DNA from: Lacinutrix jangbogonensis
GTDB lineage: Bacteria; Bacteroidota; Bacteroidia; Flavobacteriales; Flavobacteriaceae
Length of the DNA stretch: 64,000 nt
NCBI RefSeq assembly: GCF_000797445.1
Contig: NZ_JSWF01000021.1
Location: 1-64,000, forward strand
Reading direction: 5' to 3'
The notes beneath the pieces are model-generated. The model was not told the origin of the DNA, searched no databases, and saw only the letters and a list, made by a program, of their open reading frames with translations. Shown in pieces: positions 1 through 64,000 of this stretch; position 1 is the first letter of the stretch; every line of letters starts with the position of its first letter. Made by a program: the position numbers and the translations under genes.

Positions 1-1121
1 ACGCCACGTATAGTTATACGAGCTGAGTTGTCTACAGTAGTAATTGAAACTACAGTATCTACTGAACTTGGATTATCGATACTTACTGGAACTGATGCAC
101 TTCCGCCATCTTCTGCGATGGTTACATCGCCTACGCTCATTCCAGGTGTGTCGTTATCTGTAATGGTTACTGTTCCACTATCACTTGGATTAGTTGTGTT
201 TCCACTTGTAACTGTTCCGTTTACGGTAAAGTCTTCAGTTGGTTCGCCTGTGGTATCATCTGTAATTGGAATCGATACATTAACAGTCGTTTGTCCGTTT
301 GGAATCGTTGCCGTTACTGTAGTACTTGAATAATCGATTGGATCAGTTGCTGAGTTGTCTACAGTAGTAATTGAAACTACAGTATCTACTGAACTTGGAT
401 TATCGATACTTACAGGAACTGATGCACTTCCGCCATCTTCTGCGATGGTTACATCGCCTACGCTCATTCCAGGTGTGTCGTTATCTGTAATGGTTACTGT
501 TCCACTATCACTTGGATTAGTTGTGTTTCCGCTTGTAACTGTTCCGTTTACGATAAAGTCTTCAGTTGGTTCTCCTGTGGTATCATCTGTAATTGGAATC
601 GATACATTAACAGTCGTTTGTCCGTTTGGAATCGTTGCCGTTACTATAGTACTTGAATAATCGTTTGGATTGGTTGCTGAGTTGTCTACAGTAGTAATTG
701 AAACTACAGTATCTACTGAACTTGGATTATCGATACTTACAGGAACTGATGCACTTCCGCCATCTTCTGCGATGGTTACATCGCCTGCGCTCATGGCTGG
801 TGTGTCGTTATCTGTAATGGTTACTGTTCCACTATCACTTGGATTACTTGTATTGCCACTTGTAACTGTTCCGTTTACGGTAAAGTCTTCGGTTGGTTCT
901 CCTGTGGTATCATCTGTAATTGGAATCGATACATTAACAGTCGTTTGTCCGTTTGGAATCGTTGCCGTTACTGTTGTAGTAGTATAATCGTTTGGATTGG
1001 TTGCTGAGTTGTCTACAGTAGTAATTGAAACTACAGTATCTACTGAACTTGGATTATCGATACTTACTGGAACTGATGCACTTCCGCCATCTTCTGCGAT
1101 CGTTACATCGCCAACACTCAT
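1..1121 (-). repeat. 327-bp tandem repeat encoding Calx-beta units
   Basis: Four successive units start (minus strand) at the ATG codons at 1121, 794, 467 and 140, each exactly 327 bp (109 codons) apart. The units are nearly identical at DNA level, including synonymous positions, which points to recent duplication or gene conversion. The fourth unit is cut by the window edge and leaves the consensus at about position 24. Confidence 0.95.
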
Positions 1122-3596
1122 TGTTGGCACCACACAGGCTGTTGAAATTGCTGCGTTTGTAACTGCTAAATCGGTTCCTGTATATCCACCTTGTGCAATT
1201 ACTCTGCCATTTACAGCGTTTACTGTAACTGGAGCGTTTCCAAGTATTCCATCAGGATTTCCATCAGTATCTCCATCTGCGTGTCCAGCTTCAAGTGCAT
1301 CAAAACATAAATCGCCATCACTATCAGTGTCTAATGAGTTTATAAGTCCATCGCCATCTGAATCTAAACTAGAACAAACACCATTTCCATTTAATACACA
1401 AAAGTCTGCATCGCTATAATTTATGATTCCATCGCCATCGGAATCTCCAGAAGGATCATCCAATAAACAACTAAAAGGATTACTTGCAATTGTGTTTATT
1501 AAGAAATTATTAGTTTGTTGTAATGTAGTCGTATCCGTTGGCGATCCAAAAGTTTGGTTAACCACGGGTACTCCATCCACTAAAATGCGGTATGAATTCC
1601 CTTGGATCCCATCACCAAAAGTATCTGTAATTATAAAGGTATAATTTGCATTTTCTGTTATAGTTACTGTTTGAGTTACTGTTATATTTCCTGTCGTATA
1701 AGTTCCTTGAGGCACATTAAAAAGTACCGTAGCTCCTTGTGATAATTGCCATCCAACTTCTGTTGAAAATTGATCAAGATCTATTTGAATTTCAATATCT
1801 ACATCAGCATTTAACGTTAAAGGATCTGTACCGCACAATTCTTGTGCATCTAAGATTCCATCATTATCATCATCGTCATCGCAATAATCAGCTACACCAT
1901 CTAAGTCACTATCTACGTTTCCAACAATAGCTAAATCACAGAAATCTATATCACAGTTACTTTGCTGTACTGTTGTTGTTATGGTACATGCACCTGTTGT
2001 GCTGTCGGTTATTTTAATTATATATAAAGTATTATTGGCAGAACCATCTTGCAATCTAAAACTTGTTGCAGAACCATATGTTCCTGTTGTTGGTGTAATA
2101 ACGCCGCCATTATCAACAGAAACTGTGTAGGTTGATCCTAGATCTGTTCCTGTTGGGTTTAAATCGAAACTGGCAAAGTCATCTGTGCGAAGACGCGTTA
2201 AGTTGTTGTTGCATGTTTCTGCAGTTTTACCTGCATTTGCAAACGAACAGTTTAAACATGCAATTGTAAAAGCAGTACTAATTCCTGCGTCAGTAACTAC
2301 CTTACCAGAAGCTCCTGCTAAAGCTCCGTTTCCGGCCAAAATAGTACCACTATTTACATCTGTAGTCGTAATTGCAGAAGCACTAATAATAAAGCCTCCA
2401 CCTCCTGGACCTCCATATTCAACAAACGCTGGCGCCGCTCCGTTTTGTATTGTAGCATCTCCACCTCTAGCAAATGCGCTTACTTGTGCATTTATTGAAG
2501 TTGCTTGCACAACTATATATCCTGCTCCTCCAGCTCCACCTGTTACATTTGAAGCATCTCCGAAAAAGGAATATACTCCTGAATTTGGTCCATCATCTCC
2601 ATCACTTACTATATCTCTATTGGACCCATTTGTTGTTATGTTATTAGCCAGTACAATTACTATTCCTCCACCGTTACCAGTAGCTGGAGCCCATTCAACT
2701 TCAGAACCTCCTGAAGCTCCCATAAATAGTCGTAAGTTATTTGCTGTATCAAAAACACTTCCTGTTCCTGGTGCTGCAGTACCGGAAATTGTTGTACCAA
2801 ATCCTCCACTAGTTCCACCACCACCATAACCACCACCACCACCACCAGAACCAAGTGCTACATCTGTAGAATTTGCTCCATCACCACCTACTCCCGCTCC
2901 TCCATCTGGTGATCCTTGTGCGCCATCACAACCACCATGTCCACCTCTACCTGTACCTCCCGATAATGGCGCTGAATTTCCAGCGTCTCCACCAAAATAT
3001 AAAGGGTCAGTTCCCCAATTATCATCTGGTGTAGCTAAAAAAATTGCAGACTCAGCACAGTTATCTACTGCAAAATCTCCTGTTGTATTTCTTCCAAAAA
3101 AACCATCTCCTGAAGCATTAATATCTGCATTCATCGTTATATTACTATCACACGCATCTATAAAAACAACGCCTCCAGTGGTTCCATTCCATGGTTGCGC
3201 TGAAACTGTACCAACAACTGTTACATCGCTTGAATATTTTGCGATTCTTACCAGTTGCACTCTTTCTGTTCCAGGTGTAAATGTTTTTATTACAGCTGTA
3301 TCAACCGTTAATGTGTTACCAACAATGTTTGTTATTTTTGCTAAGTGGTAGTTACCTGCGCCGTTATCAACTCCTCCAGCATTTCCACCACCACTAATAC
3401 CTGTCATTTGTATTATCATTATGGGATCATTAATTGCCAATCCAGCACTATTTCCTACAATGATACTTGTTCCGCTTACAGCAGAAACTGCGGTGTATGA
3501 ATTTACTACTCCAGAAATATTTTGTGCACTAGCGGTAAATAAAATAAGTAATGATGCTACAAGTGTTACTACCGTTTTTACTGTTATGTTTTTCAT
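1..3596 (-). CDS. Large secreted Calx-beta repeat surface protein, C-terminus beyond left edge
   Basis: The minus-strand frame opens at the ATG at 3596-3594 and stays open to the window edge, giving about 1198 codons, so the protein is incomplete. It begins with a signal peptide (MKNITVKTVVTLVASLLILF, then TASAQ). A long beta-rich part with a Gly-rich stretch near residues 200-260 (GSGGGGGGYGGGG) follows. Acidic DSDGDG repeats resembling thrombospondin type 3 calcium sites lie around residues 690-760. From about residue 826 there are tandem Calx-beta-like units of 109 residues beginning MSVGDVTIAEDGGSASVPVS. Such proteins are cell-surface adhesins or gliding-type proteins in Flavobacteriia; a C-terminal sorting domain would lie outside the window. 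It starts 17 bp after the upstream secreted-protein gene, so the two are probably co-transcribed. The exact role is unknown. Confidence 0.85.
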   Translation of the reverse strand, partial: MKNITVKTVVTLVASLLILFTASAQNISGVVNSYTAVSAVSGTSIIVGNSAGLAINDPIMIIQMTGISGGGNAGGVDNGAGNYHLAKITNIVGNTLTVDTAVIKTFTPGTERVQLVRIAKYSSDVTVVGTVSAQPWNGTTGGVVFIDACDSNITMNADINASGDGFFGRNTTGDFAVDNCAESAIFLATPDDNWGTDPLYFGGDAGNSAPLSGGTGRGGHGGCDGAQGSPDGGAGVGGDGANSTDVALGSGGGGGGYGGGGTSGGFGTTISGTAAPGTGSVFDTANNLRLFMGASGGSEVEWAPATGNGGGIVIVLANNITTNGSNRDIVSDGDDGPNSGVYSFFGDASNVTGGAGGAGYIVVQATSINAQVSAFARGGDATIQNGAAPAFVEYGGPGGGGFIISASAITTTDVNSGTILAGNGALAGASGKVVTDAGISTAFTIACLNCSFANAGKTAETCNNNLTRLRTDDFASFDLNPTGTDLGSTYTVSVDNGGVITPTTGTYGSATSFRLQDGSANNTLYIIKITDSTTGACTITTTVQQSNCDIDFCDLAIVGNVDSDLDGVADYCDDDDDNDGILDAQELCGTDPLTLNADVDIEIQIDLDQFSTEVGWQLSQGATVLFNVPQGTYTTGNITVTQTVTITENANYTFIITDTFGDGIQGNSYRILVDGVPVVNQTFGSPTDTTTLQQTNNFLINTIASNPFSCLLDDPSGDSDGDGIINYSDADFCVLNGNGVCSSLDSDGDGLINSLDTDSDGDLCFDALEAGHADGDTDGNPDGILGNAPVTVNAVNGRVIAQGGYTGTDLAVTNAAISTACVVPTMSVGDVTIAEDGGSASVPVSIDNPSSVDTVVSITTVDNSATNPNDYTTTTVTATIPNGQTTVNVSIPITDDTTGEPTEDFTVNGTVTSGNTSNPSDSGTVTITDNDTPAMSAGDVTIAEDGGSASVPVSIDNPSSVDTVVSITTVDNSATNPNDYSSTIVTATIPNGQTTVNVSIPITDDTTGEPTEDFIVNGTVTSGNTTNPSDSGTVTITDNDTPGMSVGDVTIAEDGGSASVPVSIDNPSSVDTVVSITTVDNSATDPIDYSSTTVTATIPNGQTTVNVSIPITDDTTGEPTEDFTVNGTVTSGNTTNPSDSGTVTITDNDTPGMSVGDVTIAEDGGSASVPVSIDNPSSVDTVVSITTVDNSARITIRG

Positions 3597-3613
3597 AATT
3601 AAGAAGCTTTATT

Positions 3614-4450
3614 TTATAGATATACAAGTTTAATCTTAGAGGTCGTTATAGGAAATGAAGTTATTCTGTTTAACTCCTTTTTTTCACTATTATAAATATA
3701 TCCGACAAGATTAATCTTGTGATTTATCGAGATTTGATTATTTTCAGTTCTATTTGTTTTCCCTTTTCTTCCATCGCAAGTATATACTACGGGTATAGTT
3801 GCTGATACTTTTGATTTTGCAGGCAAACTAAATGTAGCCCTTCCGTTACCAATGTAATTGAAGATTATTTTTTGATTTTTATTGAATACAATTTTTATTT
3901 CTTCGTCTGATTTTGGGAAATTAACAAGATTACCAGCTTCGAACTCTATTTCTGCACTGATAGGATAATCATTTTTGTTCTCAATTTTCACCATCAAATT
4001 GTCATTGAATTTTTGACAGACTGTAAAACTATTACTAATTTCCGTTGTTACTTCAATGTAATTTTGCACATCTTTTGTTATGTAAACATATACTGGCAAC
4101 TTTCGCATGTAACGTTCCCAGCGCTTATGGGCTTCATGTTTTTTATCTCTACTGGTTTCAATCGCTTTTTGCTCCATAGGATAAAGCTCTTGGTTTTCGT
4201 AGACATGCTGTCGAAGTTTTGCAACACCTGTGAGGTGTGGTGCAATAGTTTGAAAAGATATAATTCCGTCAGCTGTAGTTTCATCTAGCTTCAGGTTTTG
4301 TACATCGTATACAGTTTTTTCCTGAGCACACACTTCTGTTGTATTTATCAGACATAGCCATAACATAAATATGCAGGAAATGATATTAAAAATAGAAGTA
4401 CTGTACGAAATTTTTGGTTTCAAAAGTATATCAATTGTAATGTTATTCAT
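3614..4450 (-). CDS. Secreted protein of unknown function
   Basis: This 278-residue protein has a hydrophobic N-terminal segment (IISCIFMLWLCLINTTEVCA) followed by QEKTVYD, which fits a signal peptide cut near residue 43. The rest is soluble. It has a basic, helical middle (KKHEAHKRWERYMRK) and a beta-rich second half with a feature such as ATIPVVYTCDG. I do not recognise the family. It ends 17 bp before the start of the large Calx-beta protein gene on the same strand, so it is probably the first gene of that operon and may serve the export, folding or anchoring of the large protein. That role is inferred from position only. Confidence 0.7.
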   Translation of the reverse strand: MNNITIDILLKPKISYSTSIFNIISCIFMLWLCLINTTEVCAQEKTVYDVQNLKLDETTADGIISFQTIAPHLTGVAKLRQHVYENQELYPMEQKAIETSRDKKHEAHKRWERYMRKLPVYVYITKDVQNYIEVTTEISNSFTVCQKFNDNLMVKIENKNDYPISAEIEFEAGNLVNFPKSDEEIKIVFNKNQKIIFNYIGNGRATFSLPAKSKVSATIPVVYTCDGRKGKTNRTENNQISINHKINLVGYIYNSEKKELNRITSFPITTSKIKLVYL

Positions 4451-5087
4451 TTGTTTACTTTTTTAGGACTATTAAAAGATAAATAATTAGTAATCTTTAA
4501 AACACCTTTTAATAAAAAATGATTGAATTATATTTTTACGTATCATCATAGATGAAAGCTACTGTTTTTTTTTAGATATAAATGAATTTCTATTTGCGCA
4601 TAACACTGAAATTTATTGGCTTTCTTCATCTAATCTACTAAGATTATTAAAAGTAATCACCGTAGGAAAAAAGGGCTAAAAAAAATTAAAGGGATGCTAA
4701 GAAACTAATTTTGTTAACCTTTTTTACATTTATTTGAAGGTTTGATATGAAGAGAACTTGCCTGCTAAATAAGTGATTTGTTTTTTGCATAATGAATAGG
4801 ATAATAGCTGTTGGTATTAAAATATATGGTAAAATTGATTGTTCTCAAAACCTAAAATTAAGCAATATGAATTTATAATTACTAAGACTAAGGCAAGAAA
4901 TACTCTTTAAATATACTCTAATTAATTCTATTTTTTAGAACTTAATTTAACACTATCGACAAAAAACAATAAACCAATGTTGAACAGTCCTTTATGGATA
5001 GTCTTTATATGAAGTTTTGTTTGTTTTTGTGTTTTAACATCATACAACTAATTGTACTCTCCTATATTTTGAAAATTATATAACAAT
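4451..5087. other. Intergenic stretch, nothing recognisable
   Basis: The 637 bp between the small secreted protein and the metalloprotease are A/T-rich with no credible reading frame, no clear hairpin with a T tract and no perfect TAnnTTTG element placed for the gene at 4450. It presumably holds the promoter of the 4450-to-1 operon and the 3' region of the metalloprotease gene. Confidence 0.5.
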
Positions 5088-7538
5088 TTAATTTTCAGGC
5101 AATTGCTCCTCTATAGTATATGTGCTAAAATTTAAAAAGTTTCCTGAATGTGATACTACGTTCTGAAGTATAAATGGTGTGTCTGGACCTGTTCCTGCAT
5201 ATTGTGTTTCTCCATTCATATCAACATCATTGTTATTATAACCTGAAACCGAAAATGTTGGAAAATTAAAAACGTTTCCAATATCATTTAATACATGAGA
5301 TAATATGCTTGATGAATCTGGACTGGTACCAGAATATTGAACCTTTTTATCTGCATTAACATCTCCAGACCATAGCGCGACTATATTGGCTGGCATACCA
5401 AAAGTGGTTTGCGCATTCATACCATAAGTGATTTGATTATTGGCATCTGTAAAATCAACTGATGTTACAGTACTTGACAAACTTACTGTTGAGTCACTCA
5501 TAATGCCTAAATGATTACGATGTTTAACAGCTACATAATAATCTCCATGTGGTTGTTCAAATTCTAGATCAGAAAAACCATCTACACCTACTACAGCCCC
5601 ATTTCTTAACAATAAAGCTGACTGACTGTCTACAATTGTTGTATTTGATGCAGCAGATCTTAATTCTATATAAACCCAATCTACAACCGCATTCGTTCCT
5701 GTGGTATTAAATACGGAAATATCACAAGATAATCCATCTGTATACGGACTTGTGGTTGGTAATAGATTTGCTACACGTAAATCGTCACGCATTAAGGCTT
5801 CTTCTCCCACATTGGGGTTTAAGGCTGCGCCTTGAATATATACTTTTGGACTTAATCCTACGCCGTCGCTAGCAGTTACAGTAATTGTATAGTCTTCAGC
5901 TTGACCATATCCGGCTCCTAAACAAGGATTTAAATAATTGGTAGTGTTATATATTTTCTTAACTCGCATTATAGTATTACCAGCAGTAACGCCCGCGGGT
6001 ACAACAATCATACCTGTAGCTTGCATGCCATCGGTTCCGGTTGAGTTAAAAATCGTTTCTATAATTTCATAAACTTCTCCGCCATCATCTAAAACACCAT
6101 TCTGGTTCCAGTCGATAAAAACAGCAAATCTATTTGTAAAACCACCATCTGTATTTCCTTCCAAAGCAATTGGATAGGACATTCCTTCTTCCATTGCTCC
6201 CACAACGAGTGTAAAGTCTTCATGCTCAGGACCGCCTATCGTTGCATCTGTTACATTACTAATGCCGGCAACATCAACCAAAGTAATAGGTTCAACATTA
6301 GATGGGAAATATAAAGGTCCGCAATAAAATAGTCCTACTACAATTGATGCCGTAGCTGAATAATCATTACAACTATCATTTGAAGCTTTTACTCTATAAT
6401 CATAGGTTGTATTTGAAACTATTGTAGTATCCGTATAAGAAGTAACATTAGCGTCCACACCAGCTCCAACAGGAACAATCCAAGTCGCACCTCCGTCATT
6501 AGATCTTTCAATTAAATATCCTAATTCATTTGTTGCGTTGTCAGTCCAAGATAAATCTGCTCCGTATAAATTATTTAAAGAAGCTGTTAAATTTGAAGGG
6601 TTTGTTACAGATGCAGGCGCAGCTCCCAATAAATTATAAGCAGTATGACTAAGTCGTGTTGCTAAACCATTTGCTATTCGTGTATACTGTTCTGGTGTAA
6701 AAATTCCACCACATGCATCTGAGTAGTATGACATTACATTATTGATATCTGGTGTATAGGTAAGACCATTTTCATCTTGCGTACTAACGCCATCATTTAT
6801 AAAGTTACAATTGGCATCATTACTACCATTTGGATCTGCTTCTGTATCACATAATAAATCACCAGTAGTATCGCAATTCGCATTTGGTCCAGTTCTAGGA
6901 ACATTTTCAGCGAATGGGTCTGTATTTCCATTTCCTGTACTCTGATGTGTATGTCCTAAGTTAAAAAAGTGTCCAAACTCATGCACAAAAGTTCCATTAG
7001 GACCATTTAATAGACATGCATTATCCATTAGCATATTAAGAGTCGAAGTATTATTGTTTGGAAAACGAGCATAACCACAAGCTCCTCCAATACCAGGGAC
7101 AGTGATGCTATTCACAAAATAGACATTCACGGCATCATAAATAGAATTTGCAGCAGTCATTGCAGTCTCTTCTGTAGTATCGAATGTATACAAAGCATTA
7201 CTATTGATACTATTTACAGAATGTATATAAAATTCAATGCCTGCAACTAGGTAGAAATTATTCAAGTTTGCTACGCCTTCATTCACATCTGCCATCGGAA
7301 CTCCTCCATTTCCAACATCATCCGTAACAATATGAATTCTAATTGGCAAACATGTAGTCCCTGCATTTTTACCCTCTGCTCCTGCCTTATCCACAACATC
7401 AAGTGTATATCTTATTTGGTTTTCAGTCATCGATGGAGTACCACACGATAAGTTTTGGCTATTAAGTTGAATGCTAAAAAAGAGAACAAGCGATATAAAG
7501 GACATTTTTGTGCTAATCTGGGAGACTAAGTAGGTCAT
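5088..7538 (-). CDS. Secreted M43-type metalloprotease with FN3, GEVT-like and dockerin-like C-terminal parts
   Basis: This 816-residue protein has an N-terminal signal segment (MSFISLVLFFSIQLNSQ; the true start may be the internal Met of this segment). The zinc site HEFGHFFNLGHTHQ at about residues 187-200 is the HExxHxxGxxH metzincin motif. A Met-turn-like NNVMSYYSDACGG follows, as in pappalysin-like M43 proteases. A fibronectin type III domain lies at about 320-410, then a GEVT-like domain (FAVFIDWNQNGVLDDGGEVY). The C-terminus carries two copies of a D-x-N-x-D ... QYxGTxPDxxxIL motif, resembling paired calcium-binding dockerin segments, and ends EEQLPEN. It lacks the usual T9SS type A ending. 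It is expected outside the cell, degrading proteins. The 641-bp upstream gap holds debris of a gene with the same C-terminal module. Confidence 0.88.
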   Translation of the reverse strand: MTYLVSQISTKMSFISLVLFFSIQLNSQNLSCGTPSMTENQIRYTLDVVDKAGAEGKNAGTTCLPIRIHIVTDDVGNGGVPMADVNEGVANLNNFYLVAGIEFYIHSVNSINSNALYTFDTTEETAMTAANSIYDAVNVYFVNSITVPGIGGACGYARFPNNNTSTLNMLMDNACLLNGPNGTFVHEFGHFFNLGHTHQSTGNGNTDPFAENVPRTGPNANCDTTGDLLCDTEADPNGSNDANCNFINDGVSTQDENGLTYTPDINNVMSYYSDACGGIFTPEQYTRIANGLATRLSHTAYNLLGAAPASVTNPSNLTASLNNLYGADLSWTDNATNELGYLIERSNDGGATWIVPVGAGVDANVTSYTDTTIVSNTTYDYRVKASNDSCNDYSATASIVVGLFYCGPLYFPSNVEPITLVDVAGISNVTDATIGGPEHEDFTLVVGAMEEGMSYPIALEGNTDGGFTNRFAVFIDWNQNGVLDDGGEVYEIIETIFNSTGTDGMQATGMIVVPAGVTAGNTIMRVKKIYNTTNYLNPCLGAGYGQAEDYTITVTASDGVGLSPKVYIQGAALNPNVGEEALMRDDLRVANLLPTTSPYTDGLSCDISVFNTTGTNAVVDWVYIELRSAASNTTIVDSQSALLLRNGAVVGVDGFSDLEFEQPHGDYYVAVKHRNHLGIMSDSTVSLSSTVTSVDFTDANNQITYGMNAQTTFGMPANIVALWSGDVNADKKVQYSGTSPDSSSILSHVLNDIGNVFNFPTFSVSGYNNNDVDMNGETQYAGTGPDTPFILQNVVSHSGNFLNFSTYTIEEQLPEN

Positions 7539-7712
7539 AATATTTAATTAAACGTTAATAATTGTTTTTCAAAATGGTGACATTCGGGGAATCAAGTAAT
7601 CACAACGCGATTAACATTTCTTAGCTAAAATAAAAAAAATACACTAAACTACTAAAGCTTTACTATTTTTAGCGACTAAAAAAGAGTTTTCATGAGTCTA
7701 AATAAAACAAAA

Positions 7713-7746
7713 ATATCCCCTTCAATATTGTTGAAACGGGCATTTT
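7713..7746 (-). terminator. Terminator-like hairpin downstream of the dead T9SS fragment
   Basis: The arms CCCCTTCAA and TTGAAACGGG around a 5-base loop are flanked by A- and T-rich tracts. On the minus strand it follows the relic of a T9SS-type C-terminus by about 30 bp and is probably that gene's surviving terminator. Confidence 0.5.
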
Positions 7747-7773
7747 TGCTCTTGGAGATTATTTTTCTAATTA

Positions 7774-7823
7774 TTACTTTACAATACGTTTGGTAGTCGT
7801 TCTATTTTCTAAAAAATAAAGTG
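7774..7823 (-). pseudogene. Relic of a T9SS type A C-terminal sorting domain
   Basis: Reading the minus strand into the stop at 7776-7774 gives TLYFLENRTTTKRIVK. This resembles the last strand of a T9SS type A domain (LYFLKV ... TKRIVK). No open frame of useful length lies upstream. It is followed by a hairpin with a T tract. I read it as the 3' stump of a deleted secreted-protein gene. The match is short, so certainty is moderate. Confidence 0.4.
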
Positions 7824-7853
7824 TGAATTCAAGTGTCGTCAAGTCCTTTTCAA

Positions 7854-7955
7854 ATTTTCTGGCAATTGTTCTTTTATAACCTATGTACTAAAATTTAAAA
7901 AAAATCCTGGATTATTTAATACATTAGATAATATACTTGGTGAATTTGGATTGAC
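7854..7955 (-). pseudogene. Relic of the dockerin-like C-terminus seen in the M43 protease
   Basis: The minus strand translates to SPSILSNVLNNPGFFLNFST, then a TAG stop, then VIKEQLPEN. The neighbouring protease ends with PFILQNVVSHSGNFLNFSTY followed by TIEEQLPEN, so the two match along their length. The in-frame TAG replaces the Tyr codon. The upstream coding sequence is missing. This is therefore a decayed fragment of a paralogous gene. Confidence 0.7.
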
Positions 7956-8046
7956 TCGTGTTTAAAACACATGTATCAAGAAACAATCTAACTATAATTA
8001 AGAATGAAATAAAAGTATAAACCCATAAAGTATTATGAATCTAAAG

Positions 8047-8066
8047 TATCTTTGTAAAACAAAGAT
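8047..8066 (+). promoter_or_regulatory. -7 element TATCTTTG within a small inverted repeat
   Basis: TATCTTTG at 8047-8054 matches the Bacteroidota -7 consensus TAnnTTTG. It is also the left arm of a perfect 7-bp inverted repeat (ATCTTTG / CAAAGAT, 5-base spacer). It lies 126 bp before the first ThiE-like gene. No TTG is seen at the usual -33 spacing. Confidence 0.4.
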
Positions 8067-8179
8067 TAAGATATTTTTATGCTTTATTTAGAATTGTATT
8101 GCTGAGGTTGTTTTAATATCACATCAAAAAAAATAATAAAATCCTTAAATACGTTAAGGCTGACGAAAAGAATTAAACA

Positions 8180-8776
8180 ATGATAGTTGTAATAGCTCCA
8201 GAAAATGATGTCCCAAACGAAATAGAAATTCTTAATCAGTTATTTCAAGAAGGCTTAGAAAATTATCATTTTAGAAAACCACATAAAGACTACGCTGCGC
8301 ATTGTGACTATTTAAATAAAATAGATAAAAAGTACCACAACAGAATAGTAGTGCACTATCATCATGAGCTCATTAACACGTTTAATTTAAAAGGCATTCA
8401 TTTTCAAGAACAAGAAAGAATAGAGCATATAGATAATCCTGGTCGTTACTTTAAAAATCTTAGCCTATTTGGCAAAACTATAAGTTCGTCTTTTCATGAA
8501 CCTAAGGACTTAGAAAATTGTTATTTTGAATTTGATTATCATTTATTAAGTCCTGTATTGTCATCATTATCAAAAGAAGGTTATAATGGTCGTGGTTTTG
8601 ATGTTAATGCTATCGACAAAATAATTATTGGAATGGGTGGCGTTACGGCAGATAATTTATCTGTATTTGATACCTTAGGTTATAATGGTGTTGGGGTTTT
8701 AGGTGGTATTTGGAATAGTACTACACCTCTAGCAATTTTCAAAAAAATGAAACTACATTTGAAGTCATTTAAATAA
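8180..8776 (+). CDS. Thiamine phosphate synthase-like protein (ThiE/TenI family), first of a pair
   Basis: This 198-residue TIM-barrel protein belongs to the ThiE/TenI type. GIHFQEQERIE corresponds to the GVHLGQ segment. IIIGMGGVTADNLSVFDTLGYNGVGVLGGIWN corresponds to the C-terminal phosphate-binding GGI and GVAV segments. The canonical GP-T-TK loop is poorly kept (HLLSPVLSSLSKEGYNGRGF), so it may be a diverged paralogue rather than a full thiamine phosphate synthase. The next ThiE-like gene follows 33 bp downstream, so the pair is probably one transcript. None of thiS, thiC, thiG or thiH is present nearby, and no TPP riboswitch is recognisable upstream. Confidence 0.75.
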   Translation: MIVVIAPENDVPNEIEILNQLFQEGLENYHFRKPHKDYAAHCDYLNKIDKKYHNRIVVHYHHELINTFNLKGIHFQEQERIEHIDNPGRYFKNLSLFGKTISSSFHEPKDLENCYFEFDYHLLSPVLSSLSKEGYNGRGFDVNAIDKIIIGMGGVTADNLSVFDTLGYNGVGVLGGIWNSTTPLAIFKKMKLHLKSFK

Positions 8777-8809
8777 AACACATTTGAACAGTCACAAAAA
8801 TACTAAAAC

Positions 8810-9454
8810 ATGATTATACCTAAATTACATTATATATCTCAAGGAAACTCTCCAAAAGAACATCTAGAAAACATACAAAAAGCTTGTACTTCAGGTGCTG
8901 AATTAGTACAATTACATTGTGAAAATATTTCAGAAAAGAAATATTTAAAGTTAGCAAAAGACGTTTTAAAAATCACTACTTATTTTCAAACTAGATTAAT
9001 AATTAGTAGTCATTATAAAATAGCAAAAGACATTAAGGCAGATGGTGTGCATTTAGAGAAAACAGACGCCTGTCCTATTCTAGTGCGAAAACATTTATAC
9101 ACTTGGCAAAGTATTGGCGGGACAGCAAATACTTTAACCGATTGCGAAAAATTATTAGATAAAGAAATTAACTATATTAATTTAGGTCCATTTAGAGATA
9201 CAAGTATTAAGGATAATTTGGATCCCGTTCTAGGTTTAAACGGTTATAGAGCGATTACAGATGTTTTAAAAACACCTATCCCTATTATTGGTTTTGGAGG
9301 CATAACTACAGAAGACGTTTCATACCTATTAGAAATTGGTATTTCGGGAATTGCTGTATCTGAAGTAATCACCCAAGATTTTGATAGCATCAAAATATTT
9401 AACCAATTATTAAACGCATCTTCAACACAAGAGCAACGCCATACTTTTGAGTAA
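8810..9454 (+). CDS. thiE: Thiamine phosphate synthase-like protein (ThiE family), second of a pair
   Basis: This 214-residue ThiE-family barrel would join hydroxymethylpyrimidine diphosphate and thiazole phosphate into thiamine phosphate in the cytoplasm. Recognisable segments are ADGVHLEKTDA (family GVHLGQxD), IGGTANTLTD, INLGPFRDTSIKDN (family GPxFxTxTK) and IPIIGFGGITTEDV followed by GISGIAVSEVI. It follows another ThiE-like gene at 33 bp. In Bacteroidota two ThiE-like genes commonly sit within a larger thi operon; here they stand alone. Activity as a true synthase is likely but not proven, as several canonical residues differ. Confidence 0.75.
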   Translation: MIIPKLHYISQGNSPKEHLENIQKACTSGAELVQLHCENISEKKYLKLAKDVLKITTYFQTRLIISSHYKIAKDIKADGVHLEKTDACPILVRKHLYTWQSIGGTANTLTDCEKLLDKEINYINLGPFRDTSIKDNLDPVLGLNGYRAITDVLKTPIPIIGFGGITTEDVSYLLEIGISGIAVSEVITQDFDSIKIFNQLLNASSTQEQRHTFE

Positions 9455-9492
9455 TTAATGATTTTTAATCGAAACAATGGTGTACGCTTTTT

Positions 9493-9529
9493 AACTAGTA
9501 CTAAAATGATACTAATTTTAGTACTAGTT
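9493..9529 (+). terminator. Perfect 15-bp inverted repeat after the thiE pair
   Basis: The arms AACTAGTACTAAAAT (9493-9507) and ATTTTAGTACTAGTT (9515-9529) are perfectly complementary around GATACTA. The repeat lies 38 bp past the second ThiE-like gene. The stem is A/T-rich and has no clean T run after it, so it could be a weak terminator, an mRNA stabiliser or a protein-binding site. Confidence 0.5.
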
Positions 9530-9615
9530 CTATAAGTTTCTCTTCTAACTTACTTAATGACACATTTCCTCTTGTATTGTATTACACAATAAATCTAAAT
9601 TTTTGTTAAAAAAAG

Positions 9616-9644
9616 AATGAACGTTCATTTTTATCATACCTTTG
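9616..9644 (+). promoter_or_regulatory. TetR-type operator and -7 element of the detoxification operon
   Basis: AATGAACGTTCATT at 9616-9629 is a perfect 14-bp palindrome. TACCTTTG at 9637-9644, matching TAnnTTTG, follows 7 bp later. The first gene, a TetR regulator, starts at 9660. Palindromes built on TGAACGTTCA are common TetR-family operators, and this position, just upstream of the -7 element, fits autorepression. Confidence 0.75.
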
Positions 9645-9659
9645 TAGTAGATAGAAAAG

Positions 9660-10247
9660 ATGATGGCTAAACTTCAAAAAAGTATAGATAAACGTAATGC
9701 ACTTGTTACCGCAACAATAGAACTAGTTAACAATAGTGGTTTTCATGCTACACCAATGAGTAAAATCGCTAAAATGGCAAACGTCTCTCCAGCAACAATC
9801 TATATCTATTTTGAAAACAAACAAGATTTAGTAAATAAGACTTATATAGAAGTTAAAGCAAAATACACAAAGTATGCATTTGCCACTTACAATACAACAC
9901 TATCTGTTGAAGAAGGCTTTGAGTTAATATGGAAACGTATTGCAGATTATAAACTTAAAGAATGTGAAAATGCTATGTTTTTAGCACAATGTGACAATAC
10001 TCCAATGATTGATGAAACTAGCAGACAAGAAGGGATCAAACATTTACAACCGCTACTCGACCTTTGGGATCGTGGTAAAACAGAAGGTGTAATTAAACCC
10101 ATGTCAAATTATCTGTTATATGCCTATTCCATAAACCCGTTATCATTTTTAATGATGTCTCAAAAACGTGGTGCATTTACACTAGACAAAACACATTTAG
10201 AAGACGCCTACCAATCTGCTTGGACTAGTATAAAAGTATTTAAGTAA
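9660..10247 (+). CDS. TetR/AcrR family transcriptional regulator
   Basis: This 195-residue protein has an N-terminal TetR helix-turn-helix at about residues 8-55 (ALVTATIELVNNSGFHATPM, then SKIAKMANVSPATIYIYFENKQDLVNK). The remainder is a helical ligand-binding domain. It probably represses its own operon by binding the palindrome 30 bp upstream and lets go when it binds a ligand. The next gene starts 1 bp after its stop. The ATG at 9663 is an equally possible start. The neighbours (reductase, nitroreductase, DJ-1/PfpI) suggest that the inducer is a reactive carbonyl, quinone or nitro compound; this is inference from context. Confidence 0.9.
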   Translation: MMAKLQKSIDKRNALVTATIELVNNSGFHATPMSKIAKMANVSPATIYIYFENKQDLVNKTYIEVKAKYTKYAFATYNTTLSVEEGFELIWKRIADYKLKECENAMFLAQCDNTPMIDETSRQEGIKHLQPLLDLWDRGKTEGVIKPMSNYLLYAYSINPLSFLMMSQKRGAFTLDKTHLEDAYQSAWTSIKVFK

Positions 10248-10248
10248 T

Positions 10249-10914
10249 ATGAAGAAAACTGCAATTATATTAGGCGCAACAGGTTTAACGGGTACTATTT
10301 TACTTCAAAAATTAATTGAAGATGATAGATACGAAAGCATCAAGTTGTTTTCACGTTCCAAAATTGAAGGGTTACCTAATAAGGTAACACAATTTATAGG
10401 CGATATTTTAAAGTTAGAAGAATTTAAAGCCCATTTTATAGCAGACGAAGTGTATTGTTGCGTTGGCACGACGACTAATAAAACACCAAATAAAAAGCGT
10501 TATAAACAGATCGATTATGGTATTCCGGTAACTGCTGCAATCCTTTCAAAAGAAAATAACATCTCTACGTTTTTAGTAATCTCTGCAATGGGAGCCAATA
10601 AAAAAAGTAATGTGTTTTATAATAAAACAAAAGGTGAAATGGAACACGATGTACTAGAACAAAATATAAAAAACACCTTTGTTTTAAGACCTTCATTAAT
10701 TGGCGGTGAACGCAAAGAACGTAGAGCATTAGAAAAAATAGCGTTGAATGTATTTAAAATAATACAACCTTTATTTATTGGAAAATTAAAAGACTACAAG
10801 ATAATAAACCCTGAAAGTATTGCGCAAGCAATGCTGAACTTGGCAAATAGTTCAAGTCATGCCGAAGTAATAATTACTTCAAATGACATAAAAAGAATAA
10901 CAGAAAATAACTAA
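10249..10914 (+). CDS. NAD(P)-binding oxidoreductase, SDR/TIP30-like
   Basis: This 221-residue Rossmann-fold protein has the dinucleotide motif ILGATGLTG at residues 7-15. CCVGTTTNKTPNKKRYKQID, FLVISAMGANKKSNVFYNKTKGEME (with a YxxxK-like pair YNKTK) and FVLRPSLIGG follow, an order typical of atypical SDRs of the CC3/TIP30 or NmrA kind. It probably reduces a small carbonyl substrate with NAD(P)H in the cytoplasm. It is tightly packed, 1 bp after the TetR gene and 17 bp before the nitroreductase gene, in an operon that looks like electrophile or redox-stress defence. The substrate is unknown. Confidence 0.8.
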   Translation: MKKTAIILGATGLTGTILLQKLIEDDRYESIKLFSRSKIEGLPNKVTQFIGDILKLEEFKAHFIADEVYCCVGTTTNKTPNKKRYKQIDYGIPVTAAILSKENNISTFLVISAMGANKKSNVFYNKTKGEMEHDVLEQNIKNTFVLRPSLIGGERKERRALEKIALNVFKIIQPLFIGKLKDYKIINPESIAQAMLNLANSSSHAEVIITSNDIKRITENN

Positions 10915-10931
10915 AAAATAAAATTAATGAT

Positions 10932-11564
10932 ATGGAATTATTAGATAAGTTAAACTGGAGATACGCTGCAAAAGCTATGAATGGCGAAAAAGTAGCCGAA
11001 GATAAAATTGAACACATTTTAGAAGCGGCACGCTTAGCTCCTACTTCAAGTGGATTACAACCTTTCGAGATTTTTGTAATTAAAAATCAAGATATTAAAG
11101 AAAAAATTAGACCCGTAGCTTGGAACCAATCCGTAATTACGGACTGTTCTCACCTACTCGTTTTTGCTGCTTGGGATACCTACACTGTAGATAGAATAAA
11201 CTATATGTTCGATTTAACAAACGAGATTCGTGGATTTAAAAACGAAGGTTGGGAAAACTATCGTCAAATGCTTTTAAAATTATATCCACAAAAAGACGCA
11301 GAAGAAAACTTTAATCACGCGGCTAAACAAGCATACATTGCTTTTAGTGCGGCTATAATCGCTGCAGCTTACGAAGGTGTCGATGCTACTCCATTAGAAG
11401 GTTTTGAGCCAGACGCTGTAGACAAAATTTTAGGCCTTCGTGAAAAGGGATTGCGTAGTGCTGTTTTATTACCATTAGGGTATAGAAAAGAAGATGAAGA
11501 TTGGTTAGTAAACCTTGTAAAGGTTAGAAAACCAATGGAAGACTTAGTAACTGTTATAGCATAA
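10932..11564 (+). CDS. NAD(P)H-dependent nitroreductase family oxidoreductase (NfsB-like)
   Basis: This 210-residue flavoprotein of the nitroreductase family starts LDKLNWRYAAKAM. FMN-binding segments follow (ARLAPTSSGLQPFEIFVI near residue 35, AFSAAIIAAAYEGVDATPLEG near 140, GLRSAVLLPLGYR near 180), an order close to E. coli NfsB and dihydropteridine reductase-like enzymes. It would reduce quinones, nitroaromatics or similar acceptors with NAD(P)H and FMN as a cytoplasmic dimer. It is the third gene of the TetR operon. Length is normal for the family and no key segment is missing. Confidence 0.9.
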   Translation: MELLDKLNWRYAAKAMNGEKVAEDKIEHILEAARLAPTSSGLQPFEIFVIKNQDIKEKIRPVAWNQSVITDCSHLLVFAAWDTYTVDRINYMFDLTNEIRGFKNEGWENYRQMLLKLYPQKDAEENFNHAAKQAYIAFSAAIIAAAYEGVDATPLEGFEPDAVDKILGLREKGLRSAVLLPLGYRKEDEDWLVNLVKVRKPMEDLVTVIA

Positions 11565-11610
11565 TTAATTAGTAAAGAAGAACACAATAATAATTAAAAA
11601 AGAAAAAGAC

Positions 11611-12288
11611 ATGAACATATTATTTGTATTAACATCTCACGATACCTTGGGAGATACAGGAAAAAAAACAGGATTTTGGGTTGAAGAATTTGCAAACCCA
11701 TATTACACATTATTAGATAAAGGAGCAACTATTACTATTGCAACACCCAAAGGAGGCGCTGCACCAATAGATCCAAGCAGTGATTCACCAGATGCCGCAA
11801 CAGCAGATACAGATCGTTTTAATAAAGACGAAGATGCAAAATCAAAAATCGCTAATACTAAGATATTAGCAGATATGAATCCAGATCATTTTGATGCTGT
11901 ATTTTATCCTGGAGGACATGGTCCGTTATGGGATTTAGCAAACGACACTACTTCTATTGCATTAATAGAAAAGTTTAATAGTCAAGATAAGCCAATTTCA
12001 TTTGTATGTCATGCTCCTGCTGCTTTAAAAGGTGTCAAAAACACAGATGGAACACCTCTAGTACATGGAAAAAAAGTAACTGGTTTTACTAATACTGAAG
12101 AAGCTGCCGTTGGTCTTACAGATGTTGTTCCTTTTTTAGTTGAAGACATGCTAACTGAAAATGGTGGAATTTACTCTAAAAAAGAAGATTGGGCAGCTTA
12201 TGCAATACAAGATGGCAATCTAATTACTGGTCAAAATCCTGCTTCGTCTGAACTCGTTGCTGAAAAACTATTAGAAAGTTTAAAATAA
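11611..12288 (+). CDS. DJ-1/PfpI family protein (Hsp31-type, class I glutamine amidotransferase-like)
   Basis: This 225-residue protein shows the DJ-1/PfpI signature: YPGGHGPLWDL (residues about 98-108) and the nucleophile elbow FVCHAPAAL with its catalytic Cys near residue 135. An Hsp31-like insert (IDPSSDSPDAATADTDRF) follows the first strands, as in glyoxalase III and holding-chaperone members. The likely role is removal of methylglyoxal-type carbonyls or protein protection in the cytoplasm. It is the last gene of the operon and is followed by a strong terminator at 12303. Confidence 0.9.
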   Translation: MNILFVLTSHDTLGDTGKKTGFWVEEFANPYYTLLDKGATITIATPKGGAAPIDPSSDSPDAATADTDRFNKDEDAKSKIANTKILADMNPDHFDAVFYPGGHGPLWDLANDTTSIALIEKFNSQDKPISFVCHAPAALKGVKNTDGTPLVHGKKVTGFTNTEEAAVGLTDVVPFLVEDMLTENGGIYSKKEDWAAYAIQDGNLITGQNPASSELVAEKLLESLK

Positions 12289-12302
12289 TAGGAATGGTTA
12301 TT

Positions 12303-12334
12303 AAAAGGTTGTCTCTAGAGGCAACCTTTTTTTT
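12303..12334 (+). terminator. Rho-independent terminator of the TetR operon
   Basis: AAAGGTTG and CAACCTTT form a stem of about 10 bp (including T-G and C-G pairs) around TCTAGA, and a run of eight T follows directly. It lies 15 bp after the DJ-1/PfpI gene. Confidence 0.92.
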
Positions 12335-12610
12335 AGTGATATACTATTTTAGTATTTACGTTAGTATTACATATTAAATAAATTCCTCTATTCTCTCAAG
12401 ATAACCATCAAGACGTTACTTAACGAAGAGATATCTTATTAGCATTTCATAAAATAATTTTTTAAAATCAAGGTATTTAAGTGATTAAAACTTCCAGTAA
12501 ACTTAAAAACCTCGAGCCTAACTATTTCAATATACATACAAGTATTATATAATAAAAAGAATAGTTATATTGGCATCCGAATATTTTCTTCAAAAAATAA
12601 AATTTTATTA

Positions 12611-14797
12611 ATGCCACAAAAAAAGAAATTTGGAACCTTTGCAGGTGTTTTTACGCCTTCTGTTTTAACCATTCTTGGCGTTATTATGTATATGCGTTTA
12701 GGTTGGGTTGTTGGTAATGCAGGCCTAATTGGTACTATTGTAATTATCGTTATTGCCCATGTTATTGCTGTTACTACAGGTTTAAGTGTCTCTTCTGTTG
12801 CTACAGATAAAAAAATCGGTGCTGGTGGTATTTATTATGTGCTATCCAGAAGTATGGGGATTCCTATTGGAGGCTCCATTGGTATTGCATTATTTGTTGG
12901 AACAGCATTTTCAATCGCGCTCTATTTAATTGGTTTTGCCGAAAGTTTTAATGCCTATTTTGGATTTGGAACATCAATTAATGATTTAAGACTTACAGGC
13001 ACTATTGCGCTGTTTGCACTTACACTGTTAGCGCTTATAAGTACATCCTTTGCCCTAAAAGTTCAGTTTATTATTCTAGCCGCAATTGTTCTTTCACTGA
13101 TTTCAATATTTCTTGGTTCTACAGCATTTGCTCCAACAACAATAAATTTATTTTCAGCTGAAAATGCAGTCCCTTTAGAAGTAGTATTCGCCGTGTTTTT
13201 TCCTGCAGTTACTGGTTTTACAGCTGGAATTGCCATGAGTGGTGATTTAAAAGACCCAAAAAGATCTATTCCTCGTGGTACTTTATATGCTATTGGAGTT
13301 GGTCTTGTTGTTTATATTCTACTGGCTGTTTTTATGGCTTTTACAATCGATTCTGAAGTGTTAAAAACAGATTATAATATATTAATGAAAATGGCGCTCT
13401 TTGCTCCTGTTGTTGTAGCTGGAATTTGGGGAGCTACGCTATCTTCAGCTTTGGGAGGCATCCTTGGAGGTCCTAGAATTTTGCAAGCCATGTCCATTGA
13501 TAAAGTTACACCATCCTTTTTTAGCCAAGGAAAAGGAACAAATAACGAACCTGTTAATGCTTTATTTCTTGCTTTTATTATTGCAGAACTAGGAATTATT
13601 ATTGGAGAATTAGACATTATTGCGCGTGTGGTTTCTATGTTTTATTTAACCGCTTATGGGTTTATAAATATCTCGTTTTTTCTTGAAAGTTGGGCAAATC
13701 CTGATTTTCAGCCTAAATTTAAGGTCAAGCGATGGATTGGTTTAATTGGGTTTATAGCCTGTTTTACCGTGATGTTTAAATTGGACATGATAGCAATGGT
13801 AGCAGCTTTAGCTGTTATTAGCGCAATGTATTTTGGGCTACAACGTAAAGAAGTGAAATTACAGTCTAACGATGTTTGGAAAAGTGTTTGGGAAAACGTA
13901 GTTAGTAAAGGACTCAAGAAAATTGATGCTCAAGTAGATAAAAATTCGAATTGGAATCCAAATATTATACTGTTTAGTGGTAAAAGTGAGCATCAATCCT
14001 ATTTATTAGAATTATGTAAAACTGTTTCTGGACGTACAGGAATTGTAACCAATTTTAACCTGATTTTAGATAAAGAAAACAGTAAGCCTCCATTAAAAAA
14101 AACCGATCAGGTTGTTAGAGATGATATGTTTCAAGGCCTTGGTATTTTTGCTAGACAAATAAAAGTAGATAATATTTATAATGGTATTACTAATATTGCA
14201 TCAACCTTTGGGTTTTCTGGTGTAGAGCCCAATACCATTATGATGGGCTGGCCAAAAGGTTTAGAAGATTCTAAAGAATATTCTAACATGACACAAACTT
14301 TATTGCATCTAGATTATAATTTATTGTATTTAGATTTTGATCGTGTATCAAAATTCGGGAACTATAGTTCAGTTGATTTTTGGTGGCGAGAAACAGATAG
14401 TAAAAATGCAGAAATGATGCTTAATATTGCACGTTTTATTATTGCTTCTCCACGATGGCATGACACCACTATTAGAGTCCTTTTTGTAAATAACAATAAT
14501 GTAGATGTTTCCATTATTGAATCTAAAATCTCAAAACTTGTTGAAGATATAAGGGTTAAAGTGGAGATTAAAATTGTAAATAATACTTTGGAACAAAAAC
14601 CGTTTTATAATATTATAGAAGAAGAATCAAAAGCTACTAATCTTACTATTATTGGTATTCCAGATTACAACACTGAAAAACAAGCTGAATTTGTTCTAAA
14701 AACAAATAATTTATTCGAATCTATTGGGTCTACGCTTTTAGTTCGCGCAGCCAATAATTTTAATGAACTTGATTTAGATTTACGTAATAAAGAATAA
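12611..14797 (+). CDS. APC-superfamily permease with SLC12-type C-terminal domain (Na-K-Cl cotransporter-like)
   Basis: This 728-residue membrane protein starts with the SLC12-like segment KKFGTFAGVFTPSVLTILGV followed by MYMRLGWVVG. About 12 transmembrane helices occupy residues 15-420, including FFPAVTGFTAGIAMSGDLKDP, a well-conserved cation-chloride cotransporter and amino acid permease motif. The C-terminal 300 residues are a cytosolic SLC12-like domain (FSGKSEHQSYLLELCKTVSG). It probably moves ions or amino acids across the inner membrane. It stands alone after a 276-bp gap and ends 16 bp before the convergent broken gene on the other strand. The transported substrate cannot be told from sequence. 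Confidence 0.88.
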   Translation: MPQKKKFGTFAGVFTPSVLTILGVIMYMRLGWVVGNAGLIGTIVIIVIAHVIAVTTGLSVSSVATDKKIGAGGIYYVLSRSMGIPIGGSIGIALFVGTAFSIALYLIGFAESFNAYFGFGTSINDLRLTGTIALFALTLLALISTSFALKVQFIILAAIVLSLISIFLGSTAFAPTTINLFSAENAVPLEVVFAVFFPAVTGFTAGIAMSGDLKDPKRSIPRGTLYAIGVGLVVYILLAVFMAFTIDSEVLKTDYNILMKMALFAPVVVAGIWGATLSSALGGILGGPRILQAMSIDKVTPSFFSQGKGTNNEPVNALFLAFIIAELGIIIGELDIIARVVSMFYLTAYGFINISFFLESWANPDFQPKFKVKRWIGLIGFIACFTVMFKLDMIAMVAALAVISAMYFGLQRKEVKLQSNDVWKSVWENVVSKGLKKIDAQVDKNSNWNPNIILFSGKSEHQSYLLELCKTVSGRTGIVTNFNLILDKENSKPPLKKTDQVVRDDMFQGLGIFARQIKVDNIYNGITNIASTFGFSGVEPNTIMMGWPKGLEDSKEYSNMTQTLLHLDYNLLYLDFDRVSKFGNYSSVDFWWRETDSKNAEMMLNIARFIIASPRWHDTTIRVLFVNNNNVDVSIIESKISKLVEDIRVKVEIKIVNNTLEQKPFYNIIEEESKATNLTIIGIPDYNTEKQAEFVLKTNNLFESIGSTLLVRAANNFNELDLDLRNKE

Positions 14798-14813
14798 AAC
14801 TTACCAATGGTTA

Positions 14814-15926
14814 CTAAAAAATTAAAAACTTTTTTTGACTTTGTTTCTTAAAAATAAAATCGAGTATAAAAACAAATACTAAATAATACAACCAGTATTT
14901 TGGTAATAGTAAAAAGGAATAAAAAACACCATAACTAGATCTACCACTTGCGTAAACACCAATAAAGTAATCGATTAAAAAGCTAGAAAACATTAAGCCT
15001 AAAACAAATAGTAAAGGAATAATTAAACCTCCAAGTAATGTAATTACAGAGAATTTACTTTTAGGGTTATTTTTACGGTATTTAAAGAGTAGCTTGATAT
15101 GGACTGCTGTGATTAATAGCATAAAAATTAAAGTTAAGCCAAACGTCTCTATTTTTAATAGCAGCTTTGTAAAACCATTTAAATTTGGTTCTAAATTTAT
15201 TTGTAGGATATCTACAGGTAATTGATTAAAATGAAAAATTGAAATTGTGTTTATTTCTCCCTTTACTGGTATTCCTAAATTGGTTGAAATGTTCTCTTTT
15301 ACTTTGCTAGCGTCAATTTTGATATCTAGTGTTCCAAATGATTTCCAATATTTTGCTGGAGCTCACGCATATCTAAAACTAGTTTCGTTTATTCTACTAT
15401 GTTTATATTGCCATTTAGTGGCTTTATAACTTACTTTAATGCTATGCTGTCCTTTTGCTATATTGGTTTCAAAATAAATAAAATCATCGATATTAATAGT
15501 TTCAGACTTTCCTTTTTTAAACACTGTATTTATTTCTGAAATGTCCTCCCTGTTAAGATTATATAAATAATCGAAATTGGTTAGCCTTTTGTTTTTCATA
15601 TTAAAGTCATCCCAAAAATCATTGTATTTTTTTAATACAACAGGTTTGCCATCTATTGTAACTTTAAAATCGTTATAATACTCTGACGCATAAAATAAAA
15701 ATGGTATTTCTATTCCATCTTTTTCAGATTGAATACTATATTCTATATCAAAATTCGCGTATTGAAAATCCTCATCTATAGTTATTAAAATATTTTCGTG
15801 TAATACATTTACATGATTATTTAAAAATGGATTTGCGCCTAAGGTTCCCGATTGCATTGGAGATGCCATATTTGCGTTTAGCACTAATGTGAAACCTAAG
15901 AATACAATGAGGACATATTTTTTCAT
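14814..15926 (-). pseudogene. Membrane-anchored secreted protein gene interrupted by an in-frame TGA
   Basis: The minus-strand frame runs from the ATG at 15926 to a stop at 14814 and would encode 370 residues. An in-frame TGA at 15365-15363 splits it after SRINETSFRYA. The same frame continues APAKYWKSFGTLDIK up to a hydrophobic C-terminus with three membrane segments (LLITAVHIKLLF, VITLLGGLIIPLLFVLGLMF, YWLYYLVFVFILDFIF). The N-terminus is a signal peptide (MKKYVLIVFLGFTLVLNANM). There is no frameshift, only the stop, so one base change or a sequencing error explains it. The family is not recognised. Next to it lies another broken gene. Confidence 0.75.
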
Positions 15927-16096
15927 GTGATTTAGTATGTAATCGTTTGTTTAAAAATTCTTCTTTTACTTTTTATTTTAGAAGTTTCTATTTTCTCTTT
16001 CTAATTATTATTTTCATCATATTTATAAGTGTAAAACAATTCTGCATAGCCACTTTTAATATATATTATGTTGCCTTGATCATCATATATACGCGT

Positions 16097-17688
16097 TTAA
16101 TACACTTTAATTTTATCTTTTTTATGTAAGTTAGTTTGAATACTATTTTCGTCTTCTTTATAACTAAAGGTGTAATACCTTAAAATTGGTTTATCTTTAT
16201 GTTGTTTTAAATCGATTTTTTTTACTTCTCCCACTCCAATTTTATTAATATATACAGTTGAAAAAGTAAAATTGCTAATTTTTTTAACTGTTGTTTTAGT
16301 TTTACAACTAAAAATTTTATTTGGGTTTTGAGAATTAGAATCGTCTAACAAATCTGTAATATATGCTGATTTACATTTATCGTAATTGTAGGTGATTTTT
16401 TGAACTTCATGTTCCTTTTCATCAAGAGTCGTTTCAAATAACAAATTACTTTCATTATCATAATCAAGCTTAATAGTATTTATAAGATTACCTTTAAGGT
16501 CTGTTATCTTCTTTACTAGATTACCATTGCTTTTTTGATATGTAATTATTCTGTTTTCGTTATAAGAATTATTAATTGTATCGTGAATTTTTTGAAATGA
16601 AATTTTATTAATAAATTGTCGTTTGTAGTGGTTAAAAAGAAAATTATTTCTTTATTTAAATAATCTTCATTCTTTAAATCTTCTACTTCTTTTATAAATT
16701 GAAACGCTTTACCACTGCCAGTTCTGCAAGCATACCAATTATTATATAACTTTTCTAATGCTGTATTTGCATTTATTAAATCAAGGCCTTTGTAAGTTTC
16801 TAATTGAAATGAACCATATTTTGTTTCGATAGTGTAATGACTAAAAACAGGCGGAATAGCGAAATTTGCATCCCATTCCTCTACTAAACTATTATTGTGC
16901 CTCTTTTTATCAGTAAGATCTAAATAATCGTTACGGTAATTGTTATATATTCTTTTATAACAACCGCGGAGGGAATTGTCTTCAGTTCTAGTATTTTTAG
17001 TGATTTTTTTGGATGTCCTTTTTTTAAGCAGCTCCCTTTATTCTTTGGCATTTAGAGACATAAAAGATATTTGAGAAATTTCATTGTTACTATAAAACAC
17101 TTTAAATATAAGATTTGGATATTTTGTTGGGCCAATAAAAATTGAATACGTATCTCCTTTTTCAATACTATTCTTATATTTTGTTTTTAATTCTTCGGGT
17201 GTATCTGTAAAATTAAAACCCATTGGTAAATATGTTTTACATTCCAGATAGTCCTTATTATTAGGGAAAAAATCAACTGATTTTAAAGCTCTTTCACTGT
17301 TACTATTAAAACCTAGTCTAATACCTTCATTGCGATAAAGTTTAAGAAGTATATTTTTTAAAGCTTATGTAAGTTTATCATTGTCCTTTAATTCACTTGG
17401 CGTTCCTAGTGTATTAAAAAGCTGTTTTACCTCATCACTATCCATTGGTTTATCAATAACCGCTAACCAATTCAATGTTTTATTATTATGACTATTAGCT
17501 TGCTTTTTTTGCTTTTTCACTTGATTGTTTTGACGCTTTTTTTCCTTTTTAGAAGGAGTAACATCCTGCGAAAACGAGTGGAATGGCATTAAAACAAATA
17601 CAATTAGTACTACTATAATATTTTTAATTATATTAATATTATTTTTTTGAAATCCTTTTATTACCATGCTTATCCATTTTACAACCAC
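16097..17688 (-). pseudogene. Secreted protein gene with two in-frame stops and one frameshift
   Basis: One reading frame begins at ATG 17688 (or 17667) with a membrane or signal segment (IIVVLIVFVLMPFHSFSQ). It meets a TAA at 17367-17365 but continues in frame (ALKNILLKLYRNEGIRLGFN) to a second TAA at 17040-17038. It stays open (RELLKKRTSKKITKN ... WDANFAIPPVFSHYTIETK) to about 16600, where the frame shifts by one base. The shifted frame then runs to 16097 (LFETTLDEKEHEVQKITYNY). This would be a protein of about 530 residues, now dead. Alternatively the second TAA is the real end of one gene and a second damaged gene follows. I do not recognise the family. Confidence 0.65.
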
Positions 17689-17881
17689 ATATTTTACAGG
17701 TGTTTCCTCCCCATAAAATTTCTTGCCAACCTTTTGGTTTTCTTATTATGACTATTACAGGTGCAGCAGTAGTTGCTGGTAAACTTAAAGAAACACCTTT
17801 ATCTATGGCTTCTGTTTTTTTACAAGAAACAAGAGCAGTTAGCACTAATAAAACGGGGATTACAAGTCTGTTTTTGTTCAT
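17639..17881 (-). CDS. Small lipoprotein with a CxxCxC motif
   Basis: This 80-residue protein has a lipoprotein signal peptide (MNKNRLVIPVLLVLTALVSC, Cys at residue 20). The short mature part contains TCKICGCKMDKHG, which could hold a metal. I do not know the family. It overlaps the 5' end of the broken gene that follows on the same strand, so the two were once translationally linked. Its frame is intact. The decay of its partner leaves its role open. Confidence 0.6.
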   Translation of the reverse strand: MNKNRLVIPVLLVLTALVSCKKTEAIDKGVSLSLPATTAAPVIVIIRKPKGWQEILWGGNTCKICGCKMDKHGNKRISKK

Positions 17882-18234
17882 AATAAATTGATATTTAATA
17901 TAATATACAAATATTATTTATTTTTAAGACTCATACAATACGCAGTAATGCGTATATATTAATTGTTCTAATAAATTAAACGAGAACAGTGTTTATGACT
18001 AGATTTATGTCTCTTTTTATTTGAAAACATAGTTTTTAGAGTACTTCTATTCCTCACATAATATTGATTCTTATTCGTTTATTAAGAAAAAAAACTTTAC
18101 AAAGTTATTTTGTTTTCAAGACATTCAAAAATGCCTTTTTATCAAACTTCAGAATTAAAATTTAAAATAGTTAAACAAAAAAAACTCAGCCATTACAGCT
18201 GAGTTTTTACGGTTAAAAATTAGTGGTTAATAGC
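17882..18234. other. Intergenic stretch upstream of the small lipoprotein gene
   Basis: This 353-bp A/T-rich region holds the terminator of the long LamG/beta-helix gene at 18181-18207 and, presumably, the promoter of the small lipoprotein gene. Nothing else is recognisable. Confidence 0.5.
18181..18207 (-). terminator. Terminator of the 1325-residue LamG/beta-helix protein gene
   Basis: A perfect 10-bp stem (AAAACTCAGC / GCTGAGTTTT, 7-base loop) is flanked by A and T tracts, so it can act on either strand. It lies 28 bp after the stop of the minus-strand gene. Confidence 0.85.
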
Positions 18235-21200
18235 TTAATTTTTAATAAAACGTTTTACTCCTATTTTTCCATCTTGTGTATATACTTTTAATAAATACAA
18301 TCCAGTAGATAGGTTTGAAACATAAATTTTAGAAGTAGTTCCTTCCTGTATTTTTTGTCCTTGTACAGTATAGATTTCTACTCGTTCTAAAGTACCATCT
18401 AACAGAATATTTAAAATGTTATTTACAGGATTTGGGTATAGTTTCAATTCATTTATATTTAACTCGAAACTCTCTGCACTCAATGTAGAATTATACTCGT
18501 AAGCACCCATATCTACTGTTGAGTTGAATATTCTTTGGTTTCCTAAAAGATCTTCTGTTCCTAGTACAAAACTATTATCTCCATTGTCAATTGCTGGTGA
18601 TATAGAAGTTAAAGTAAAATCACTTGCTACAACATTTATAAATAAAGGGTTTGCATTACTAGTATTATTCTTTACAGATGGTGGAACGGTAGAAAAATTA
18701 TCTTCTGCTATAGAATTATTTACAGAAATTGCATTTACAAATGTTGTATGACCTCTAGTTAAAGCAGGAGTTACTGCATTTCCACCACCTTCATTCCCAT
18801 AAAAAATACTATTAGAAATGGTAGTATTGTGTGTCGCTCCAGTTCCTCTTGATAAACTTACAGCACCACGTTGTGTAAGTGGTCGCGTTCCAATATCTCT
18901 GTTTTCTGCAAATGTACAATTCACAATATTAGATGTTAATGTACCTCCGCTTCCATTAGATCTCAACCACATTGCACTTCCTGTAAAGCCTAAATCTCCA
19001 CCATTATTTTGTGATGTATTATTATAAAACAAACTGTTTACTACTGTTGCACTACTTACTTGATTGACTCCATTTAATATGTAAATACCTCCATAAGTAC
19101 ATAGGTTGTTATAAAAAGTACTGTTTTGAATGTCTAAATCTCCTCCTGAATCGAATCTAGAATAGATAGAAGCACCTCCAATTGCGACATTCTTTCTAAA
19201 CGTTGAGTTTTTAATACTTAAATCTAGAACTGTAAAGCCTTTAATAATACCTCCACCAAATTTTTCGTTTACTGCACCACCATTCGATTGTCCTCCTTCA
19301 ACTACAATACCATCTATTAACACATTATTTCCGTTGATTGTTAAAACATGGTATACATTTTCACCGCGAGAATATCCACTAAATCCGACTCCTGTATCAT
19401 TATTATTAATATCACCACTTAATGTACTTTCTATATTGATAAAATCTCTTTCACTTAAAAGTGTTTCCGTTCCTACAAATCCACCATAAACTTTTAAATC
19501 ATTTTGAGTAATTGTAAAAGAATTATTACGATTTCCTGCTGGTGGCGTATAAGTTCCAGCTGCTATCCATATTTTATCTCCATCTTGTGCAACTGCTAAT
19601 GCATCTTCTAATAAAACAAAAGCGTTTTGCCAGTTTGCACCTGTATTAGTTCCTGCTGCATTTTCGTTAACAAAAATTGGAGTATCGAAGCCTATTGTTT
19701 TCATTGTGTATACTCCTGGAGTTCCTGAACAATAAGCTCTCACATATACATCATAAAAACCAGATGCTAATCCTGTTACTTGATGACTTGTTGTTGTTAA
19801 GCCAGAAACTGTTGTACCAGTATTCATTGGTTGTCCACTTTCTACATAAATTAAATCGAATGGTCCAGATGGATTGAATGAATGACTCCAAGATATATTT
19901 GCTTGATTAGTACCTTGTACCGCTGTTATTCCTGCAATAGATATTTCATTACATTCTGCTCTTAATTCATAAACGCCTAAATCGACAGTATTAGCAATAA
20001 TACGGTCTTCTCCTACTAAATCTGTAACTACATCATTTAACACAAAAGTATTATCTCCTGCGTCAATTGCTGGCGATCCATTTTGTAAAGTATAATCACC
20101 ACCTGCTAAATCTGTAAATAAAGGATCACTTGTAGAAACATTAACTCTCCAAACTGCTGGAAAGCTTAATAATCCATCTTCGGCAATAACATTATTTGCT
20201 CTTTCTACATTAGCACCAAATCCTTGAGAATGTAACAAAAACCCACTTCTTCTATTATTCCAAAAAATAGAATTGTATGCATAGAAAGCCATTTGTCCTT
20301 GCGTTCCATCTGTATATATTGCACCTCTAAACGAATAACTTAATGTTCCTTGATCTGTATTGTTTACGACTGTACAATTACGCATATATAAGCTTAAACT
20401 TCCTGAATTACTAGCTTTAAAACCACCTGCTGGACCTGTTAACCCTGGTCGTCCTGGTGCATCTTCAATTTTATTACCATCAAATAAAACGTTTTGAAGT
20501 TCTACTACTCCAGTTGTACTACTTGATTTAAAAAAATATGCATATATACCTGCATAATATGTACTTAAATTATTTCTAAATATAGAATTTTCTATGCGTA
20601 CATCATCTGTTCTATTTAATTGGCATAACATTCCTGCACCAGAATTAACTGCAACATTATTTTCAACAATTACATTACGCATTACCAGATTCCCAGATTC
20701 TACATTTTTGTGAATTCCTGCTCCGCTTCCAACAGCTTCTCCTCCACTTACTGTAAACCCATCTATAGTAACATCATCTGCTAAATAGATATGTAATACC
20801 CGTGAACTGTTATCTGCTCGTGTTGTGTTTCCAAAACTAAGTATAGCATCATCGTTTGCAAAAAGATCACCAGATAATACAGTTGGATTTGCAATCAAAT
20901 CTCTTTGTGACAAACTTGTTTCTGTACCTGCAAAACCACCAAACACTTTAGTATTATCTTCAGTAATATTGAAACTAATTGAAGTATCTATAAAATCTGG
21001 AATATATGTTCCTGTAGCAACCCAAATATCTGTTCCTGTTATATAGTTTGTAAATGCCGTTTGTAAATTAGTATATGCATTTGTCCAAGACGTTCCATCG
21101 TTTAATCCAGCTGCAGTTTGATTTACATATACAATTCCCGAACTTGTAGTAAACTGATTAAAACCAGACCATGCAGATGGTGATCCGTAATTACAATGCC

Positions 21201-22212
21201 TCCTTAAGTAAACATTATATGTTGTGTTTGGAGTTAGATTGGGAATAGTCGTATTAATAGTACCTTGGCTAGTAATTATTGATGCACTCGCAAATGGCAT
21301 TCCATCTTCAACAACAGCAATGTCATACGTAGCAACTTCTGGAAAAATAATATTTGTTTCTGTTGACAAAGTATTTGTTATTGAAAACTCTGCTGTCGTT
21401 GGTGGAAAACAAAACCCTAAGTTGTTTCCTAATGCATTTACTTCTGGAGTTGTTAATACTCTTTCATATAAATAAATATCATCAATTTCATCTAAATACA
21501 CATTGGCATTTGTTAGTGGTGAAGCAGTAGCTTTATTTGCTATCGTTACGTTTTGATTTGCGTTTAATGGATTGTCTATAGACAAAGAGTTTTGATTTGT
21601 TTTTGTAAATGATTGTGAAACGCCATCTATAAAAATATCAAAATAATAGGTAAGAAGATATTGTGAATTAGCAAAATTACCAACCTCTGGATAAGTACGA
21701 CGAGAATTCACAACAATGTGATGCCACTCATCATCATCAATTAATTCTGTATTGAAGTAATCAAAAGAATTTTGTGTATTCGCACCTCCTGGAGCATTAC
21801 TTTGTACGTAAGAACCTTGAATTCCTATTTGTCCATCTTTTTGATAGATATGAAACCCTGTTTCAAATGTTCCGAAACCAGCTCCAGAACGAAAACTTTT
21901 ATCAAAAATTGTTCTATAATTCGCGTCGTTTGTCGACGTTTTAATCCAAAAACTTATAGAACTATTAGTTGAATTAAAATTCCCTCTAGTAAGGTAATCT
22001 CCATTAAGTTGTTTAGCATTTGTTGTTGTCGCAAAGCGATCATTAATATTTACTGTTGCTGTTCCTGTTTGCACCAAATCTTCTACTCCTGGCGTAACTT
22101 GATTTTCAAGGTTTCCATTTGTAAAGGAATATTTAGCAATTTCGTCTGTAGGCAGTTGAGCAAAAGCAAAACTACTTACTAAAAGTAGTGTTAAAAGTAT
22201 TCGTGTTTTCAT
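18235..22212 (-). CDS. T9SS-secreted protein: LamG domain plus two FN3/beta-helix modules
   Basis: This 1325-residue protein has a signal peptide (MKTRILLTLLLVSSFAFAQ). A LamG/concanavalin-like domain follows at about 25-260 (SISFWIKTSTNDANYRTIFD). Two copies of an FN3-like domain plus a right-handed beta-helix come next. The helices open with VNQTAAGLNDGTSWTNAYTN (about residue 360) and VNENAAGTNTGANWQNAF (about 850), and both end with SPAID(A/N)GDN ... VDLGVYE / VDMGAYE. It ends with a T9SS type A domain (LKLYPNPVNN ... GLYLLKVYTQDG ... KRFIKN). It is expected to be exported and attached outside the cell, binding or cutting polysaccharide, although no catalytic residues can be named. Its promoter has a LytTR-type box. 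It is a close relative of the 750-residue protein at 26567. Confidence 0.9.
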   Translation of the reverse strand: MKTRILLTLLLVSSFAFAQLPTDEIAKYSFTNGNLENQVTPGVEDLVQTGTATVNINDRFATTTNAKQLNGDYLTRGNFNSTNSSISFWIKTSTNDANYRTIFDKSFRSGAGFGTFETGFHIYQKDGQIGIQGSYVQSNAPGGANTQNSFDYFNTELIDDDEWHHIVVNSRRTYPEVGNFANSQYLLTYYFDIFIDGVSQSFTKTNQNSLSIDNPLNANQNVTIANKATASPLTNANVYLDEIDDIYLYERVLTTPEVNALGNNLGFCFPPTTAEFSITNTLSTETNIIFPEVATYDIAVVEDGMPFASASIITSQGTINTTIPNLTPNTTYNVYLRRHCNYGSPSAWSGFNQFTTSSGIVYVNQTAAGLNDGTSWTNAYTNLQTAFTNYITGTDIWVATGTYIPDFIDTSISFNITEDNTKVFGGFAGTETSLSQRDLIANPTVLSGDLFANDDAILSFGNTTRADNSSRVLHIYLADDVTIDGFTVSGGEAVGSGAGIHKNVESGNLVMRNVIVENNVAVNSGAGMLCQLNRTDDVRIENSIFRNNLSTYYAGIYAYFFKSSSTTGVVELQNVLFDGNKIEDAPGRPGLTGPAGGFKASNSGSLSLYMRNCTVVNNTDQGTLSYSFRGAIYTDGTQGQMAFYAYNSIFWNNRRSGFLLHSQGFGANVERANNVIAEDGLLSFPAVWRVNVSTSDPLFTDLAGGDYTLQNGSPAIDAGDNTFVLNDVVTDLVGEDRIIANTVDLGVYELRAECNEISIAGITAVQGTNQANISWSHSFNPSGPFDLIYVESGQPMNTGTTVSGLTTTSHQVTGLASGFYDVYVRAYCSGTPGVYTMKTIGFDTPIFVNENAAGTNTGANWQNAFVLLEDALAVAQDGDKIWIAAGTYTPPAGNRNNSFTITQNDLKVYGGFVGTETLLSERDFINIESTLSGDINNNDTGVGFSGYSRGENVYHVLTINGNNVLIDGIVVEGGQSNGGAVNEKFGGGIIKGFTVLDLSIKNSTFRKNVAIGGASIYSRFDSGGDLDIQNSTFYNNLCTYGGIYILNGVNQVSSATVVNSLFYNNTSQNNGGDLGFTGSAMWLRSNGSGGTLTSNIVNCTFAENRDIGTRPLTQRGAVSLSRGTGATHNTTISNSIFYGNEGGGNAVTPALTRGHTTFVNAISVNNSIAEDNFSTVPPSVKNNTSNANPLFINVVASDFTLTSISPAIDNGDNSFVLGTEDLLGNQRIFNSTVDMGAYEYNSTLSAESFELNINELKLYPNPVNNILNILLDGTLERVEIYTVQGQKIQEGTTSKIYVSNLSTGLYLLKVYTQDGKIGVKRFIKN

Positions 22213-22255
22213 TTTTGTAATATTTTAATGTTTGTGTAGGGTTTTATTGTTTGTG

Positions 22256-22324
22256 TAAAGAAAATGGAATCGTGTTATATTATAACAAAGCGTTTTATGA
22301 ATTGCAGATTGGCTTTGTGAATGG
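22256..22324 (-). promoter_or_regulatory. LytTR-type box A and -7 element, promoter of the 1325-residue protein
   Basis: The box lies at 22294-22324. On the plus strand it reads TTTATGAAT, 11 bp (TGCAGATTGGC), TTTGTGAAT, then GG. The element TTTCTTTA (minus strand, 22263-22256) stands exactly 30 bp from the box edge, in the -7 position. A TTG (CTTTGTTATA) lies directly after the box at the -33 position. The same layout occurs at four other promoters in the window. Confidence 0.75.
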
Positions 22325-22394
22325 TATTATTGTTATTAACTAGCTTCTTTAAAAAAAAAGATTAATTTTTCAACATAAAAAAAATGACAATAAA

Positions 22395-22422
22395 AAGGCT
22401 CAGTTATAATAACTAAGCCTTT
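22395..22422 (-). terminator. Terminator of the LRR/InlB-repeat protein gene
   Basis: AAAGGCTCAGTT and AACTAAGCCTTT form a 12-bp stem with one mismatch around a 5-base loop, flanked by A and T tracts. It is almost the same sequence as the terminator at 26510. Confidence 0.8.
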
Positions 22423-22447
22423 AAAAATAATCTATTCGTGATAGGGT

Positions 22448-25084
22448 TTATTCTTTAATAAAGCGCTTTACGCCTACCTCACCTTTTTGAGTTTCAATTT
22501 TTAACAAATACATTCCTTTCGATAAGTTTGAAACATTAATTCTAGAGCTGGAGCTTTCTAAAACTTTTGTTCCTAAAAGAGAGAATACTTCTACTTTTTC
22601 CAGAGTTTCGTATAATTGAATGTTTAAAATAGCATTAGTTGGATTTGGATATATTTTCAACCCTTGAAGATAATCTACTTCATTTATTCCTAAAGCTGGT
22701 TCAAACTCTACAGTCACTGCTTTATCGGCATTCATTGTAATTTGTATTGAATTTACAGTACCTGCTACTACATCTCCAGTCCATTCTTTTATAGCAAAAC
22801 TTGAACCTGGTGTAGCCGTTAATGTTACTACGTCTCCATGATTGTAAACTGTTCCAGAAGCAACATCTACAGTACCTGTACCAATAATATTAACAATTAA
22901 TGTTCGTTGAATTGAACTAAATGTTGCTGTAACCGTTCTATTAGAATCCATTGTAATACCTGTTAGATTTGAATTGCCACTGGCATCACCAGACCATCCG
23001 TCAAATTGATATCCTGTGTCCGGTATTGCTGTTAAAACAATCTCCTCTCCACTAGCATAGGTTCCGTTTACTGGGTTAGGATTTGTTGTTACTGTTCCGT
23101 TGATTGCATTTATAGTTAAAACTGGTCTTTCTATAACAGAAACGCCTTCAATAGTTGTATCAGCGGTTACAGTAATAGTTGTTGGATTCTGAGAAAACAC
23201 ACCATAATTAGATATATTCCAACTATTATATATATAACCCGCATCTGGAGTTACTGTTAATGTAACTACCGTTCCGTCTGCATAAGTTCCGTTTATTGGA
23301 CTTGGACTCACTGTTACTGTTGAATTTGTTTCAATGATAGTTAATGTATGTTGTATAGGAATTAAACTAAATATTGCTGTAATAGTTTTATCAGAATCCA
23401 TTGTAATACTTAATGGATTTGTAGTTCCACTTGCATCTACTGACCAGCCATCAAATTGGTAACCTGCATCTGGAGTTGGTATTACACTAACTACTGTTCC
23501 ATCAGTATATGTTCCATTGGTTGGATTTGGATTGGTTGCAACGGATCCGTTTGTAGCAGTAATTGCTAAGGTTCTTTGTATAGTTGTTTGGCAATTAAGA
23601 CTAAAACTTGATGCAGGATCTATGTATGTCCAGTTTGCTGTACTGTAAGCGACATTATCTACCTGTATACAAGTTAGATCTGGGTTACTACCTGCATCGA
23701 ACCTGTTGGTTGTAATATTTGTATTGTTTCCATTCGCTACATTTAAACTTGTTAAACCGTTTGATCTACAATACAATTCTACTAAATTCGTATGATTAGA
23801 AACATCTAAACTACTTATAGAATTGTAACTACAACTAAGTTTTGTTAAACTCGTATTGTTAGAAACATTTAAACTCATTAAAGAGTTTGAGTGACAAAAT
23901 AATTCTGTTAAACTCGTATTGTTAGAAACATTTAAACTCATTAAAGAGTTTGATGCACAATTAAGTTTCGTTAAATTAGTATTTGTTATGACACTTAAAC
24001 TATTTATAGAATTATTAGCACAATTAAGGTCTGTTAAACTCAAATTATTAGAAATATCTAAACTGTTTATATTATTATTATTATTACAATGAAGATATGT
24101 TAAACCGGTGTTGGTAGAAACATTTAAACTGTTTAGAGAATTAGAAGTAAGATCAAGATACGTTAAACCTGTATTGTTGACAACGTTTATAGTACTTATA
24201 GAATTATTATTACAATCAAGATATGTTAAACCGGTGTTGGTAGAAACATTTAAATTGGTTAGTGAGTTACCAACACATCGCAATTCTGTTAAAGCCGTAT
24301 TATTAGAAAGATCAATACTACTTATAGAAGTATAATTGAAATTAAGATCTGTTAAATTCGTATTGTTAGAAACGTTTAAATAAGTTAGTAAGTTATCACT
24401 ACAGTTTAACGATGTTAAAGCCGTAAAAGCTTCTATACCTGTTAAATCTGTTATATTTAGGCTAGAACAATCAATAGTTCCTGTAAAGGCACTTGCTTCA
24501 CTACATTGTATTTCATTATCATTATTGGTATCAATTGCTGAATTATTAGCTAAATACAATTCAAAATTGGTATCCGGTATGTTTACAGTTCCTGTACAAC
24601 CTGGTACAGTGTAGGGTGTAAACACAATATCATCTATAGCAAACCTGGCTAAACCACCACTACTCTCTGTAATTGTAAAACTAGTAACACCTGTCCAATT
24701 AACATTTACTGTACTTCCTGCTCCTAAAGCTAGTATTGCAACAACATTAGAATTTGCACCTCCTGTTGGTGAGAATGTTCTACTACCAGCAGCAGCATTT
24801 CCGTCAAAAGCATATATGGATTGAATATTTATAGGAGCACTAAATGTAACAGTGATAGAGTTTACAGGTTGACCAGAAACTATTATATTTCCAGTAGTTC
24901 CTGCAAAACCACCGCCATTAAGCACAGTAACATCATTTGAAGAATTGGTGCATTCCGCTTGTATACCCGCAACAGTTTGTCTTACATAGTTAGTGCCATT
25001 AAATGACACTGATTCCCAATCAAACGTTTGGGAGTAACTTAATGAAGATAATAGTGTGAATAGTAAAAGTAATTTTGTTTTCAT
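22448..25084 (-). CDS. T9SS-secreted protein with leucine-rich repeats and InlB-type B repeats
   Basis: This 878-residue protein has a signal peptide (MKTKLLLLFTLLSSLSYSQ). An N-terminal beta domain covers about 20-160. About a dozen 21-residue leucine-rich repeats follow at roughly 200-445 (pattern LTxLNCxxNSLxSLNVSNNT). Three to four divergent InlB B-repeat-like domains at about 490-800 share YADGTVVTLTVTPDAGY, FDGWSGDASG and MDSNRTVTATF. The protein ends with a T9SS type A domain (LKIYPNPTN ... GMYLLKIETQKG ... KRFIKE). This is typical of cell-surface binding proteins. It has its own LytTR-type box and terminator, so it is a single-gene unit of the LytTR set. Confidence 0.9.
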   Translation of the reverse strand: MKTKLLLLFTLLSSLSYSQTFDWESVSFNGTNYVRQTVAGIQAECTNSSNDVTVLNGGGFAGTTGNIIVSGQPVNSITVTFSAPINIQSIYAFDGNAAAGSRTFSPTGGANSNVVAILALGAGSTVNVNWTGVTSFTITESSGGLARFAIDDIVFTPYTVPGCTGTVNIPDTNFELYLANNSAIDTNNDNEIQCSEASAFTGTIDCSSLNITDLTGIEAFTALTSLNCSDNLLTYLNVSNNTNLTDLNFNYTSISSIDLSNNTALTELRCVGNSLTNLNVSTNTGLTYLDCNNNSISTINVVNNTGLTYLDLTSNSLNSLNVSTNTGLTYLHCNNNNNINSLDISNNLSLTDLNCANNSINSLSVITNTNLTKLNCASNSLMSLNVSNNTSLTELFCHSNSLMSLNVSNNTSLTKLSCSYNSISSLDVSNHTNLVELYCRSNGLTSLNVANGNNTNITTNRFDAGSNPDLTCIQVDNVAYSTANWTYIDPASSFSLNCQTTIQRTLAITATNGSVATNPNPTNGTYTDGTVVSVIPTPDAGYQFDGWSVDASGTTNPLSITMDSDKTITAIFSLIPIQHTLTIIETNSTVTVSPSPINGTYADGTVVTLTVTPDAGYIYNSWNISNYGVFSQNPTTITVTADTTIEGVSVIERPVLTINAINGTVTTNPNPVNGTYASGEEIVLTAIPDTGYQFDGWSGDASGNSNLTGITMDSNRTVTATFSSIQRTLIVNIIGTGTVDVASGTVYNHGDVVTLTATPGSSFAIKEWTGDVVAGTVNSIQITMNADKAVTVEFEPALGINEVDYLQGLKIYPNPTNAILNIQLYETLEKVEVFSLLGTKVLESSSSRINVSNLSKGMYLLKIETQKGEVGVKRFIKE
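23740..24440 (-). repeat. 63-bp tandem repeats encoding leucine-rich repeats
   Basis: About eleven units of 63 bp (21 codons) can be followed. Several neighbours are almost identical in DNA, for example the stretches around 23850-23960 and those around 24095-24130 and 24230-24260. This suggests recent expansion by unequal recombination. Confidence 0.8.
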
Positions 25085-25109
25085 TTTAGTATTGTTTTAA
25101 AATATTTGT

Positions 25110-25178
25110 GTAAAGAAAATGGAATCGTGTTATGTTATAACAAATCATTTTGTGAGTTGCAGATTGGCTTTGTGAATG
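25110..25178 (-). promoter_or_regulatory. LytTR-type box B and -7 element, promoter of the LRR protein
   Basis: The box lies at 25148-25178, with half-sites TTTGTGAGT and TTTGTGAAT and the same 11-bp spacer (TGCAGATTGGC) as box A. The element TTTCTTTA (25117-25110) is again 30 bp from the box. The sequence from the box to the -7 element is close to that of box A, so one promoter was copied from the other. Confidence 0.75.
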
Positions 25179-25285
25179 GTGTTTTTTACTTGTGAGGTTT
25201 AAAAAACGCATGGCCAACTTTTTAAAATCACATAGGAGAAATACTATTAGAAAACAGTATTTATAGTATTAAATCACAAAAAAGA

Positions 25286-25307
25286 AGGCTACCAAAAAAG
25301 ATAGCCT
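25286..25307 (-). terminator. Terminator of the 335-residue secreted protein gene
   Basis: AGGCTA and TAGCCT form a short stem around an A-rich 10-base loop, preceded by an A tract and 19 bp after the stop of the minus-strand gene. It is weaker than the other terminators of this block. Confidence 0.5.
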
Positions 25308-25326
25308 CCTATATATAATTTAATAA

Positions 25327-26334
25327 TTATTTAATTGTAACGCTTCTATCACAACCAGAATTTGCTGTGTAACAACTAGAACCTGCACCTCCAGAATTTG
25401 AATCGAATTTATATGTGTAATTGAATGAGCAATCTACTTTTGTATAGCTATTACTATTTATACGTGTTCCATTTCTAGAACCTTCTTTATAAACGTAAAT
25501 ATCTTTACCAGTTTTGTTAATAATAGTTACTGTTTTTTTAGCATTGTTATTATCCATCTGCTTCATACGTGCTTGGTGAGCCACTAATTTTTTATGAGCA
25601 GGTGTCGCTCTAATAGAGTCGTTATATCTCTTTATTTCTTCATCTCCAGCTTCTCTTGCGCGTTTAATTTTAGCAATATCAGCTTTATCTTTAGACGTTA
25701 ATGGTATTGCTTGTTTGGTTTTCATTGCAGTTACATAATCGTTAAATTTTTTCTCTATGTTTACTGTCTTTATATACTTAAATGCTGGAGACGTTTTACG
25801 TCCTGCATTTTTTAGTTTTGCTTTCATTCTTCCTAATAAACCACCTTTCTTCTTCTTTTTCTTTCCGGTCTCCGCTTTTGTTTCTGCTCGGTCTTTGACC
25901 ATTACAAATATAGAAGTCACGTTTCCTAATTTTGGAACACCGTTATCTGGGATATTATCTACTACAAATAATAGATCGTCAATCATCATATAACCGTCGT
26001 CTGTATAGTCATGTTTTATAGACATTACATTTGGGTAGCTATCTACTCTACCGTAGTCGCTTAATTCGGTTTCACTAAAACCACCATAATTTTCTAAAAC
26101 TGGTACTGCTTTGAAACCTACCGGCTGACCAGTAGCTAATCTCTTTACTGTTAATTTAACAGCTGGCACACCTCTTTCAAAATTGTAAGTTCCATCGCCA
26201 TTTGCAGATTTTCCCGCAAAACCTTCGTAAGTGGTCGTTTCTCCATTAGCTTCTATTGCTTCGTAAAAGTTTTTTTGAGCTTGTGATATGCTTACCACAA
26301 AAAATAAGGCAGCGACTGTAATTATTGTTTTCAT
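25327..26334 (-). CDS. Secreted protein of unknown function under a LytTR-type promoter
   Basis: This 335-residue protein has a signal peptide (MKTIITVAALFFVVSISQAQ). The first half is beta-rich. A strongly basic linker (KKKKKKGGLLGRMKAKLKNA) lies near residue 160. A charged helical stretch spans about 195-270. A C-terminal part (VTIINKTGKDIYVYKEGSRN followed by GTRI, then a Cys-containing SSCYTANSGCDRSVTIK) could be a small disulphide-bonded beta domain. There is no T9SS type A ending, unlike its neighbours. I do not recognise the family. Its promoter has the same LytTR-type box as the neighbouring secreted proteins, so it should be expressed with them. Confidence 0.75.
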   Translation of the reverse strand: MKTIITVAALFFVVSISQAQKNFYEAIEANGETTTYEGFAGKSANGDGTYNFERGVPAVKLTVKRLATGQPVGFKAVPVLENYGGFSETELSDYGRVDSYPNVMSIKHDYTDDGYMMIDDLLFVVDNIPDNGVPKLGNVTSIFVMVKDRAETKAETGKKKKKKGGLLGRMKAKLKNAGRKTSPAFKYIKTVNIEKKFNDYVTAMKTKQAIPLTSKDKADIAKIKRAREAGDEEIKRYNDSIRATPAHKKLVAHQARMKQMDNNNAKKTVTIINKTGKDIYVYKEGSRNGTRINSNSYTKVDCSFNYTYKFDSNSGGAGSSCYTANSGCDRSVTIK

Positions 26335-26358
26335 TTGTATTTAATTTTAAGATTCATA

Positions 26359-26427
26359 CAAATAAAAATGAATCGTAGTAAAGTATAACAAAGGGTTTTA
26401 TGAATTACCGATTGGCTTTGTAAGGGG
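26359..26427 (-). promoter_or_regulatory. LytTR-type box C and -7 element, promoter of the 335-residue protein
   Basis: The box lies at 26397-26427 with half-sites TTTATGAAT and TTTGTAAGG, the most degenerate copy. TTTATTTG (26366-26359), one base from TAnnTTTG, stands 30 bp from the box. A TTG next to the box fits the -33 element at 22-bp spacing. Confidence 0.7.
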
Positions 26428-26509
26428 TGAAAACATTTCAATAAATGATTTATTTTGAGTTAAAATTGAAAGTCATCAGCCACGTATATAGCCTATAAAA
26501 ATGACAAAA

Positions 26510-26538
26510 AAAGGCTCAGTTATAACAACTGAGCCTTT
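26510..26538 (-). terminator. Terminator of the 750-residue LamG/beta-helix protein gene
   Basis: A perfect 12-bp stem (AAAGGCTCAGTT / AACTGAGCCTTT) with a 5-base loop is flanked by A and T tracts. It lies 28 bp past the stop of the minus-strand gene. Confidence 0.88.
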
Positions 26539-26566
26539 AAAAAAACATAGCCTACTAAAAATGAAT

Positions 26567-28819
26567 TTATTCTTTTATAAAACGCTTTACTCTAATGCTA
26601 CCATCTTCTGTATATACTTTTAAAACGTATACTCCAGATGATAAATTTGCAACATTAATATTGTTTTTAGTACGTTCCAAAACTTTAGCACCTAAAATAG
26701 AATACACCTCTACTTTTTCTATTGTACCTTCTAGTTTTATATTTAAAATAGTAGTTACAGGATTTGGATACACTGCAAAATTCTCCAATAAAACGCTTAC
26801 TTCGTTTACACTTAAAGTAGTACTAAACTCGTAAGCTCCCATATCTACAGTTGTATTAAAAACACGTTGGTTTCCAAGTAAATCTAATGTGGTATTTACA
26901 TAGCTATTATTACCTGCATCTTTTGCTGGAGAATTAGCTTGCAATGTATAGTCTGTTAGACTTGTAAACAATGGATTTGCAGTATTTGTAGCTGTAGCAC
27001 TTGTAATACTTGCATCGTTAAAGTTTAATGGATCTATAGAATTTAAAACACTTATAGATTGCGCTGCAGCATTATAAGTATTCGTAATAGATCTTACTGG
27101 AGTGTTTGTAGTCTGTGTTGGTCTGTAGTTATCCCAAAAAATACAATTAACAACTTCTGCTATTATAGTTCCCGCTGTTTTGTTAATAGCAACTGTTGCT
27201 CTACTGTTATCGTTAAGACTATTTCCTGTAGAATCATCAATGTTATTAACAAAAGTGTTATTTATTAATTTTATATTTACATCTGTACTTGTACCAATCG
27301 ATCTAAACCATGCTGCACTTCCACTTAACCCTTTAGTGCTATTAGATAAATCTCCGGCCACATTATTGTCGAATAAGCTATTTTCAATCCTTATGTCGAC
27401 ATTTGTATCTGCTTTTGCATAACTGTAAATACCAGAACCATAAAGCGACATATTATTTATAATTTTACAATTCTCTACTATAAGCTCTCCTCTAGCACCT
27501 GTATTAGAATTTAAAGAAGGAAAGCCATTATTTAATTCAAATTCTGCAAATAAACCTGATGCACCATTTTTAGCTATATTATTTAAAATAGTACAATTAT
27601 TTAATGTTAATTTTACTATTGACTTTTCTTTAATAATAGCAGCACCTCTTGTTGAAGTACTATTATGAGCGTTAGAAACCGTTAAACCGTCTAATACTAA
27701 ATTTTCACCTAAATCTGTAATATTTAAAATGTGATGACTATTATCTGTCTTACTTGAATGATTATTACTATTTATATAATGATCGTCTACAAAAACATCA
27801 TTTCCTAGTAAATCTCCAGATAAAATAGTTTCGTTACTACCTAAAACACGCTCAGACAGTTGTGTTTCTGTACCTGTAAAACCACCATAGATACTTAAAT
27901 TTGGAGCTATAATATCAAACCTTGCAGAACGATTGCTTATTTCTGGCTTATATGTTCCAGAAGCTATCCAAATTTCATCTCCATCTGTAGCGTTTGTTAA
28001 TGCACTTTGCAAATTTTTATATGCATTCGACCAAGATGAACCATCATTATTTCCTGTTGCTGATACTGATGCATCAATATAAAATTTAGTTAGTGCACTT
28101 GTAGTTGGGTAATAAGCAGATAAATCAGCGATTTGTGTATCTGAAAGTGCCGATTTATAGAAATATACATCGTCTATACTTCCTGTATATCCACCGGTTG
28201 GGTTTATCACCATTTGTGCAGATTCTAAAAATGTTGCAATTCCAGTATTAAATGGATCAATAAAACCAGAAATGTTATTTTGTATAGTGCCATCAACAAA
28301 AACATCTAATTCTAGTCTTGCTCCTGAATACGTTAGAGTTGTTCTTAAAGTAATATTATGCCATTGATTATCTGCTATAGTAACATAATCGTCCGAGTTC
28401 CAATCATTAAGTGTACCTGATACAACTGATTCAATTTTTGACCTTAGATACAGTTTTTGACCATCCATTTCAAATCTAAAACCATAACCTCCAGCTCCAT
28501 AAACTTGAATTATACGTTGACCGTTACTGTTGGTTGATAGATTGTTTTTCACCCAAAAACTTAACGTTACCTCTTTGTAGTCTGAAGTTCCTAAAGTATG
28601 GCCTGCTAAAACACTAGTACTTGCTATTGCATCGTTAACATTCCCATTTCTATCTATTCCAAATGTTACTGTTCCTGCCAAATCTGGACCTCCATTTGCT
28701 GCTATGTTTACCAAACTTCCATTGGTAAATTCAAATTTACCATAGTGACCAGATGGTAATATTTGTGAAAAAGAAAAACTACATACAAGTAGCAATAAAT
28801 AAAGTAAACGTGTTTTCAT
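26567..28819 (-). CDS. T9SS-secreted protein: LamG domain plus one beta-helix
   Basis: This 750-residue protein has a signal peptide (MKTRLLYLLLLVCSFSFSQ). A LamG domain follows at about 25-235 (VTLSFWVKNNLSTNSNGQRI, then FVDGTIQNNI). A right-handed beta-helix of about 245-665 begins IDASVSATGNNDGSSWSNAY and ends SPAKDAGNN ... VDMGAYEFS. The C-terminus is a T9SS type A domain (FAVYPNPVTT ... GVYVLKVYTEDG ... KRFIKE). It has the same design as the 1325-residue protein at 18235 but only one helix module and no FN3. It is probably an exported surface carbohydrate-binding or depolymerising protein. It carries a LytTR-type box at its promoter and lies directly downstream of the kinase gene on the same strand. 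Confidence 0.9.
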   Translation of the reverse strand: MKTRLLYLLLLVCSFSFSQILPSGHYGKFEFTNGSLVNIAANGGPDLAGTVTFGIDRNGNVNDAIASTSVLAGHTLGTSDYKEVTLSFWVKNNLSTNSNGQRIIQVYGAGGYGFRFEMDGQKLYLRSKIESVVSGTLNDWNSDDYVTIADNQWHNITLRTTLTYSGARLELDVFVDGTIQNNISGFIDPFNTGIATFLESAQMVINPTGGYTGSIDDVYFYKSALSDTQIADLSAYYPTTSALTKFYIDASVSATGNNDGSSWSNAYKNLQSALTNATDGDEIWIASGTYKPEISNRSARFDIIAPNLSIYGGFTGTETQLSERVLGSNETILSGDLLGNDVFVDDHYINSNNHSSKTDNSHHILNITDLGENLVLDGLTVSNAHNSTSTRGAAIIKEKSIVKLTLNNCTILNNIAKNGASGLFAEFELNNGFPSLNSNTGARGELIVENCKIINNMSLYGSGIYSYAKADTNVDIRIENSLFDNNVAGDLSNSTKGLSGSAAWFRSIGTSTDVNIKLINNTFVNNIDDSTGNSLNDNSRATVAINKTAGTIIAEVVNCIFWDNYRPTQTTNTPVRSITNTYNAAAQSISVLNSIDPLNFNDASITSATATNTANPLFTSLTDYTLQANSPAKDAGNNSYVNTTLDLLGNQRVFNTTVDMGAYEFSTTLSVNEVSVLLENFAVYPNPVTTILNIKLEGTIEKVEVYSILGAKVLERTKNNINVANLSSGVYVLKVYTEDGSIRVKRFIKE

Positions 28820-28847
28820 AATATATTTGATTTTTATTTTAAAAGAC

Positions 28848-28916
28848 CAAATAAAACAGAACTATGTATTATTATAACAAAACGTTTTATGAATTGCAGA
28901 TTGGCTTTGCGAATGG
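28848..28916 (-). promoter_or_regulatory. LytTR-type box D and -7 element, promoter of the 750-residue protein
   Basis: The box lies at 28886-28916 with half-sites TTTATGAAT and TTTGCGAAT and spacer TGCAGATTGGC. TTTATTTG (28855-28848) is exactly 30 bp from the box. A TTG lies next to the box in the -33 position. Confidence 0.75.
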
Positions 28917-28982
28917 TAAGAATTGGAGTTGAAGAAAAGAATAAAATAACTACTAGAAAATAGTTAACGTGTTATAAAAAAA

Positions 28983-31907
28983 TTAAAACCTATTTTTATA
29001 GGGCATCGTTAAAATTACTTTTGTGCCTTTGGCTATTTCATTTTCATATAAATCCTCAATAACATAACCTATATTTTCGGCATACTGTTTTTTAAAGATT
29101 TCTAAGCGTTTTTCTATTGCATTTAAAGCAAATGATTTGTGATGGTTTCCCTGTCTATTTGATATTTCTGTAGACTTCACTCTACCAATACCATTATCTG
29201 TAATTGTACATTGTAGTACGTTTTTCGCAAAACTAAATACAATATGGAGTTCTTTTTTACCCGCTTTATGCATTAAACCATGTACTAAAGCATTTTCTAT
29301 AAATGGTTGTATTAACAACGATGGAACTTCTAAAGATTCTTTTTCATCAAAATGAATGGTATAATTAAAATCATCACCAAAACGTAGTTTTTCTAATTGT
29401 AAATACACATTTAAAAAATCTAACTCCTTATCTATTGAAATAAAATCTTGACTTGAATACACAAGGGTGTTTCGAACCAATTGTGCGAATAGCACAATAT
29501 AATCGTAAGAGGCATCTGTATCTTGTTTTAATATTAAATCTTGTATAGAATTTAAAGCATTAAAAATAAAATGCGGATTCATTTGTGACCTTAGTGCTGT
29601 TAAATTTATGGATATCAGTTCTTTTTCTAAAGATATTTTTTCTAATTCCGTAAGGCGTTCCTTCTTATCCTTTTTTATTTTTTTTCTGAAGTACAAAATA
29701 GTGCTACCAATAAAGAACACAAAAATTCCTAAAATAAACCACCAAGTTTTCCAAAAAGGTTTATTTATTGTAAAATCGATTGCTTTTATTTTATTAACAT
29801 CAAATTTTTCGTCGATAATAGGCTGCACTTCAAAAGTATATTTACCAGCAGGTAGACTATTATATTTTACAGAATTCGCTCCTTGATCTGTAGTTAACCA
29901 TTGGTTATTAAACCCTTTTAGGCGATAGTTATATTTTCGTTTCTGATTATATAAAAACCCATTGACATTAAACCCTATTTTTATAGCATTCTGGTCATAT
30001 TTTAAGCTATAATTAGAGGCGATTAAAGTGTCACTTTCATTAATTTCAACTGTATTAAAATAAACCTCTGGATTTTCGTTTTTAAATGGTTGTTCTTTAT
30101 TTATAGAAAACAAACCTTCGTTAGACGAAAAGTAGACTTTATTTTTAAGTATTTCAATTCCCGAAATATCATAGGATACAACACCTTCTCTCTTTGTTAG
30201 AGTTTGTATTTTCTTGGTTTTGATATCTAATAATTGTATGCTATTATCTAGGGTTATCCATAATTGGTTATGGTCTGCTTTAACCATACCAATTTTATTA
30301 GATGTTAATCCATTTTCAATAGAATAATGATGGATAATACTATCGTTTTTAATACCTATAACACCATCTTTAAATGTAGATACCCAGATTACACCGTTTG
30401 TAGTTTTAGTTATAGATTTGACATCTATTGATTTGTTATTATAACGAATGGGTTTAGAATTCCATAAGCTATCGTAGCGCAATAAATTATCGACATAGGC
30501 AATATAAACAGATTTATTAGTGGTGTTGTAATAAGATGTATACGTTCTTTTCCCTCCCTGATCTTTGTCAATTACAACATTATTTAAACCTGTTTCATCA
30601 CTTATATTCACACCACTATTGCTGGTATAAAGTAGTTTTTTATTATTTAATATCGTTAAACTTTTAGCCGTTGAAAGGCCACTAATTTTATTAAGCTCAA
30701 AGGATTTCATATTAAACGTAAATCCACCAAAATCTTTACTAATAAATACGGTGTTTTTTGATGGAAAATACTTTAAAACAGAAACACGATCTTTTGTTGG
30801 TAAATCTATAATACTAATACTATCTGTTTTAGTATTATAAAACCCAATATTCCCTTTCGTATTTCCAAAAACTAGTGTACTATCATTAATAACATCTAAA
30901 CTGCTAATGTTTTTATTTTCATTAGAAATTGTAGCTTTTTCAATATTAATATTTGGGATTACATATATACCGTCGTTTAAAGTTGTAAACCAATAATTTG
31001 CGTCGTTATCTTTTACAATTTTTGTTACATCATTCTTTTTTAAAAAGCGTTTCTTTAATTTAAAAGACTGTTTTTTATATTCGTAGACCCAAACACCTGT
31101 ACCTGTAGCAAACCAAATTTCATTATTATTTTCAAATTGATGATAGATACGTTCTCTAGCAATAGCTTCAAAACCATTAATAACATTTACCTCTTTCTTC
31201 TTTTTGTTAATATGAAAGAAACGATTTATACCATTTCTTTTTTGCCTAAAAAACAGTGTTGAATCTATTTTAAAAATAATGGCTTGATCTACACCTATTT
31301 TTTTACCACTTTTATCTTTAAAAGGTAAACCTACTGGTACAATTCTATTAATATTATTTTTGGGAGTAATACTATATATAGAGTCTATACTTCCAAAATA
31401 AATGGCATCTTTAAATACAAAAGGAGCTCCCTTTATTTTTCTAGGAAGGGAATGAGTATATTCTATCTTTTTTGTTTTTAAATTTATTTTATAGGTTTTA
31501 TAATAAGCAAATACCCATAAATACTCTTTTTTAATAATAAACTCTGCTAACTGCCCTCTAAGTTCTTTGCTTAAATCTGCAAATAATTGTAATTCATTGT
31601 TTTCTGTATAGAAAAACTGACCAGAAACATTATTACACCAAATACGCCCTAAATGATCTTCTTGGGCATTAAAAACAGATAAGGCTCGTTGTAAGTTATT
31701 ACTATAACTTTTATAGTTTTTACCATTATATCTAAACAAACCTTTGTCTGCGCACACCCAAATAAAGCCTTTAGAATCTTCAAAAAGATCATAAAACTCT
31801 TTGTCTGGTAAACCATTTTTCTCTGAGAAATGTACATACACAGGTTCCTGTCCCTGCATAAAAAATGAAGTACAAAAAATAATTAATAATGTTATTTTTT
31901 TTATCAA
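28983..31907 (-). CDS. LytS-type sensor histidine kinase with two-component propeller and Y_Y_Y domain
   Basis: This 974-residue membrane kinase has a signal segment (MIKKITLLIIFCTSFFMQGQ). Many two-component propeller repeats at about 25-640 form a periplasmic beta-propeller sensor (FSEKNGLPDKEFYDLFEDSK, then GFIWVCADKGLFRYNG). A Y_Y_Y domain at about 650-725 includes YNYRLKGFNNQWLTTDQGAN. One membrane helix follows (WWFILGIFVFFIGSTILYF). A His_kinase domain with LRSQMNPHFIFNALNSIQDL carries the phosphorylated His. The ATP-binding domain ends the protein (PFIENALVHGLMHK, ITDNGIGR). It lies 15 bp after the LytTR regulator gene and surely forms its pair. In Bacteroidota such propeller sensors often detect polysaccharides or peptides; the ligand here is unknown. 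Confidence 0.93.
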   Translation of the reverse strand: MIKKITLLIIFCTSFFMQGQEPVYVHFSEKNGLPDKEFYDLFEDSKGFIWVCADKGLFRYNGKNYKSYSNNLQRALSVFNAQEDHLGRIWCNNVSGQFFYTENNELQLFADLSKELRGQLAEFIIKKEYLWVFAYYKTYKINLKTKKIEYTHSLPRKIKGAPFVFKDAIYFGSIDSIYSITPKNNINRIVPVGLPFKDKSGKKIGVDQAIIFKIDSTLFFRQKRNGINRFFHINKKKKEVNVINGFEAIARERIYHQFENNNEIWFATGTGVWVYEYKKQSFKLKKRFLKKNDVTKIVKDNDANYWFTTLNDGIYVIPNINIEKATISNENKNISSLDVINDSTLVFGNTKGNIGFYNTKTDSISIIDLPTKDRVSVLKYFPSKNTVFISKDFGGFTFNMKSFELNKISGLSTAKSLTILNNKKLLYTSNSGVNISDETGLNNVVIDKDQGGKRTYTSYYNTTNKSVYIAYVDNLLRYDSLWNSKPIRYNNKSIDVKSITKTTNGVIWVSTFKDGVIGIKNDSIIHHYSIENGLTSNKIGMVKADHNQLWITLDNSIQLLDIKTKKIQTLTKREGVVSYDISGIEILKNKVYFSSNEGLFSINKEQPFKNENPEVYFNTVEINESDTLIASNYSLKYDQNAIKIGFNVNGFLYNQKRKYNYRLKGFNNQWLTTDQGANSVKYNSLPAGKYTFEVQPIIDEKFDVNKIKAIDFTINKPFWKTWWFILGIFVFFIGSTILYFRKKIKKDKKERLTELEKISLEKELISINLTALRSQMNPHFIFNALNSIQDLILKQDTDASYDYIVLFAQLVRNTLVYSSQDFISIDKELDFLNVYLQLEKLRFGDDFNYTIHFDEKESLEVPSLLIQPFIENALVHGLMHKAGKKELHIVFSFAKNVLQCTITDNGIGRVKSTEISNRQGNHHKSFALNAIEKRLEIFKKQYAENIGYVIEDLYENEIAKGTKVILTMPYKNRF

Positions 31908-31922
31908 TAGAGATAATAGTTA

Positions 31923-32672
31923 TTATAATTGAACAATGTTTTTAAATTGATCTATTCTAGATCTAGAAATTTTAGCTTTAACCGTTCCATTAGCTAAAGT
32001 AATAGTTTGTTCTGCTTTATTTAAACATTCTACATGTATAATATTAATAATCCATGCCCGATGAGAACGAAAAAATGAGACATCTTTAGGGAAAACGTTT
32101 TCAAAATATTTTAAATTCTTACTCGTTGTAATGGTTTTACTATTCTTTAAATAGATTTTACTATAAGCTCCATCAGCTTCAAGAGCAATAATATCTTCTA
32201 TGCTTACTATGCGTCTATTACCTAGTTCTGGGATTATAATTTTTTTATAATCCTTATCTTTAATTGTTTTTAATAAGGTTTGGTAGTCTACTAATGCAGC
32301 TTGTTTTATTAATTTATCCTCTAATTTTACTAGAGTCAATGCTAATTTTTTTCTATCAATAGGTTTTACGAGATAGTCAATTGCATTTAATTCAAAAGCT
32401 TTTATAGCGTAATGGTCGTAAGCGGTTACAAAAATAATTTCAAAATTTATTTCATCAAAAAAGTTTACAATTTCATAACCTGCATAGTTAGGCATTTGTA
32501 CATCTAAAAAAACTACGCTGGGTTGTAGTGCTTTAATTTGTTTTACACCATCTTCTAAATTACTACAAGTGGTTAGGATATTAATATTGGAAGATGTTCT
32601 TTCTAATAAATTAGTGAGCACATTTCTTGCGCTTTGTTCGTCATCTATTAGTATAGCATTAATTTTATCCAT
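31923..32672 (-). CDS. LytTR-family response regulator
   Basis: The receiver domain (MDKINAILIDDEQSARN, phospho-Asp in VVFLDVQMPNYAGYE near residue 54, Lys in LVKPIDRKK) is followed by a LytTR DNA-binding domain (VSIEDIIALEADGAYSKIYL, SFFRSHRAWIINI). It is 249 residues from the start at 32672. I prefer this start to the ATG at 32690 because a perfect -7 element, TATATTTG, covers 32685-32678, so transcription should begin close to 32672. The same LytTR-type box found upstream of four secreted-protein genes precedes it, so it probably activates itself and those genes. The kinase gene follows after 15 bp. Confidence 0.92.
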   Translation of the reverse strand: MDKINAILIDDEQSARNVLTNLLERTSSNINILTTCSNLEDGVKQIKALQPSVVFLDVQMPNYAGYEIVNFFDEINFEIIFVTAYDHYAIKAFELNAIDYLVKPIDRKKLALTLVKLEDKLIKQAALVDYQTLLKTIKDKDYKKIIIPELGNRRIVSIEDIIALEADGAYSKIYLKNSKTITTSKNLKYFENVFPKDVSFFRSHRAWIINIIHVECLNKAEQTITLANGTVKAKISRSRIDQFKNIVQL

Positions 32673-32677
32673 AAAAA

Positions 32678-32746
32678 CAAATATAAGCATAGTACTATTA
32701 TTTAACCTAATAGACTTTATGAATGGCAGATTGAGTTTGTGAGATC
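32678..32746 (-). promoter_or_regulatory. LytTR-type box E and -7 element, promoter of the two-component operon
   Basis: The box lies at 32716-32746 with half-sites TTTATGAAT and TTTGTGAGA and spacer GGCAGATTGAG. TATATTTG (32685-32678), a perfect TAnnTTTG, is exactly 30 bp from the box, the same distance as in the other four promoters. I see no TTG at -33, which fits a promoter that depends on an activator. Confidence 0.75.
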
Positions 32747-32844
32747 ATAAAAAAGTTGCAACTCCTAAAAAAGAAGCTGCTATAAAAAATTTAAATTTTC
32801 TCTGTTATAAGTTTAATCTATAGAACTAAAAGTGATATTAAACA

Positions 32845-35800
32845 CTACTTTCTAACACTATCTGAAACCAAAAGTTTTCCTTTTTGAATTCGATTTTCGC
32901 TATGAAGAACATACATATAAAGCCCAGAACTTAATTGTAAATGCCCTATTGGAATTGTAGTATTCGATGCGGTCTTAAATTGTGCTATCTGCTTTCCTTG
33001 AATACTATACAGTGTAAATTTAATGGTATTATCTTCAGGACTTTTTATTGTTATAATACCATTACTTGACACGGGATTTGGGTAGACTAAAAATGTGTTA
33101 GTCTCAAAATTATCGACACTAAGTATATTATTTCCTAGATTAATATTATCAATAAACAAGGTTTGACCATAAGCATTTACATTTCTAAATTTCACATACA
33201 CATTGTTAGAGCCAATATATGCAGCTAAATCTATGGTTTCTGTTCTCCATTGCGTATCTGTTGGTACAAATTCACTAGTTGTATTTGGTGCTGTAGCAAG
33301 ATCTGCTCCCACTTTATTATAGACAGATGTGTAGGTCGTGCCACAATCTGAAGAGATTAAAACTTCTAAACCATCGGCATAAAGACCTGAATATAGTGCA
33401 TAAGCAACATCAAAAGTAAGTACAGCATCACTAGCATTGGTTGCTGTCATATTTAAAGGCGCAATAATGTCACAATATGCTCCAACAGCGCTAAAAATAT
33501 AATTATTAACCATCATACAACTTGTACTTTGTCCAAAACCACCTACCGTGTTATTATACGTCCAATTAAAATTGCTACTGGCTTCTTGTGTCCATCCTTC
33601 TGGCATAAATTGGACTTCAAAATCTTCAGCTAAACTTGTTGCGCTTAAAGCTTGAACGTCTACTGTTAAAGTATCACTAGACGCAACTCCTGCAGCATTA
33701 GTAACCGTCAAAGTAACCAAATGCGAGCCTAAAGTAGTAAAAACAACTTCTGGATTTCTAATATTAGAGGTTGCTGTATTCGCATTTTCAAAGGTCCAAG
33801 CCCAAGTGGCTCCGCTATGATTTAACATCGAGTAATCATCAAAATAAAACACATCACCTGCACAAGTTGCCGTCAATTTATCGACCATAATTTTAGCAAC
33901 AGGTCTAGCTGTTGCTTCATACAATGGGCTTTCCCAAATTCCTTTTCCGTAGGTTGCCAAACGTATTTTACCATCACGATAAAATGGTTTTAAAGCACTT
34001 GTTCCTACCGTCGCTGGTAAATTTATAGCATCTAAAGTCCATGAAGACATGCTGTTGTTTTTGTAATACACAGAAGCACTTGTACCTACATAAACGCCTC
34101 CATTTGTGCCTCCAATAGTAACAATAGATTGAATGTTCTGAGCATTTAATGCACTTGACGTTTCATTAGTCCAAGACGTTCCACCAGAAGTAGTTTTGAA
34201 TACTTTATTGCCATTATTTCCGCGGGCATAAGCCAACCATAGTACTTGATCGTTTTCTGGGTCTAAGCTAATTAATGATCGGTTACCTCCTGTACTTGGC
34301 AATGTTATTGTGGATGTGTTTTGCCAATCGTCTGTTGTTTTTATTATCGAAGCATTACCAGAATTTGGACGCACAACAATGTACATGGTTTCTGTATTTG
34401 CTCTAGAAATTTCTATATCCAAAACTTCTGTATTCGCTGCTGCTGTATAGACTGATGTAAAACTAGTTCCACCATCTAAACTTTTATATAACTGGTTGTC
34501 TTTTCCTAAATACAAAATGTTGTGGCAGCTGGGATGAAATTCCATTTCTGAAGACTCTGCAAACCACGGACTTTCATTTGGTAGCATGGCTATTGCTGCG
34601 TTTAATACAGAACCAGTAATAGTTTGAGGTATAATTTTACTTCCAATAACACTAGAATATACACGTAACGTATTACTAGGATTTACATATCCTGAAGCAG
34701 GTTCTCCACCTCCTAAATCTAAAAATGCGCCACTAGGAAATCCTTCATAATAGACATCTACTCCATTATGAAACGTTCCGCCAACAAGTAAATCGTTATT
34801 CCATCCAGAATCAAATCCCCAAAAATCTACACTATTTACACCATTCATTTTAAATTCTGGTTGCGTTGCAAACAAATCATTAGATTTATAAACACCACCA
34901 TCTGTACTTGCCCAATATTCATTACCAAAAGCTCTAAAATCTTGCATATCAACATGCATTGGATTGTAATTACCACAGCCATAATTATAAATACAAGTAA
35001 AGGTTTGCCCGCCATCTGTAGAACGCCACATCCCAATGCCTCCTACTAGTATTTCATTTGCATTGGTATTAGAAGCCATCACAGCACAATTATAAAAGCC
35101 TTGGTTAAAACCACTACCATCTGGGTTAGATGAGATAAGATTAGGATGTGTTGTTCCGTCGTAAGGTGCACCGTCAAATCCCATAGTATTTGCCCAAGAG
35201 GTTCCACCATCATTACTTCTATAGATGCCTATAAACCCACTATCACCAGATTTAGAATCTCCTATTAAAAACGCATAAATCCTATCTGGATCGGCGTTAG
35301 AAACAGCAATTCTGGCTCCTACAACAGTTCTATTATCATCTGTAGAATTATACCAACCTGTAGTTTGTGGAGTCCAATTTACGCCTCCATTTGTAGAGGT
35401 TAAAAACTGATGGGTATTGGTTGCATTATTACGTCTTACCGTATATAAAATATTAGGATCATTAGTATTTGCTTTAACATCAAAACATTCAAAATTTAAA
35501 GTTTGTGTCCAAGTTGCGCCTCCATCTGCAGTACGATGCATTCCTGCTTTGCCTGCTACCAATACTATTTGAGGATTTACAGGATTGATAAAAATCTCTG
35601 CTGGATTTTCAATATAACCACCTAAAGTAATGTTACTATCAAAAACAGCAGTCCAATTTATACCACTATCTATCGTTTTAAAAACCTCACTTCCAGAACC
35701 TATGTATACAATTTCTGGATTTGTAGGATGAACCGCTAGCGCAGAAATCCCTGCATTTGCTATTACTGCTTGTGGAGCCAATGCTGTTATTAAAGATAAA

Positions 35801-36333
35801 GACACATTAAACCAGTTATCTCCGCCATCTAACGTTTTATAAACTTCTCCGTTTTCGGTTCCACAATACAAAATAGAAGTAGCCGCTGCACATTGTCCTA
35901 CAGAATACACGTTTGCTTGTGCGCCGCTTTCTATTGTGCCACCTGCTCTAAAATTTTGAAAAGGACCAAGCATTGACCAATTACCTGTAAATCCTCGATT
36001 TTTTGAAGCCGTTTGTAATAGTCTTTTATCTAAGAGCGTTTTAAGCTCAGTTTTTTTATTATGATCATAAAAACCGTCATCATTTACAAAATTATTAATC
36101 GCTTTTCTCCAGCGTTTGTAATATTGTGTGTGATATGATTTTACAAATAAATTATCTTTATAATAGCGCTTGTATAAAACATCTACTTGGTTAACACTTG
36201 GATTAGTACCATACATAGATTTTGCCCATTCTGGCGCAGTGGTATACAATTGACCGGAAGGAATAGTACTATTCGTTTGCGCATATAAGTTAGTCGCAAT
36301 AATTAAAAAAAAGAAAAGTAATAATCTATACAT
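32845..36333 (-). CDS. T9SS-secreted protein with BNR/sortilin-like repeats and a PKD domain
   Basis: This 1162-residue protein has a signal peptide (MYRLLLFFFLIIATNLYAQ). Many BNR/Asp-box-like repeats at about 130-800 form a sortilin (VPS10)-type propeller (VYKTLDGGDNWFNVS, IYRSNDGGTSWANT, VFKTTSGGTSWTN). A PKD domain lies at about 815-900 (YFDDYSMLNHSGATWAWTFE). A beta-sandwich adhesion-like domain covers 905-1070. The T9SS type A tail ends the protein (FLVYPNPVSS ... GLYMYVLHSEN ... GKLLVSD). It is expected outside the cell. No enzyme active site can be named. It lies next to the LytTR pair but its upstream region has no LytTR-type box, so it is probably regulated separately. Confidence 0.88.
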   Translation of the reverse strand: MYRLLLFFFLIIATNLYAQTNSTIPSGQLYTTAPEWAKSMYGTNPSVNQVDVLYKRYYKDNLFVKSYHTQYYKRWRKAINNFVNDDGFYDHNKKTELKTLLDKRLLQTASKNRGFTGNWSMLGPFQNFRAGGTIESGAQANVYSVGQCAAATSILYCGTENGEVYKTLDGGDNWFNVSLSLITALAPQAVIANAGISALAVHPTNPEIVYIGSGSEVFKTIDSGINWTAVFDSNITLGGYIENPAEIFINPVNPQIVLVAGKAGMHRTADGGATWTQTLNFECFDVKANTNDPNILYTVRRNNATNTHQFLTSTNGGVNWTPQTTGWYNSTDDNRTVVGARIAVSNADPDRIYAFLIGDSKSGDSGFIGIYRSNDGGTSWANTMGFDGAPYDGTTHPNLISSNPDGSGFNQGFYNCAVMASNTNANEILVGGIGMWRSTDGGQTFTCIYNYGCGNYNPMHVDMQDFRAFGNEYWASTDGGVYKSNDLFATQPEFKMNGVNSVDFWGFDSGWNNDLLVGGTFHNGVDVYYEGFPSGAFLDLGGGEPASGYVNPSNTLRVYSSVIGSKIIPQTITGSVLNAAIAMLPNESPWFAESSEMEFHPSCHNILYLGKDNQLYKSLDGGTSFTSVYTAAANTEVLDIEISRANTETMYIVVRPNSGNASIIKTTDDWQNTSTITLPSTGGNRSLISLDPENDQVLWLAYARGNNGNKVFKTTSGGTSWTNETSSALNAQNIQSIVTIGGTNGGVYVGTSASVYYKNNSMSSWTLDAINLPATVGTSALKPFYRDGKIRLATYGKGIWESPLYEATARPVAKIMVDKLTATCAGDVFYFDDYSMLNHSGATWAWTFENANTATSNIRNPEVVFTTLGSHLVTLTVTNAAGVASSDTLTVDVQALSATSLAEDFEVQFMPEGWTQEASSNFNWTYNNTVGGFGQSTSCMMVNNYIFSAVGAYCDIIAPLNMTATNASDAVLTFDVAYALYSGLYADGLEVLISSDCGTTYTSVYNKVGADLATAPNTTSEFVPTDTQWRTETIDLAAYIGSNNVYVKFRNVNAYGQTLFIDNINLGNNILSVDNFETNTFLVYPNPVSSNGIITIKSPEDNTIKFTLYSIQGKQIAQFKTASNTTIPIGHLQLSSGLYMYVLHSENRIQKGKLLVSDSVRK

Positions 36334-36536
36334 TGTAGCGTGTTTAATAATCGCACTAAAGATATATAAACTAGATAGAAAAAAGAGCTTAAATGTTTAA
36401 TTTGAATCCGTTCACCAAAAACTATAGTCTAGTGTTTTTAATGTACACTATTTACCCAAATGTATTGTGCTTATTAGCTTCTTCTCGTCATAAACAGTAT
36501 TCTTTTTACAATTATTCACACTTATTTTACATTTAT

Positions 36537-36570
36537 TTGACACTTAACACAGGCATTACAACTAGTTTTG
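36537..36570 (+). promoter_or_regulatory. Promoter of the serine hydrolase lipoprotein gene
   Basis: TTG at 36537-36539 and TAGTTTTG at 36563-36570 match the Bacteroidota -33 and -7 elements with a 23-bp gap, 20 bp before the ATG at 36590. Confidence 0.65.
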
Positions 36571-36589
36571 AAATTATAAAAATAAACTC

Positions 36590-38548
36590 ATGACTAAAAT
36601 CTTAAGCCGCTTACTCGTATTGGTATTAACGCTATCAGTTCTTAACTGTAAACCATCAACAGACAAAAATGAAACAACTAGTAAAGTTGATAAAATAAAC
36701 GAACTCGTTAGTTTGTATTCAGAATACGATATGTTTCATGGTACAATTCTCGTTGCAGATCAAGGTGAGATCATCTATAAAAAAGGCTTCGGATTTGCAA
36801 ATATGGAATGGGATATTCCTAACAAAGTAGATACTAAGTTTCAAATTGCTTCCATGACCAAATCGTTTACTGCCATGCTAATAATGCAATTGGTTGTTGA
36901 ACATAAATTGGATGTACACGAACCAATTTCTACCTATCTTAAAGACTATCCTAAAACAAATGGAGACCAGATTACTATTCATCACCTACTCACCCATTCT
37001 GCGGGCATTGGACGCGATAGATCTAATAAAGAAAAACACAATCAACCAGAAGCTATGGTCAATCAATTTGCAAGTATTCCCTTACGGTTTACGCCAGGAG
37101 AACGCTTTAAATATAGTAATTCTGGCTACACACTATTAGGATACATTATAGAAACCATTACAGCACAATCTTATGAAGACGTGTTGCAAGAACGCATTTT
37201 TAAACCTTTAGAAATGAAAAACTCTGGATTTCACAAACATAGAAAGTTGATTAAAAACATGGCTTATGGTTATAATAAAAACTTTGGCGAATATTATGAT
37301 AATGATAGTACAGACGAAACTACAGCCTATGCAGCAGGCGCCATCTACTCTACTGTAGAAGATCTCTTTATTTGGGATCAAGCATTGAATACAGAACTAT
37401 TGTTACCTAAAAAGTATATGGATCTCATTTTTGTAAAACACATTATCGATTCTGATATCCATTATGGCTATGGTTGGGAACTGATAACAAAACCTATTGG
37501 CAATACGGCTGAAGAAGTAGAAACTGTTGGACACAGTGGTTCTATTGGTGGTTTTCGTTCGTTATACACTAAAATCCCGTCTCGTAATGCTTCGGTTATC
37601 ATATTAAATAATTCCAGTCGCTCCTTTCGTACGTCTATAACAACGGCTATTACAGGAATACTATATAACCAACCTTACGATTTACCTTCTATTCCTTTAG
37701 CACAATTCATGCTTAAAACCATTGAAAATGAAGGCATCGATAAAGGCATTCAGTTTTATAAAAACCATAAAGATGCACCAGAATATCATGTAAGTGAACA
37801 AGAACTTGTCGTTGCTGGTTATCGTTTTTTACATGCTGAAAACCCAAAAGCTGCGGCCAAAATTTTCAAGCTAGCTACAGAAGTGTTTCCAGACCATGAC
37901 AATCCTTTCGATAGTTATGCTGAAGCATTAATGGCATTAGGAAAAAACGATGAAGCGATTAGTAATTATAAAAAGTCTTTGACCTTAAACCCAAAGAATA
38001 ATAACGCTATTAAAATGCTCGCTAAATTAGGCGTAACATATAGTACAGATCTTTTAAAAACAAATAATTGGGGAAAAGAACTGTTTGCAATCCCGTTACA
38101 CTTTGCTCCAGATATTGAACTTAAAGGTTTCGAAGCTGCACGTTTTCCAAAAGGCTGGAACGATACCAAAAGTCCTAATTTTTGGACCTACGCTTTTGCT
38201 TGGAAAGTTAATATTGATAAACCGCTAACGCAAACACAAGTAGAAGACTATTTAATACAATATTACAATGGTTTATTAAGCGGTGTTAATAAAGAAAAAG
38301 ACCTTGTATTGCCTAAAACAACTGTAGAAATCACACAAAATAAAGAAGGTGCTTTTGTAGGTGAAACAACTATTTACGATACTTTTGTTACTAGAAAACC
38401 ACTAGTTTTACACTTTAATATAAAACAAACCCTTTGCGACAAAAATGGTGAATCTATACTACTCTTTAGAGTATCGCCTAAAAAGTTTAATCATAAAGTA
38501 TGGCGCGATTTAATGGACATTAGCGTTTTAGAAAACAGTTGCGATTAA
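36590..38548 (+). CDS. Serine hydrolase lipoprotein, class C beta-lactamase fold with C-terminal TPRs
   Basis: This 652-residue protein has a lipoprotein signal peptide (LLVLVLTLSVLNC, Cys at residue 20). The penicillin-binding/class C beta-lactamase fold (residues about 45-345) keeps all three active-site motifs: SMTK (SxxK, nucleophilic Ser) near residue 90, YSN (YxN) near 177 and HSG (KTG-like box) near 310. Tetratricopeptide-like repeats lie at about 385-480. The last 150 residues form an additional domain of unknown type. It probably hydrolyses a peptide, ester or amide in the periplasm or at the outer membrane; the substrate cannot be read from sequence. It stands alone. Confidence 0.88.
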   Translation: MTKILSRLLVLVLTLSVLNCKPSTDKNETTSKVDKINELVSLYSEYDMFHGTILVADQGEIIYKKGFGFANMEWDIPNKVDTKFQIASMTKSFTAMLIMQLVVEHKLDVHEPISTYLKDYPKTNGDQITIHHLLTHSAGIGRDRSNKEKHNQPEAMVNQFASIPLRFTPGERFKYSNSGYTLLGYIIETITAQSYEDVLQERIFKPLEMKNSGFHKHRKLIKNMAYGYNKNFGEYYDNDSTDETTAYAAGAIYSTVEDLFIWDQALNTELLLPKKYMDLIFVKHIIDSDIHYGYGWELITKPIGNTAEEVETVGHSGSIGGFRSLYTKIPSRNASVIILNNSSRSFRTSITTAITGILYNQPYDLPSIPLAQFMLKTIENEGIDKGIQFYKNHKDAPEYHVSEQELVVAGYRFLHAENPKAAAKIFKLATEVFPDHDNPFDSYAEALMALGKNDEAISNYKKSLTLNPKNNNAIKMLAKLGVTYSTDLLKTNNWGKELFAIPLHFAPDIELKGFEAARFPKGWNDTKSPNFWTYAFAWKVNIDKPLTQTQVEDYLIQYYNGLLSGVNKEKDLVLPKTTVEITQNKEGAFVGETTIYDTFVTRKPLVLHFNIKQTLCDKNGESILLFRVSPKKFNHKVWRDLMDISVLENSCD

Positions 38549-38626
38549 GAATCTTTTGGTTTCATAGCGGAAACGCTTAAGCTCATTCCTTAGCGTTGTA
38601 GTACAACCATTTTATAACCAAGCATA

Positions 38627-39616
38627 TTAACCTGCAACTCTAGGATTTGACTTAATACCGACCTTTCTACTTTTTGAAATAATCATACTACAAAAACCAA
38701 ATTTCTCTGTAATAAAACCTAAACATTTATAAACGCCCAAACCATGTATTGGGTATTTATAAACCACATCTGTAAAATGTACCGCATCAAAATACTTACC
38801 AGTTTTATCTACAAACGTGCTTAATCGCATTAGTTTTCCTTGTGACGTTCTGTTATGTCTAGAATTAACCAAGTTTCCATAGATAATAACTTGTTTATTT
38901 ACATGCTCAGGCATTTCAAGAGCTGTAATATCATGTGCGACGGTTTCACCTATTAAATTAAAATAACCACACAACGGAAACCCTAATAATTCCATCTCAT
39001 CGTAAGCATTTTCAATGGGATCTGTCACTAATTTAGGCAACTCAAAATGCTTGTGAACAGGTTTAAATAATTTAGGGTGCTTGCTTTTAGATGTACTAGC
39101 ATTCAGTTTAAAAATAGCATGCCATAATAATTCGGTTTTAGGCTTTTTAGTAAACCTAAAACACCCAATTCTTATTAATATCGATAACTGCTCGATACTC
39201 ACGTTAATACGGTCTATAAAATCTTCTAAAGACAAGTAATTACCATTCAATTGGCGTTCGTTTAAAAACCTTTGAATCACTAGTTTTTCTAAATTCCGAA
39301 GGTATCCAAAACCCAGATAAATAGCTTTCCCTAGCACTCTATTTGGGTGGTCGCTAGTATTAATACACGGTAATTCTATAATGGCGCCTTGCATTTTAGC
39401 TTCGTGTAAATAATGTTCTGCACTATAAAACCCACCACCATTATTAAGAACAGCCACCATAAATTCTATAGGGAAATAGCATTTTAAAAACAAACTTTGA
39501 TAACTTTCTACAGCATAAGATGCAGAATGGCCTTTTGCAAAAGCATAACCTGCAAAACTTTTAATTTGATTCCAAACTTCGAATATTAAAGCTTCAGAAT
39601 GTCCTTTTTTTTGCAA
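38627..39616 (-). CDS. DnaE-type DNA polymerase III alpha subunit, C-terminal part (frameshifted from 39586-41586)
   Basis: The frame continues the polymerase after a shift of one base at the A8 run at 39605-39612. It opens with QKKGHSEALIFEVWNQIKSF and AGYAFAKGHSASYA, a strongly conserved alpha-subunit segment. Helix-hairpin-helix and OB-fold-like parts follow (QVIIYGNLVNSRHNRTSQGK). There is no start codon of its own that makes sense; the only candidate is TTG at 39616 inside the overlap. Together with the N-terminal part it gives about 985 residues, the normal size of the short DnaE2-like polymerases of Bacteroidota. Confidence 0.8.
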   Translation of the reverse strand: MQKKGHSEALIFEVWNQIKSFAGYAFAKGHSASYAVESYQSLFLKCYFPIEFMVAVLNNGGGFYSAEHYLHEAKMQGAIIELPCINTSDHPNRVLGKAIYLGFGYLRNLEKLVIQRFLNERQLNGNYLSLEDFIDRINVSIEQLSILIRIGCFRFTKKPKTELLWHAIFKLNASTSKSKHPKLFKPVHKHFELPKLVTDPIENAYDEMELLGFPLCGYFNLIGETVAHDITALEMPEHVNKQVIIYGNLVNSRHNRTSQGKLMRLSTFVDKTGKYFDAVHFTDVVYKYPIHGLGVYKCLGFITEKFGFCSMIISKSRKVGIKSNPRVAG

Positions 39617-41586
39617 TTGGCAATAAATTTTTGCTCCACACCTTCAAACTCTTTTTTGGAACGAAATTTACCGCTCATGCCACGTCTTAAAACATCTGCT
39701 TCGCCTAAAGTTAAATCTGCAAACTGATTGGCTACTTTTAAAACATCTTCTTGATAGACCATCACGCCATAAGTATCTGGCATAATTTTTAAAAGTATTG
39801 GATGTGCATTTTTCCTATGTTCTGGAAACCGGTGTCTTTTTATATATTCTTCCTTCATTCCAGAACCCGAAACACCTGGTCTAATAATAGAACTTGCGGC
39901 AACCAAACCCAAATAATCTTGCGTTTGTAATTTTGTCATTAATCCACGCATAGCAGGAGATTCTACATAATAAGCGCCAATAGCACCACCACTTTTAAGT
40001 AAGTTATTAATGTTTACATCGGTTTTAAAACGCTCCAAATCATGAATATCTATTGGTGGTAACTCGGGTCTGTTTTTAGCAATAATTTGCAAAGCATCTT
40101 TAATTTTAGCTAAACCTCTCTGACTTAAAATATCAAACTTAAAAACGCCAACCTCTTCTGCAATATTCATATCAAACTGAACTGTAGGAAAGCCTTTTGG
40201 TGGTAAAAATGTTGCTGAATATTTATGAATAGGTTCGTCAAGAATTAAAATACCTGCCGAATGCACACTAATATAATTAGGAAAGCCTTCAATTAATTTT
40301 CCGTATTTTAAAACCAGCTGTCCAACGTCATCCAATTGATTACTAGGTAAACGGCCTTTACTTAATTTGTCTATCTCTTCTTTTGGCAATCCAAAAACCT
40401 TACCTAATTCTCTAACTACAGCTCTATATTTAAACGTATTATACGTTGCTAAAAGCGCAGTGTTTTCGAATCTATTAAAAATATATTGTGTAACATCTTC
40501 TCGGTCTTTCCACGAGAAATCGATATCAAAATCTGGTGGCGACGCTCGAAACGGATTGATAAACCGTTCAAAATACAAATCTAATTCTATAGGATCTACA
40601 TCTGTAATCCCAATAATATAAGCGACAATACTATTGGCGCCACTGCCTCGACCCACATGAAAATAACCTTTGCGTTTAGCATAAGAAATAATATCGTAAT
40701 TGATTAAAAAGAAACTTACAAAATCTAAAGCTTTTATAGTGTCTAGTTCTTTTGTTATGCGCTTATAAACCTTTTCTGTTGGCTTACTATAGCGCTTTGG
40801 CAAACCTTGATAACACAGGTTTTCCAGTAGTTTATAATCGGTTGCGTTGCTTTTGGTATACCGTTTAAGATTTTGAGAGGTTCTTTCGCTTCCAAACCCA
40901 AAATCAATAGTACACAATGCCATAAGATTTGCTGTATTTTTTAGCACATTTGGGAAGTCTAAAAAGGCTAATGCTGTATCTTCTTTAGGCAACATAATCT
41001 CGTCCTGTTTACATTCTTCCTGTTTATCCAGTTTACTTAATAAGCAATTGTTATCAATCGCTCTCAATAATCTGTGCGCATTAAAATCTCTTTTATTTCT
41101 AATGGTTACCGTTTGAAGCACTACCAAAGTATCTGTAAAGGTTTTGAGTTTAGAAAACCTAAGCTTTCTAACTTCTGCTACGGAAATACCTATAAACTCG
41201 TAAGCTTCGAATACAGAGATCTCTAATTCTAAGACGTTTTCAAAAGGATAAATTATAAACGCATGCTCCAATTTTGGGGCTTTATCTGGAATCTCAAGCT
41301 TGTTTTCTAAATAATGAGAAAGCAAACTGTTTAATTCATGGAAACCCTTATTGTTTTTCGCGATTCCAACAAATTGCTGCTTGGCACCATTTCTAAAATC
41401 AATGCCAACAATAGGTTTAATAGCGTAATTTTTTGCCTGTTTTATAAAATTCAGGCAGGCAGACGTGTTATTAATATCTGTTAATGCTACGCAAGACATC
41501 TCGTTTTTTTTGGCTAATTCTAATACATCAATTTCAGAAAAAGTACCATAACGCAGCGAATAATAAGAGTGACAATTTAGATACAT
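39586..41586 (-). CDS. DnaE-type DNA polymerase III alpha subunit, N-terminal part (error-prone DnaE2-like)
   Basis: This 666-residue part holds the PHP domain (residues 1-200, MYLNCHSYYSLRYGTFSEID). The polymerase core follows, with the active-site acidic segment PDFDIDFSWKDRE and the well-conserved GRGSGANSIVAYIIGITDVD. It stops early after KFIANCKKKDILKL because of a one-base shift at an A8 run. The start ATG overlaps the stop of the upstream dinB gene by one base (TAATG), so the two are translationally coupled. With DinB it would form an SOS-type translesion polymerase pair. Function depends on whether the shift is real, programmed or an error. Confidence 0.88.
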   Translation of the reverse strand: MYLNCHSYYSLRYGTFSEIDVLELAKKNEMSCVALTDINNTSACLNFIKQAKNYAIKPIVGIDFRNGAKQQFVGIAKNNKGFHELNSLLSHYLENKLEIPDKAPKLEHAFIIYPFENVLELEISVFEAYEFIGISVAEVRKLRFSKLKTFTDTLVVLQTVTIRNKRDFNAHRLLRAIDNNCLLSKLDKQEECKQDEIMLPKEDTALAFLDFPNVLKNTANLMALCTIDFGFGSERTSQNLKRYTKSNATDYKLLENLCYQGLPKRYSKPTEKVYKRITKELDTIKALDFVSFFLINYDIISYAKRKGYFHVGRGSGANSIVAYIIGITDVDPIELDLYFERFINPFRASPPDFDIDFSWKDREDVTQYIFNRFENTALLATYNTFKYRAVVRELGKVFGLPKEEIDKLSKGRLPSNQLDDVGQLVLKYGKLIEGFPNYISVHSAGILILDEPIHKYSATFLPPKGFPTVQFDMNIAEEVGVFKFDILSQRGLAKIKDALQIIAKNRPELPPIDIHDLERFKTDVNINNLLKSGGAIGAYYVESPAMRGLMTKLQTQDYLGLVAASSIIRPGVSGSGMKEEYIKRHRFPEHRKNAHPILLKIMPDTYGVMVYQEDVLKVANQFADLTLGEADVLRRGMSGKFRSKKEFEGVEQKFIANCKKKDILKL
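39605..39612 (-). other. Frameshift site: A8 run containing a slippery AAAAAAG
   Basis: The coding strand reads TGC AAA AAA AAG GAC. It contains the classic -1 slippery heptamer A AAA AAG in the correct phase. A -1 slip, or a ninth A, joins the N-terminal frame to the C-terminal frame exactly at KKKGHSEAL. I see no convincing stimulatory stem-loop after it. Confidence 0.75.
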
Positions 41587-42800
41587 TATTGCTTTCTATG
41601 TGCTAATAAAACTGGTGGTTCGCCATTAAAAGGATTCTGAAATCTCCCAATGGTTTTCGCACCAATAGAAGAGGCGCGCATAATACTTAATTCGCCATAT
41701 TTCTCGCGCACACCATCCATAGCTTTGTATAAATTTAGTAAGGCTTCGGTATCATCAAATAAATTTATTTGATAGTTACCACTCACAATATCCGTGAATT
41801 TCACACCAACCAAACGTACTAATAAACGTCGGTTATAGAGTTTTTCAAAGAGTTCTAAAGCCGTTGGAATAATGGTATGGTCTGCACTCGAATAAGGAAT
41901 TTTTATTTGTTTACTATAGGTATTAAAATCTGAATATCTAATTTTAACACTCAATGTTCCTGCTAATTTATCTGCACGTCGTAATTGAAAGGCCAAATTT
42001 TCAGCCATCGCAAAAATGGTGGTTCTCAATTTGGCAACATCAATAGTATCTCTATTAAACGTACGTTCTGTAGAGATCGATTTCCGTTCGTGAAAAGGAA
42101 TTAAAGGCGCATTATCAATCCCATGTGCGCGTTTCCAAATCGTAACACCGTTAACACCTAAAGCACTCGCCATCATTTCAACGGGCATTTGTTGTACAAC
42201 ACCAACGGTATCAACACCTAAATTTCTAAGAATCTGATATGTTTTCTCACCAACAGAAGGGATTTTACGAATGGATAAAGGCGCCAAAAACAGTTTTTCG
42301 AAACCTGAATCAATTTTTAATTGGTTATTTGGTTTGGCTTCTCCAGTGGCCACTTTAGACACTATTTTATTTCCAGACAGTCCAAAAGAAATTGGAAGTC
42401 CAGAGTCTTTTATAATTTTTTGTCTTAATTCTGAAGCGTATTTATAAGTGCCATGAAACTTATCCATACCTGTTAAATCGGCATAAAACTCATCTACACT
42501 TGCCTTTTCAAACACAGGTACTTTCTCCTTTATAATTTCTGTAACCAAATGAGAATATTTAGTATAAATACCAGAATTCCCTTTAATTACAACTGCTTCA
42601 GGACACAAACGTCTAGCAATTTTCATGGCCATTCCCGAATGTACACCAAACAACCTAGTCTCGTAACTGCATGCCGCTACCACGCCTCTATCTCCTGTGC
42701 CACCAACTAATAACGGTCTGTTTTGTAGACGCGAATCAATCAATCTTTCGCAGGAGACAAAGAACGTATCTAAGTCTAGATGTAAAATAGTATTTAGCAT
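41586..42800 (-). CDS. dinB: Y-family DNA polymerase, DinB/Pol IV type
   Basis: This 404-residue translesion polymerase has the catalytic motifs ILHLDLDTFFVSCERL at the start and ASVDEFYADLTGM near residue 105 (carboxylates DLD and DE). A helix-hairpin-helix thumb follows (IRKIPSVGEKTYQILRNLGV), then a little-finger domain (STERTFNRDTIDVAKLRTTI). Its ATG lies 5 nt after a perfect -7 element (TATATTTG, 42812-42805), so the transcript is nearly leaderless. The DnaE gene overlaps its stop by one base. The divergent S24 regulator gene and a shared palindromic operator suggest SOS-type control. The family is clear; whether it should be named Pol IV or an ImuB-like protein is less so. Confidence 0.92.
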   Translation of the reverse strand: MLNTILHLDLDTFFVSCERLIDSRLQNRPLLVGGTGDRGVVAACSYETRLFGVHSGMAMKIARRLCPEAVVIKGNSGIYTKYSHLVTEIIKEKVPVFEKASVDEFYADLTGMDKFHGTYKYASELRQKIIKDSGLPISFGLSGNKIVSKVATGEAKPNNQLKIDSGFEKLFLAPLSIRKIPSVGEKTYQILRNLGVDTVGVVQQMPVEMMASALGVNGVTIWKRAHGIDNAPLIPFHERKSISTERTFNRDTIDVAKLRTTIFAMAENLAFQLRRADKLAGTLSVKIRYSDFNTYSKQIKIPYSSADHTIIPTALELFEKLYNRRLLVRLVGVKFTDIVSGNYQINLFDDTEALLNLYKAMDGVREKYGELSIMRASSIGAKTIGRFQNPFNGEPPVLLAHRKQ

Positions 42801-42804
42801 AATG

Positions 42805-42845
42805 CAAATATAGTTTGCAAATCAAACAATGATTGTTTAGTTTTG
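42805..42845 (+). promoter_or_regulatory. Divergent promoters with a shared palindromic operator (dinB / S24 regulator)
   Basis: To the right, TTG (42815-42817) and TAGTTTTG (42838-42845) are 20 bp apart and fit the -33 and -7 elements of the S24 regulator gene. To the left, TATATTTG (42812-42805) serves dinB. Between them AAACAATGATTGTTT (42824-42838) is a perfect 7-1-7 inverted repeat. It covers the spacer of the rightward promoter and the -33 region of the leftward one, so one bound repressor could shut both. Confidence 0.85.
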
Positions 42846-42852
42846 AAACATT

Positions 42853-43626
42853 ATGGATTATTTCTCAAAAAATATTAAATACCTCAGGCATTTAAAAAAC
42901 CTGTCTCAAGAAACTTTAGCCGAAGAGTTATGTGTTAACAGATCTCGAATTGCTGCGCATGAATCTAACAGAACAAAACCTAATGTAGAGATGTTACTGG
43001 CGATTTCTAATTTCTTTAAAATCCCTATAGATGCGATTTTAAAAACCGATTTAAGCAAGCTTAACGGCAACTCGTTTATAGAATTAGGAAACCAGCGCAT
43101 CTTGTTTCCTATAACCGTAGATATTGATAATGAAGATCTTATAGAAATAGTCCCTATAAAAGCTTCTGCAGGCTATCTTTCTGGTTACGACGATCCAGAA
43201 TATATTGAGCAACTGCAAAAAATTAAGCTGCCGTTTCTTCCCACAGGCAAGCATAGAGCGTTCCCTATAAAAGGCGATTCTATGTTACCCATGAAAGATG
43301 GCGCTTTTGTTATTGGCCGTTTTATTGAAGATAGAAGCCAAATAAAAACAGGCAATACCTATGTGTTACTCACTAAAAACGATGGCATGGTTTACAAAAG
43401 AGTTTTTAATAATATTGCTTTTAATAATTCGCTATTGTTAATGTCTGATAATAAATTCTATAATGATTATAGCGTGCCTATGGACGATATTTTAGAATTA
43501 TGGGAATTTACCTGTAGTATAAATACCCAAGAATATAGCAAAGAAGAACTTAAAATAAGTTGTATTATGAATATGATGAACGAACTTGGAATTGAATTAA
43601 AAGCTTTAGAGAAATTGGTTTCTTAG
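42853..43626 (+). CDS. XRE-family regulator with S24 (LexA/UmuD-like) autoprotease domain
   Basis: This 257-residue protein has an N-terminal XRE helix-turn-helix (about residues 8-62: IKYLRHLKNLSQETLAEELC, then VNRSRIAAHE). The C-terminal LexA-like part has a probable Ala-Gly cleavage site (SAGYLSGY near residue 111), catalytic Ser in GDSMLP near residue 143 and catalytic Lys in MVYKRVF near residue 178. It should bind DNA until single-stranded-DNA filaments of RecA trigger self-cleavage. It is divergent from dinB-dnaE across a 52-bp gap that holds a palindromic operator, so it most likely represses both itself and the polymerase genes. Confidence 0.9.
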   Translation: MDYFSKNIKYLRHLKNLSQETLAEELCVNRSRIAAHESNRTKPNVEMLLAISNFFKIPIDAILKTDLSKLNGNSFIELGNQRILFPITVDIDNEDLIEIVPIKASAGYLSGYDDPEYIEQLQKIKLPFLPTGKHRAFPIKGDSMLPMKDGAFVIGRFIEDRSQIKTGNTYVLLTKNDGMVYKRVFNNIAFNNSLLLMSDNKFYNDYSVPMDDILELWEFTCSINTQEYSKEELKISCIMNMMNELGIELKALEKLVS

Positions 43627-43713
43627 GTGGGAATTCTGATGTGGTTTTTGGCTTGTAATTTATAATAAATCGAACTATATTTACTGTAACCGTTTGACTG
43701 CACCTCTATTTAT

Positions 43714-44751
43714 ATGATAAAATTTAAATACTTCGCCGCTTATATTATACCACTTCTAGGTTTACTAACCTTTAATACCACAGGTATTTATGCGTATATA
43801 GGATTATTTATTTTATACGTTTTAATTCCTGTTTTAGAGCAAATCCTTCCAAACAATACCTATAATTTAAATGACATTGAAAAAGGTCTCGCAAAGAAAG
43901 ATGTGTTTTTCGATTTGGTCCTTTATCTTTCTGTACCGCTTCATCTTTTTGTTGGTTACCAGTTTTTAATCACTGTTTCTAGTACAGCAATACCGCTCTC
44001 CCATTTGATTGCTTGTATTTTAATGATGGGTACTATTCTTGGCGTTAACGGCATTAATATTGGTCATGAATTGGGGCACAAAACAGAGCATCCAGTAAAG
44101 CAGATTTTAGCACATATTATGCTATTAACATCGCTTCAAAATCATTTTATACCGTATCATAATGGTGGACACCATAGAGATGTTGCCACACCAGACGATT
44201 ATACTTCTGCTAAAGAAGGCAGTATTTTTTACTTTTTTGCAATACGCTCTCAAATTGGTGGCTATTTTAAAACATGGAAACTAGAAGCACAACGCCTAAA
44301 AGCGCAAGGCAAAAACGCGATTCTTAATCCTATGATTATCTATACGCTTTTACCAGTACTTTTGCTTTTTAGCATCTTTTATTTCTTTGGTCTACAGGTT
44401 ATGTTTATCTACTTTATTACCAGTGTTATTGGTATTTCTATCTTGGAAGCACAAAACTATTTTGCACATTATGGCTTGCGTAGAAAAATGCAAGACAACG
44501 GAAGATATGAACGTGTAAAACCAAAACATTCTTGGAATTCAGATCATATTATAGGACGTGTATTATTATTTGAACTCACACGGCATTCAGACCATCACCA
44601 TATGGGCGCAAAACCATACCATTTACTAGACTCTAAAGAAAACAGCCCTAATTTACCTTATGGTTATCCAGCGATGCTCGTACTCTCTTATTTTCCCTTT
44701 TTGTTTAGACCGATTATGAAAAAACAATTGGAGTTGTATGGTGTTGGGTAG
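43714..44751 (+). CDS. alkB: Alkane 1-monooxygenase-like membrane di-iron hydroxylase
   Basis: This 345-residue integral membrane protein has the histidine boxes of AlkB: HELGHKTEHP near residue 128, HNGGHHRDVATPDDYTSA near 150, NYFAHYGLRR near 250 and RHSDHHHMGAKPYH near 290. It would hydroxylate the end carbon of alkanes or similar chains using a di-iron centre and an electron partner such as rubredoxin. The NYxEHYGL box has Ala instead of the usual Glu, a small oddity. No rubredoxin gene is nearby. The start is at a TATTTAT-rich leader and the gene appears to be single. Confidence 0.85.
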   Translation: MIKFKYFAAYIIPLLGLLTFNTTGIYAYIGLFILYVLIPVLEQILPNNTYNLNDIEKGLAKKDVFFDLVLYLSVPLHLFVGYQFLITVSSTAIPLSHLIACILMMGTILGVNGINIGHELGHKTEHPVKQILAHIMLLTSLQNHFIPYHNGGHHRDVATPDDYTSAKEGSIFYFFAIRSQIGGYFKTWKLEAQRLKAQGKNAILNPMIIYTLLPVLLLFSIFYFFGLQVMFIYFITSVIGISILEAQNYFAHYGLRRKMQDNGRYERVKPKHSWNSDHIIGRVLLFELTRHSDHHHMGAKPYHLLDSKENSPNLPYGYPAMLVLSYFPFLFRPIMKKQLELYGVG

Positions 44752-45042
44752 TGGTTTTCTTGAAAATGATGTTGTGATTAAGGTTTGGTTATTTTTGGAA
44801 ATTGGGTGTTTTTTTGTTTTGTTTTTGGGTGTTGAGATAATGTGAAGAATAGGTTGGAGAGTGTTGTGTGAAATGAATAACTAGCTCTTACAGTATAACA
44901 TTCCACTCACTAACAACTGTTTTACAATAACACTATTAAGTTCAGTGAAAATTTAATATTGATATTTATTGAATTATACTATTCTTAAGAGACGAGCGAT
45001 AATTTGAATTCTTCTAGGAACCTATTACGTTTTTATCGAAAA
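44752..45042. other. Intergenic stretch with a G/T-rich strand bias
   Basis: Between the AlkB-like gene and the convergent Roco gene, the first 130 bp are unusually rich in G and T and almost free of C on the plus strand (about 44755-44875). No coding frame, repeat or hairpin with a T tract is evident. The rest is A/T-rich. Confidence 0.4.
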
Positions 45043-47817
45043 CTAATTCATTTTAATTAAGAAATGATAAACTTCACAAATTGCACTATCTCTTTGATGC
45101 ATCGATTTAATTACTTTTAAACTACTATTCTTACTTAATTCAATATTCATACTATATGAAATAAGTTTTGCTCTTTCATCGTATTCTTCTTTTAATGGTA
45201 ATTCCTTAATATACTGAATGTACTTATCTTGAAACTCAGAAAATTTTTCTGTTTCCGAATAAATAAGCATAAAATTCCTAGATAATCCATTTGTATCATA
45301 ATCGATTAATAGCTTATTTAAATGATTAATAATAGTTTTGTTTCCAGAATTAAAAGAACTTAATCTCATAGCTTCAACTATGGCAACAGGCATATTTCTA
45401 CTATTTCGAACCATTATATCTAATTCTCCACTAAATTTTTTGGCTTTACCACTTCTAGTTTGGTCAGTAACAAAATATCCTTTTGATCTAAGGTTATCAG
45501 TAAAATTATCCGTAATTAAATCTTCAATTTTAACAATATTTTTACGTTCTAAAATCCTAGAAGATATTTCCCATATATCATACGTTAAGTCTTCTGTAGT
45601 AAATCCGAAATCAGTTTTATACTCGCCTGATGACATATCATATGGGCCAATCAACTTTGATAAATCTACATTTTTCAAATACATTTGACATTGAACCGTT
45701 TGAACTTTAGCATTTCTTGCTCTTTCAAGGTATTCATAATCAAACATGAATGGAGAATCTTCCTTTAAACAATTCTCACAATTACATTGTATATTAGTTT
45801 CGTGATGTGGAAAATTTAATGTTTCATTAATTATATCTAATTCTCTTTTAATAATACTCAATAATGTAGCTTTATTATTACCTGAAACTTTAATCTTGAT
45901 TGTTCTTGAAAACTGATTACTTTCAATTATTCCTATAGAATCATTATGCTTAACATAAAGACCATTTTTCCAATAAAAATTGTCAAAAATAGAATCTTTT
46001 AACCTTACAGTTAAACGTGATAAAATTCCTGCTGGCATAAAGTCATATTTATAAATTAAACTTATTGGGTCTATAATTTTAATTTCTAAATCAGGTGAAC
46101 TTGGTCTTAATAATTCTGGTATAATAAAAGTTCCTTTATTTATTTCAAAACAAAGTTCAAATTTTTTCATTAACTCAATTATGTAACTCATCTGCTGAGA
46201 ATCATAATCAGGTATCTGTTTTTCTAATAATTCGTTATCAAACTCACCAAATTTTTTGATTACATCATTCAAATCAAGTATTCTATATACACAATTCGTT
46301 GCCCATTCAGGTTTTAAAAATACTATTGGTTTTAGAATTGGATTGTCTATAAAATGCAAAAACACTCCTAAATCATGAAAATAATTACTTAAATGTTTAG
46401 ATTCTACTTTATTAAGTCCATAACTATGGCAAATATCTATATAAGTTTCATAGGATATATAGTTATCCGTAAGTTCTTCTAAGTCTTCTCTAATATTACT
46501 CCAAACTTCAGGTAATTTATCTCCAATATGTGGTAGAGTAGCAATATTTGATTTTATACAATCAACTAGATCTTCAATGTTTGTTCCTTCTTTTGCACTT
46601 ACTGATTTAAAAGCTTTAATATTTGGGAATTTCTCTTTCAAAGATTTCTCATCTATTTCTTTTACTCTTTCATCAATTTTATTGAGAACAATAATTACAG
46701 GAGATCCATTACTAAGCATTTGTATTATATTCAGCCAATAATCAAAATTTATTAGTGATTCATCTTTTCTGGCTTCCCATAAAAATAGGTAAATAGATCT
46801 TTTCGTTAGAAAAAATTGATGAGTAGAATGATATATTTCCTGTCCTCCAAAATCCCAAGCATTTAATCTAATTCTTTGATTTCCATCATTCTCTGTTTCA
46901 CAACTAAGATGCCATTTAAAGATATCAATACCTTCAGTAGTAAGGGTTTCAGGATTACTACCATTAATCATCTTGTTAATTAAATAGGTTTTTCCCACAG
47001 CTCCTTGACCTACAACTAAAAGTTTAGCTTCGTTTAAGCGTACTGAAGCACCTAAATGCATGTAGTAGTTTAAAACACCCTTTAATCCTTGTTTTGAAAT
47101 TTCAACTGGAACATCACCTATTGGATTACCACTTAAGTTCAAATCTTGAAGCTTTTTAAGCTTTGCAAATGACTTTGGTAAAGTAATAATATTATTACCT
47201 GTTAAATTTAAATAACGAAGCTCTGTCAGTTCACATATTTCTTCAGGTAAATCAGTTATATTGTTATAACTTAAATCTAAGTGCCTTATCGATTTTAGAT
47301 TATTAATATCATCAGGCAAGTTCTCAATGGAATTTGATGATAAATTTAGATGCTTAAGGTTTACAAGAAGTAATGATTTTGGGAATTTACAAATTCCATT
47401 ATTACTTAAATCCGCTTCTTTTAATTTATCAAAAGATGAAAAATCAACTCTTAATGTTTCTAATTTATTAGATGACAAGTCAATTTTTTCTAATGAAATA
47501 AAAAGTTTCTGTAAACCAATTAAATCAGTTACTCTATTACCTCTAAAATTTAAAACTTTAAGACTTTTACATAAAGTAATTACTTCTGGAAAAAGAATAA
47601 ACTTATTATTACTCAAATTTAAATTCTCCAACAATTCGAAATTTTCAAAAAAGTCAGGTAATTCAGTTAAACTATTATTAAATAAATTTAAAAATTTTAA
47701 TCTTTTAAAGTTCTTAATTTCACTTGGAACACTTTTTAGTCGACCATTTTCTAACCTTAAATCTTTTATTTTATTTGGATTCTTTGGATTGATTTTATTT
47801 TTAATGTCAGGCTTCAT
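45043..47817 (-). CDS. Roco protein: LRR, Roc GTPase, COR and a PD-(D/E)XK-like C-terminus
   Basis: This 924-residue protein has no signal peptide. About ten leucine-rich repeats occupy residues 18-235 (LKHLNLSSNSIENLPDDI). The Roc GTPase at about 262-430 has P-loop GQGAVGKT, DFGGQE (G3) and LNKID (G4). A COR domain follows at about 440-660, with a Cys-containing CNCENCLKED after it. Residues about 780-880 have the layout of a PD-(D/E)XK nuclease: FSGELDIMV, then PVAIVEAMRL, with the usual Lys replaced by Met. It is a single gene with a perfect -7 element upstream. Roco proteins are GTP-switch dimers. A sensor-effector role, possibly in defence, is inference. Confidence 0.85.
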   Translation of the reverse strand: MKPDIKNKINPKNPNKIKDLRLENGRLKSVPSEIKNFKRLKFLNLFNNSLTELPDFFENFELLENLNLSNNKFILFPEVITLCKSLKVLNFRGNRVTDLIGLQKLFISLEKIDLSSNKLETLRVDFSSFDKLKEADLSNNGICKFPKSLLLVNLKHLNLSSNSIENLPDDINNLKSIRHLDLSYNNITDLPEEICELTELRYLNLTGNNIITLPKSFAKLKKLQDLNLSGNPIGDVPVEISKQGLKGVLNYYMHLGASVRLNEAKLLVVGQGAVGKTYLINKMINGSNPETLTTEGIDIFKWHLSCETENDGNQRIRLNAWDFGGQEIYHSTHQFFLTKRSIYLFLWEARKDESLINFDYWLNIIQMLSNGSPVIIVLNKIDERVKEIDEKSLKEKFPNIKAFKSVSAKEGTNIEDLVDCIKSNIATLPHIGDKLPEVWSNIREDLEELTDNYISYETYIDICHSYGLNKVESKHLSNYFHDLGVFLHFIDNPILKPIVFLKPEWATNCVYRILDLNDVIKKFGEFDNELLEKQIPDYDSQQMSYIIELMKKFELCFEINKGTFIIPELLRPSSPDLEIKIIDPISLIYKYDFMPAGILSRLTVRLKDSIFDNFYWKNGLYVKHNDSIGIIESNQFSRTIKIKVSGNNKATLLSIIKRELDIINETLNFPHHETNIQCNCENCLKEDSPFMFDYEYLERARNAKVQTVQCQMYLKNVDLSKLIGPYDMSSGEYKTDFGFTTEDLTYDIWEISSRILERKNIVKIEDLITDNFTDNLRSKGYFVTDQTRSGKAKKFSGELDIMVRNSRNMPVAIVEAMRLSSFNSGNKTIINHLNKLLIDYDTNGLSRNFMLIYSETEKFSEFQDKYIQYIKELPLKEEYDERAKLISYSMNIELSKNSSLKVIKSMHQRDSAICEVYHFLIKMN

Positions 47818-47850
47818 AAAAAGAATTTAAAGTATTATTAATAAGGTATT

Positions 47851-47858
47851 CAAATATA
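47851..47858 (-). promoter_or_regulatory. -7 element of the Roco gene
   Basis: TATATTTG (minus strand) is a perfect match to TAnnTTTG and lies 33 bp before the ATG. No TTG is seen at the right spacing. Confidence 0.5.
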
Positions 47859-48104
47859 ATATAATTTGTAGTACTAATGCGATAATGTAAATAGCTCTTC
47901 TTTCTTATCATCCTTAACAAATCATTCCTTTTAATTATAAAAATTAAAACTACAAAAAACAAACAGCATCATTTTACGGTAACCCGTAACTCATTAAAAA
48001 TAAGAGAAACTAATTATAGCTTATGCTCCGTGAATACACAAACGTATACCATTGGATCGTGTTTTTATAGCGTATAAATACCTGTTTATTAAAAAAAGTA
48101 CGCA

Positions 48105-48989
48105 TCAACTAGTAGCATCATATTTTTTCTTAAAATCTAAAGGCGTTGTGCCTACTTTTAATTTAAATAGTTTAGAAAAATGTGCATAGTCTGTATACCC
48201 TAAAGTTTCGGCTGTAGTAGATAACGGGTTTTTAGAATGTACTAGTAATCGTTTGGCCTCTAATAGTACACGCTCTGTAATAAGTGCTGTTGTGGTTTTA
48301 TTTAGAGTAGATTTAGTAATTCTATTTAAGTGTTTAGAAGTGATGTTTAATTTATTGGCATAGAATTTTGCAGATTTTTCAGTTTTATAATACGTTTCGA
48401 TTGTGTTTTCTAAAACAGCTAACGCTTGTAAATAAGAGGACGACAAAACTTCTTTTCTAGAGGCCATAGTACTATAAATACGAGACAAATCGATATAGGT
48501 GAGATTAATAAGGCTTGCTAACTTTTGCTTTTTATAAGTGTTCTTTTCGTGGTATTCGGTATTTATTTCTTGAAAACGTGTTGCTATAGCACCCAATTGT
48601 TTTGTGTTTAGCATAAGATTTGGAGGGTTCTTATAAGAATAGTAAAACGGGAATTGGCTTATTTTTTTATTCAAAAAATGAAGTTCGTAAAACGCTTGAG
48701 TATGAAAAAAAATATAGCCTTTTGGAACACTCGAAAATGTCCAACGGTGTGTTTGCCCTGGTCTTAAAAAGAAAACACTTCCACGAGAAACGCTATAAGT
48801 ATTAAAATCTATTTCATGTGTTCCTGTACCTTCAGAAAAAAACACACATAAAAAGAAATCGTGACTGTGTGGTTTGTGTACAATGCGCTCATTCTTTTTT
48901 AAATGTAGACTTAAAGCGTTGCTATAAAAATTTGATAACGCGTCTTCTTCTTCAAACTGTTCAATATTTAAAATTGGCAAACTTTTCAT
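48105..48989 (-). CDS. AraC family transcriptional regulator with N-terminal cupin
   Basis: This 294-residue protein has an N-terminal cupin-like sensing domain (about 30-110: HKPHSHDFFLCVFFSEGTGT, then FLRPGQTHRW). The C-terminal part has the two helix-turn-helix units of AraC regulators (YANKLNITSKHLNRITKSTL and AETLGYTDYAHFSKLFKLKV followed by GTTPLDFKKKY). It is divergent from the DUF983 gene at 49182 and could control it; no operator is evident. The ligand is unknown. Confidence 0.9.
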   Translation of the reverse strand: MKSLPILNIEQFEEEDALSNFYSNALSLHLKKNERIVHKPHSHDFFLCVFFSEGTGTHEIDFNTYSVSRGSVFFLRPGQTHRWTFSSVPKGYIFFHTQAFYELHFLNKKISQFPFYYSYKNPPNLMLNTKQLGAIATRFQEINTEYHEKNTYKKQKLASLINLTYIDLSRIYSTMASRKEVLSSSYLQALAVLENTIETYYKTEKSAKFYANKLNITSKHLNRITKSTLNKTTTALITERVLLEAKRLLVHSKNPLSTTAETLGYTDYAHFSKLFKLKVGTTPLDFKKKYDATS

Positions 48990-49181
48990 AATACTAAAAT
49001 AGGTCCTAAATATACAAAAACTGGAGCCCTTTGTACAAACAAAACTCTAAAACAATACCATACATTTGCGCTATTAAAGCAGTATATTATTGTGTTTTAT
49101 ACCAAAATGGCTTTAGAATGCAATACGTCTTATTTACAAACAAATAATACGTAGTGAATGATTATAATAAAGCGTTTGATT

Positions 49182-49589
49182 ATGAAATTTTTAAAAGGAA
49201 CTAAAATTTATAGTATTTTCACTGGAAACTGTCCTGTGTGCCACAATGAAAGCATGTATACCGTGCCTAATCCATACCATGTAAGAAGTACCTTAACTAT
49301 GGAAGAGCGTTGCAGCCATTGTAACACACGGTATAAAATTGAACCTTCTTTCTTTTTTGGAGCCATGTATGTTAGTTATCCTGTAGGTATTGCTATTGGC
49401 GGAACGTCCTTCTTTTTAACCTATTTTGTATTTAATCTCACTTTAGCAGTTTGCTACCTTTTACTAGTTATCGTTATGCTTCTCGCGCTACCAGTAATTT
49501 TAAGGGTGTCAAGAAATATATGGATAAATCTTTTTATGAACTTTAACAAAGCCAAATCCTCTAAAAGAAAGGAAACCATTAAGAATTAA
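49182..49589 (+). CDS. DUF983 family membrane protein
   Basis: This protein has about 135 residues from the Met of MKFLKGTKIYSIFTGNCP; an upstream ATG at 49158 is also possible. The zinc-type motif CPVCHNE ... CSHCNTRYKIEPSFFFGAMY followed by VSYPVGI is the DUF983 signature. Two membrane segments follow (GTSFFLTYFVFNLTLAVCY and LLLVIVMLLALPVILRV). DUF983 proteins are small inner-membrane proteins with no settled role; some lie near cytochrome oxidase genes, which is not the case here. It is divergent from the AraC regulator. Confidence 0.85.
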   Translation: MKFLKGTKIYSIFTGNCPVCHNESMYTVPNPYHVRSTLTMEERCSHCNTRYKIEPSFFFGAMYVSYPVGIAIGGTSFFLTYFVFNLTLAVCYLLLVIVMLLALPVILRVSRNIWINLFMNFNKAKSSKRKETIKN

Positions 49590-49719
49590 AATGATGCTGT
49601 TTTTATATAGCTTTTACTACTGCTACATCTGCGTTCTTTAAGTCTACCTTTTAACTTTTGAACATAAATAGTAGCACAATGAAATAGCACTTTTTATGAT
49701 ACTATTCATGTCAAAAAAA

Positions 49720-49748
49720 AAGCGCAATTACATATTATAATTACGCTT
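49720..49748. terminator. Bidirectional terminator between the DUF983 gene and the kelch-like lipoprotein gene
   Basis: AAGCGCAATTA and TAATTACGCTT form an 11-bp stem with one mismatch around a 7-base loop, with an A tract on the left and T's on the right. The two flanking genes are convergent. Confidence 0.8.
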
Positions 49749-49806
49749 TTAAATCATGACATTAAGTTATTTCAGGCAAGTACTATTTGAGAAACGCATT
49801 GCTCTT

Positions 49807-51393
49807 CTACTCCAATTTTTCATCCGCAATTTGAAACCGCGACACCATCACTTTCCACAATTTATTAGACGCTCCAGATTTACCACTACCATAAGTTGAA
49901 GGCGACTCTTCGTAAGATTCTATACCACCATAAATATATCCAATATGTACTGGCTCTGTACCAGAAAAAGTGCTATCACCATCGATAACATCGGTTTCCA
50001 TATTATTTATCGTTAAATACTTAGCATTGCTATTTGGCATAAATGCGGCTTCTGCTCCGTAAAATTTAGTGGAAGGAAAAATGTTTGAAATAGTATCAAA
50101 CGCACTAACTTTAGTGCTTACATTGTACTTAGAATAGCCTAAAGTATTTGAAAACCCAGACAAGAATTTATCAAGTTTACCATTACCAATACCTCCAGGT
50201 AAAAAGGTATGAAGATCTTGACTTTGCGTATCGTAGATTACAAAATCTGGGCAAGAATACACATTAGAATTATTCTGGTTGTGCTTAGCATCTACAGTAA
50301 ATTTTGTTGTTCCGTTTGGTGTAATGTAAATGGCATCGTTCCAAGCCGCATATACCTTCTCACCGTATTTAAATACGCCAGCCATTAATGCAAAATTAGA
50401 GGCGATCGCATTGTTTTTATCGAGATAAACAGCAGGAACAATTGGTAAATCGCGTCTTCTAAAAATAGAAGTGCTGTCTGCCAGCTTCGGATTATCTCTT
50501 AAAACACTAGATGACATATCGCTAATAGTATCTGTTACGGTTGCGGTAAGTTCTAAAGTGCTCACATTTGCTGAGAAACCAAATTCATAAACCGCGTTTA
50601 AATACACCTGACCTGGACCAAAATCGTGTCCAGCAGCCAAGTAAAATTGTTTGTCTATCACTTTTAATTCACCACCAGTAGCCTTTAAAGTGCTGTTGTT
50701 TCCAAATTTAAAAAGATCCGTCCATTCTAAAGCTGATAGATTCCAATCGTTATTGACTAGTCGCATTAAAAGTGGGACATTTATTTTCGCAATAGCATCT
50801 GATGTTGTATAATTTTTTGCTGTTGCTTTCTGTCCTGCTGGAGGTCCATAACCACCAACAACATAGAGGTACTCTCCAGATTGTACTGCTTGAGGATTGG
50901 TACAGATAAAAACAGTACCGTATTCTTCTAATAGGTTTGCCACTTTTAGACAAGTCGCTTTAACAACTTCAGACTCCCCATTTTCACCTTTTGCCATCGT
51001 TTGAATAGTTCCTAGCAGGGTCCAAAAATCTAAAAATGCTTTGGTTCCTGTTTCTGGATTAAACGCATAAATAAATGAGTTAAAAGATTTCGCTGGAAAT
51101 GACTTTAACGAATAATCGTTTGTGTTAAGATTGTGTAATCCTCCTAGATTCTCGTTTTCGTTCGTTCTTCCTGCAAAAAGCAACCAATCGTTACCAATTT
51201 TTGCATGTGCATAAGATTGCAAAGCTGGCGCGAGATAATTAGTGTCGACAGCTTCTAAGGCTACAGAATAGGTGTAAAAAGCTTGGACGCCGCTTTCTAT
51301 TAAAACGGCCTTAGTTTCGGTTCTCTTCCCACAAGATGCTAAAAGAAAAGCGAGCATTAATAGCGTTAATAGGTTCTGGTTTTTTAATTTCAT
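49807..51393 (-). CDS. Kelch-like lipoprotein of unknown function, partner of the amine oxidase
   Basis: This 528-residue protein has a lipoprotein signal peptide (MKLKNQNLLTLLMLAFLLAS, then C). The mature part is beta-rich with kelch-like repeated Gly and aromatic patterns (WLLFAGRTNENENLGGLHNL, YLYVVGGYGPPAG, FYLAAGHDFGPGQVYLNAVY, then IGYIYGGIES), which suggests a beta-propeller at the outer membrane or in the periplasm. I do not recognise the family. It follows the flavin amine oxidase gene on the same strand after 108 bp, so they may be one operon and act together. That partnership is inference. Confidence 0.75.
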   Translation of the reverse strand: MKLKNQNLLTLLMLAFLLASCGKRTETKAVLIESGVQAFYTYSVALEAVDTNYLAPALQSYAHAKIGNDWLLFAGRTNENENLGGLHNLNTNDYSLKSFPAKSFNSFIYAFNPETGTKAFLDFWTLLGTIQTMAKGENGESEVVKATCLKVANLLEEYGTVFICTNPQAVQSGEYLYVVGGYGPPAGQKATAKNYTTSDAIAKINVPLLMRLVNNDWNLSALEWTDLFKFGNNSTLKATGGELKVIDKQFYLAAGHDFGPGQVYLNAVYEFGFSANVSTLELTATVTDTISDMSSSVLRDNPKLADSTSIFRRRDLPIVPAVYLDKNNAIASNFALMAGVFKYGEKVYAAWNDAIYITPNGTTKFTVDAKHNQNNSNVYSCPDFVIYDTQSQDLHTFLPGGIGNGKLDKFLSGFSNTLGYSKYNVSTKVSAFDTISNIFPSTKFYGAEAAFMPNSNAKYLTINNMETDVIDGDSTFSGTEPVHIGYIYGGIESYEESPSTYGSGKSGASNKLWKVMVSRFQIADEKLE

Positions 51394-51501
51394 GGGTTTC
51401 GATGTAAAGTTAGTACTCTTTTAGTGTTTGTTTTTTATAGTGTATTACTGCTGTACTTTATTAGTGCTACGCGACACATTTAGTGCGCGATTAATAAAAC
51501 C

Positions 51502-53625
51502 CTAAGCTTTTTTATTCTTTTTTTTCTCATTTCTCATTTCTCTATTCAGTTTACGTGTTTTAAGTGCTAAATCTGGACTAGAAAGGCTTCCCCAAGTGTC
51601 TTCCATGTGTTTTATTTTATCTGTTGCATTGGCTTGTTTTAAAATATTTAAAACCGCGTTGTATGCAGAATCTAAAGCACCAACAATCCAACCATGATGA
51701 ACAGAGCAACATTCGCCTGCCAACATTAAAGAGCCATTAAATTCTGGTGTTAATAAGGTTGGATACAAGTTTTTAAATTGTCCAGGCTTAAACAAAGCAA
51801 AAGCACCACCATTGGCATGGTTATCCCAAAACCACGTTTTTGTGGTGTCTTCTGGTTTATAGCCTGAAAACTCATCGTAAACTTCTACTTCTGGATAGAG
51901 GTATTGAATGCCTTTTAAACATTCGTTTACACGTTCTTGGTCTGACAATGCGCCAATACGTTCTGCATCTTGTGCCCAACAATAGACTTGTAAAACACCA
52001 CCTTTAGCGTCGTAACCATAAGAAGGGTATACAATTTGTCGGTTTGATTTATCTGAAACCCCAACGCCTAAACCAGCATCTTGCCTTTCGCCTAAAGTGG
52101 CCCAAAATTGTGTTTTAAAAGTAATAAACGCTTTGAATGATGGCATATAATTACATTCGCGAATGGCACGTGCCTTTGAGAAGGAGAGTTTATCGAAAAA
52201 ATTAGTTTTTAAATCGCCACTTAAATACGCTCCATTTGGTAAGGTACTTATAACATAAGGATATTGCTTTTCGATGGTTTTATCGTCATTTTTAATAGTC
52301 ATTTTCATGCCACCATGGCCATTGTATAATTTTTTATCATAGGTTACATTAGAGACTCTATGATTCATAAACACACGTTCTTTTTTATTTGATTTTTTAC
52401 CAGGAACCGGTGTTGCTGCATCTGCTGTTGGTACTGAATCTGGAGCGTGTGCTGCTGGTGTTAAATTTGTTGGAGAATAGCCATAATATCCTTTTTCGCC
52501 TTTAATCATTCCTGTTAATACTTGGGCTATATTTCCGTCTGACGGCAAAACACCTGTATCTAAATTTAATACTGCTTTGCAGGCCTCTGGAAAGTGTTGC
52601 ATCCCTTTATCTATAGTTACCATGTATATGTTTTCGTCTTGTGTATCGTACGGATTTTTACTTCCGAGCCAATCGTAAGTCGCCAAAACAATTTCTACAA
52701 AAGACACAGAGTACATGCCTGTTCCTACATTTAAGGTTTCTAAATAACTTGCAATATTGTATGGTAAAAAGTCAGATTTCTCTCCCATTTCCGGATCGTA
52801 ATATTCCCCTAAGTCTCCCAAAGTAAACACATTAGTTAAATACGCCCACATGGAATAATTATCGTACTTCATTAATTTTTTAAAACCTTTAGAAAACGAT
52901 TTATTAATTGCTTCTAGAAACGGTTCATTGACTTTATCTAATACTTTATTTATAGGAAGATAGGTTTCGCTTTTAGAGGGCTGTACTTCTGTAAGCCAAA
53001 CCATAGGAATATCTCCACCGTTATCCACATCAAAATTTAAAGTGTTTAAATCCGCCTCTCCAGCAGTAATAGGCTCCTTCATGTTATTGTAACGTAAACG
53101 TTGTACAGGAGAATTATAATAAAACTTTCGCCACTTTAGTACTTTATCCTCAAGTCCGTTGCGCTCTAAAACGGTATTTAGAGACAATGCTAATTGTTGT
53201 ACTGGTAACATGTCTTCTGAAAACTGCGGAATTCGCATGCCTCCTACTTCACCATATAAACCGGCTTTGTCTTTATCTTTTGCATCGTAATTTGTGGAAT
53301 ACCAAGTATCTATTCTACCTCCTACGCGTTTAGAACTTTCGAAGACTTCACATTCTATATTTAAAGACTGTAAAATAAGACCAGCATATAAACCTGCGAA
53401 ACCACCACCAACAATACCTACAATGGGTTGCTTGTCGTCATCGGAAGTTATGGAAGCCTTAAAATGAGTTGCTTTTTTTCGAGCGCGTTGTTTATTAATG
53501 GTGTCTTCGTATTCTGAACCGTGGTTCTCTATTAGCCATTCTGAGAAGGCATTACGAACAGAACCTGCTCTTTTTATTTCTTTTTTGGATGATTTTTTGT
53601 TAGGTTGAAATGGAAAATAGCTCAT
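51502..53625 (-). CDS. FAD-dependent flavin monoamine / L-amino acid oxidase-like protein
   Basis: This 707-residue protein has a basic N-terminal extension of about 65 residues (NKKSSKKEIKRAGSVRNAFS). The FAD-binding motif GIVGGGFAGLYAGLILQSLN begins near residue 70. The amine-oxidase signature ESSKRVGGRIDTWY comes next. The C-terminal FAD contact LMLAGECCSVHHGWIVGALD with a following Ser-Ala-Tyr stretch is also present. The family oxidises primary amines or L-amino acids, giving ammonia and hydrogen peroxide. There is no clear Sec signal. The length exceeds that of most monoamine oxidases because of the extension and several inserts. The substrate is unknown. It precedes the kelch-like lipoprotein gene. 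Confidence 0.88.
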   Translation of the reverse strand: MSYFPFQPNKKSSKKEIKRAGSVRNAFSEWLIENHGSEYEDTINKQRARKKATHFKASITSDDDKQPIVGIVGGGFAGLYAGLILQSLNIECEVFESSKRVGGRIDTWYSTNYDAKDKDKAGLYGEVGGMRIPQFSEDMLPVQQLALSLNTVLERNGLEDKVLKWRKFYYNSPVQRLRYNNMKEPITAGEADLNTLNFDVDNGGDIPMVWLTEVQPSKSETYLPINKVLDKVNEPFLEAINKSFSKGFKKLMKYDNYSMWAYLTNVFTLGDLGEYYDPEMGEKSDFLPYNIASYLETLNVGTGMYSVSFVEIVLATYDWLGSKNPYDTQDENIYMVTIDKGMQHFPEACKAVLNLDTGVLPSDGNIAQVLTGMIKGEKGYYGYSPTNLTPAAHAPDSVPTADAATPVPGKKSNKKERVFMNHRVSNVTYDKKLYNGHGGMKMTIKNDDKTIEKQYPYVISTLPNGAYLSGDLKTNFFDKLSFSKARAIRECNYMPSFKAFITFKTQFWATLGERQDAGLGVGVSDKSNRQIVYPSYGYDAKGGVLQVYCWAQDAERIGALSDQERVNECLKGIQYLYPEVEVYDEFSGYKPEDTTKTWFWDNHANGGAFALFKPGQFKNLYPTLLTPEFNGSLMLAGECCSVHHGWIVGALDSAYNAVLNILKQANATDKIKHMEDTWGSLSSPDLALKTRKLNREMRNEKKKNKKA

Positions 53626-53667
53626 GAGATATCAAGTTTTAGTAGGTTAATGTACAAACATAAACAA

Positions 53668-53729
53668 TAGACTGGTTTTTTTACAGCGTATAAACACCTG
53701 ATTATAAAGTATAGACCAGTCTACTTTTG
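53668..53729 (+). promoter_or_regulatory. Palindromic operator and -7 element in the divergent amine oxidase / EamA region
   Basis: TAGACCAGTCTA (53712-53723) is a 5-2-5 palindrome of a type bound by TetR-family regulators. It overlaps TACTTTTG (53722-53729), a perfect TAnnTTTG element reading right. Its left half recurs inverted as TAGACTGGT at 53668-53676. The EamA gene begins 117 bp further on. No regulator gene for it is in the immediate vicinity. Confidence 0.5.
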
Positions 53730-53845
53730 CTCTACGTACCCAATATTAAAATTAACCATGTTAGCGAATCATTTGTTTTTGAAAAGCTCACAAATAACAT
53801 CCTATATTTTAAGCTGAAATTCCCACAAAAAACTATATTCGCGCG

Positions 53846-54748
53846 ATGTGGATTTATTTAGGCTTATTGGCTGCACTTTTTTTGGGTTTACACAACTTAT
53901 GCAAGAAGCATGCGGTACAAGGTAATGAGGTGTTTCCAGTGCTTTTAGGCACTGTTTCTAGTGGGTTTTTATTAGTAGTAGTATTTTATGTGCTCTCAAT
54001 TTGTTATCCAGAATACGCACAAGCCAATGGATATCATTTTCAAGTCATTACTCTGCAAACACATGGTTTTATTTTTATAAAGTCGGCTATTATGGCTGCG
54101 TCTTGGATATTAGCCTATCAAGCCTTAAAACATTTGCCACTTACTATTGTAACACCAATACGTTCGGCAGGACCCTTTTTTACTTTTATTGGTGCTATTG
54201 TAATCTATAAAGAGAGTCCAAATGTGTACCAATGGTTTGGGTTTTTCTTAATTATATTTTCGGTGCTATTATACTCTAGAATCGGCAAAAAAGAAGGCAT
54301 AAATTTTAAACGTAACAAATGGGTCTTTGCTATTATTGGTGCAACCTTTCTAGGCGCTTCTAGCGGTTTGTATGATAAGTTTTTAATCCAAAGTTTAACT
54401 TTAAATCCTCAAACCTTACAGTTTTGGTTTTGCTTATATACCATCCTTATTTTACTGGTTATCTTAAGTATTACCTGGTTTCCGTATGCAGCAAAACGTA
54501 AAGCGTTTAAGTTTCGCTGGTCCATTATTGCTGTTGGTGTGCTATTAGTAGCTGCAGATTATTTCTATTTTAAAGCCTTGCAAGATCCTGAGGCATTAAT
54601 TATGTTGCTATCTGCTATAAAAAGAAGCCAGATACTCATTGCTGTAGTGGTTGGTGGTTTGGTGTTTAAAGAGAAAAACAAGCGTAAAAAATTAGTGCCG
54701 CTCGCTGGTATTATGCTTGGTGTTTTTTTGATTTTGTATTCTAGTTAA
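53846..54748 (+). CDS. EamA/DMT family transporter
   Basis: This 300-residue protein has ten predicted membrane helices in two EamA halves, typical of drug/metabolite transporters. Recognisable parts are IVTPIRSAGPFFTFIGAIVI in the first half and ALIMLLSAIKRSQILIAVVV followed by GGLVFKE in the second. It would carry a small metabolite across the inner membrane; the substrate is unknown. The upstream region is shared with the divergent amine oxidase and holds a palindromic operator. Confidence 0.88.
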   Translation: MWIYLGLLAALFLGLHNLCKKHAVQGNEVFPVLLGTVSSGFLLVVVFYVLSICYPEYAQANGYHFQVITLQTHGFIFIKSAIMAASWILAYQALKHLPLTIVTPIRSAGPFFTFIGAIVIYKESPNVYQWFGFFLIIFSVLLYSRIGKKEGINFKRNKWVFAIIGATFLGASSGLYDKFLIQSLTLNPQTLQFWFCLYTILILLVILSITWFPYAAKRKAFKFRWSIIAVGVLLVAADYFYFKALQDPEALIMLLSAIKRSQILIAVVVGGLVFKEKNKRKKLVPLAGIMLGVFLILYSS

Positions 54749-54850
54749 TACGCTAACCCCAAGGAAACCTAATGCTCATTTAAAGGTTGCATTTATAATG
54801 CTACCACTTAGCCGTTAGTTATTGTTAGGTGTCGGTTTTATTTATAAAAT

Positions 54851-55864
54851 TTAAGCGGTCTTAAGTCTTGTTTTTTCTTTATTTACAACATTTTCTAAAT
54901 CCTTTTTCCCTAAATGTTTAAGCGTTTTTGTATGATCTACAATCGCTTGAAAAAACGATTTTTTAACATGGTATGGCATCCCAAACTCTAAAGCAGTATC
55001 TGAAACAATTTTACTTAAATTTTTATAGTGTACATGGCATACGTCTGGCAATACATGATGTTCTACTTGATAATTTAAACCACCAATTAGCCAAAATAGA
55101 AATTTACTATTAGGAGAAAAGTTACACGTAGTAGCAAATTGATGACTATACCAATTATCGTTCATTGCACCATCTGCATCTGGTAACGGAAAGGTGTTAT
55201 CTTCCATAATATGTGCGACTTGAAAAACAGTACTTACCAAAAGGCCCGTTACAAAATGCATGCATATAAAGGCTAACAATATAGTGCCCCAAGCAAAGGG
55301 CAATAAAATCATTGGTAACACGATAGCATAAGAATAATAAAAAAGCTTCCATGCAGTCATGCTAATTAATGCTTTTTTATATTCGTGCTTTCCGTTTAAA
55401 AAACCCATGTCCCTGTAGCGTTTTAAACGCACAAAATCTTTAGTCGTAATCCACGATATGGTTGAGATACCATAAAAAAACCAAATATAAATATGTTGAT
55501 ATTTATGCGCTTTATAATGTTTTGCATTTGGCGAAAACCTAAGAAAAAAAGGTGCATTTAAATCGTCGTCTGCATGATCAATATTGGTGTATGTATGGTG
55601 TAAAATATTATGTTGAATTCTCCAAACCGTTGCATTAGCACCAATAAGATTAAACGAATAGCTTAAAAGTTTATTTATGAACTTGTTTTTTGAATACGAT
55701 CCATGGATAGCATCGTGCATAACACCCATACCAATTCCTGCCATTCCTAAGCCACTAAGAATGTACAAAGTGAATAGTTGCCAAGTTTCTGTGACCACAC
55801 CAGAAGATAGTAATGTTAATGGCACAATAAACAACGATAGCATAATGATTGTTTTAATAACCAT
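54851..55864 (-). CDS. Membrane fatty acid desaturase; true N-terminus lies upstream of the first ATG
   Basis: From the ATG at 55864 the protein has 337 residues, with the three desaturase histidine boxes HDAIHGSY, HNILHHTYTNIDH and NYQVEHHVLP and four membrane helices. It would insert a double bond in acyl chains with a di-iron centre. The same frame is open 47 codons further upstream and encodes a family-like N-terminus (NTPKFSRDINPDFAKTLRSR, then VNTYFKTQKISRN). That part has no ATG, GTG or TTG. An ATG at 56013 would restore it if one T were added near 55994. A one-base loss or an unusual start is likely. Confidence 0.85.
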   Translation of the reverse strand: MVIKTIIMLSLFIVPLTLLSSGVVTETWQLFTLYILSGLGMAGIGMGVMHDAIHGSYSKNKFINKLLSYSFNLIGANATVWRIQHNILHHTYTNIDHADDDLNAPFFLRFSPNAKHYKAHKYQHIYIWFFYGISTISWITTKDFVRLKRYRDMGFLNGKHEYKKALISMTAWKLFYYSYAIVLPMILLPFAWGTILLAFICMHFVTGLLVSTVFQVAHIMEDNTFPLPDADGAMNDNWYSHQFATTCNFSPNSKFLFWLIGGLNYQVEHHVLPDVCHVHYKNLSKIVSDTALEFGMPYHVKKSFFQAIVDHTKTLKHLGKKDLENVVNKEKTRLKTA

Positions 55865-56013
55865 TGTTGCATTAGCGTTTCGGCTTATTTTTTGTGTTTT
55901 AAAGTAGGTATTTACTCTCGATCGTAACGTTTTTGCGAAGTCAGGATTGATGTCTCTAGAAAATTTAGGAGTATTGATGCTATTAATTTTTAAATTAAAA
56001 CAGTTCTAATCAT

Positions 56014-56265
56014 CAGTTTCTTTTATACTGAATACCATCTGTTTAAAAATTGACAAAAACAAAAATTAAAATAAAAGGGATGATTTATTAAAATAATGCA
56101 ATCAACAACTAATATTGTAAAGATAGATTAAATATAGATTGTTATATAATACTATTTAATATTTCTGCTATTGATACGTACTAAACTATACTTAAAAATG
56201 GACATTTCAAAAATAAAAAAAGCCCATCACGAATGATGGGCTTCTGTAAAAAATTGAAGTATGTA
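56014..56265. other. Intergenic stretch with the cold-shock gene terminator
   Basis: This stretch between the desaturase and the first cold-shock gene is A/T-rich. Besides the terminator at 56220-56243 I see nothing in it. Confidence 0.4.
56220..56243 (-). terminator. Terminator of the first cold-shock gene
   Basis: AAGCCCATCA and TGATGGGCTT form a perfect 10-bp stem with a 4-base loop, preceded by an A tract (a T tract in the transcript). It lies 22 bp past the stop. Confidence 0.9.
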
Positions 56266-56457
56266 TTAGATAACTTTTACATTTACTGCATTTAATCCTT
56301 TGTTACCTTCTTGTAGATCGAATTCAACTTGATCGTCTTCACGAATCTCGTCAATTAATCCTGAAATGTGTACAAAGTGATCTTTTTCAACACCTTCTTC
56401 TGTAATAAATCCAAATCCTTTGGCATCGTTGAAAAATTTTACTGTTCCTTTACTCAT
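56266..56457 (-). CDS. cspA: Cold-shock domain protein (CspA family)
   Basis: This 63-residue single cold-shock domain carries the RNA-binding motifs KGFGFI (RNP1) and HFVHIS (RNP2). It binds single-stranded RNA and prevents secondary structure, mainly at low temperature. A -7 element (TATTTTTG, 56518-56511) lies about 54 bp upstream, leaving a leader of about 45 nt. The window holds a second intact copy at 62573 and a dead copy at 58379. It is strongly similar to both, including part of the leader. Confidence 0.95.
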   Translation of the reverse strand: MSKGTVKFFNDAKGFGFITEEGVEKDHFVHISGLIDEIREDDQVEFDLQEGNKGLNAVNVKVI

Positions 56458-56510
56458 AATAATAATATATTTAATTTTAATAATTACTATATAGATATCA
56501 AAGATGATGC

Positions 56511-56518
56511 CAAAAATA
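56511..56518 (-). promoter_or_regulatory. -7 element of the first cold-shock gene
   Basis: TATTTTTG (minus strand) matches TAnnTTTG, 53 bp before the start. The downstream leader is repeated in front of the dead copy at 58570. Confidence 0.5.
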
Positions 56519-56600
56519 AATATATGTGTATTAGATTAAATAATCCTAGTTTTATTGTAATCTTGTCAACTATTAGAACTTTTAACTTTATTTATAATCT

Positions 56601-56951
56601 TTGGATTTACTAACAGTATTAATTTGGTTTTCAAGCTTGGCCTTTATTTATTTTGGGATGAATTGTTTTTATTCAAAATTTATTATTGCAGAATTTCATC
56701 GCTATAAGCTAGCCAAATACAGAAAACTAACTGGATTTCTTCAATTAATAGGTGCTATTGGATTACTAATAGGTTTATATAAAAATCCTACTTTGTTACT
56801 ATTATCATCTGCAGGATTAGGATTTTTAATGTTGGCTGGCTTTGCAGTACGAATTAAAATTAAAGATAATTTAATTCAATCTTCGCCATCTTTTATTTTT
56901 GCTGCGCTAAACCTATATATTGTGTATAAAACTTGTTTAAACTATTTTTAA
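56601..56951 (+). CDS. DoxX-like small membrane protein
   Basis: This 116-residue protein has four hydrophobic segments (TVLIWFSSLAFIYFGMNCFY, LTGFLQLIGAIGLLIGLY, LLLLSSAGLGFLMLAGFAV, SFIFAALNLYIVY) and the pattern of the DoxX-like family. The end overlaps the convergent gene on the other strand by 4 bases. The two proteins resemble each other (VRIKIKDNLIQSSPSFIFAA here, MHIKVKDELYKSFPAFLFII there), so they are paralogues. The function is unknown; DoxX-like proteins are often linked to redox stress. Confidence 0.7.
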   Translation: MDLLTVLIWFSSLAFIYFGMNCFYSKFIIAEFHRYKLAKYRKLTGFLQLIGAIGLLIGLYKNPTLLLLSSAGLGFLMLAGFAVRIKIKDNLIQSSPSFIFAALNLYIVYKTCLNYF

Positions 56952-57325
56952 AAAGAAAAATAGGCAATAATAAAATTCATAATAATAAATAAAAAGGCAG
57001 GAAACGATTTGTATAATTCGTCTTTTACTTTAATATGCATAAGTATTGAACCTATTAATAGTAAAGCTAATCCTAAGCTTCCAATCAAAGTTAAATAACC
57101 AAATTGTATTGAAGCCAGTAATACTAAGGCTAAACTTACCTTAAAAAAGCCAATTACATAACAAAATGTTTTTGACAAACCATATACTTCGAATTCTTCA
57201 AAAATAGTGTTTGCTTTACCACCTCTCCACTTTGTAGGTTTCTTATACTGAATTAGCCAAACATTTAAAATACTGACAGACACAATGACTTTTAATACAA
57301 TAATTATATAATCGATTACATTCAT
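56948..57325 (-). CDS. DoxX-like small membrane protein, paralogue of the convergent gene
   Basis: This 125-residue protein has four membrane segments (IIIVLKVIVSVSILNVWLIQ, TFCYVIGFFKVSLALVLLAS, LTLIGSLGLALLLIGSI, AFLFIIMNFIIAYF). The C-terminal MHIKVKDELYKSFPAFLF repeats the design of the protein encoded on the other strand. The stop codons of the convergent pair overlap by 4 bases. The function is unknown. Confidence 0.7.
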   Translation of the reverse strand: MNVIDYIIIVLKVIVSVSILNVWLIQYKKPTKWRGGKANTIFEEFEVYGLSKTFCYVIGFFKVSLALVLLASIQFGYLTLIGSLGLALLLIGSILMHIKVKDELYKSFPAFLFIIMNFIIAYFSF

Positions 57326-57616
57326 TTATTTTAATTTTTATGATGTGTTACACTTCTACGAATTTATAACAATTAAATCCAACTAAAAATAGTTAAAGTA
57401 GACGTTTTAAAGTTTTATAAGATTTATCAAACTATAACCACGCTACTATCTTTGTTTTAATATTGACTCCTTATCTTTAATAAGTAATAACCGTAAGATT
57501 TTATTTTCGTGAGTTGGTAATAGACTTGTGAATTTTTAATAACATCGTTTACAAAAAGCAAAAAACCACTACATACGTAGTGGCTTTATGCTTTTTCATA
57601 ACAATTTTAATATACT
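57326..57616. other. Intergenic stretch with the fasciclin gene terminator
   Basis: This 291-bp A/T-rich region between the DoxX-like gene start and the fasciclin gene end holds one terminator (57563-57586) and, presumably, the promoter of the DoxX-like gene. Nothing else is recognisable. Confidence 0.4.
57563..57586 (-). terminator. Terminator of the fasciclin lipoprotein gene
   Basis: AAACCACTAC and GTAGTGGCTTT form a stem of about 7-10 bp around a 4-base loop, with A tracts before it (T tract in the transcript). It lies 31 bp past the stop. Confidence 0.8.
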
Positions 57617-58201
57617 TTATTTAGGCATTACTACAGAGTCAATAGCATGTATAACTCCATTTGATGCTGCAACATCTGCAATAACTACTGTTGCTGTTCC
57701 TCCTTTTGCATCTTTAAGCATAACCTTACCACCCTTTAGTGATAACGTAATGTTTTCTCCTTGTACAGTTGTAACAGTAAACGCACCGTTATTCTTTTTA
57801 ATAGCTGCAATTACTGCAGCAGCTTCAAACTTTCCAGAAACTACGTGGTACGTTAATATAGACGTTAATGTTGCTTTACTTTCTGGTAACAGTAAACTTG
57901 CTACTGTTCCTTTTGGTAATGCCGCAAAAGCATCATTAGTTGGAGCGAATACAGTAAATGGTCCTTTACTACTTAAAGTCTCTACTAAACCAGCAGCTTT
58001 TACAGCAGCAACTAAAGTTGAAAATGCTTCGTTACCTGCAGCAACTTCAACAATATTTGGTGATTGCTCCTTTACTACTAATTCTTTAGAAACTAAAGCA
58101 ATTTCTTCGCTTACTTCAACGGTTTCTTTTTTCTCTTGTGCACATGAAGTCAATAATAATCCTGCTACCGCAAATGCACCTAATGTTTTCAATACTTTCA
58201 T
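57617..58201 (-). CDS. Fasciclin (FAS1) domain lipoprotein
   Basis: This 194-residue protein has a lipoprotein signal peptide (MKVLKTLGAFAVAGLLLTSC, Cys at 20), a short charged linker and one FAS1 domain (about 55-194). The FAS1 H1 motif GPFTVFAPTNDAFAAL and H2 motif NGVIHAIDSVVMP are both present. FAS1 domains serve in cell adhesion and matrix binding. It is expected to be anchored in the outer or inner membrane. A -7 element (58247-58240) precedes it. Confidence 0.93.
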   Translation of the reverse strand: MKVLKTLGAFAVAGLLLTSCAQEKKETVEVSEEIALVSKELVVKEQSPNIVEVAAGNEAFSTLVAAVKAAGLVETLSSKGPFTVFAPTNDAFAALPKGTVASLLLPESKATLTSILTYHVVSGKFEAAAVIAAIKKNNGAFTVTTVQGENITLSLKGGKVMLKDAKGGTATVVIADVAASNGVIHAIDSVVMPK

Positions 58202-58239
58202 AATCTTTTATTTTTTTGTTTGTTTGTTTGTTAACACTA

Positions 58240-58247
58240 CAAATATA
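58240..58247 (-). promoter_or_regulatory. -7 element of the fasciclin gene
   Basis: TATATTTG (minus strand) is a perfect TAnnTTTG, 38 bp before the ATG. Confidence 0.55.
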
Positions 58248-58325
58248 GTAGAAAACCACTTTTGTTTAAAATATTTAACAAAACATTAAACAAATTAGTA
58301 TTACATAGTAGACATGAAAAATAAA

Positions 58326-58354
58326 AAGGCCTATCCATAAATTGATAGGCTTTT
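58326..58354 (-). terminator. Terminator of the dead cold-shock gene
   Basis: GCCTATC and GATAGGC form a 7-bp stem (8-base loop) flanked by A and T tracts. It sits in the same place as the terminators of the two live cold-shock genes but differs in sequence. Confidence 0.75.
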
Positions 58355-58378
58355 GAAAAAATTTGAAGACTATGTATT

Positions 58379-58570
58379 TTAGATAACCTTTACGTTTACT
58401 GCATTTAATCCCTTGTTACCTTCTTCTAGGCCGAATTCAACTTGGGTAGCCTTCGCGAATCTCATCGACTAAACCTGAAATGTGTACAAAATGATATTTT
58501 TCAACACCTTCTTCTGTAATGAATCTAAATCCTTTGGCATCGTTGAAAATTTTACTGTTCCTTTACTCAT
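58379..58570 (-). pseudogene. Dead cold-shock gene with two compensating frameshifts
   Basis: The ATG at 58570 begins MSKGTVKF, then one T is missing from the TTTTTC run that should encode FF, and the frame is lost. Further on an extra base appears in GAAGGCTACCCAAGTTGAATTC relative to the live copies, which restores the frame for EEGNKGLNAVNVKVI and the stop at 58379. The total length, 192 bp, equals that of the live gene. Several missense changes occur as well. It is a decayed duplicate of the cold-shock gene at 56266, including its leader. Confidence 0.85.
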
Positions 58571-58599
58571 AATAATACTATATTTAATTACAATAATTA

Positions 58600-59532
58600 C
58601 TATCTGGAAATCAAAAATGGTGACAGAATTATAAAAAGGTTATTTTTTTTCTTTGAAGTAATAAAATAAACACCAATTAATATCACTATTGCTGCGACTA
58701 AAGATTGCAAGCTTAGTTTTTCATCTAAAACATACCAACCTAAAAACATCGCTACAATTGGGTTTACATACGCCGAGGTTGCTACTTTTTCTGTGGAGAC
58801 TTGCTTTAATAAGTAATTATAAGCCGTAAAAGGTATTATGCTTCCTAAAGTGGTTAATATCAACATCACTATTTGCACATCTGTACTCCATTGTAACGGT
58901 GAAACCCATACCTCTTGCTTTAACACACTTAGCGCGACCAACATAACACTTGCTATAGCCATTTGGTAACCTGCAGCTACAAAATAATTTTTTGGTAAAT
59001 CGGCTTTAGAGACAAAGACGCTAGCGTAACTCCAACCAAAAACACAAGTAAGAATCATAAAAATTCCTAAAAGCGCATCTTCATTGGTTACCAGTTCTTG
59101 CTGACTTACCAATAGATACATTCCTACAAAACCTAAAGCAACACCAATTAAGGACTTAAGTTTCATTTTTTTATTATCCATTAATCGCATTAATACTAAC
59201 ACAAATAATGGTTGTGTAGAAGCTAACAAAGCAGCAAAACCACTATCTACATACTTTAAAGCCCAAACAAACACGCCGTTTCCATAAACTAAAAATAGGA
59301 ACCCTACTAGGATTGAATTTCTAAACTGTTTTTTTGTGATAGACAATTTCATTTTTAATGCCTTGGCAATCCCAAATATTAAGACAGTTGCACAAATAAA
59401 ACGAATGGCAGCCAAGAAAAATGGAGGCAGTTCAGTCACTGCAATTTTATTAAGTAAATAGGTAGAACCCCAAATTATGTAAATGGAGATAAACGCAAGT
59501 ATAATGAGTACATTTCTATTAAGTTTAAGCAT
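58600..59532 (-). CDS. EamA/DMT family transporter (second)
   Basis: This 310-residue protein has ten membrane helices in two EamA halves (IYIIWGSTYLLNKIAVTELP at the start, STEKVATSAYVNPIVAMFLG, then WYVLDEKLSL, in the second half). It is a small-metabolite exporter of unknown substrate. The last 14 or so residues (FIILSPFLISR) after the basic stretch SKKKNN lie in DNA that resembles the leader of the cold-shock gene, so the original end was probably replaced by a duplication joint. It starts 52 bp after the SDR gene stop on the same strand. Confidence 0.87.
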   Translation of the reverse strand: MLKLNRNVLIILAFISIYIIWGSTYLLNKIAVTELPPFFLAAIRFICATVLIFGIAKALKMKLSITKKQFRNSILVGFLFLVYGNGVFVWALKYVDSGFAALLASTQPLFVLVLMRLMDNKKMKLKSLIGVALGFVGMYLLVSQQELVTNEDALLGIFMILTCVFGWSYASVFVSKADLPKNYFVAAGYQMAIASVMLVALSVLKQEVWVSPLQWSTDVQIVMLILTTLGSIIPFTAYNYLLKQVSTEKVATSAYVNPIVAMFLGWYVLDEKLSLQSLVAAIVILIGVYFITSKKKNNLFIILSPFLISR

Positions 59533-59584
59533 TTTAAAGTGTTTTATAAAATAAAGCTGTGTTCATAATTTTTGTACTCATTAA

Positions 59585-61120
59585 CTACCAATCAATAGGA
59601 AAGTAATCTTTCAAGAATTTACCACACCAATGTTTACCAGTATTGATACCATCTATTAATGGATCCATTACACGTGCTGCGCCATCTACAATATCTAAAG
59701 GAGGCTGAAAATCGTGTACTTCTACTTTTTGTTTAGATAATGCTGCAGGATCTTCGTCTGTAACCCAACCTGTATCTACTGCATTCATATAAATACCAGA
59801 TTTGGCAAAGGTTCCAGCAGACGTATGTGTTAACATATTTAAGGCCGCTTTTGCCATATTTGTATGTGGATGTCGGTCTTCTTTTTTAAACCTATGAAAC
59901 TTCCCTTCCATTGCAGACACATTAATAATATGCTTTTTACCTGTGTTTTCTTTCATCATGATATTAGATAAACGATTACACAGCACGAAAGGTGCTACAG
60001 CATTTACAAGCTGTACTTCTACCATCTCGGTAGTTTCTATTTCACCTAATTTTAAACGCCAACTGTTTGTTTTACGCAAATCTACTTGTTGCAAATCGGC
60101 ATCCAATTCACCTTCAGGGAATACTTCTGCTGTTTGTAATGAATTGTCGAAACTGTATGGGATTTGTGATAACTCTGCTGAATTCCGTAAACCAATACCA
60201 GGCTCTGGACCATGCCAAGTGACTGGCAACACATTGTTTTTATCTGTTTTTGATGGGCCAACACTTAAACTCGATAATTCTTCTAAACAACTTTCGTGGT
60301 CTTTTAATAAGGTTTGTGCTAATTTTGGTAATTGATCGATAGGACGTTTTTCATTTTCCATTAAATGAAAATAAAAACCAGATGGTCGTCTTACCGTTTG
60401 CGCTGCATTATTAATTAAAATATCTAGTCTATCGTATTTTTGCTCTATATAATTGCAAAAGATCTCTACACTTGGAATGTGTCGTAAATCGAGTCCATGA
60501 ATATGTAAACGATCACTCCATTGCTTATAATCGTCTTCTTTAGAAAAACGGATTGCAGAGTCTGCAGGAAAACGCGTAGTTGCAACAACCGTTGCACCAG
60601 AACGTAATAACATTAAAGTAATATGATATCCTATTTTTAATCGAGAACCTGTAATTACAGCAACTTGATCTTTTAAATCTGTAGTCTGAAAGCGTTTAGC
60701 GTAGTTTAAATCACCACAATCGGTACACATCGTATCATAAAAATGATGTAATTTGGTGTAGACTGCTTTACAAACGTAGCAGTTTCTTGGTGATTCTAAT
60801 TCTGGAGTATCTTCAGAAATTACAGCCGCAGCCAATAATTTAGGTGCTACAAATAAAGTCGCTTCTCTTGCAGAACGAATACCCGTCGTTTTTCTAGCAT
60901 GCTTATCACTTTCAATCATTTTACGTTTTGCCGCTTTTTTAGCGTCTTTACGTCTGCGTTGAAACTCGTCACGACTTGGTCGCGTTAATGCACCAGCAAC
61001 TTTAAAAAGTGCGACGCGCTGATCCTCAGGCAATTCGAAAAGTTTATTGGTATCCTCTAATAACTTCTGAAGTGTAGCAATACAGTTTTCAATATCTTGA
61101 TTGTTTTCATTATTACTCAT
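59585..61120 (-). CDS. Zinc-ribbon SDR family oxidoreductase
   Basis: This 511-residue protein has an N-terminal helical, basic part (1-110), then a CxxC ... CxxC zinc ribbon at about 118-140 ([15 protein letters not shown], then CTDCG). A short-chain dehydrogenase domain follows: [20 protein letters not shown] (nucleotide-binding TGxxxxIG) near residue 155, [13 protein letters not shown] (NNAA) near 235, [11 protein letters not shown] and [15 protein letters not shown] (the Tyr of YxxxK is not present; the K aligns as NMAK) near 420. It is longer than normal SDRs. The missing Tyr makes ordinary SDR catalysis uncertain. The substrate is unknown. It lies 5 bp downstream of the DEAD helicase gene, an operon. 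Confidence 0.85.
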
Positions 61121-61125
61121 AAAAA

Positions 61126-62466
61126 CTACTTACTTTTCTTCTTTTTAGAGTCTTCAGGTTTTGCATTTGACGCCTTTGTTTGCGCTAAGTAACTTGCTAA
61201 TATTTTATCAACTAACTCCTCTTTTGTAAGATGATGAAATATTGTTTTAATTTGAGATTTTAAAGCTTCATTAACATCTCTATTTGGTTTTGCTTTAAAT
61301 ATTTTTCTAGCCCATAATAGAGTGTTATTATCTTCAATACTTTTAATGTCTGGCTTTTTAAAGGCTGTAAAAGTAATGTCTAGTTCTTTTTCAAAATCAC
61401 CAATATCTTCTACTTCTTCTTTCTGGATTATAGTTAGTGATAGCCCGTTTGCTCCTGCTCTGGCGGTACGACCACTTCTATGCACATAGGCTTCGTAAGT
61501 ATCTGGTAAATGGTAGTTAACAACCCAAGACAGGTCCTTTACATCAATACCACGAGCTGCTAAATCTGTAGCAACCAAAATATCAATATGACCTTCTCTA
61601 AATTGTCCCATAATACGATCGCGAATACCTTGTGTTAAGCTTCCGTGAATGGCTCCAGATGAGAATTTATTTATCGCTAAGTTTTTTGCTAGCTTATTTA
61701 CTGCTGCTTTAGTTTTACAGAAAATAATACCGCGCTGTCCTTCATTTGCATTTAAAAAATGAAGTAAAACGTTTAGTTTCTCTATAGGTTCTACAACTAT
61801 ATATTGATGGTCGATATCTTGATGACCAACAGTTTCCATATTTGCTTCAATATGCACGACATGTTTAGACATGTAGTTTTGAACCATTTGCTTAATGGTT
61901 CCTGGCATTGTAGCTGTAAATAGTAATGTTCTTCTAGATTTAGGGATTTCTTTAATAATACTATCTAGCCCTTCTTTTAATGCGCTAACCATTTCATCTG
62001 CCTCATCTAAAATAAAATAAGAGATGTTTTTAATGTTTACGGCTTCACGTTTTACTAAATCTGCCAAACGACCTGGAGTGGCAACAATAATATGAGTGTC
62101 TTTTTTTAGGCGCTCTATTTGAGGTTTTATTGGCACACCACCGCAAATGGAAGCGATAGATATATTAGGGCTATGTAAAGCATAAGACTCAAGATTATTA
62201 AAAATCTGTTGCCCTAGTTCTCTTGTAGGCGCAAGAATAATAGCTTGAATATTAGTTTTCTCTACGTCTATTAATTGTAATAGTGGTAAGCCAAAAGCAG
62301 CTGTTTTACCAGTTCCTGTTTTTGCTAAAGCAACAACATCTTCTTTTTGGTTTAGAATAATAGGAATGGTTTGCTCTTGAATATCTGTAGGTATAGATAT
62401 TTGTAAAGCTGCTAAACTCTCTTGTAGTTGCTTATTAATTCCAATATCTGAAAACTGTTTTGACAT
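61126..62466 (-). CDS. DEAD-box ATP-dependent RNA helicase
   Basis: This protein has about 446 residues from [10 protein letters not shown]; an ATG at 62493 would add 9 residues (MVIFAKKYF) that are atypical for the family. Motifs are all present: AKTGTGKT (Walker A), PTRELG, TPGR, DEAD, TAT (as TATMP), RGID and [10 protein letters not shown]. The C-terminal tail is short and basic (KKKKSK). It unwinds RNA, probably in ribosome assembly or cold growth. A cold-shock gene lies directly upstream on the same strand, and the SDR gene follows after 5 bp. Confidence 0.93.
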
Positions 62467-62527
62467 AAAATATTTTTTGGCAAAGATAACCACACTTTTT
62501 GGAGCACAGACTATTGCGCATAAAAAA

Positions 62528-62548
62528 AGCCCATCTATAAGATGGGCT
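62528..62548 (-). terminator. Terminator of the second cold-shock gene
   Basis: AGCCCATCT and AGATGGGCT form a perfect 9-bp stem with a 3-base loop, with A tracts before it (T tract in the transcript). It lies 24 bp past the stop and separates the cold-shock gene from the helicase gene. Confidence 0.88.
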
Positions 62549-62572
62549 CTTTTGAAAATATATGAATATATC

Positions 62573-62764
62573 TTAGATAACTTTTACGTTAACCGCGTTT
62601 AATCCTTTGTTTCCTTCTTGTAAGTCGAATTCAACTTGGTCACCTTCTCTAATCTCATCGATTAATCCTGAAATGTGTACAAAATGATCTTTATCTACAC
62701 CTTCTTCTGTGATGAATCCAAATCCTTTAGCGTCGTTGAAAAATTTTACTGTTCCTTTACTCAT
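62573..62764 (-). CDS. cspA: Cold-shock domain protein (CspA family), second copy
   Basis: This 63-residue protein starts from MSKGTVKFF; an upstream ATG at 62824 would add 20 residues that overlap the promoter and is rejected. It has RNP1 KGFGFI and RNP2 HFVHIS. It differs from the copy at 56266 in two residues only (VDKDH for VEKDH, REGDQ for REDDQ). Its promoter (62795-62824) is a perfect TTG / TATATTTG pair, and its leader is about 25-30 nt. It presumably helps RNA folding in the cold, next to the DEAD helicase. Confidence 0.95.
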   Translation of the reverse strand: MSKGTVKFFNDAKGFGFITEEGVDKDHFVHISGLIDEIREGDQVEFDLQEGNKGLNAVNVKVI

Positions 62765-62794
62765 TGTAATGTAATTTAATTTATTAATGTTTTG

Positions 62795-62824
62795 CAAATA
62801 TAATGTGATTAAGTTAGAAAACAA
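62795..62824 (-). promoter_or_regulatory. Promoter of the second cold-shock gene
   Basis: On the minus strand TTG (62824-62822) and TATATTTG (62802-62795) are 19 bp apart, a textbook Bacteroidota promoter, with the ATG 30 bp after the -7 element. Confidence 0.75.
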
Positions 62825-63137
62825 GTGTTATTCTATTAAATAATTATTTATTTCTGTTTTTAAGTCATTTACACCTTCATTTCTACCGTCACTGGTGAAT
62901 AGTTTATTCTTCGGTAGTACATTTTTTGGAGAATTACTATTGAAAATATAAAATTAAATAGCATTTGAATTAATAACTTGTTACCAAATAAAGGCCACAC
63001 AGATTATTAAAGTACAGCTGTCCTAGCGTTTTACAAACATGGTTTGTGTTGTTGAGTTTCTTTAAAAAAAACACTAATGTTGTTTTAGCATCTTAAGAGT
63101 CAGTTTTGGTAACAGAAAATGTAGTGTTAAAAAAAAA
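62825..63137. other. Intergenic stretch, nothing recognisable
   Basis: The region between the cold-shock gene and the OmpA gene terminator is A/T-rich. I see no frame, repeat or hairpin of note in it. Confidence 0.4.
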
Positions 63138-63164
63138 GTGCTAACCTATTAAATAGGTTAGCAC
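63138..63164 (-). terminator. Terminator of the OmpA-family gene
   Basis: GTGCTAACCTAT and ATAGGTTAGCAC form a perfect 12-bp stem around a 3-base loop, preceded by a run of A (T tract in the transcript). It lies 27 bp past the stop. Confidence 0.92.
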
Positions 63165-63191
63165 AATTTTTAATTAACAATAAATTAAATT

Positions 63192-64000
63192 TTACTTAGC
63201 GGAAATATTTATAGTTAATTCTGCTCTTCTATTTAACGCCCTTCCTTCATCTGTTTTGTTTGAAGATGCTGGCTCAGTATCTCCTTTACCAGAAATAGAA
63301 ATAAAACTACTAGATAAGTTTTTAGTAGCAAGGTAACTTTTAATTGCCTCAGCTCTCTTTAGAGAAAGGTTATAATTATAAGTTTTAGAACCGTTACTAT
63401 CTGCATGACCTTCAATAGCAATACTATAATTAGAATCCCCTGTTACACTAGCTGCAAGATCATTTAATAACACTTTTGCATTTAAATCAAGCTTAGTACT
63501 ATTATAACCAAAATACACTTTTCTTTCCACAATAACTGGAGTTACAGGTTCAATAGTTGGAGTTTCAACAACTTTGATTGGACAACCATTATCTGCTCCT
63601 TTTAATTCAGGACAAGCGTCTCTATTATCAGGAATCCCATCACCATCAGAATCAACACATCCACCAAAAGCAATAGTCCCTTTAATTTCTGGGCATAAAT
63701 CATCTTTATCAGTAATGCCATCACCATCTGTATCAGGACAACCACCAAGATTAGCTAAACCAGCTACATCAGGACATAAATCGTATTCATTTGGAACACC
63801 ATCACCATCTGTATCGTTAACAGTATCATCTTCTATTTTTTCTTTTCCGTTAATTTTATAAACTAATCCTACGTTGTGATTCCAATGCTTAGGTAAGTAA
63901 TCTTCAAACGAATGCTTATAAGTTGTTTGTACATTTACTCCTAACTTATCACTAATCCAATATTTAACTCCAACAGATCCATTTGCTGTTCCTGCTCCAA
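63192..64000 (-). CDS. OmpA-family outer membrane protein, N-terminus beyond right edge
   Basis: The frame is open from the right edge to the stop at 63192, about 268 codons. The visible part starts within an outer-membrane beta-barrel (GVKYWISDKLGVNVQTTYKH). Thrombospondin type 3 repeats follow (DTDGDGVPNEYDLCPDVAG, DTDGDGITDKDDLCPEIKG, DSDGDGIPDNRDACPELKG). The last 110 residues are an OmpA peptidoglycan-binding domain (YSIAIEGHADSNGSKTYNYN, then LSLKRAEAI). It anchors the outer membrane to peptidoglycan. This is the common Bacteroidota OmpA design. The gene is cut by the window edge. Confidence 0.92.
   Translation of the reverse strand, partial: GAGTANGSVGVKYWISDKLGVNVQTTYKHSFEDYLPKHWNHNVGLVYKINGKEKIEDDTVNDTDGDGVPNEYDLCPDVAGLANLGGCPDTDGDGITDKDDLCPEIKGTIAFGGCVDSDGDGIPDNRDACPELKGADNGCPIKVVETPTIEPVTPVIVERKVYFGYNSTKLDLNAKVLLNDLAASVTGDSNYSIAIEGHADSNGSKTYNYNLSLKRAEAIKSYLATKNLSSSFISISGKGDTEPASSNKTDEGRALNRRAELTINISAK

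Follow-up and report, generated by a model that had tools for sequence, protein, structure and literature searches.

AgrC/AgrA combines autoregulation with the control of surface and exported proteins, and the LRS (HdrRM, BrsRM) pair a LytTR regulator with a membrane inhibitor instead of a kinase. The hybrid two-component sensors of Bacteroides (HTCS) unite a sensor, a kinase, a receiver and an AraC-type DNA-binding domain in a single polypeptide, and PorX/PorY-SigP control the type IX secretion (T9SS) machinery. According to the available part of one paper, published LytTR sites consist of two repeats of 9-11 nt with a spacer of 11-13 nt and have no common consensus; YpdB of Escherichia coli uses a direct repeat of GGCATTTCAT, and yhjX is called its only direct target (PMC4847170). 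The available parts of two further papers describe direct repeats centred near -60 for AgrA of Staphylococcus aureus as well as the FhRhHRS motif of LytTR domains (PMC4227749), and for HdrRM/BrsRM direct repeats just upstream of the core promoter together with positive autoregulation (PMC6193735). No description of a LytTR binding box in Bacteroidota was found in the literature searched, in which subscription journals are mostly not covered.

The regulator, its kinase and the exported proteins

The window, which is the whole 64-kb stretch of DNA that was analysed, encodes a LytTR response regulator, a sensor kinase and four exported proteins:

31923..32672, minus strand, LytTR response regulator (receiver and LytTR domain), likely start 32672; the ORF list gives 31923-32690
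28983..31907, minus strand, sensor kinase P0005 (Reg_prop propeller, Y_Y_Y, His_kinase), 15 bp after the regulator
26567..28819, minus strand, 750-aa exported protein (Laminin_G_3/ConA-like, choice-of-anchor Q, T9SS type A sorting tail)
25327..26334, minus strand, 335-aa exported protein P0003, signal-peptide-like start
22448..25084, minus strand, 878-aa exported protein (LRR, InlB B-repeats, T9SS tail)
18235..22212, minus strand, 1325-aa exported protein (fn3, choice-of-anchor Q, T9SS tail)

The regulator comprises a receiver (Response_reg, 4.5e-20) and a LytTR domain (7.1e-15), the latter type being recognizable also by FFRSHRA, which resembles the FhRhHRS motif except for the last residue. 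The adjoining kinase is of the PF06580 type (His_kinase, 8.3e-23), and no receiver or DNA-binding domain was found in it by the domain search. As it follows the regulator after only 15 bp, both genes probably belong to one operon.

The initial annotation described the locus as a surface regulon with four exported proteins. This holds for the three proteins with a T9SS tail, whereas P0003 has only a signal-peptide-like start. P0003, a recurrent cargo of both this module and the paralogous module described below, has no Pfam or NCBIfam match at E<=0.001. Its structure prediction from four sequences reached a mean pLDDT of 54 and a pTM of 0.34 and is confident only for approximately residues 268-335. 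Because Foldseek gave nothing at E<=0.001, with only weak VHL-beta and thaumatin-like matches, no function is claimed for this protein.

One box at five promoters

Five minus-strand promoters have one box in common, a direct repeat of TTCAYAAA with a period of 20. All five copies were found by the pattern and by the motif models R1 and R2:

32715..32743, minus strand, box of the regulator's own promoter, CTCACAAACTCAATCTGCCATTCATAAAG
28885..28913, minus strand, box of the promoter of the 750-aa T9SS protein
26396..26424, minus strand, box of the promoter of the 335-aa exported protein P0003
25148..25176, minus strand, box of the promoter of the 878-aa T9SS LRR/InlB-repeat protein
22293..22321, minus strand, box of the promoter of the 1325-aa T9SS protein

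The repeats are 9 nt each with an 11-nt spacer, and thus stand 20 bp apart from start to start, as initially annotated. The spacer GCAGATTGG, which had been called conserved, is exact in three of the five promoters and reads GCAGATTGA at the regulator and ACCGATTGG at the 26334 promoter. The pattern TTTATGAAT-N11-TTTGTGAAT with up to 3 mismatches has five matches in the window against 0.61 expected, a number attained by none of 100 shuffles, which confirms that the five promoters share the element. In the 4.0-Mb genome R1 recovers the five sites at E<=1.3e-7 and the next candidate at 0.11, and R2 the same sites at E<=2.6e-6 and the next at 0.047, the best 150 first-look candidates being scored in each search. 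The box is therefore not scattered over many unrelated promoters; all five sites belong to this locus. Its repeat and spacer lengths, and its place just upstream of the core promoter with a -7 element at fixed offset, fit the LytTR sites described in the available parts of PMC4847170, PMC6193735 and PMC4227749, as the initial annotation had proposed.

Promoter geometry and predicted leaderless layout

A -7-like octamer is found at the identical offset from the box in all five window promoters:

32678..32685, minus strand, -7 element TATATTTG of the regulator, 6/6 consensus positions, 29 nt after the box and 5 nt before the ATG
28848..28855, minus strand, -7-like TTTATTTG of the 750-aa protein promoter, 5/6 consensus positions
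26359..26366, minus strand, -7-like TTTATTTG of the P0003 promoter, 5/6 consensus positions
25111..25118, minus strand, -7-like TTTCTTTA of the 878-aa protein promoter, weak, 4/6 consensus positions
22256..22263, minus strand, -7-like TTTCTTTA of the 1325-aa protein promoter, weak, 4/6 consensus positions

The distance of exactly 30 bp between box edge and -7 element given by the initial annotation equals 29 nt after the 29-mer used here, and its statement on the element itself stands for the offset in all five cases, with two of the elements being weak. Among 58 distinct sites TAnnTTTG (at least 5/6) occurs at offset 29 in 40 and at offset 28 in 8, the remaining offsets between 18 and 37 accounting for 0-2 sites each; this offset of 29 was not part of the motif definition by which the sites were found. 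Sites with the -7 element at the exact offset lie mostly upstream of exported proteins or the regulator. We return here to the five window promoters. At four of the five a putative -33 TTTG comes after the box.

The gap between the end of the -7 element and the ATG measures 4-5 nt in each of the regulators considered (16 of 16). For probable promoters of F. johnsoniae the available part of PMC6847099 places the transcription start 4-5 nt after the -7 element. Applied to the distance between -7 element and ATG, this rule predicts a leaderless regulator mRNA. The same layout favours the initially annotated regulator start at 32672 over the longer ORF start at 32690. As far as the available source text goes, Bacteroidota generally lack Shine-Dalgarno sequences, and leaderless mRNAs are a small minority in three species. 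The conserved layout offers a precise and cheap prediction in such a phylum.

The geometry also bears on the direction of control. The regulator might repress through the box, with the surface proteins silent until the kinase lifts this repression, and the sign of regulation cannot be read from sequence alone. We consider repression unlikely, because the site lies upstream of -33 and clear of the -7 element and the start, and because two targets have weak -7 elements, as would be expected of promoters that need an activator. Moreover, the available parts of the respective papers report activation by AgrA and HdrR from a comparable position (PMC4227749, PMC6193735) and by YpdB from a direct repeat (PMC4847170).

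Distribution of box and regulator

Filters were stricter in the family searches, and only a few candidates were scored for each genome. Under these conditions strong box matches (E<=3e-5, a cut-off for box 1 chosen after the list had been seen) are seen in 4 of the 349 genomes of the family. Of these, three contain a close regulator orthologue and one a truncated remnant of the regulator; close orthologues are present in 3 of the 349 genomes, window genome included. The co-occurrence of box and regulator has a Fisher p of 1.6e-9 over the 349 genomes; assigning G026 to the regulator genomes and leaving the remnant genome out of them changes this value to 2.3e-6. G026, with a homologue of 53-55% identity, has no strong box (best 0.0018), and none of five genomes with distant homologues (<=61% identity) has a strong box beside them. 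In L062 (homologue of 54%) weaker candidates are located at 2887, 9832 and 13730. Weaker R2 matches (E<=0.01) appear in 62 of the 349 genomes under the same filters. Individual inspection covered those in the strong genomes and the best three outside them (G237, G116, G102). Since these three lie inside reading frames, we take the weaker matches mostly as background.

Comparison of upstream regions revealed that the box is conserved in other genera with its -7 offset kept. It is not absent where the close regulator is kept: the box is present in all 12 relatives whose orthologue is 63-76% identical, and also in G021 and G079. With R2 the 12/12 result is partly circular, because all 12 genomes contributed sites to R2. 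Several of the Aquimarina loci are closely related to one another. A motif built from the five window sites alone gives a best score of 18.2-28.4 in each of the 12 relatives, and the best among 74 other loci scanned, 16.6, falls below all of them. Upstream of the regulator the box is weak in L051 (10.2) and L187 (14.3). Among 58 other LytTR loci (L071-L128, used solely as background), which total 0.93 Mb, there is one match. Six strong sites outside the fetched loci precede a kinase, a lipoprotein-like gene, two T9SS proteins and two P0003-like genes, and all six have a 5-of-6 -7 element at offset 29. Four of 60 site rows have no gene of at least 55 aa within 400 nt or lie inside an ORF; one of these is the regulator remnant.

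The locus had been called self-contained, which is true for this genome and not for some relatives with sites on other contigs. Likewise, the propeller kinase is part of the module here, and in Aquimarina short kinases adjoin the regulator instead. As judged from these comparisons, the box is inherited together with the regulator, and both appear to persist with the same promoter spacing in related genera, while sensors and cargo change.

One could also regard the box as a relic of tandem surface-gene duplication together with upstream DNA, and thus as no regulatory site. The 22212 and 25084 promoters are indeed alike over ~75 bp including the box, and P0001 and P0004 both have a choice-of-anchor Q domain and a T9SS tail. 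However, the box is also found upstream of the regulator, whose promoter is otherwise different, and other genera keep it before unrelated proteins at a constant -7 offset with varying spacer sequence. This cross-genus conservation largely refutes a duplication origin, which we regard as highly improbable.

A paralogous module in the same genome

The same genome contains a paralogous regulator module with its own, different box, which is TTTCAGMAATT-like with a period of 21. This regulator differs from that of module 1 in its LytTR residues and is linked to its box in the same pattern. For the residue comparison 22 loci were tried (L193-L215 without L212), of which 14 regulator-2 ORFs were kept by a strand/position filter and 8 dropped. 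Sites from 8 genomes served to train the box 2 motif R3, and among the 14 of 22 regulator-2 genomes held out 8 have no R3 match at E<=3e-4, a cut-off chosen after the list had been seen. For a third regulator/kinase pair (L044, C30) no shared target box was seen on inspection by eye.

That the box serves another, unlinked transcription factor, with the LytTR regulator as just another target, is in our view decidedly unlikely. Binding of the box by this regulator is predicted from sequence, and the genome has 18 LytTR-like matches at E<=1e-10, this regulator counted. Against an unlinked factor speak the very sparse distribution shared by box and regulator, and the paralogous regulator, which is likewise linked, to a different box.

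Proposed mechanism

Very probably, the module is an autoregulated LytTR two-component activator, with the boxes as regulator sites that switch its own operon and the four exported proteins. The propeller kinase (28983-31907) would perceive a ligand in the periplasm and phosphorylate the regulator (31923-32672), for which the five boxes are predicted binding sites. The regulator would bind the two direct half-sites next to the -33 region, which span about -70 to -43 with a centre near -56 as counted from the predicted start, and would recruit RNA polymerase. Switching on its own operon would give positive feedback via the predicted leaderless mRNA. The four exported proteins would be switched on as well; adhesin-like domains are present in three of these, which are the T9SS-sorted surface proteins.

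More tentatively, and with somewhat less than even confidence, we suggest that Flavobacteriaceae possess parallel, mutually insulated surface-display switches, each with a LytTR regulator and a private box (TTCAYAAA, period 20; TTTCAGMAATT-like, period 21). Regulator and box would co-evolve while sensor (propeller, TPR kinase) and cargo are exchanged. Driving itself from a leaderless mRNA could free the feedback of the module 1 regulator from ordinary translation initiation, giving all-or-none surface states. Two paralogous regulators in one genome, each with a box defined to the base and conserved promoter spacing, provide a ready test bed for LytTR DNA choice. The boxes also offer handles on the timing with which these bacteria display T9SS surface proteins, many of which are uncharacterised.

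Comparison with known systems

As far as the available parts of their descriptions go, YpdA/YpdB (a LytS/LytTR pair) are alike in kinase plus LytTR response regulator, direct-repeat site and private target, AgrC/AgrA in a LytTR regulator on direct repeats at a comparable position, and the LRS in a LytTR regulator on direct repeats with positive autoregulation. In contrast to YpdA/YpdB, the module described here has another box sequence, a propeller sensor, a box at its own promoter, several T9SS/exported targets and a Bacteroidota promoter. It resembles AgrC/AgrA also in its predicted autoregulation and control of surface and exported proteins, differs from it by the periplasmic propeller sensor and the box, and unlike the LRS it has a receiver domain and a histidine kinase. 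The Bacteroides hybrid sensors (PDB 4a2l, 3v9f) share the propeller and Y_Y_Y sensor region; here the kinase does not form one protein with the regulator, whose DNA-binding domain is of the LytTR type, and the four predicted targets are exported proteins. PorX/PorY is similar in being a two-component control that touches type IX secretion, yet the box is found at the cargo and not at the machinery, and the regulator fails the PorX model (34.6 bits against a cut-off of 300). The mechanism is of a known type, in a new arrangement.

Module 1 and its promoter box

Module 1 comprises the following genes:

31923-32672, minus strand: LytTR response regulator, the first gene of the module
28983-31907, minus strand: sensor kinase P0005 (Reg_prop, Y_Y_Y and His_kinase), starting 15 bp after the regulator
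26567-28819, minus strand: exported protein, laminin-G-like, with T9SS tail
25327-26334, minus strand: exported protein P0003, without family
22448-25084, minus strand: exported protein with LRR and InlB repeats and T9SS tail
18235-22212, minus strand: exported protein with fn3 and choice-of-anchor Q domains and T9SS tail

The initial annotation described a shared box at five promoters, one of them the regulator's own. Four of the five boxes stand before exported genes and one before the regulator, and five matches were reached in none of 100 shuffled windows. Over the whole 4.0 Mb genome the model of the five window boxes (R1) returns exactly these five (E 4e-10 to 1.3e-7; next match 0.11), as does the model trained on 38 sites from the window and 12 relatives (R2; E<=2.6e-6, next match 0.047). 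A box at many unrelated promoters, which would have spoken against the regulon, was not found in these searches.

The kinase has a TTG start, and its orthologues in L050, L051 and L054 are likewise non-ATG in the ORF listing. The neighbouring sortilin/PKD T9SS protein (32845-36333) is without a box and is followed by a beta-lactamase-fold serine hydrolase with TPR (36590-38548); several such hydrolases also border the more distant LytTR modules in the family genome G026, and G079 has one close to its module. At 22-1122, where the window start is the contig start, a 327-bp unit is repeated head-to-tail in open frames (three full copies and a fourth over 120 nt, 96-99% alike), which is probably a piece of a large repetitive protein that the assembly truncated.

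Co-inheritance of box and regulator

In a scan of relatives' contigs with the regulator, 80 of 180 relatives were kept. The box recurs in all twelve of the best (L049-L060; Lutibacter, Polaribacter, Aureibaculum, Tenacibaculum, Aquimarina and MAGs), whose regulators are 63-76% identical; scanned with a motif built on nothing but the five window sites, they score 18.2-28.4 at best. Of 74 further loci scanned with that motif just two reach 15, the higher one 16.6. With R2 a strong box is present in each of the 12 genomes, which is partly circular as all 12 supplied R2 sites.

The survey of 349 family genomes is independent of that circularity. The regulator is matched (E<=1e-70) in four of them, namely the window's genome (G000), G021, G079 and G026, the last with an identity of just 53-55%. 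A strong box (E<=3e-5) is likewise present in four, G000, G021, G079 and G277, and none was found at this threshold in G026. G277 is without a regulator match, yet its box precedes what is left of the same regulator, about 60 codons, with unchanged layout. The co-occurrence has a Fisher p of 1.6e-9 with the remnant counted and G026 left out, and of 2.3e-6 under strict counting. The next three box matches (G237, G116, G102) lie within reading frames. A box missing where the regulator is kept had been named as evidence against the regulon; the twelve close-orthologue relatives as well as G021 and G079 all carry it. G277 has a decaying module: one box (L184, contig C89) precedes the truncated remnant, and a second (L185, contig C51) has no long gene directly behind it.

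Promoter geometry and predicted transcript starts

Spacing was compared in 58 distinct sites (60 rows) scoring >=19.5, from the window, L049-L060, L184, L186, L187 and L243-L249. A TAnnTTTG octamer (5 or 6 of 6 positions) lies 29 nt past the 29-mer box in 40 of the 58 and 28 nt past it in eight, each other offset from 18 to 37 occurring in 0-2; this offset was no part of the motif used to find the boxes. As described for F. johnsoniae in PMC6847099, the -7 element occupies -12 to -5 and the start follows 4-5 nt after it. Applied here, this rule would place the box at about -70 to -42, centred near -56; promoter-proximal AgrA repeats are reported with a centre near -60 (PMC4227749).

Behind the 60 rows stand 13 regulators and 43 other genes; the remaining four have no gene of at least 55 aa within 400 nt or lie inside an ORF, one being the G277 remnant. 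On visual inspection, a signal-peptide or lipoprotein leader opens almost every one of these 43 genes, four of which are kinases. This does not hold for a 67-aa peptide from L246 or for a reading in L243 whose N-terminus was missed by the filter. Upstream of the L246 peptide (Tenacibaculum soleae, 6355-6653), which has a double-glycine-like leader, is an unlinked box of lower strength (E 1.3e-4) with the usual spacing to a -7-like element; this box could be due to chance, or the peptide could be under the same control.

The -7 element ends 4 or 5 nt ahead of the ATG in each of the 16 regulators compared, namely those of the window, L049-L060, G021 and G079 and the remnant in G277. It matches 6 of 6 positions in 14 and 5 of 6 in two, and lies 27-29 nt past the best box position, the box being weak in L051 (10.2) and G079 (14.3). 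A later start is implausible because that ATG coincides with the beginning of the receiver domain. By the F. johnsoniae rule the regulator transcript should therefore begin at or beside the AUG, i.e. be leaderless. Start codons of the other targets are mostly at least 55 nt beyond the box, so leadered mRNAs are expected for them; shorter readings (25 nt in L054 and L248, 40 nt in L057) are read as upstream in-frame ATGs. In this group of bacteria leaderless mRNAs form a minority: they are given as 5.5% in F. psychrophilum (PMC9723704), leaders under 10 nt as about 3.7% in B. thetaiotaomicron (PMC7366714), and predicted leaders >10 nt as 87% in F. johnsoniae (PMC6847099).

A second module with its own box

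Contig C32 of the same genome (L043) carries a paralogous module with a kinase, a LytTR regulator (P0009), a propeller-type kinase and two T9SS proteins. A different box (box 2; TTTCAGMAATT-like repeats, period 21) is found at both T9SS promoters and before the first gene, and at the two T9SS genes the -7-like element CATCTTTG lies about 28 nt past it. Box 1 does not reach a score of 12 in the locus of module 2, and box 2 does not reach it in the window. The box-2 model R3 (10 sites of 8 genomes) was run over the 349 genomes. Its matches at E<=3e-4 fall in 14 genomes, all within the 22 carrying regulator 2 (E<=1e-90), eight of the 22 being without a match at that level; the first match beyond the threshold (3.8e-4) comes from a genome lacking regulator 2. 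Among held-out genomes box 2 occurs in 6 of 14 with regulator 2 versus 0 of 327 without it. R3 finds three sites at E<=0.003 in the window's genome, all inside module 2.

Between the two groups of regulators (14 sequences each) 32 differing positions are conserved within each group; one is a start-codon artefact and some lie close to the C-terminus of the LytTR domain. Six of the 349 genomes contain P0003-family genes (E<=1e-8), and each of the six has module 1 or module 2. In G242 a diverged box-2 variant (scores 18.4 and 15.8) stands both before a P0003-like gene and before the gene that follows it. In one genome (L052:2543-8950) a kinase and regulator resembling module 2 directly adjoin the module-1 regulator and kinase, in that order, which may suggest a tandem origin of the modules.

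Exchange of sensor and cargo

The propeller kinase as partner holds for L049-L054, G021 and G079, which have full-length homologues (50-67% identity). It does not hold for the Aquimarina loci, where the kinases behind the regulator are shorter and match the propeller kinase in its C-terminal kinase part only. Several of them stand in tandem in L056, L057 and L059; Pfam, run on the four L059 kinases only, found no propeller in them and TPRs in the last. A box of its own precedes this TPR kinase, as it does each counterpart in L056, L057 and L247. Apart from P0003-like proteins, the cargo by Pfam includes cadherin/NHL proteins, T9SS proteins with LRR or beta-helix, and proteins with InlB repeats.

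Beyond the fetched loci there are six strong sites (E<=2.5e-6), each with a -7 element that agrees at 5 of 6 positions and stands at offset 29:

L243, L245: before P0003-like frames
L244, L248: before T9SS proteins of 1862 and 1869 aa
L247: before a kinase and a lipoprotein-like gene

Just upstream of the L245 site is a propeller kinase with 60% identity to P0005; the regulator of that genome is on a different contig. The regulon is therefore not always a single locus: the description as self-contained fits the window's genome, with five sites at one locus, and fails for some relatives.

Mechanism and comparison with known systems

Sequence, exclusivity, co-inheritance, spacing and domains are shown for module 1; binding, phosphotransfer, sign, transcription start and ligand are inferred. 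Most likely the kinase would sense a periplasmic ligand, and the regulator would bind the direct repeat adjoining the -33 region and switch on the exported genes together with its own operon. New within the literature searched are a LytTR box defined at base level in Bacteroidota, the presence of two private boxes in a single genome, a conserved, predicted leaderless regulator, and sensor and cargo swapped around a constant regulator-box pair. The working principle, LytTR two-component autoregulation, is already known. Box 1 conforms to LytTR sites as described in PMC4847170, which consist of two 9-11 nt repeats separated by 11-13 nt and share no common consensus. The sensor region of the window kinase matches the solved Bacteroides-type sensor kinases 4a2l and 3v9f.
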